The notes under the pieces were generated by a model, which was not told the origin of the DNA, made no database searches, and saw nothing but the letters and a program-made list of their open reading frames with translations. Shown piece by piece: positions 1-23,217 of a DNA stretch of 23,217 nucleotides. The position numbers and the translations under genes are program-made. The stretch is from positions 1-23,217 of the IMG/VR virus record IMGVR_UViG_3300009180_000223; one strand, written 5' to 3'. Origin of the DNA: a virus. Position 1 is the first letter of the stretch. Each line of letters starts with the position of its first letter.

Positions 1-458
1 CTGATGTAATGCAGGGCATCATCAATGCAATGCCACGTAAGTACCGTGCACTTAAGAACAATCTTAAGTTCTACGCAGGTACAGATGCATTCGGCGGAAT
101 CGTTAAGAATAACGGTACACTCGCTGATGCAGTTGCAGAAGCATTCGCAGGCCAGATGCCAGGATCAACCCAGGCAAACCGCCAGTCATACCTCGATGGT
201 ATCGGACAGACATTCGGTGGAGCACGTACAACTCGTGTTCTCGGAATCGAAGTTCAGGAAGTTCCTTACTACCCAGCAGGTTATATCGATTTGACATTCC
301 CTGCAAACCGTGTATGGGGATTCCAGAGAGATATCACTGTAAACCGTGAGTACGTAGCAAAGAAGGACACAATTGAGTACACAGTATTCGTCCGCTTTGG
401 TATTCAGTGGGAAGAAGAGGATGCAATTGCATTCGCTGACGCTGCTGCAGATGAATAA
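1..458 (+). CDS. Major capsid protein, C-terminal part (5' end outside window)
   Basis: The reading frame is open from the first bases (codons begin at base 3, ...Asp-Val-Met-Gln-Gly), so the ATG at 9 is internal and the gene starts upstream of the window. The visible 151 or so residues contain MPRKYRALKNNLKFYAG, a segment typical of the capsid core of HK97-fold major capsid proteins, and a beta-rich end with GIEVQEVPYYPAGYIDLTFP followed by a RDITVNREY strand and a WEEEDAIAF tail, which is how many actinophage capsid proteins finish. The role would be to form the icosahedral shell. Arginine codons are CGT/CGC in 8 of 9 cases, unlike most neighbouring genes, as expected for the most abundant virion protein. 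A terminator follows directly. The family call rests on these motifs and on gene order, not on an alignment. Confidence 0.85.
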   Translation, partial: DVMQGIINAMPRKYRALKNNLKFYAGTDAFGGIVKNNGTLADAVAEAFAGQMPGSTQANRQSYLDGIGQTFGGARTTRVLGIEVQEVPYYPAGYIDLTFPANRVWGFQRDITVNREYVAKKDTIEYTVFVRFGIQWEEEDAIAFADAAADE

Positions 459-479
459 TCTGTAAACAGTACCTTTAAT

Positions 480-517
480 GGGGGGCGGGAGTTCACTCTC
501 CTGTCCCCCTTAATACT
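480..517 (+). terminator. Rho-independent-like terminator after the capsid gene
   Basis: GGGGG (481-485) pairs with CCCCC (505-509), and CGGGAG (486-491) pairs with CTCCTG (498-503) through one G-T pair, with one bulged T at 504 and a six-base loop TTCACT. The 3' side continues TTAATACTTT, a weak T-rich tract. The hairpin lies 22 bases after the capsid stop codon. It could stop or dampen capsid transcription or protect the 3' end of the capsid mRNA. Confidence 0.75.
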
Positions 518-522
518 TTAAT

Positions 523-543
523 GATATAATACAAACAAGGAGG
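523..543 (+). promoter_or_regulatory. Extended -10 promoter plus strong Shine-Dalgarno for the gene at 549
   Basis: TGATATAAT (TG at 522-523, TATAAT at 525-530) follows the terminator. No -35 box is visible because the hairpin occupies that position, as in other extended -10 promoters. Transcription would start near 537, at or next to the AAGGAGG ribosome site (537-543), which is five bases from the ATG. The predicted leader is therefore little more than the ribosome site. Confidence 0.55.
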
Positions 544-548
544 ATACA

Positions 549-986
549 ATGGAAAATAATAACCCGTTTTCAGAATACAAAGCAAAAATGCAAGATAACC
601 TTGATCAGACAGTTGTAGAGGCACCAATTGCCGAAGCAGTTGTTGAAGCACCATCAGAGCCAGTAGCAGAGCCAGTTGTAGAGGCACCTGTTGCTGAAGC
701 AGTTGTTGAAGCACCAGCAGTGGAAGCACCAGTTCAAGCACTAGGTTTTACAAAAACAGGCGCAATTGGTTCAATGGCAGCAGACGGACCAGCAAAGGTA
801 TCAGCACCAGCAGTAGACCTTACAGAAAAGGTAGCAGTTCACTCAACAAAGAGCGTTCGTTGGGAAGAGGTTGGCTCACTTTCAAAGGGATACAACATTG
901 TTACAAAAGCACAAGCAGATAAGTGGCTTACACGATCACATGTTCGTATTGCTACACCAGAAGAAGTTCAGAAGGCTTTTGGATAA
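549..986 (+). CDS. Capsid-associated hypothetical protein with Ala/Glu/Pro/Val repeat linker
   Basis: A 145-residue protein encoded directly after the capsid gene with its own promoter and a strong AAGGAGG site. Residues 22-63 are a low-complexity stretch built from VVEAP and AEAVVEAP units, which would be an extended, acidic, flexible linker. The C-terminal third is ordered-looking and contains WEEVGSLSKGYNIVTKAQAD and a helix ending in TPEEVQKAFG. No signal peptide or membrane segment is visible. The position suggests a virion protein (a decoration, head fibre or head-joining protein), but the family is not one I can name. It could instead act in capsid maturation. The function is inferred from position only. 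Confidence 0.75.
   Translation: MENNNPFSEYKAKMQDNLDQTVVEAPIAEAVVEAPSEPVAEPVVEAPVAEAVVEAPAVEAPVQALGFTKTGAIGSMAADGPAKVSAPAVDLTEKVAVHSTKSVRWEEVGSLSKGYNIVTKAQADKWLTRSHVRIATPEEVQKAFG
612..716 (+). repeat. 42-bp direct repeat, 63-bp period, encoding Val/Glu/Ala/Pro linker
   Basis: Bases 612-653 and 675-716 are two copies of a 42-bp unit that differ at three positions. They encode VVEAPIAEAVVEAP and VVEAPVAEAVVEAP. Shorter EAP units lie between and after them. The near identity at DNA level points to recent expansion by slippage or unequal recombination. Confidence 0.85.
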
Positions 987-992
987 TTAATA

Positions 993-1889
993 ATGGAAAT
1001 TCTGAGAGTTTCGCCATATGCAGATATATCTGTTGATTTTGTAATTCCTTCGGGAATACCATCATCAACTATAACTGTTACCATAACGGATATGGCGGAC
1101 CTCTCAGTATCTACATTAACATTTTTAAATAAAGTAGCAGGAAACGTTATTCCTATATCTTTACCAGGAAAGTATGATTCATCTTATAGAGTTGAAATTG
1201 TTAAAAATCTTGGAGCAGTTGGAGAAGTAATCCTTCAGGATGAAACTTATGAAATTGTAAGGCCATACGTAGACCCATCAACAAAGGCAACAACAGCATC
1301 AGATATTGCAGCATATGCTTTAAATGAAGAAATTGCAAGAGCAGTCATTGACTCTATCATTGGAGATGGATTTTATTACAAGAAAAAAGTTTTAAATTTT
1401 ACAGGAACTGGATCAGACTACCTACCTATCTGGGATGATGTAAAAAAGGTTTTGAGCGTTTATGAAAACAATAAGTTAGTTGAAGATAGACAGTATGAGG
1501 TTACATCAGATAAAACAGCAATTGTTGAAAAGTCTACAGACAATATTAACCGTGCAGAGTCTGCCCCTCTAGTTTTACCAGCAGCATCTTCAGACTCACT
1601 TGACCCTCAGTTTATATATAGAGGGTTTGGAAAAACTTGGGACTATAGAATAACAGTAGAGCATGGATACACAGCCGTGCCATCAGATGTTGTGAGAGCA
1701 ACAGAAATGCTTGTTCATGATATAGAATGTGGAAAGTTAGACTATTACAAGAGATTTATTTCTTCTTACAATACAGATCAATACAGAATTCAGTTTGATA
1801 AGGGTCTTTTCGAAGGAACAGGAAATATAATTATAGACAAGATACTTTCAAAGTATCGTAAGTCTATTACATCAATTGGGGTATTATAA
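993..1889 (+). CDS. Head-to-tail adaptor-like connector protein
   Basis: A 298-residue protein at the usual location of the first connector ring that binds beneath the portal. Residues about 1-90 are beta-rich (ITVTITDMADLSVSTLTFL and following strands), resembling an immunoglobulin-like or similar N-terminal domain. The region from about residue 105 is helical (TTASDIAAYALNEEIARAVIDSIIG), continues through a beta segment (KKVLSVYENNKLVEDRQYEV), and ends in helices with VPSDVVRATEMLVHDIECGK. That helical bundle is what suggests a gp6/gp15-type adaptor. The upstream ribosome site is weak, so translation may partly depend on the preceding gene, which ends six bases before. The adaptor role is inferred mainly from synteny. 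Confidence 0.65.
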   Translation: MEILRVSPYADISVDFVIPSGIPSSTITVTITDMADLSVSTLTFLNKVAGNVIPISLPGKYDSSYRVEIVKNLGAVGEVILQDETYEIVRPYVDPSTKATTASDIAAYALNEEIARAVIDSIIGDGFYYKKKVLNFTGTGSDYLPIWDDVKKVLSVYENNKLVEDRQYEVTSDKTAIVEKSTDNINRAESAPLVLPAASSDSLDPQFIYRGFGKTWDYRITVEHGYTAVPSDVVRATEMLVHDIECGKLDYYKRFISSYNTDQYRIQFDKGLFEGTGNIIIDKILSKYRKSITSIGVL

Positions 1890-2338
1890 TGACAGTTTGC
1901 GAAAGTCCAGACTTCATGTTTCCAATGCAGGCATCTGTATACCATCCAATAGTCGAGCAAGGAGATTTTGGTTCAATTAAAAAACATTGGGTTTTAGATA
2001 GAGTATTTGCATGTAGTTTTAGTTCTGGCGGTTCTGCATTTAAAGAAGAAGTAAAGCCAAACGTAAACATAACCCAAAACTCAATACTTGTAGGAAGAGC
2101 AAAATCAGACATTAGAATCTCTTCTCTTGATAGCAAGAATGCTTTAACAAATGTTTTAATATCTGACATTAAAGACCAAGAAGGAAATTTAATATATATA
2201 GAAACATCAGGTCCTAGGTCTGGTAAGGGAACCCTGTTTGAGATAGCAACATTTGAACCATTTACTGGACCATTCGGCACTGTAGAGTCCTATAAGTTAG
2301 TGATAAGACGATCAGAGAATCAGTCAGGTGATGTATGA
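1889..2338 (+). CDS. Head-closure-like (stopper) connector protein
   Basis: A 149-residue, mostly beta protein that starts in the stop codon of the adaptor gene (TAATG overlap), implying translational coupling. It has two cysteines, no membrane segment and no catalytic motif that I recognise. In siphophages of this layout the small beta-barrel gene between the adaptor and the neck/tail terminator is usually the stopper that closes the DNA channel. The assignment is by position and size. It could be another neck protein. Confidence 0.5.
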   Translation: MTVCESPDFMFPMQASVYHPIVEQGDFGSIKKHWVLDRVFACSFSSGGSAFKEEVKPNVNITQNSILVGRAKSDIRISSLDSKNALTNVLISDIKDQEGNLIYIETSGPRSGKGTLFEIATFEPFTGPFGTVESYKLVIRRSENQSGDV

Positions 2339-3009
2339 AAGCAGTATTTAATTCTAATCAGTTTAAGAAAGAAATGAACAACATTGTAGATTACTCTATT
2401 GGATTTTTGGAGGGAGTACAAAAAGGAAAGACTGTATTCTTAAAAACAGTAGGACTAGAGACAGTAGAATTAATGAAAGAGTTTATAGACTCAAACGCAA
2501 GAGTAAATCCAGATATGCTTCATCATATTTATGAGTGGAACCAGACTGGTAGCCCAAGTGCAAGACTTTACGATATATCCTACACAACAAGCAACCTAGG
2601 CCTATCATTTAGATCATCATTTAGTCAGTCAACATCAATTAAAAATGGATCAAGAACTCCATTTTATGATAAGGCTAGAATCATGGAAGAAGGAATTCCA
2701 GTTACGATTAGACCAAAGGCTGCACAAGTTTTATCATTTGAAGAAAATGGAGAAACTGTATTTACACAAGGGCCAGTAAGAGTAGACAACCCTGGAGGAA
2801 TGCAAGTAGAGGGTGGATTTGAAAAGGTGTTTGATATGTTCTTTAATAGATATTTTTCACAAGCATTTTTAAGGGTAAGCGGTATTGCAAAGTATCTTGA
2901 AAACCCACAGGTATATAAAAAAGATATGCAGGCAGGTAAAAAGATGGGCAAATCAAAAGGTATTTCAACTGGCTATCGTTGGATTGCTAACGCAGGGTTG
3001 GGTGCATAA
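2335..3009 (+). CDS. Neck protein, HK97 gp10-like candidate
   Basis: A 224-residue protein whose ATG overlaps the preceding stop (ATGA), so it is translationally coupled. It starts with a helical segment (FNSNQFKKEMNNIVDYSIGF) and continues with beta strands and the stretch FYDKARIMEEGIPVTIRPKA, followed by FEENGETVFTQGPVRVDNPG. Helix plus beta-sandwich architecture of this kind, just before the tail terminator gene, is typical of the HK97 gp10-like neck proteins that dock the tail. The C-terminus is lysine- and glycine-rich and may be flexible. The function is inferred from synteny and sequence flavour. Confidence 0.55.
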   Translation: MKAVFNSNQFKKEMNNIVDYSIGFLEGVQKGKTVFLKTVGLETVELMKEFIDSNARVNPDMLHHIYEWNQTGSPSARLYDISYTTSNLGLSFRSSFSQSTSIKNGSRTPFYDKARIMEEGIPVTIRPKAAQVLSFEENGETVFTQGPVRVDNPGGMQVEGGFEKVFDMFFNRYFSQAFLRVSGIAKYLENPQVYKKDMQAGKKMGKSKGISTGYRWIANAGLGA

Positions 3010-3512
3010 TGGCCGACATTCATCATCCACCTACAATTATTAATGCCTATCTAAATGCTAAGTTGGATTTTGGCTCTCAAGAACAGATTACATATTTTTT
3101 CCCAACACTTCCAACAGAGATAGATTCTTTGACTGAAACATTTCCAAAAAGTACAGGTGTGTTTGGAGTATATGACAGAATGTTTAAAATGAGAAGAACC
3201 CCTTTCCCATATATTAAATGTGAACAACTTCTGTATTACTTTTACGCAGTAGGTGAAAACGCAACATCAAAAATGGTTTTAACTCAACAAAAGGTAAGCG
3301 ACTTGCTTGACAATGGCGATGACTCAGCAAAAGATCTCAACGAGTGGGCAGCAGCCAACCCTGAACTATGGCTTTTATCCAAGCCATGTTTCTTCCATAA
3401 CTTTAAGATATACCAACTAGAAGAGACTAGAGACATCATTGACTTTGGCACAGCCCGTACTTATGCGGGGAACAAGATAATAGTCGACTACGACTGGCAC
3501 CCAAATACATAA
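3009..3512 (+). CDS. Tail terminator protein candidate
   Basis: A 167-residue protein that begins in the stop codon of the neck gene (TAATG). It lies immediately before the major tail protein gene, where siphophages encode the ring that caps the finished tail tube and joins it to the neck. The alpha/beta composition includes a central YIKCEQLLYYFYAVGEN strand/helix block and a C-terminal ETRDIIDFGTARTYAGNKII segment. Such proteins usually measure 130-170 residues, consistent with this one. The identification is by position and size. Confidence 0.6.
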   Translation: MADIHHPPTIINAYLNAKLDFGSQEQITYFFPTLPTEIDSLTETFPKSTGVFGVYDRMFKMRRTPFPYIKCEQLLYYFYAVGENATSKMVLTQQKVSDLLDNGDDSAKDLNEWAAANPELWLLSKPCFFHNFKIYQLEETRDIIDFGTARTYAGNKIIVDYDWHPNT

Positions 3513-3520
3513 TAAAAAGG

Positions 3521-3572
3521 TAGTATAATTATAGCGAGGAAACAACCCCCTTTTAATAAAATGAAAGAGGTG
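3521..3572 (+). promoter_or_regulatory. Promoter-like TATAAT and ribosome site for the major tail protein
   Basis: TAGTATAAT has its TATAAT at 3524-3529, predicting a start near 3536 and a leader of about 43 bases. A GAGGTGA ribosome site at 3566-3572 lies six bases before the ATG at 3579, which decides that start over the in-frame ATG at 3561. The -10 box is perfect, but the TG element is TA here and no -35 box is seen. Confidence 0.45.
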
Positions 3573-3578
3573 AGATAT

Positions 3579-4241
3579 ATGGCATACAGCCGTGGTTCAA
3601 GTAGTAACATCATCGTAGGTGCAGCAGCACTATTTACGCATGATGCAGGCCCAATCGGATATGTAGACGCAACAGGAGCAATCACTGACGCACAAGCGAC
3701 AACTGATCTTCCAGCATTAACAGCATCCGCAGTATCATATAAGGAAACTTTGTCAAATGACAATGATTTCACAAATATAGGATACACATCAAATGGTTTG
3801 GAACTCGCATTCCAGCCAGACTTTGGTGATGTAGCAGTAGATCAACTTCTAGACGTTGCTCGTTTATTCAAGCAAGGCATGACAGTTAATCTAAATACAT
3901 CTTTTGCAGAAGCAACACTAGAAAATCTTCTAGTAGCAATTGCATCAAACGAAGAAATTGCAACAGCAGCAAACTTGTCGACATTAAGAATGTCAGCAGG
4001 AGATATCGGCGACGTCCCACTAGAACGTGGTATCGTGGCAGTAGGACCAGGATCTGGTTCAGCAACAATTGCAAAGGAAAGAATTTATGTTGCATACCGT
4101 GCACTCTCAATTGAGAATGTTACAGTATCAGCAAAGCGTGACGAGGCTTCAATGTTTGAAGTTTCATTCCGTCTTCTTCCAAACGACAATGCGTCATACG
4201 GTAAGATCGTAGACCGCACACTCGCAGCACCAGGAGCATAA
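3579..4241 (+). CDS. Major tail (tube) protein
   Basis: A 220-residue protein starting MAYSRGSSSNIIVGAAALF. An in-frame ATG at 3561 would add six residues but has no ribosome site, whereas GAGGTGA is correctly placed for 3579. The N-terminus (glycine/alanine-rich strand), the central NDFTNIGYTSNGLELAFQPD block and the beta-rich end (ISVENV-like strands, EVSFRLLPNDNASYGKIVDR) fit the tail tube fold of actinophage siphoviruses. The product polymerises as hexameric rings around the tape measure. Arginine codons are CGN in 7 of 9 cases, as in the capsid gene, in line with high expression. It is bounded by a promoter upstream and a strong terminator downstream, forming a near-independent transcription unit. 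Confidence 0.85.
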   Translation: MAYSRGSSSNIIVGAAALFTHDAGPIGYVDATGAITDAQATTDLPALTASAVSYKETLSNDNDFTNIGYTSNGLELAFQPDFGDVAVDQLLDVARLFKQGMTVNLNTSFAEATLENLLVAIASNEEIATAANLSTLRMSAGDIGDVPLERGIVAVGPGSGSATIAKERIYVAYRALSIENVTVSAKRDEASMFEVSFRLLPNDNASYGKIVDRTLAAPGA

Positions 4242-4256
4242 TACAACTTAATATGA

Positions 4257-4291
4257 GAGGCTCAATCCTTCGGGGTTGGGCCTTTCTGTTT
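4257..4291 (+). terminator. Strong intrinsic terminator after the major tail protein
   Basis: GGCTCAATCC (4259-4268), a TTCG tetraloop (4269-4272) and GGGTTGGGCC (4273-4282) form a 10-bp stem with two G-T pairs. It is extendable by A4258-T4283 and is followed by TTTCTGTTT. The UUCG loop, GC-rich stem and T tract make it the clearest terminator in the window. Its T tract abuts the next promoter. Confidence 0.92.
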
Positions 4292-4308
4292 GGTATACTT
4301 GTATAATG
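4291..4308 (+). promoter_or_regulatory. Extended -10 promoter predicted to give a leaderless mRNA
   Basis: TGGTATACT at 4291-4299 has its hexamer ending six bases before the ATG at 4306, so the expected transcription start coincides with the A of the start codon. There is no ribosome site upstream, because the terminator stem ends at 4282. A second TATAAT at 4302-4307 overlaps the ATG and is badly placed for this gene. Confidence 0.6.
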
Positions 4309-4986
4309 GCAACAAAAATATATGACACAAAAAAAATATCATTAGTAGATGACAGAATTATCGTTGCTGCACCCTTAAAAATAAAGTATCTAAGAGAATT
4401 TTTAGAAACCTTTGAGACTATTAAAGAAGCAAAGACTGACGATGACTCAATATCAGTATTGGCTAAATGTGCACTAATAGCAATGCAACAGTATTACCCA
4501 TCAATTAAAACTATAGAAGATCTTGAAGATAATCTAGATCTGCCAACTATTTATGAAGTTATAGACATCGCTGCGGGAATTAAAATTAATGAGAAGTCAG
4601 AAGATACTGTTAAAGATCAGGCAGTAGAAAGCGGATCTACATGGGAAACCTTGGATTTGGCAAAGTTAGAGTCCGAGGTTTTTTTAATAGGCATTTGGAA
4701 AGACTATGATGAACTAGAGTCTTCTATATCTATGCAGGAGTTAACGGCAACCTTAAAAATAAAAAGAGAGTTAGATTATAGTGACAAAAAGTTTTCTGCT
4801 GCAATGCAAGGGGTAGATTTAGATAAAAACTCTGGCAGTGGAAACGAGTGGGAAGATATGAAGGCCAGAGTATTTAGCAAGGGGGCAACTCAAAATGGAA
4901 ACGATATTCTTGCTTTGCAAGGCTCAAATGCTGAAAAGGCTGGTTTTGGAATAGGACATGGACTTGATTATGAAGTATACGAATAA
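4306..4986 (+). CDS. Tail assembly chaperone, long form (GT-like)
   Basis: A 226-residue protein lying between the tail tube and tape measure genes, where phages encode the chaperones that keep the tape measure soluble during tube assembly. The first 95 or so residues are homologous to the next gene: a PLKI block, a helical region ending in IAMQQY, then NLDLPTIY and GIKI. The remaining 130 residues (ESEVFLIGIWKDYDELESSI, a charged helix, then NEWEDMKARVFSKGATQNGN and a glycine-rich end) have no counterpart in the short gene and would be the T-like extension. The ATG at 4306 is chosen because the in-frame TTG at 4276 lies inside the terminator stem. All four arginines use AGA, suggesting modest expression. 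No ribosome site is present. Confidence 0.75.
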   Translation: MATKIYDTKKISLVDDRIIVAAPLKIKYLREFLETFETIKEAKTDDDSISVLAKCALIAMQQYYPSIKTIEDLEDNLDLPTIYEVIDIAAGIKINEKSEDTVKDQAVESGSTWETLDLAKLESEVFLIGIWKDYDELESSISMQELTATLKIKRELDYSDKKFSAAMQGVDLDKNSGSGNEWEDMKARVFSKGATQNGNDILALQGSNAEKAGFGIGHGLDYEVYE

Positions 4987-5006
4987 CAAAAAATAAGCCC
5001 CCGCTA

Positions 5007-5036
5007 TGGTATAATTGACTAAACCTTATAAGGAGG
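5007..5036 (+). promoter_or_regulatory. Extended -10 promoter and strong Shine-Dalgarno for the short chaperone
   Basis: TGGTATAAT at 5007-5015 predicts a start near 5022. AAGGAGG at 5030-5036 lies five bases before the ATG at 5042. No -35 consensus is found upstream and no terminator hairpin separates this gene from the preceding one, so transcription from upstream should also read in. Confidence 0.65.
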
Positions 5037-5041
5037 AATAA

Positions 5042-5365
5042 ATGGCAACCGCCACTGAAGAAAAAACAGTAACACTAATTGACGGCACAAAAGTCAAGGT
5101 TCGACCACTAAAAATCTCACTACTTCGTCCGTTTATGAAGAAGTTTGAAGATATTGCAAAGGTTGCAGAAGATAATGAAAAGTCTATGGATTTACTAATG
5201 GACTGTGTTCAAATCGCAATGAAACAATACAAGCCAGAATTGGCAGAAGACAAGGAAGCCCTAGAAGAAAATCTAGACCTTCCAACTGTATATAAAATTG
5301 TTGAAGAGGCATCAGGAATCAAACTTTCCGACGCTTCACTAATTGGCAATCTTGTAAATAATTAA
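5042..5365 (+). CDS. Tail assembly chaperone, short form (G-like), paralogue of the preceding gene
   Basis: A 107-residue protein aligning with residues 1 to about 95 of the preceding gene product. Shared blocks are LID/LVD near residue 12, PLKI, LR.F..KFE/TFE, IAMKQY/IAMQQY, NLDLPTVY/NLDLPTIY and GIKL/GIKI, roughly 35-40 percent identity by eye with one or two small gaps. It stops where the long form enters its unique extension. This is the relation normally seen between the G and GT products of one frameshifting gene, but here it comes from two genes. It has a perfect ribosome site and both arginines are CGN, consistent with the short form being the abundant one. The tape measure gene follows after 17 bases. 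Confidence 0.75.
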   Translation: MATATEEKTVTLIDGTKVKVRPLKISLLRPFMKKFEDIAKVAEDNEKSMDLLMDCVQIAMKQYKPELAEDKEALEENLDLPTVYKIVEEASGIKLSDASLIGNLVNN

Positions 5366-5382
5366 ATAAAGAGGTGTAATGG

Positions 5383-8300
5383 ATGGCTGATGTAGAATCC
5401 AATATTCATGTAAATATTGATACGTCTGATGCTTTAGCAAGTCTAAAACTTCTACAACGTCAAATATCAGCCTTCCATACACAGATGGCAAAGTCTGGCA
5501 CTGCAGCAGCAGCAGTGGCAGCAAATCAAGCACAAAACTTGATGAACAGCATTAATGCTACTGGACAATTTCAAGCATCAATGCGATCTGTTACAACAAG
5601 CACAGAGCAGTTTACTGATTCTTTAGAAAGAAACAAACTAACCTCACGAGAGTATTTTAGATATACTGGCGCTGCAACAAAAACTTTTGGTAGACTGTTT
5701 AAGTCTGAATTTGAAACAATCAACAAGGTTGCACGAGAGCGTGTAAAAGATATACAAACCCAGTACATAAAGTTGGGTCGTGGCGCTAATGGATCACTGC
5801 AAGCAATTGCGGTAAGACCTCTAACCCTTGATATGAAAAATCTGGGTACACAAACTGCCATCGCAGCCCAGAGACAGCAACTTCTTAATCAACTATTAAA
5901 GCAAGGATCAACCAATCTTTTAAACTTTGGTAAGAATACTCAGTGGGCTGGACGCCAATTGATGGTTGGTTTTACAGTACCACTTGTAATGCTTGGCGCT
6001 GCTGCCTCAAAGACCTTCATGCAACTTGAAGAGCAAGCAATTAGATTTAAGCGTGTCTATGGAGAAATGTTTACAACGGCAGAAGAGACCGATGCCATGG
6101 TAAAGCAGATTCAGACTCTTGCAAGAGAGTATACTAAATATGGAGTTGCAGTAGAAGATACAATGAAAATGGCTGCTGATGCAGCAGCGATGGGTAAGCA
6201 AGGCGCAGCACTAATGGCTCAGGTTGCACAAGCAACTAGACTTGCAGTTCTTGGTGGGGTAGAGCAAGAACAAGCGTTAGAAACAACCATATCGGTAACA
6301 AATGCTTTTGGTGTAGCAACAGAAGATTTAGCAAAGAAGATTGACTTCTTAAACGCAGTAGAAAACCAAACTGTTGTATCTATTGAAGATTTAACAATTG
6401 CAATTCCAAAGGCTGGACCAGTTGTTCAGCAACTTGGTGGAGATGTAGAAGATCTTGCATTCTTCCTTACAGCAATGAAGGAAGGTGGAATCAATGCATC
6501 AGAAGGTGCTAACGCACTTAAGTCTGGTCTTGCATCTTTAATTAATCCATCTAAAAAAGCAGCAGGAATGCTTGGTGATCTTGGCATTAATATTAAAGGA
6601 ATTGTTGAAGCCAACAAGGGTGATATCAAAGCAACAGTAGTTGGCTTTGCTCAGGCACTTGATACACTTGATCCTCTTAACCGTGCTCGTGCTATTGAAC
6701 AACTGTTTGGCAAGTTCCAGTTCTCAAGACTATCTACGCTATTCCAGAACGTAACAGCCCAGGGTACACAGGCAAATAGAGTACTTCAACTAACACAATC
6801 AACAACAGAAGAACTTGCAATCTTGTCACAACGAGAATTGGATAAGATTCAAAACACAACAACATACAAGTTTAAGAAATCAATGGAAGATTTAAAGGTT
6901 GCTATTGCTCCAGTTGGAGAACAGTTCCTAAAGGCTTTAACACCTATTGTAGAGTTTGTTGCAAAGATTCTTGATAAGTTTAATAATCTTGGAGAAGGAA
7001 GCAAGAAGTTCTTAACTATATTTACAGTGGCAGTAGCAGGTATTGGTCCAGTTCTTCTTATGACATTTGGTTTAATAGCAAACGCTGTTGCAAACATAAT
7101 CAAGATGTTTGCAGGCATGAAATCTATGTACAACAGAACAGGATCAGCAAGTAAAGTTCTAGGAGAACAAACAAACTATTTAACTAAAGAACAACTAGAA
7201 GCCTCTGCAGTCTCAGCATCTCTTGATCAGGTTCATCAAAAATTACAGCAAACATTTACTTCTGAAGCAGGCGCATTAAATAATTTAGCAAATGCTTACA
7301 GGAGAGCAATAGCAGCACAAATGGGATTCACAGGTCCTGCTCGTGGAGGAAAATCAGTAAAGGGTTTAAAAAAGTATTCAACAGGAACGGGCAAGGTTCC
7401 AGGAACAGGAAATCAAGATACAGTACCATCAATGCTTACACCTGGAGAAGCAGTAATTCCAGCACAGGCTGCACAGGATCCAGCAAACAGACCAGTTATT
7501 GCAAGAATGATTGCAGGAGAAACAGTTCAAGGGTTTAATACTGGCTCTGGTAATGTTCAGCCAGATGGAAATGAAAAGTTAGCATTTGCTCACGCTGCTG
7601 CTCCAATACAATATAAGAATGTTTCTGATATTCCAGATGAGTTCGGAGATAAAGCAAGAGGCCTTCAGGCAAGAGGAATAGCAAGTGCTTATGGGTATAC
7701 TGGAATAGGTTTTGATATTCCTGCAAGTATGAACACCGCAATGGATAAGAGCACTGTAGATGTAAGAGCATACGAAGCAGCAATCAAAAATCCTGAGTCC
7801 ATAAAAACAATGACAGCAAGATTAATGGATCCACCATTAAAACTTAGCGCAGGTGAAGCATTAAGAGTTTCAAATGAGATTAGATCCAACCTGCTTTCTT
7901 CATTAGCAATACTACCTGACGGAAGCCAGATTAATGATAAAACCATATACAGCAGAGTGGGATCAATTAGAAAAGGAATTTTAGGAGGTCTTGCAAGAGA
8001 CCCAAAAAATAAAACTATTATTCAAAGAATGCTTGACCCACACGGGATCGGTGCAGCAGTAAAATCTACAACAACATATGATGAGCGTAGAGCAACCCCA
8101 GCAGAACTTCGTGAGGCAGTAGCAAAAGCAGGAAATGCAAATAAGATTTTACCTGCTATTGATAGACTTATAAAACATCATCCAGGTTTTCCTATAGAAG
8201 TAGTAAGGGATAAAAACGGCAATATTGTTGGATATAACAGGCCAGAAGTAAGTAGAAGTAATCCTACTAAAAAGCCAACAAAGTTTAGTAATGCATCGCT

Positions 8301-11300
8301 AGTCGACGGTTCATTCGTCACTGGAAGATCTGGTGGAGACTCTGGATCAGTAACAATCAGAGCCGATGCTAAATCAAATAAAGCAGCGCTTAGAGCAATT
8401 GCTGATGTAGATGGAATAACTACTTACGGCAAAAAAGATACAGATATAAAGGATGTTGGTCGAAGCAATCCTAAGCACAGGCACATGACTGGAGTTTATG
8501 AAACAGCAGATGGTAAGGGTAAAGTATTTGTAAAACCAATGATTAATCTAGAAAATGCTCTTGCAGAACAAAGAGCAGCAACTATATTAAGAGACGCTCA
8601 CGGCCTTGAAGTGCCAGAGCAAAGAATAACAATGATGAAAGATCCAGTTACAAAACGATTGGTCTATGCCTTAGAATCCGTATTTGATCCGAAGTTTGCT
8701 GGAAAAAATATTCCTCTTACTTTTTCACAAGATGAATACTTTAGACAACTACTGGCATCAGCACTTAGAGGAGATAAAGACCTTGGCAAGGGTAACCTTG
8801 GAGGCGGAAAGGCTCCAGATGTAGGAACTGCTTATATATATGATGAGGCAACACAATACAATCAAAAAACAGGCAAGGAAAGAGTTATTAGTGATGCAGT
8901 AAAGTCGGTTGGTCATCAAGCACTAATAAATGTTGGAGGAGTTGCAGGCTCTGGTGCTAAAAAGTTTTTTGCTGATGCTACTAGAGATATTGCATTAAGC
9001 ATGAGTCCAGATGAGTATCAAAGAAGAATGGTTGCTGAAATAGATCGTGTTCTTCCTAAACTTAGAGAAACAATAGCAAAGTTTGGATTAACAGGTAATG
9101 AAGCAAAGCCATATAATGCTATTATAGAAAGACTTGAAGATGCTAGAAATAATGTTGACTGGAAAAAGATACATACTGCACATACCACTGCTGGCAAGGT
9201 TGCGATAACACCAGATGAACTAATTTTAAATAATAAAAGTAAAAAAACAAGAAAGCCAAAAAAAGAAAAACTTCCTAAAAATGCTCAGTCTTCAGGTGGA
9301 TCAAAAGATACAGTAATGACAACTGCTCCTGGAAAGAATGAGCAAGTTGTCAAGCCAGGAAAGCCTAATGTAAAAACAGGAAAGTTAACAATAAGAGGAC
9401 ACGCTGATGCTCCAACATTAGTTAATGCAGGTGGAGTTAATTCATCATCAGTAGCAAATGCTGTTGTAGCAGGGGCTAAGGGTTCCCTTGCAGAAGCAAG
9501 AGCAGTTGGTGCAAATATTGGAACAACACTTTCACAGTCAGCAGCAGCAGCCTCAAGAACAATGTTATATGGTACTGGACCAGTAGATGCAGAAGCAAAA
9601 TCATTACGTCGTCAAATAGAAAAACGCCAAAGAGAAAATGCAAAAACGCAGGCAAAAATAAATGCAAACAAAACTGCAATGTATGGAACCACTGGTCCAA
9701 TTGATCCAGTAATGAGGGGCAGAAGAAAACAAGCAGAACTTGAAATGAAACGAAGTAAACTAGCAGCAAAGGTAGCATACCAACAGCAAATCATTTCTGA
9801 AAGAGCAGCAGCAGAAGCCAAGAGCAAGACTCTGTCTGGAAGAATAACTGCATTTGCTTCAAAGAGAGCAGATGCTAGACAAGCAAAAATTAATGCAGGC
9901 AAGCGCCCAGGAATGGGTATTGGAGGTGCAGTCGGTATTGCATCAGGTGCTGCAATGATTGGATCTATGGCCCCAGGCAAAGTTGGAGAAATTTCACAAA
10001 AAGTAATGATGCCACTTATGGGTCTGTCTATGATTATCCCAATGCTTCGTAGCCCAGCCTCAGCATTAGCCATCGGCCTTACTGCAACCGTAGGAGCCTT
10101 TGTTGCATTAAGAATGGCCTTTGATGGCGCACAGAAAAAAGTTCTTGAAGAGAGCGAAAAGTTTAAGGGGTCTGCTTCTGCAATAGATGCAATAGCAAAG
10201 TTTAGCGGTAAAGTAACAGCGTCAGAGCAAATGGATCTAAGAAGAAAGAACTCATTCTCAATGCTAGGCCCAGCAACAGGAAAGACAACATATGGAGAAG
10301 CATTTGTTCAGACACCAGAAGGCAAAGCATTAACAGCGAGAATTGCAGAGCAAAATGCTGCTGGAAAGGGTAACGTAGCAGCAAAAGATTTGAGTGGACA
10401 ACTCTCAGCATCCATTATGTCTGGTGCTATTGATATGTCACAAGCAAAAAGTCTTGCAATGAATGCTGCTAGACAGGCAGGAGATATGTCTATTGGCATT
10501 AAGGTTATTGCTCAACTGGAAAGCCTGCTTGGTCCAAACGGAGAAAATCTAATTAATGATCCATTAAATGTTAGACTTAATATGGTTACTGAAAACGGCA
10601 AGAATATGCAAAGTAGCATTGACAGCATTAGGGGTGCAGATCCAATAACAAAACTTGCTGGACAAAAGACAATGCAAAAGGTTGGTATTGGTGCCTCTGC
10701 CCTAGGTGGAGCAGCAGCAGGTGCAGGTATTGGAGGAATGATTGGTGGTGCTCTAGGTGCTGTCGGTGGTCCTCTTGCTGTTATAACTGCAGGTATAGGT
10801 GCAACTATTGGAGCAGGAATCGGTGCTGCAGTTGGTGGAATCGGTGCATACTTTGCATCAAAGAAGTTTACAAAGCAAGCAGGAACGCTAGGTGCAGCAG
10901 CAGCAGTAGATGCAAAGATTGCAATGGAACAAAACAAACAAATGCTTGATTCGTTTGACATGTACTATCAAAAGAAAATTGAAGAGTTAAGACTTCAGGG
11001 TAAAATTAATGAAGCAGAAGAAATGCAAAATAAATATATTAAGGATAGAGATACACTAACTGCTGCTCAAGGTGCACTACAAGGCGATGTTGTTGCACAG
11101 TATAATTCTGCTGGAGGACTTCAAGAGTCGATGATGACTGGAATGAAAAAAGCAACAACCGCAAGATACAAAGATGATCCTAATCAATTAGCCTATCTAG
11201 ATGTTGTTAATCAACAAGCAGGAGACCTTAGAAAAGATGGACTCATTAGTAGTGGTCAAGAGTATCTAATTCAAGCAAAGATGGCAAGTGGTGACATTCC

Positions 11301-14300
11301 TCCAGCAGTATTTAGAACTCTTTTAGGATTAGCAGCAGACAACAAAGATATTGCTCCAAAGATGATGGAGATTATTACTAAGTTTAGTGGCGCAACTTCT
11401 GAGTCAATAGGTGTAGCAGCACAAAATATTCTTGGATCAGATGGTGTTATTAACAAAACAGTTCAGACTCAATTTATAACAAAAGTTGAAGCATTTGAAA
11501 AAGACTCAGACGCTCTTGACTTTGCAAAGAACATTATTAAGTTAAACAATCTTAATGCAGTAATTCCATCAGACGTTATGGTCAGTTACTATACAGACCC
11601 AAAGAATAAAGCAGCATACGATAACTTAAATAGAATTCTTGATACCATCGAGGGTAGCAAAAACTTAACTGCAAAAATTGTTTATGAGATTATGCCAGAA
11701 ATTAAGGGCACTGCAGCATTTGACGAAGCATACTTTGAGACTTTAACAGAAGATCAGCAAAAGGTATATACAACAACTATCTCATCATTAATAAATGTTC
11801 CAGAACCAAAACTTATTGAAAGCGAAGACTTTAAGGCCTGGCGTAAAGAGTCAGGACCAAAGGGTGGAGCGGGTGTTACTGGAAGCAAGTCATATATAGT
11901 GCAAAAATATATTGAGGCTCAGGGAAATAAGGCTGTCACTGATTCAGTACAAGTTGGAGTTAAGGCTCCAGTTACAACAGGTGGCGGTGGCGGGGGAAGT
12001 AAGGTACAGTCTTCACCACTAGATGATCTAGTAAAGAAACTAAGAGATGTAAGAAAGAACCAGATCAAGGTCACAGAAGGCTGGAGTGCCTCACGTAAGG
12101 CCCTAGATAACCTGTTTGGTGGCAAGAAGACAATTGATGTATTTAGTGGTATTGAAAATGATCTAAGAGCAATCGGTGGAAGTCAAGACTTTATTGAGTT
12201 AATTGTTGGCATGGATCCAAAGGAGTACGAAAAGAAAAAGAATTCTTTATTTAAGTTTGACAATAAAGGCAACATTGTTGCACTAAAGGAAGATGCTAAA
12301 AATATTCAAGAAGCACTAAACTCAATTACAATGGGTGACTGGAATTCAAGCATGGAGGCAGAACTTGAGTCTATTAACAATCAAACTGCTGCTTTTGATA
12401 AACTAGCCAAGATAGGTGTTCCAGTAGCAGACGCTTACGAATTAATTTCTGACAAAGCACTTGCAGCATCAATTGCAAACGGAGTAAATGAAAAAACATT
12501 AAACACATTAATAGCAAAATATAAAATATTAAAGGTGGTACAGGAAAAATCAGCAGCAGTAGAAAATGTCAAAAAGGATGTGTCCAAGGCTAATACAGAC
12601 AGACTTCAAGAACAAAGACTAAAGGGTTACAACCCAATAGATGCTTTTGCTATCAAATCAGACGACAATCTTTCATCATTAGAAAGTTCTATATTCACAC
12701 AAAAGAATGCTTTGAGCAGACTAATAGACAAAAAAAATAGAGCAAAGCCTGGGGCATATAAAGATAAACTAATTGCACAAATTGAAGCGGCTCAAGATGC
12801 TTTAGAAGAGTCAGAGGCACAGTTTGCAGAAAGACTGGTACAACTAAGAGACACCATTGGCCTAATGGAAGACATATACAACGATGTTTATAACAAGGGT
12901 ATGGAGATGTTTGATATAAGAGAGCAAGCATTCCAAATAGACTTTAAAATTAATACTGATCAACTAAATAAAGATATTGAAAAAGCACAAAATGAAATAT
13001 CAGCAATTCAATATAACGTTGACGATAAAGAGGCAGCGCTAAAGGCTATTGAAGATCAAGAGCAGAAAATTAATGAAAGATACGACGAAAGAATTGAAGC
13101 ATTAAATAAGGTAGAAGCAGCAAATGCAGCAATCAATGCTCAGCAGAAAGGCCAACTTACATTAGCAGAGGCACTAACATCTGGAGACATCGCAGCAGCA
13201 GCCAGAGCAGCACAGGACATGAGAGCACAACAAGCAGCAGATGCTGTAACAAAAGAAAAGGATGCCTTAGAGAGATCAAGACAAAACGAATTAAATCAGG
13301 TAACTGGGCTTGACAAAACTGACAAGAAATATAAAACTAGAAAACAACTTGAAGAGGAAATTAAAACTCTTCAGGACAGCATCTTCAACAAAGAAGAAGA
13401 AACGATTGAGCCAAAACAGGAATTGATTAGGCTTGCAGAAGTTCAGTTAAAGAAAGACATAGACTCTATAAAAGTTGCTAATATGACAAGAGATCAATGG
13501 GAAAAAATAAGAAGCAATGTAGAAATGTCAAGAATGGGAATAGAAGGGTATGAAGAGTCTTTAAAGAGAGCAGTTGGCTATGCAGATCAATTAATCGCAA
13601 GATATGGTAAAGAGTCATTCTTGAACTCTAACGCAGCGCTTATTACTGAAAAGCCAAAGACAATTCCAGAAATTCCAGATGGAAGAGATTCTGTAACTTC
13701 ACAAACAACAACCCCAACACCAGACCCAACACCAAAGCCTGAACCAAAGCCTGAACCAAAGCCTGAACCAGAGCCAGAACCAAAGCCAGAACCAAAGCCA
13801 AAGCCAGTTGTCGTATGTCCTCCTGGAACAAAAGATGATGGAAACGGAAATTGTGTTTCAATCCTTCCACCAATACTTCCGCCAGTAACTCCTAAAGTAA
13901 CACCAAAACCAGTTGTTCCTAGTTATAAGGATGATGATAAAAACGGTATTCCAGATTTAATTCAGGCACCAAAACCAAGTTATAAGGATGATGATAAAAA
14001 CGGTATTCCAGATTTAATTCAGGCACCAAAAACCGTATTGACTCCTGTTCCAGGAACTGGCATACCAGGAACTGGCTCTGTTGCAAAAGCATTTCCACCA
14101 ATAATGGTTCCAAGGGCTGTTGTTCCAGCACCTAAAGACTTAGATAAAAACGGAATACCAGACAACATACAGGCACCAAAGAAGACTCTAGTTCCAGGAA
14201 CTGGCGTGTATCAAGGAAGCATGTTCATTCCTCCTAAGTATAAGGCTAAAGGTGGAATCATTCCAAAGATGTTTGCGCTTGGCGGTTTTGCAAAGGGTAC

Positions 14301-14556
14301 TGACACAGTGCCTGCAATGCTAACTCCAGGAGAGTTTATTATGAGCAAGTATGCTGTTGATTCCTACGGCTTAGAGAATATGAGAAAAATAAATAATGGT
14401 GATTCTATTGACGGTACAGTGTATAATAATACATATACATTAACAGTAAATGCTAGAACTGATGCAAATCCAAACGATATTGCACAGGCGGTAATGTCAA
14501 CAATTAAGAGAGTTGATGATAGAAGAATTAGAGGAGTGTCCTTAAATGGCCGATGA
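5383..14556 (+). CDS. Tail tape measure protein, very long, with several inserted modules
   Basis: A 3,057-residue protein that sets tail length and occupies the tube lumen before DNA ejection. GAGGTG precedes the ATG at 5383. Order of parts: helical N-terminus (1-185); TP901/PhageMin-type core about 187-455 (hydrophobic GFTVPLVMLGAA, then helices with TLAREYTKYGV and FGKFQFSRLSTLF); hydrophobic segment 543-577; DTVPSMLTPGE motif 679-689; an insert about 700-1,270 with a kinase-like stretch; helical, basic region; hydrophobic segment around 1,510-1,575; glycine-zipper segment 1,767-1,827; long helical region with strong coiled-coil character about 2,420-2,740; KPEP repeats; DDDKNGIPD repeats; a second DTVPAMLTPGE motif 2,974-2,984; conserved C-terminus with ARTDANPND. 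The length exceeds most siphophage tape measures. At roughly 1.5 angstrom per residue it would allow up to about 450 nm, less if inserts are looped out or cleaved. Confidence 0.92.
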   Translation: MADVESNIHVNIDTSDALASLKLLQRQISAFHTQMAKSGTAAAAVAANQAQNLMNSINATGQFQASMRSVTTSTEQFTDSLERNKLTSREYFRYTGAATKTFGRLFKSEFETINKVARERVKDIQTQYIKLGRGANGSLQAIAVRPLTLDMKNLGTQTAIAAQRQQLLNQLLKQGSTNLLNFGKNTQWAGRQLMVGFTVPLVMLGAAASKTFMQLEEQAIRFKRVYGEMFTTAEETDAMVKQIQTLAREYTKYGVAVEDTMKMAADAAAMGKQGAALMAQVAQATRLAVLGGVEQEQALETTISVTNAFGVATEDLAKKIDFLNAVENQTVVSIEDLTIAIPKAGPVVQQLGGDVEDLAFFLTAMKEGGINASEGANALKSGLASLINPSKKAAGMLGDLGINIKGIVEANKGDIKATVVGFAQALDTLDPLNRARAIEQLFGKFQFSRLSTLFQNVTAQGTQANRVLQLTQSTTEELAILSQRELDKIQNTTTYKFKKSMEDLKVAIAPVGEQFLKALTPIVEFVAKILDKFNNLGEGSKKFLTIFTVAVAGIGPVLLMTFGLIANAVANIIKMFAGMKSMYNRTGSASKVLGEQTNYLTKEQLEASAVSASLDQVHQKLQQTFTSEAGALNNLANAYRRAIAAQMGFTGPARGGKSVKGLKKYSTGTGKVPGTGNQDTVPSMLTPGEAVIPAQAAQDPANRPVIARMIAGETVQGFNTGSGNVQPDGNEKLAFAHAAAPIQYKNVSDIPDEFGDKARGLQARGIASAYGYTGIGFDIPASMNTAMDKSTVDVRAYEAAIKNPESIKTMTARLMDPPLKLSAGEALRVSNEIRSNLLSSLAILPDGSQINDKTIYSRVGSIRKGILGGLARDPKNKTIIQRMLDPHGIGAAVKSTTTYDERRATPAELREAVAKAGNANKILPAIDRLIKHHPGFPIEVVRDKNGNIVGYNRPEVSRSNPTKKPTKFSNASLVDGSFVTGRSGGDSGSVTIRADAKSNKAALRAIADVDGITTYGKKDTDIKDVGRSNPKHRHMTGVYETADGKGKVFVKPMINLENALAEQRAATILRDAHGLEVPEQRITMMKDPVTKRLVYALESVFDPKFAGKNIPLTFSQDEYFRQLLASALRGDKDLGKGNLGGGKAPDVGTAYIYDEATQYNQKTGKERVISDAVKSVGHQALINVGGVAGSGAKKFFADATRDIALSMSPDEYQRRMVAEIDRVLPKLRETIAKFGLTGNEAKPYNAIIERLEDARNNVDWKKIHTAHTTAGKVAITPDELILNNKSKKTRKPKKEKLPKNAQSSGGSKDTVMTTAPGKNEQVVKPGKPNVKTGKLTIRGHADAPTLVNAGGVNSSSVANAVVAGAKGSLAEARAVGANIGTTLSQSAAAASRTMLYGTGPVDAEAKSLRRQIEKRQRENAKTQAKINANKTAMYGTTGPIDPVMRGRRKQAELEMKRSKLAAKVAYQQQIISERAAAEAKSKTLSGRITAFASKRADARQAKINAGKRPGMGIGGAVGIASGAAMIGSMAPGKVGEISQKVMMPLMGLSMIIPMLRSPASALAIGLTATVGAFVALRMAFDGAQKKVLEESEKFKGSASAIDAIAKFSGKVTASEQMDLRRKNSFSMLGPATGKTTYGEAFVQTPEGKALTARIAEQNAAGKGNVAAKDLSGQLSASIMSGAIDMSQAKSLAMNAARQAGDMSIGIKVIAQLESLLGPNGENLINDPLNVRLNMVTENGKNMQSSIDSIRGADPITKLAGQKTMQKVGIGASALGGAAAGAGIGGMIGGALGAVGGPLAVITAGIGATIGAGIGAAVGGIGAYFASKKFTKQAGTLGAAAAVDAKIAMEQNKQMLDSFDMYYQKKIEELRLQGKINEAEEMQNKYIKDRDTLTAAQGALQGDVVAQYNSAGGLQESMMTGMKKATTARYKDDPNQLAYLDVVNQQAGDLRKDGLISSGQEYLIQAKMASGDIPPAVFRTLLGLAADNKDIAPKMMEIITKFSGATSESIGVAAQNILGSDGVINKTVQTQFITKVEAFEKDSDALDFAKNIIKLNNLNAVIPSDVMVSYYTDPKNKAAYDNLNRILDTIEGSKNLTAKIVYEIMPEIKGTAAFDEAYFETLTEDQQKVYTTTISSLINVPEPKLIESEDFKAWRKESGPKGGAGVTGSKSYIVQKYIEAQGNKAVTDSVQVGVKAPVTTGGGGGGSKVQSSPLDDLVKKLRDVRKNQIKVTEGWSASRKALDNLFGGKKTIDVFSGIENDLRAIGGSQDFIELIVGMDPKEYEKKKNSLFKFDNKGNIVALKEDAKNIQEALNSITMGDWNSSMEAELESINNQTAAFDKLAKIGVPVADAYELISDKALAASIANGVNEKTLNTLIAKYKILKVVQEKSAAVENVKKDVSKANTDRLQEQRLKGYNPIDAFAIKSDDNLSSLESSIFTQKNALSRLIDKKNRAKPGAYKDKLIAQIEAAQDALEESEAQFAERLVQLRDTIGLMEDIYNDVYNKGMEMFDIREQAFQIDFKINTDQLNKDIEKAQNEISAIQYNVDDKEAALKAIEDQEQKINERYDERIEALNKVEAANAAINAQQKGQLTLAEALTSGDIAAAARAAQDMRAQQAADAVTKEKDALERSRQNELNQVTGLDKTDKKYKTRKQLEEEIKTLQDSIFNKEEETIEPKQELIRLAEVQLKKDIDSIKVANMTRDQWEKIRSNVEMSRMGIEGYEESLKRAVGYADQLIARYGKESFLNSNAALITEKPKTIPEIPDGRDSVTSQTTTPTPDPTPKPEPKPEPKPEPEPEPKPEPKPKPVVVCPPGTKDDGNGNCVSILPPILPPVTPKVTPKPVVPSYKDDDKNGIPDLIQAPKPSYKDDDKNGIPDLIQAPKTVLTPVPGTGIPGTGSVAKAFPPIMVPRAVVPAPKDLDKNGIPDNIQAPKKTLVPGTGVYQGSMFIPPKYKAKGGIIPKMFALGGFAKGTDTVPAMLTPGEFIMSKYAVDSYGLENMRKINNGDSIDGTVYNNTYTLTVNARTDANPNDIAQAVMSTIKRVDDRRIRGVSLNGR
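8410..9177 (+). other. Kinase-like region inside the tape measure protein (residues about 1,010-1,265)
   Basis: The stretch shows spaced elements of the atypical kinase fold (HipA / type II PI 4-kinase-like). These are a strand pair GVYETADGKGKVFVKPM with candidate ATP lysine K1051; a helix ALAEQRAATIL with candidate glutamate E1062; a GLEVPEQRI turn; then LRGDKDLGKGN with candidate catalytic D1133 and metal-binding N1138; and YIYDEA with D1154 in the place of the second metal ligand. The order and spacing are right. The usual D-R-H around the catalytic aspartate is D-L-G here, and no glycine loop consensus is evident. The assignment is by pattern only and could be wrong. Confidence 0.4.
10681..10863 (+). 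other. Glycine-zipper hydrophobic segment of the tape measure protein
   Basis: Residues 1,767-1,827 are almost entirely Gly, Ala, Ile, Leu and Val with G-x-x-x-G spacing (GASALGGAAAGAGIGGMIGG and continuing through GAGIGAAVGGIGAY). They end in a basic KKFTKQ. Such segments insert into or pack within membranes, and a tape measure protein could use one to form the DNA channel across the host membrane. The feature is seen directly; the role is inferred. Confidence 0.7.
13735..13806 (+). repeat. Lys-Pro-Glu-Pro codon repeats in the tape measure gene
   Basis: A 12-base unit (AAGCCTGAACCA and variants) repeats about six times and encodes KPEPKPEPKPEP and then EPEPKPEPKPKP. This forms a stiff, extended linker between the helical body and the C-terminal domains of the tape measure. 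It lies just after a TPTPDPTP segment. Exact short tandem units make length variation by slippage likely. Confidence 0.85.
13921..14031 (+). repeat. Perfect 57-bp tandem duplication encoding DDDKNGIPD calcium-site-like repeats
   Basis: Copies start at 13921 and 13978, and 54 bases are identical. Each encodes SYKDDDKNGIPDLIQAPK. A diverged third copy at 14131-14181 encodes PKDLDKNGIPDNIQAPK, and an earlier GTKDDGNGNC at about residue 2,815 resembles half a unit. D-x-D-x-N-G-x-x-D is the spacing of thrombospondin type 3 and dockerin-like calcium loops. Confidence 0.85.
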
Positions 14557-15187
14557 AGAGATAGATCCTAGGGTAACCTATATACAGGGTCGTAAGAAAT
14601 ACAACAGACCTAGTGGAATGCTTTGGTCTGAAAATACTGGAACTCTTAAAAATGGTTTGTACGTTCCCAATGGATATGAAATAGGCGTAGATCCAGAAAG
14701 CGTTGAAGACGAAACATTACTAGATCAATTTTTATTAATTACTGACGATAATAGACAGCCACTTGAGTTTTCTGAGGAAAGAATTGAAAAGCGTGAAAGA
14801 ATGATCAATGGCAGAATGAGATCATATCATATTGCAGACAAAATTACATTAAGCACAAGTTGGAATATGATACCTTCTAGGTCCCATTTAAACATACCAA
14901 CCTTTGATACTGCAACTGGAATTTCTCCATACAAGTCTTATACGACGGATGGTGGCGCAGGAGGGGCAGACATGCTTGAGTGGTATGACTCACACAAGGG
15001 GTCTTTCTGGGTATTTCTTGCATATGACAGAAAAGGAATTTTTAAAGGAACATCAGAACCATACGATCATCTTGGACAATATAACCAACTTATTGAAATG
15101 TTTATTAGTGATTTTTCTTACTCTGTTGAAAAAAGAGGAACTAATTTTGATTACTGGAATGTCTCAATAAGTCTGGAAGAGGTATAA
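14546..15187 (+). CDS. Minor tail protein, distal-tail-like
   Basis: A 213-residue protein whose start overlaps the end of the tape measure gene by 11 bases, with GAGGAG at 14531-14536 as ribosome site. This is the position of the distal tail protein that joins the tube to the tip in siphophages. The C-terminal half contains DMLEWYDSHKGSFWVFLAYD and ends in FDYWNVSISLEEV, an ending common among actinophage minor tail proteins. No catalytic motif is seen. The distal-tail role follows from synteny and remains to be confirmed. A second open frame in the same stretch (14904-15170) is a shadow. Confidence 0.65.
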   Translation: MADEEIDPRVTYIQGRKKYNRPSGMLWSENTGTLKNGLYVPNGYEIGVDPESVEDETLLDQFLLITDDNRQPLEFSEERIEKRERMINGRMRSYHIADKITLSTSWNMIPSRSHLNIPTFDTATGISPYKSYTTDGGAGGADMLEWYDSHKGSFWVFLAYDRKGIFKGTSEPYDHLGQYNQLIEMFISDFSYSVEKRGTNFDYWNVSISLEEV

Positions 15188-18100
15188 TGTTTGAAGACAA
15201 AGACCTGCAAACATTTTTAGAGACTTCTTCAACAGTACGCAACAAGTCAATAATCACAGCAGAATGGAACATGAATACACCCACCAATATAAAGCATATT
15301 GGAAACTATAGATACAGACCAACAGAGCCTTCTTCTATTTATTCTTCACTGCCAACCAGTTTTGATATTAATGATGCTGGAAATTTTTATACAGGAGCAA
15401 CCGATGCAGATGTTTTGGTAGATGGAACATTTGACAATGACAATATCCCAACAACCTTTTTAACAAAGAAAGAAAAATTACAAACTCTTTATTCTTTAGA
15501 GGAATGCTTTAACCAGTTTAGACCAAGGTCTGGAATCAACAAGGCAGTCTTTTTTGAGAACGGAAAACTGCACCACCCTAACCTAGTTATGGCTGATAGA
15601 CCAAGATATTATATGCCAGATAAAAATGACAAGTTTAAGTATTGGACATCATACAGAACAGAACTAGGACAAGAGTACGGTATTGCTTCTAAGGTTAGAG
15701 GTTCTCAAAATTCCATAGAAGATGCTTGTCCGTTTGTTGTGTACAAAGAAAAGGTCCCAACAAATAGGGTTGTCATTAAGATGCAAACCCACACTGGAAC
15801 AGAAAACCTTGGACCATTCTCATCATCAACAGGATCATTTGCAGATCCATTCTTTGGCGATTTAAATCAAAAGGTGCCCACAAGATGGAAGATTCAGTTT
15901 TTAAAAGATGGAAATTGGCAAGATGTAATATCATTTAATCCAGCAATAAGAAGATCAGATGGTTCGGCAATTATCAAAAGCGATGGATATGTAGAAATCG
16001 CTTATGGATTGGTAGTACCAGAAGAGTGGAGATCAAACTTTGTTTTTGCAGAGGTATACACAAGCATATCTCTTCTTCCTGAAAAGTCTGTTATTGGATA
16101 TGCTTATCTTATTAAAGAAAATGAAAACGATATAGGAAAGTTCCATATTTGGAACGGTGAAGATTATACAATTGTTACACCAGGATACGGCTGGTATGTA
16201 CAAGATGAAACAGTAAATAGACTAACCAACTTTGTTACAGATGCTACATCACCCAATGTATTCACAAGATCTTTGGATGGAAAAGAGCAGTATCGAGAGT
16301 TTGAGTATATATCTGGTATTAGAATTGTTGTCGATGCAATGAACGTAAAGGATTCAACATTTGACCTTATAGAGATTTCTCCAAGACTTGTTATTAATGT
16401 TTCCGATAAAACGTTAGACTATTCAATAAATAAAAGCGCTTCAGATCTTGGACTAAGTGGTTTGCCAGTAGGTCAGTTAATTGCTTCTGAGGGAAACATT
16501 AATATATTTGACTATGACCAAGCATTCAATGAAAACAATCCCTCAAGCATAATAGCAAAGTATGTAAACAGACATGTTCAGTTTAAGTTTTATGAAGTAA
16601 TAGTAGATGTCAATGGATGGGACTACTATGTTCCAATTAAAACATTGTACTCTGACTCATTTCCAAAACAAGACATTATGGGCAAAATCGTATCATTATC
16701 TTTAAGAGATATGTATTGGTATTTAGAATCAATAACTGCTCCACAAATATTAATGACAGAGGTCTCTGTTAGTTCTGCCGTATCTCTTTTGCTAGACCAC
16801 ATTGGTTTTTCTAACTACACATTTAAAAGAGTAGCAAATGAAAAAGAAATTATTATTCCATACTTCTTCGTTGGACCAGACAAGAGTGTTGCAGAAGTGC
16901 TTCAAGACTTGGCGGTATCAACTCAGACTGCAATGTTCTTTGATGAATACAATAATTTTGTTATGATGAGTAAAGACTATATAATGCCAACCAAGGATCA
17001 AAGACTAACAACATTTGCCCTTAAGGGAACTAGTGATTTATTTCAAGACAGAGAGATCAACAACAAAACACTTCCAGGTGCAAAAATTGCAAACGTTATA
17101 TCTGTATCTGTTCAGTCAAACAATGTTTATAATGATGGAGTGATCAACTACACAACAAGGCATATACAAAGATCTATTGGATCGTTAAGACAGGCAAGCC
17201 TTCTAGATGATGAAAGGTTCTATACATACAAGCCAGTTCTCTTGTGGGAAGTATCTGGAACAGAAAATACAAAGTCAATCAATAATGAGGTTGGCACTCA
17301 GTCCTCATATGTTCTTTCTGCAATACCATTAAATTCTAATCTTTCAGCAGAAGTTCCAGTTGTTAAAAATAACATTGTTATAAATAACACATTTAGTCTT
17401 GGTGAGGCTGCATACTGGATCACAAGATACAACGGATATTTTTATTCACAAGGTGAAATTATAAAATATGATGCCGTTCAGTATAATGTTACTGGGTTTG
17501 GAAATGTTTGGATAACCTCTATCGAAGACTATCAAAACTATTTTTCTAAGTTACCGTTTAATGGAAAGATATATCCAACAGGTCTTGTAAGAATTTACTC
17601 AGAGCCAAAGTACTTTGAGCAATCTGGAGTTGTTAAACTTCAAAATGGAGAAGTTCAAAAGCATGGTCGTGGACAATTTGGAACAACTGTAGTAGCACAC
17701 AGCGCAGGCATATCTGATTACTGGAAGTCTGACGATAATATTAAGGGCTGCTACATGGCTTCAGAATATCTTTTTGAAAAGTCAGAGTTGCCCTTAGCAA
17801 CAACTGTTGGATCCTCTGGTAAATTAACTGATGCCAACGTATCTTCTGATGCACTTGCAAGAACATCTTCTAGAAGTGGAATTATTAAAAACTTTATGTC
17901 AACTTCTATGGTTGGTGAAATAACAACTAACACCAAGCAACTTCCTGGATCTATTCAGTCATCAGCATTGTCTTTGACAGGTCCAAACTTTACTACAAAA
18001 GAAAAGCCAAGAAATTTTATTTCATATGTTCACAAAACATTACAGGGTAAAAAGTATAAGCACTTTGGAACTAGAATGAGAATAGTTGGAAAGATTGAGA

Positions 18101-19479
18101 GCAATCAAGACCGTGGACAAACATCAAATGGTTCTTCTACATACTATGTTGTTAACGGTTCTACTCCAGATAAAAATATTAACATTGCGGGTGGTTCTGC
18201 AGGAATTGCGGTAATGTTAAATCCTACAACAAATGTTGGATACTATTTTGAAATAGCAGCCCTTGGATTAGGAAATCTATCAGAAACAGATAGACAAAGT
18301 GTAAGCAATGTTTTCTTTTATAAGGTAAAGTCTGATAACGGGAAAGCAGTTCCCGTAGGTCTATGGGATGGCCTTGCTCAGATTACGGTAGATGATGGAA
18401 GATTTACTGGTCAGTCAAGAATGTTTGCTGAAGAAAATCCGACGGTATACGATTTAGCAGTAGAGTACGAAGACATAGGAAAGACAAGAAGATTCTACTT
18501 ATACATGAACGGCAGATTAATAAAGACAGTAGACGATAATGATCCTCTACCAGTATACTCTGACATAGCGCTATTTACAAGAGGATCTTCAAGAGCGATG
18601 TTTGAGAATGTTTATGCACTATGCAACAACTACTCTCAAAATACTTCCTTCTCTTTGGGTGCTCCAGTTAATTCTGTATTTGGAGATAATGAGGTTGATG
18701 CAAACGAATCATTTAGAAAATATGCAATTAGTGGTTTGATACAAAACACATATCTATCTGGTATTGGATCCTCAGAGCCTCCAAAGTATGACATATATTT
18801 TGAAGAGTTTGGAAGCATAATGAGAGAGGCAGCAGTATTTAATTTTAAATATGATAAAGCCTATCCAGCACTTACAGCAAAAATATCACCAACTTTTAAT
18901 AAGATGAAGGGCTACGTAGTTTCTGGGTTTAGAGCGGGATCATATGGCGCAGAGTTTTTAATATTTAATGCAACAGACTCTGCATTAAGTTTAGACGAAA
19001 CAAGTGGAAACTATCTAAGAATCCAGGGTGTTACATTTACTCAAGAATCTGACAACAACATAACAGTTGATGATTATTTTAATAAGAATAGCCTTACATC
19101 AAATCCACAGTTTGTTGCAGATAAATTAATTTCAAACCCATTTAAATTTAAACAAGACTATCAAGACATCAAACTTAGTAGAATGACTTATGGTAAAAGA
19201 GATTTTTCTTTAGATACCCCATATATACAGTCACAGGATGAAGCCTCAAGTCTAATGAAGTGGATAATAGAAAAAACATCAAAGCCTAGAAAGTCTATTG
19301 GAGTTAAAATATTTGCAATACCAACAATACAACTTGGTGACATAGTTAGTTTAGATTATAAAGAAAATGCTATTGATATGGCAGCAAACTCTTCTAGCAG
19401 GTTTGTTGTTTATAACATTGAATTCTCAAGAGATTCTAGTGGACCAGATATGACATTATTTTTAAGTGAGGTTGTTTAA
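15187..19479 (+). CDS. Large minor tail protein, baseplate-hub-like, with lectin/LamG-like insert
   Basis: A 1,430-residue protein that begins in the stop codon of the preceding gene (TAATG) with GGAAGAGG upstream. A central region about 459-610 contains HVQFKFYEVIVDVNGWDYY, then SSAVSLLLDHIGFSNYTF and VGPDKSVAEVLQDLAVSTQT, a pattern found in tail hub (gp27/Tal-like) proteins. The C-terminus from about 1,319 (KLSRMTYGKRDFSLDT, GDIVSLDYKENAI, FVVYNIEFSRDSSGPDMTLF) reads like the last hub beta domain. Between them, residues about 939-1,145 look like a concanavalin/LamG-type jelly roll (RRFYLYMNGRLIKTVDDNDP followed by IALFTRGSSRAMFENVYAL), suggesting host-surface glycan binding inserted into the hub. 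Residues about 170-310 may be another beta-sandwich. No protease or lysin motif is obvious. Arginine is mostly AGA. Confidence 0.75.
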   Translation: MFEDKDLQTFLETSSTVRNKSIITAEWNMNTPTNIKHIGNYRYRPTEPSSIYSSLPTSFDINDAGNFYTGATDADVLVDGTFDNDNIPTTFLTKKEKLQTLYSLEECFNQFRPRSGINKAVFFENGKLHHPNLVMADRPRYYMPDKNDKFKYWTSYRTELGQEYGIASKVRGSQNSIEDACPFVVYKEKVPTNRVVIKMQTHTGTENLGPFSSSTGSFADPFFGDLNQKVPTRWKIQFLKDGNWQDVISFNPAIRRSDGSAIIKSDGYVEIAYGLVVPEEWRSNFVFAEVYTSISLLPEKSVIGYAYLIKENENDIGKFHIWNGEDYTIVTPGYGWYVQDETVNRLTNFVTDATSPNVFTRSLDGKEQYREFEYISGIRIVVDAMNVKDSTFDLIEISPRLVINVSDKTLDYSINKSASDLGLSGLPVGQLIASEGNINIFDYDQAFNENNPSSIIAKYVNRHVQFKFYEVIVDVNGWDYYVPIKTLYSDSFPKQDIMGKIVSLSLRDMYWYLESITAPQILMTEVSVSSAVSLLLDHIGFSNYTFKRVANEKEIIIPYFFVGPDKSVAEVLQDLAVSTQTAMFFDEYNNFVMMSKDYIMPTKDQRLTTFALKGTSDLFQDREINNKTLPGAKIANVISVSVQSNNVYNDGVINYTTRHIQRSIGSLRQASLLDDERFYTYKPVLLWEVSGTENTKSINNEVGTQSSYVLSAIPLNSNLSAEVPVVKNNIVINNTFSLGEAAYWITRYNGYFYSQGEIIKYDAVQYNVTGFGNVWITSIEDYQNYFSKLPFNGKIYPTGLVRIYSEPKYFEQSGVVKLQNGEVQKHGRGQFGTTVVAHSAGISDYWKSDDNIKGCYMASEYLFEKSELPLATTVGSSGKLTDANVSSDALARTSSRSGIIKNFMSTSMVGEITTNTKQLPGSIQSSALSLTGPNFTTKEKPRNFISYVHKTLQGKKYKHFGTRMRIVGKIESNQDRGQTSNGSSTYYVVNGSTPDKNINIAGGSAGIAVMLNPTTNVGYYFEIAALGLGNLSETDRQSVSNVFFYKVKSDNGKAVPVGLWDGLAQITVDDGRFTGQSRMFAEENPTVYDLAVEYEDIGKTRRFYLYMNGRLIKTVDDNDPLPVYSDIALFTRGSSRAMFENVYALCNNYSQNTSFSLGAPVNSVFGDNEVDANESFRKYAISGLIQNTYLSGIGSSEPPKYDIYFEEFGSIMREAAVFNFKYDKAYPALTAKISPTFNKMKGYVVSGFRAGSYGAEFLIFNATDSALSLDETSGNYLRIQGVTFTQESDNNITVDDYFNKNSLTSNPQFVADKLISNPFKFKQDYQDIKLSRMTYGKRDFSLDTPYIQSQDEASSLMKWIIEKTSKPRKSIGVKIFAIPTIQLGDIVSLDYKENAIDMAANSSSRFVVYNIEFSRDSSGPDMTLFLSEVV

Positions 19480-20039
19480 TGACAAGCCCAACATCAGGAG
19501 ATGCAGTTGCAGCACTGCCCAAAGCATTGCCAAAAGGAATTGATGATTCAGTAAAGATAGCAACTCCAGATTTAATTTTATTTAATGAAGACGTAATGTC
19601 TATTGACATAATGACAGACCTAATCTTTGAAGATATTGGTGGCTATGAACTTGCAACTATATCTAGGCATGACTTGGTAAATGGGCAAAAGGTAGTATAC
19701 TCTCCAATTAAAAATTTAACAGACCTATATTTACAGTATAATCCTAACAATGTTTTAAGATTACAAGAATCAGACTCTTACTTTAAGTCTTTATCTTTGT
19801 CTATCTTTGACCACCTACCAGTCTGTGGAACTGGTTACGACATATCTCCCCCAGAAAGCAATCCAGATGAAAAAGACAAGACTAAATGGAAAAAAACACC
19901 AAATTGTAAATCGGTTTACATAGATCCAATAAGCGGCGACCTGATTATTAATCTAATTAATGTTAAAGAGGGCGAGCAAGCAGAGGTTCAAATTTTAACT
20001 AGTGGAGATACTTTTAGTGATACAATACATAGTATATGA
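19479..20039 (+). CDS. Minor tail-module protein of unknown function
   Basis: A 186-residue protein starting in the stop codon of the hub gene (TAATG overlap). After a short Ala/Pro/Lys-rich N-terminus it has a block around IGGYELATISRHDLVNGQKV and YSPIKNLTDLYLQYNPNNVL, and near the C-terminus YIDPISGDLIINLINVKEGE, which looks like beta strands. Proteins with this GYEL.TISRHD...NGQ.V pattern occur in actinophage tail modules, but I know of no assigned function. Two cysteines (residues about 129 and 147) are present. It probably sits in the tail tip. Confidence 0.65.
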   Translation: MTSPTSGDAVAALPKALPKGIDDSVKIATPDLILFNEDVMSIDIMTDLIFEDIGGYELATISRHDLVNGQKVVYSPIKNLTDLYLQYNPNNVLRLQESDSYFKSLSLSIFDHLPVCGTGYDISPPESNPDEKDKTKWKKTPNCKSVYIDPISGDLIINLINVKEGEQAEVQILTSGDTFSDTIHSI

Positions 20040-20053
20040 TATGGGAGTAATTA

Positions 20054-21208
20054 ATGATAACTAATATAGGTAAAAATCTTTTAGCCAAGTATCTTGTGGG
20101 GCAGACGCAATCATATGCCTCTCACATTGCTGTAGGCTGTGGGCCCACTCCAGTGTCTTCTGACGGGGGTAATTTCGGTAACTATAGCCTAAAACAATCT
20201 CTAGATTTTGAGATGTTTAGAGTTCCTATTATTTCTAGAGGATTTGTAAATGAAGACGGTATAGATAAAATAGTTCTAACCGCAGAATTGCCAACAGAAG
20301 AAAGATATGAGATTACAGAAGTAGGAGTATTCTCGGCAGCATCAAACCCAGTTGCTGGATCATATGATAGTAAAAATATCTATTCTTTTGCAGACACAGA
20401 CAATTGGCTATATCAGCCAGTTGGTTCTGCTGCAGTTCAAATAGAACCAGTTTATACACCTTTAGATGGAGAGTCTAATAACGGAATAATAAATCAAACT
20501 GCTACTGTTTTTCAAACAAATGCAGACAACAGAATATTTACACAGACAGACAGACTTGCAAGAAATGAAAGATGCAGATTTTTAAATAATATAATTGCCA
20601 TTGTAGGAAATAGTTCTACTCTAACAACCAATTCTCTTGGAAAGATACAGGTTGGAGCAGACTCTAAATATATTAGGCTAAATGAAACATCTGTAGATTT
20701 TACAAAAAACAGTCCTTTAGATGAACTAAGGTTTGCATTTTCTGTTGTAAACAAGGTTGCTAACTCAAATACTGTCCCAGATAATGTTAAGATATTATTA
20801 GAGTTTGCTCACTCAGGTCCAAACGCAAGCCAAGAGTATGCAAGGTTTGAGGTAAACATTGATGATCAGTCATATATTGCTGGAACTGCTACAGACAAAA
20901 GAAATCTGGCCACAAACAGATATCTAGTTTCTACAAAATCACTTAAAGATTTAAACAAAACAGATAACTTTGATTGGAGAGAAGTTTCTTTGACAAGGAT
21001 TTACGCATGTGTTACTGAAGCAGGATCTCCTTCTGACCTGTTTTATGTTTGCTTAGATGGTTTAAGGCTAGAAAACACAACCTCTACAAACTCTTTGTAT
21101 GGTCTTACTGGCTACTCTGTAATTAAAAGTATAGGCTCAAAGCCAATTGTAAAGTCAGCAAATACAACAAACTATATTGAATTTAGATTTGCGTTGGATG
21201 TCGGGTAA
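20054..21208 (+). CDS. Minor tail / tail-tip structural protein
   Basis: A 384-residue protein preceded by GGGAG at 20043-20047. The N-terminus (MITNIGKNLLAKYLVGQTQS, then SHIAVGCGPTPV) followed by a strand block ending in ERYEITEVGVFSA is a pattern shared with phage baseplate/tail-tip subunits, in which a helix is followed by a beta domain carrying E-[IL]-x-E-[VI]-G-[VI]-[FY]. The rest is beta-rich, with a possible second sandwich at about 200-384. It may support or carry the receptor-binding protein. No enzymatic motif is seen. Confidence 0.6.
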   Translation: MITNIGKNLLAKYLVGQTQSYASHIAVGCGPTPVSSDGGNFGNYSLKQSLDFEMFRVPIISRGFVNEDGIDKIVLTAELPTEERYEITEVGVFSAASNPVAGSYDSKNIYSFADTDNWLYQPVGSAAVQIEPVYTPLDGESNNGIINQTATVFQTNADNRIFTQTDRLARNERCRFLNNIIAIVGNSSTLTTNSLGKIQVGADSKYIRLNETSVDFTKNSPLDELRFAFSVVNKVANSNTVPDNVKILLEFAHSGPNASQEYARFEVNIDDQSYIAGTATDKRNLATNRYLVSTKSLKDLNKTDNFDWREVSLTRIYACVTEAGSPSDLFYVCLDGLRLENTTSTNSLYGLTGYSVIKSIGSKPIVKSANTTNYIEFRFALDVG

Positions 21209-21636
21209 TGGCAGATAAAGGAATTAAGAACGTTGTTGTTAAAAAAGAATCACTTGGAAAAGTTACATCCTCTAACTCTAGAGTAGTAAGGTTTAGAATT
21301 GTTGCAGAAGACAAAAACAGAAAGTCTGCATACTCAAAAATATTTATCACTGGATCAGACGTTGTAGTATTTGGTGATGGTGACATGAATTTTGTTGGAA
21401 ATACTGTGTTAATAAACTGGGTTGCTGGTGACTCATCAATACAAATACTTTATGATATTTTTGTAGGTTTTGGTGGAGCAACGCCATCTTATGTAGGTTC
21501 TACTGCATCAAAAAATTATTCTTTTTTAAAAAATGGAAATCAGTCTATAAGAGCAGTTGTTCAGGTTTCATCAATAAATCCAAGGCTAGAAGACGCATTA
21601 GAGGTATACGATTCTGGAATCGTGAGTCTGGTATAA
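21208..21636 (+). CDS. Small beta-rich tail-module protein, unknown
   Basis: A 142-residue protein whose ATG overlaps the previous stop (TAATG). The sequence is dominated by alternating hydrophobic strands (RVVRFRIVAEDKNRKSAYSK, NTVLINWVAGDSSIQILYDI, QSIRAVVQVSSINP), consistent with an Ig/fibronectin-III-like sandwich. N-R-K-S-A-Y-S is reminiscent of strand junctions in such domains. I do not recognise the family. Its stop codon TAA lies within the -10 box of the promoter for the next gene. Confidence 0.6.
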   Translation: MADKGIKNVVVKKESLGKVTSSNSRVVRFRIVAEDKNRKSAYSKIFITGSDVVVFGDGDMNFVGNTVLINWVAGDSSIQILYDIFVGFGGATPSYVGSTASKNYSFLKNGNQSIRAVVQVSSINPRLEDALEVYDSGIVSLV

Positions 21637-21646
21637 TTATACTATG
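21629..21646 (+). promoter_or_regulatory. Extended -10 promoter predicted to give a leaderless mRNA
   Basis: TGGTATAAT at 21629-21637 has its hexamer (21632-21637) ending six bases before the ATG at 21644, the same spacing as at 4294-4306. There is no purine-rich ribosome site between. The box overlaps the stop codon of the upstream gene. Confidence 0.6.
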
Positions 21647-22087
21647 GCAATTTTACCTGTTCCAGAGCGTGGACAACCACTAGACGTTACATATATTTAT
21701 CAGATTGTTAAGGCTATCAATGATCTTTCTACACAGGTATCACCTTCAAACTACAAGTATGTAACAGTTGATACGCCAAATGCTGGTAAGCAAAGCGTGA
21801 AGGCTTCTGAAGCAAGAATTATTGGTGGATATGTTCAGGTAACTACTAGCACCACACAGACTGCTGGATCATCACAGCCATTCTCATATGACTTTCAAAC
21901 TGAGTTTAAGTTTGCTCCAGTAGTTACAGCAACACCAGTAAACGTTGGAAATACAGATGCTGGTAAAGATGTAACAGTTACACTAAAAAGTGTTTCAACT
22001 TCAAAGGTTGAAGGCACTGTTAAATTTAATGCTGCAGGAGATACTAGTATTGGAATTAACCTAGTCATTATTGGAATACCAAATTAA
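21644..22087 (+). CDS. Candidate receptor-binding / tail tip protein with H-type-lectin-like domain
   Basis: A 147-residue protein. The N-terminal 40 residues (QPLDVTYIYQIVKAINDLST) look like a short trimerising helix or attachment segment. The C-terminal about 100 residues form strands in the pattern of H-type lectin-like sandwiches: GYVQVTTSTTQTAGSSQPFS, FQTEFKFAPVVTATPVNVG, VTVTLKSVSTSKVEGTVKFN and GINLVIIGIP. The H-type lectin resemblance is to the hydrophobic pattern and the F...F...P.V spacing, and was not established by alignment. It is the last clearly structural gene and is preceded by its own promoter, as host-range proteins may be. It has no ribosome site. Confidence 0.6.
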   Translation: MAILPVPERGQPLDVTYIYQIVKAINDLSTQVSPSNYKYVTVDTPNAGKQSVKASEARIIGGYVQVTTSTTQTAGSSQPFSYDFQTEFKFAPVVTATPVNVGNTDAGKDVTVTLKSVSTSKVEGTVKFNAAGDTSIGINLVIIGIPN

Positions 22088-22278
22088 TGATTTCATGTGA
22101 AAAATGTAATGGAAGAATGTTTATAGATAGACAGTATACAGAGATAAACAATTTAGAGTTATACTGTATTCTTTGCGGGTCAAGAAAATTTTTTCATCCG
22201 CCTAATAATTCTCAGGAGGGCCGATGGCTACTAAAAAGGGAACAATTGAGAGCGAAAATTACAATGAGTCACCTGTAA
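22087..22278 (+). CDS. Small zinc-ribbon protein
   Basis: A 63-residue protein starting in the preceding stop codon (TAATG). It has C-x-x-C at residues 4-7 (CEKC) and C-x-x-C at 27-30 (CILC) with a spacing of about 20 residues, a classic four-cysteine zinc ribbon. Such small phage proteins bind nucleic acid or RNA polymerase, but the partner is unknown here. The last 18 residues overlap the next gene out of frame, and the ribosome site of that gene (AGGAGGG) lies inside this one. The tail after the ribbon (KREQLRAKI) is basic. Confidence 0.7.
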   Translation: MISCEKCNGRMFIDRQYTEINNLELYCILCGSRKFFHPPNNSQEGRWLLKREQLRAKITMSHL

Positions 22279-22766
22279 TACCAGGTAATAAAAAGGTTTG
22301 GTTTCTTAATGGAGATCTAGTTAGGGTTCACCACTACAATCATTCTAATGGAATTATGTCTGTTTATAATATAAATAAAGATCAAATTGAAAGTTGTTTA
22401 ATTAGTGATTTTAAAAATAAAAGAGAACGGGCATACACTGTAGGACAGACTGCTGATTTAGTTAATCGTCATAAAAAATATATGCCGTCATTAATGAAGC
22501 GAGGAGTAATTCCATTTCCGACGGGATCGCAAAAGGGTGGTGCAAGAGGATTTCAGGTAAGATCATATTACTCAGAATCACAAGTAAGGGAGATTCGTGA
22601 TATACTTGCTTCACACCATATTGGCAGACCAAGAAAAGATAAGTTAATTACAAATGATATTACGCCCAGCAAACAAGAGTTGACACGCAGAATGGGCGAT
22701 GGTATACTTACATATAGGAAAACAGAAGATGGGAGATTTGTTCCAATCTGGAACGAGTCTATTTAA
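22224..22766 (+). CDS. Helix-turn-helix DNA-binding protein, MerR/excisionase-like
   Basis: A 180-residue protein preceded by AGGAGGG at 22214-22220. Residues about 72-132 read as a winged-helix-like MerR domain: a YTVGQTADLVNRHKKYMPSL helix pair, an R-G-V-I-P-F-P wing region, then RSYYSESQVREIRDIL. GRPRKDK just after (residues 133-139) resembles an AT-hook. The N-terminal 60 residues form a small beta segment (KVWFLNGDLVRVHHYNHSNG). It could be a transcription regulator of this phage or a replication/excision accessory factor. The fold is fairly clear by pattern; the target is unknown. A promoter for the next gene lies inside its 3' part. Confidence 0.7.
   Translation: MATKKGTIESENYNESPVIPGNKKVWFLNGDLVRVHHYNHSNGIMSVYNINKDQIESCLISDFKNKRERAYTVGQTADLVNRHKKYMPSLMKRGVIPFPTGSQKGGARGFQVRSYYSESQVREIRDILASHHIGRPRKDKLITNDITPSKQELTRRMGDGILTYRKTEDGRFVPIWNESI
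22680..22708 (+). promoter_or_regulatory. Full sigma-70-type promoter inside the HTH gene
   Basis: TTGACA at 22680-22685, a 17-base spacer, then TATACT at 22703-22708 preceded by TGG. This combines a perfect -35, optimal spacing, an extended -10 and a near-consensus -10. Transcription would begin near 22715, with a leader of about 65 bases before the ATG at 22780. It is the only promoter in the window for which I see a -35. Confidence 0.7.
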
Positions 22767-22779
22767 CGAAGGGTATAAA

Positions 22780-22989
22780 ATGCAAAACGAAGAGACAAAG
22801 GTATCCGTTACACTGGGTTACACACTTAATCTTGGCAACTTTCAATCACTAAGACTTGATCTTGGAGTTGTAGATGCAAGACGTAATGGAGAAACCCCAG
22901 ATCAGGCTTTTGAGCGTGTATATAAGTTTGTTGAAGATAAACTTACAGAAAAGATTAAAGAGGCACAAGAAGAGGCTGCCGAAGCATAA
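22780..22989 (+). CDS. Small conserved-looking phage protein, function unknown
   Basis: A 69-residue protein. The ATG at 22780 is chosen because GAAGGG at 22768-22773 is six bases upstream. The in-frame ATG at 22699 would require reading through the 3' end of the HTH gene and overlaps the promoter. The N-terminus is a beta hairpin (KVSVTLGYTLNLGNFQSLRL) and the C-terminus an acidic helix (ETPDQAFERVYKFVEDKLTE). This hairpin-helix design, with an NLGNF/YxS strand, recurs in small phage early proteins, but I cannot name its role. Confidence 0.7.
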   Translation: MQNEETKVSVTLGYTLNLGNFQSLRLDLGVVDARRNGETPDQAFERVYKFVEDKLTEKIKEAQEEAAEA

Positions 22990-23217
22990 TGGCTGAACGC
23001 AAAGACCGTATGGCTTTGCTTTCAAGATACAGCAAGTATCATACCGCAAGGTACGAATCAAAGCCATCTTTAAATCTAAATGTAGAACAATGGGCATCTG
23101 ATGCTCTTGTTGAGTCTTATACATTGACAGGATGCTACGATATACTTGAGTATTACTTTACCGTTTCAGAAAGCCCTTCATGGAACTACTTTGCATATAA
23201 TGCAGAAAAAATATTAC
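22989..23217 (+). CDS. Partial gene, runs off the right end; unknown function
   Basis: The ATG at 22989 overlaps the previous stop codon (TAATG). The frame is open to the window end, giving 76 residues starting MAERKDRMALLSRYSKYHTA, with NLNVEQWASDALVESYTLTG and a YDILEYYFTVSESPSWNYF stretch. It is rich in aromatic residues and helical in character. No motif is recognised in the visible part. Translation coupling to the gene before suggests it belongs to the same operon. Confidence 0.7.
   Translation, partial: MAERKDRMALLSRYSKYHTARYESKPSLNLNVEQWASDALVESYTLTGCYDILEYYFTVSESPSWNYFAYNAEKIL

Follow-up and report, generated by a model that had tools for sequence, protein, structure and literature searches.

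A probable host-sigma promoter kept within the coding region of an HTH gene at the border of the virion and replication genes of an uncultured phage

The window analyzed here, a stretch of 23,217 nucleotides from the viral record IMGVR_UViG_3300009180_000223, carries close to its right end an HTH gene whose last codons spell, fully within the reading frame, the letters of a bacterial promoter. The initial annotation had described TTGACA-N17-TATACT with a TG extension in the 3' end of this gene, and both letters and coordinates were found to be as described. The locus raises the question of whether such a site, here designated P2, is a working promoter or an accident of coding sequence, and which genes it would serve. 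The features concerned are the following.

22224 to 22766, + strand: gene of the HTH protein, 180 aa (PHROG phrog_9440, MerR-like)
22680 to 22685, + strand: -35 hexamer of P2, TTGACA, equal to codons L153-T154 of the HTH ORF
22686 to 22702, + strand: 17-nt spacer of P2, with the TGn extension at 22700-22702 (TG at 22700-22701)
22703 to 22708, + strand: -10 hexamer of P2, TATACT, in codons G160-I161-L162
22715 to 22779, + strand: predicted P2 leader up to the next start codon, its start placed by spacing only
22780 to 22989, + strand: first gene downstream of P2, 69 aa (phrog_5189)
22989 to 23216, + strand: second gene downstream of P2, cut by the window end (phrog_11101)

P2 combines a -35 near TTGACA and a -10 near TATAAT with the fixed spacer of 16-18 nt of sigma-70/sigma-A promoters, and in the window it also has the TGn directly 5' of the -10 that characterizes an extended -10. 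From spacing only, the RNA is predicted to start 7 nt past the -10, at about 22715, which is 65 nt before the ATG at 22780. As a motif in this one sequence, P2 is only mildly unusual for the size and composition of the window. Sites matching at least 9 of the 12 hexamer letters numbered 60 in a scan of 3300-23217, against 58.1 (sd 8.8) in shuffles; at 11 of 12 or better the whole window has two, against a simulated mean of 0.73, and at least one was present in 33 of 60 Markov simulations. A single site of this quality has TGn (reached in 4/60 simulations) and a single one has exact TTGACA (14/60). Motif counting alone was dropped as promoter evidence, the lower threshold being at chance level and the higher one commonly reached in simulations; P2 is considered far beyond chance because of the comparison with relatives, and not by its motif alone. 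The window scan also returned a minus-strand TTGACA at 13531 with a poor -10, and TTAACA-N18-TATAAT at 9088. The statement that no other site has a full -35 is correct for the window, where P2 is the sole one with TTGACA and at least 11 of 12 letters overall, but not for the whole phage, since a 119-kb relative (G001) has eight TTGACA-N16-18-TATA(A/C)T sites, P2 among them.

At least 292 sequences of the HTH gene were collected among the matches listed, 239 of them distinct over the last 240 nt. Clade 1 comprises the 154 distinct sequences among these listed matches, window included, with at least 60% identity to the window protein; 46 loci came from a first scan, 107 from a second and none from a third, the remaining one being the window's own, and the search patterns that gathered them do not overlap P2 or the second element described below. 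Clade 2 is made up of 59 sequences from L224-L291 with less than 30% identity to the window protein (L231 was excluded by hand), and 26 of the 239 distinct sequences fall in neither clade.

Across the 154 clade-1 sequences listed, the -35 of P2 is TTGACA in 149, TTGACT in four and TTGACG in one, and the -10 is TATACT in 148, TATAAT in three and another sequence in three, so that TATA(C/A)T is present in 151/154 and a weaker -10 in 3/154. The whole TTGACA-N17-TATA(C/A)T is found in 146/154, and the extension dinucleotide is TG in 131, CG in 22 and GG in one, 23 of 154 thus being without the T. The exact site also occurs in 19 of 20 related records chosen from the clade.

The constraint is visible at the level of codons. 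By parsimony, hexamer codons 153, 154, 160 and 161 together accumulated six synonymous steps, where their degeneracy class predicts about 120, and none of 20000 degeneracy-matched random codon sets was as low. The three spacer codons R155, R156 and G158 varied freely, with 52, 28 and 33 synonymous steps (113 in total against 94 expected). Leu153 is TTG in 154/154, a codon used for 6.7% of the Leu residues at other columns; Gly160 is GGT in 154/154 (28% elsewhere), and Ile161 is ATA in 151/153 (25% elsewhere). Leu162 is never TTA or TTG (0/151), though these account for 58% of Leu codons at other columns, and in three sequences a swap of L162 to I turns the -10 into TATAAT, the motif being kept despite the amino acid change. 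Downstream of P2 most leader codons vary freely in clade 1, the nearly frozen ones 3' of the -10 being Tyr164, at the predicted start point (TAT in 154/154), and Glu168 (GAA in 151/154). The locus is a clear example of promoter selection that becomes visible at synonymous sites in uncultured viruses.

Codons with less than 20% of the synonymous variation that is the median of their gene were then counted as low. The HTH gene has six among 58 usable codons, all within P2 or the second element, while four other genes gave 2/209, 0/54, 0/14 and 0/19. Four further genes gave 2/19, 2/9, 1/11 and 3/15, partly explained: the two near the end of the 19479 gene belong to another extended -10, one of the two in the 21208 gene overlaps the -10 at 21629, and the one in the 22087 gene lies where that gene overlaps the HTH start. 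For the three in the 22989 gene (codons 4, 9 and 10, CGC, GCT and TTG, at 22998-23018) no explanation was found.

The next-lowest HTH codons with at least three synonyms are R125 and I127, which spell TGATATACT, an element that the initial annotation had not mentioned.

22598 to 22606, + strand: P1, extended -10 TGATATACT in codons R125-L128, without a conserved -35

Its TGNTATACT core is present in 147/154 clade-1 sequences, one member cut off before P1 being counted as lacking it; the codons are CGT in 143/148 and ATA in 149/153, and the changes D126A, D126G and R125C all leave TGNTATACT intact. P1 is assigned no conserved -35 because the codons upstream of it vary. In all 141 sequences with both exact motifs, the distance from P1 to the -10 of P2 is 102 nt. 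As judged from sequence, P1 probably fires into the same operon as P2, for which it would be a second start.

At five loci (L020, L022, L023, L024 and L026) the HTH gene is succeeded by an inserted gene and then by a 3' HTH fragment from which both P1 and the 5' part of the HTH gene are missing. This fragment keeps TTGACA-N17-TATACT just 5' of the 22780-type gene, and no extended -10 was found in the 200 nt before its site. These loci are counted as one event because they are identical over 89 nt there. The insert, which at L024:6589-7221 separates the HTH gene from the replication operon, is a 210-aa ORF that looks sulfotransferase-like by eye.

The genes beyond the window were deduced from G001, in which a DnaB_C match begins 1.06 kb after P2. 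Among 20 chosen proteins of this relative, a primase, a DNA polymerase and a UvsX-like recombinase lie downstream of P2, with a terminase 12 kb on, and the other side holds capsid-type, head protease and tail proteins and also a ribonucleotide reductase. The claim that P2 stands at the switch from the virion module to the next one is borne out, this next module being that of replication; no other TTGACA of the virion stretch is paired with a good -10. A canonical promoter, TTGACC-N17-TATAAT, is also seen at G001:25461 between DnaB and primase, and TTGACN-N17-TATAAT at the corresponding place, some 1.9-2.0 kb past the HTH gene, recurs in 41 of the 94 clade-1 loci of sufficient length.

Taken with P1 and with the timing set out below, these data make it highly probable that P2 is a promoter of the host primary sigma for the replication operon, kept by selection; very probably it is a real and important switch. 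Host RNA polymerase with the primary sigma would read P2 (22680-22708) and start RNA near 22715, and the transcript would cover the small genes at 22780 and 22989 and then DnaB, the operon served including DnaB, primase and polymerase. Almost no spacer separates the HTH gene from the replication operon, which would explain why the site is kept within the 3' end of that gene, and P2 would mark the border between the virion and the replication transcription units.

Among the alternatives, the one that survives best, unlikely as it is, holds that P2 is a promoter regulated by the HTH protein of the same stretch in an autoregulatory loop, a possibility which the initial annotation had raised from the location of the site. 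It agrees with the character of the protein family, in which HTH_17 was matched by 12 of 29 members and MerR_1 by 4 of 29, the window protein itself having no Pfam family, and with the best Foldseek neighbour of the protein model (mean pLDDT 75), the MerR-type CvkR, whose E value of 0.058 is not significant. Targets of MerR-type regulators have a 19-20-nt spacer holding a dyad operator. The P2 spacer measures 17 nt and contains no conserved operator-like letters, so that the MerR promoter layout is absent, and the same protein family is present in Streptomyces phages without the site; with the spacer and most leader codons varying freely, autoregulation is not supported.

Still less probable is that the constrained letters serve another function in DNA or RNA, such as an operator of the HTH protein, a leader RNA structure, or a replication or packaging signal. 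The gene does encode a putative DNA-binding protein, the window folds better than shuffles at 22660-22800 (z -2.65), and the near-frozen Tyr164 and Glu168 codons lie downstream of the -10. However, the frozen letters are mainly those read by sigma, with 17-nt spacing and a free spacer, and P1 carries the same TGNTATACT core at another place. A consensus RNA structure of 44 sequences had two pairs at -0.4 kcal/mol and no covariation; the leader RNA hairpin of the window was rejected, since these 44 sequences, compared across the final 54 nt of the HTH ORF, give it no support. Least probable of all, the hexamers could be a by-product of the well conserved peptide ELTRRMGDGILTY, whose codon choice could yield the same letters and which, in similar form in the Streptomyces homologue L082, is accompanied by a faint likeness (TTGAGA-N17-TATTGT), but this was rejected on the synonymous-site counts, TTG and GGT being frozen beside 52 steps at R155 and 33 at G158, and TTG being rare among Leu codons elsewhere in the gene.

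A series of extended -10 elements, absent from the initial annotation, was found at gene boundaries in the virion stretch of the window.

21629 to 21637, + strand: extended -10 TGGTATAAT, 6 nt before the ATG at 21644, leaderless spacing
20018 to 20026, + strand: extended -10 TGATACAAT, before the tail gene at 20054
5007 to 5015, + strand: extended -10 TGGTATAAT, before the gene at 5042, also in G001
4291 to 4299, + strand: extended -10 TGGTATACT, 6 nt before the ATG at 4306, G001 counterpart at 4780
522 to 530, + strand: extended -10 TGATATAAT, before the gene at 549, G001 counterpart at 925

When presence was scored within 57 nt upstream of the gene start in distinct relatives, an extended -10 was found before the 21644 gene in 129/132 and before the 20054 gene in 83/83, and before three operon-internal genes in 0/71, 0/96 and 0/125. 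Within 57 nt of the 22780 gene the count was 0/104, P2 lying further off. At the 21644 gene the element stands exactly 6 nt from the start codon, the leaderless spacing, in 68 of 135 loci. A -35 in these virion promoters was sought and rejected: at least four of the six letters of TTGACA at the right distance were seen in 26/126 before 21644, a slight excess at most over about 17 in shuffles, and in 4/80 before 20054, below the roughly 11 in shuffles. For the -35-less sites before 21644, no position from -44 to -18 exceeded 0.5 bit. A 14-bp terminator-like hairpin at 4255-4286 lies directly 5' of the extended -10 and leaderless-spaced ATG at 4306, and the roughly 50 bases of 4255-4306 seem to hold both the end of one unit and the beginning of the following one.

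G001 as a whole has 59 extended -10s against 22.8 expected. Its virion part was taken to end at 23.4 kb and to resume at 84 kb. Of the 25 elements on the + strand there, 17 lie within 45 nt of an ORF start, the ORF calls being rough, and a -35 matching at least 5/6 letters accompanies none of them; TTGACA with a good -10 was counted zero times there and nine times in the rest, P2 included. In 19 related records, other TTGACA-N16-18-TATA(A/C)T sites number three in 695 kb of the virion side versus 22 in 326 kb downstream, the records being related and the counts hence not independent. The limits of the count, 58 kb on the virion side of P2 and 55 kb on the other, were taken from the G001 map, and three sites 60-63 kb upstream, beyond the 58-kb limit, were left out (G002:117062, G020:65664 and G020:67876). 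The nearest of the three counted sites is 29 kb away from P2, and over the shorter distances upstream no other such site was found in the sequence available from the 19 relatives.

P2 has a full -35, and the virion-gene promoters would have the extended -10 only. Because P2 alone of these has a full -35, the replication genes could be read from the start of infection while the virion genes wait for conditions favouring -35-independent starts; P2 would be used from the outset, and P1 later, or later as well. The early use of P2 is plausible, the assignment to early or late being made from gene content. A broader programme is tentatively proposed for this actinophage group, and we regard it as possible but doubtful: two classes of host-sigma promoter, with -35/-10 sites for replication and other non-virion genes and extended -10-only sites for virion genes (about half of those before 21644 having leaderless spacing), and a replication operon equipped with one of each, P2 and P1, in the neighbouring gene. 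If true, this wider pattern would point to the way in which large actinophages lacking a detected sigma gene schedule gene expression, and P1 and P2 would form a compact test pair for it.

P2 shares TTGACA, the 17-nt spacing, TGn and TATACT with the canonical sigma-70/sigma-A promoter, a type read by the unmodified holoenzyme, and differs from it in lying wholly in a coding region and being kept there, as the codons indicate, by selection. The view that it is of a type readable by host polymerase with the primary sigma is upheld, and the Sigma70_r2 profile matched none of four related records, while the control matched in 10 of 14 genomes. In the first phages obtained on Ca. Nanopelagicales, both whiB and a sigma-70 gene are present (PMC10202952); the four related records here gave no Sigma70_r2 match. 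A WhiB gene is present in all four, and among the 14 control genomes only Corynebacterium matched. Because of WhiB in 4/4 related records, an actinobacterial host is likely.

Phage AR9 offers a likeness at the sequence level in its two promoter classes in tandem before replication genes: its 'continuously expressed' genes, replication genes included, have tandem early and late promoters, and 13 late promoters lie inside ORFs (PMC5312081). AR9 differs in that it uses multisubunit RNA polymerases of its own and other motifs, whereas both elements here look like those of host sigma. The leaderless part is not new as such, because the same text notes that phage transcripts are often leaderless (PMC5312081).

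The middle promoters of T4 resemble the present case in serving replication genes and having a good -10, and P1 is of their TGn/-10 type. In T4, TGn is found in about half of the middle promoters; AsiA, a protein that remodels sigma region 4, leaves TGn/-10 promoters unaffected and strongly inhibits those of the -35/TGn type (PMC2988021). P2 differs in having a full -35 and not an activator box at -30, and no MotA-box-like motif was seen upstream of the -35-less sites. The idea that P2 is active late through its extended -10 was withdrawn in view of this inhibition in T4 (PMC2988021), and by the T4 analogy P1, and not P2, would serve late. A switch at sigma region 4 is put forward by analogy as a testable idea only; the AsiA profile PF09010 matched 0/4 records and the single-subunit RNA polymerase profile PF00940 gave no match, the controls of both being also without any match.

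Promoters of the kind of P2 are already known; the novelty lies in how strong the evidence from codons is, in the pairing of P1 with P2, and in virion promoters that have an extended -10 only. In a literature search that covered few subscription papers, neither a description of the P2 site nor any promoter map of these phages was found.

The distribution of P2 was followed into more distant relatives. In the phage records searched the window has no close relative, the best identity being below 60%. Matches of the HTH protein with E up to 1 in the phage collection came from 134 records, 127 of Streptomyces phages and five of Rhodococcus phages; the Streptomyces phage HTH proteins are about 23-34% identical to it and some are annotated as MerR-like. 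Neither P2 nor the clade-2 string described below was found in the orthologous codons of 12 Streptomyces and two Rhodococcus phages compared codon by codon, and because these codons vary, P2 appears to be a trait of its clade.

In clade 2, TAT ACT codons are unchanged in 59/59 sequences, shifted 12 nt onward relative to the clade-1 P2, and CTTCTCAAA-N15-TATACT, with CTTCTCAAA in place of TTGACA, is exact in 43/59. To our knowledge CTTCTCAAA matches no known -35, and the frozen string may be another element or a moved promoter. The motif TTCTCAAA-N14-16-TATA(A/C)T was rejected as a genome-wide one, its one match in four clade-2 records being the site itself.

Stanwilliamsviridae phages of Streptomyces (TunaTartare, Moab, BoomerJR, Coruscant and others) have the same order of HTH gene, small genes, DnaB and primase, a likeness by gene order in which the HTH and small genes of the window and the DnaB and primase of G001 were compared with L082-L092. 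They differ in what lies upstream of the HTH gene, a phosphoesterase gene and a holin/membrane gene, neither of which was seen in the window, and in carrying terminator-like hairpins at the HTH gene instead of TTGACA/TATACT. An unbroken stem of 11-17 pairs is present at 16 of 17 Streptomyces-type loci (a raw stem count, duplicates included and G-T allowed), nine of the hairpins lying before the HTH gene (11-14 pairs) and the following seven in its 5' part (15-17 pairs).

L082:6089-6125, intragenic 5' hairpin
L083:4024-4058, intragenic 5' hairpin
L090:2588-2626, intragenic 5' hairpin
L091:2522-2560, intragenic 5' hairpin
L095:2528-2566, intragenic 5' hairpin
L212:5633-5671, intragenic 5' hairpin
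L221:6004-6042, intragenic 5' hairpin

The HTH gene may be a transcription border across the whole group, differently built in each branch. At the seventeenth Streptomyces-type locus, that of Forrest, a stem of 10 pairs only lies further into the HTH gene.
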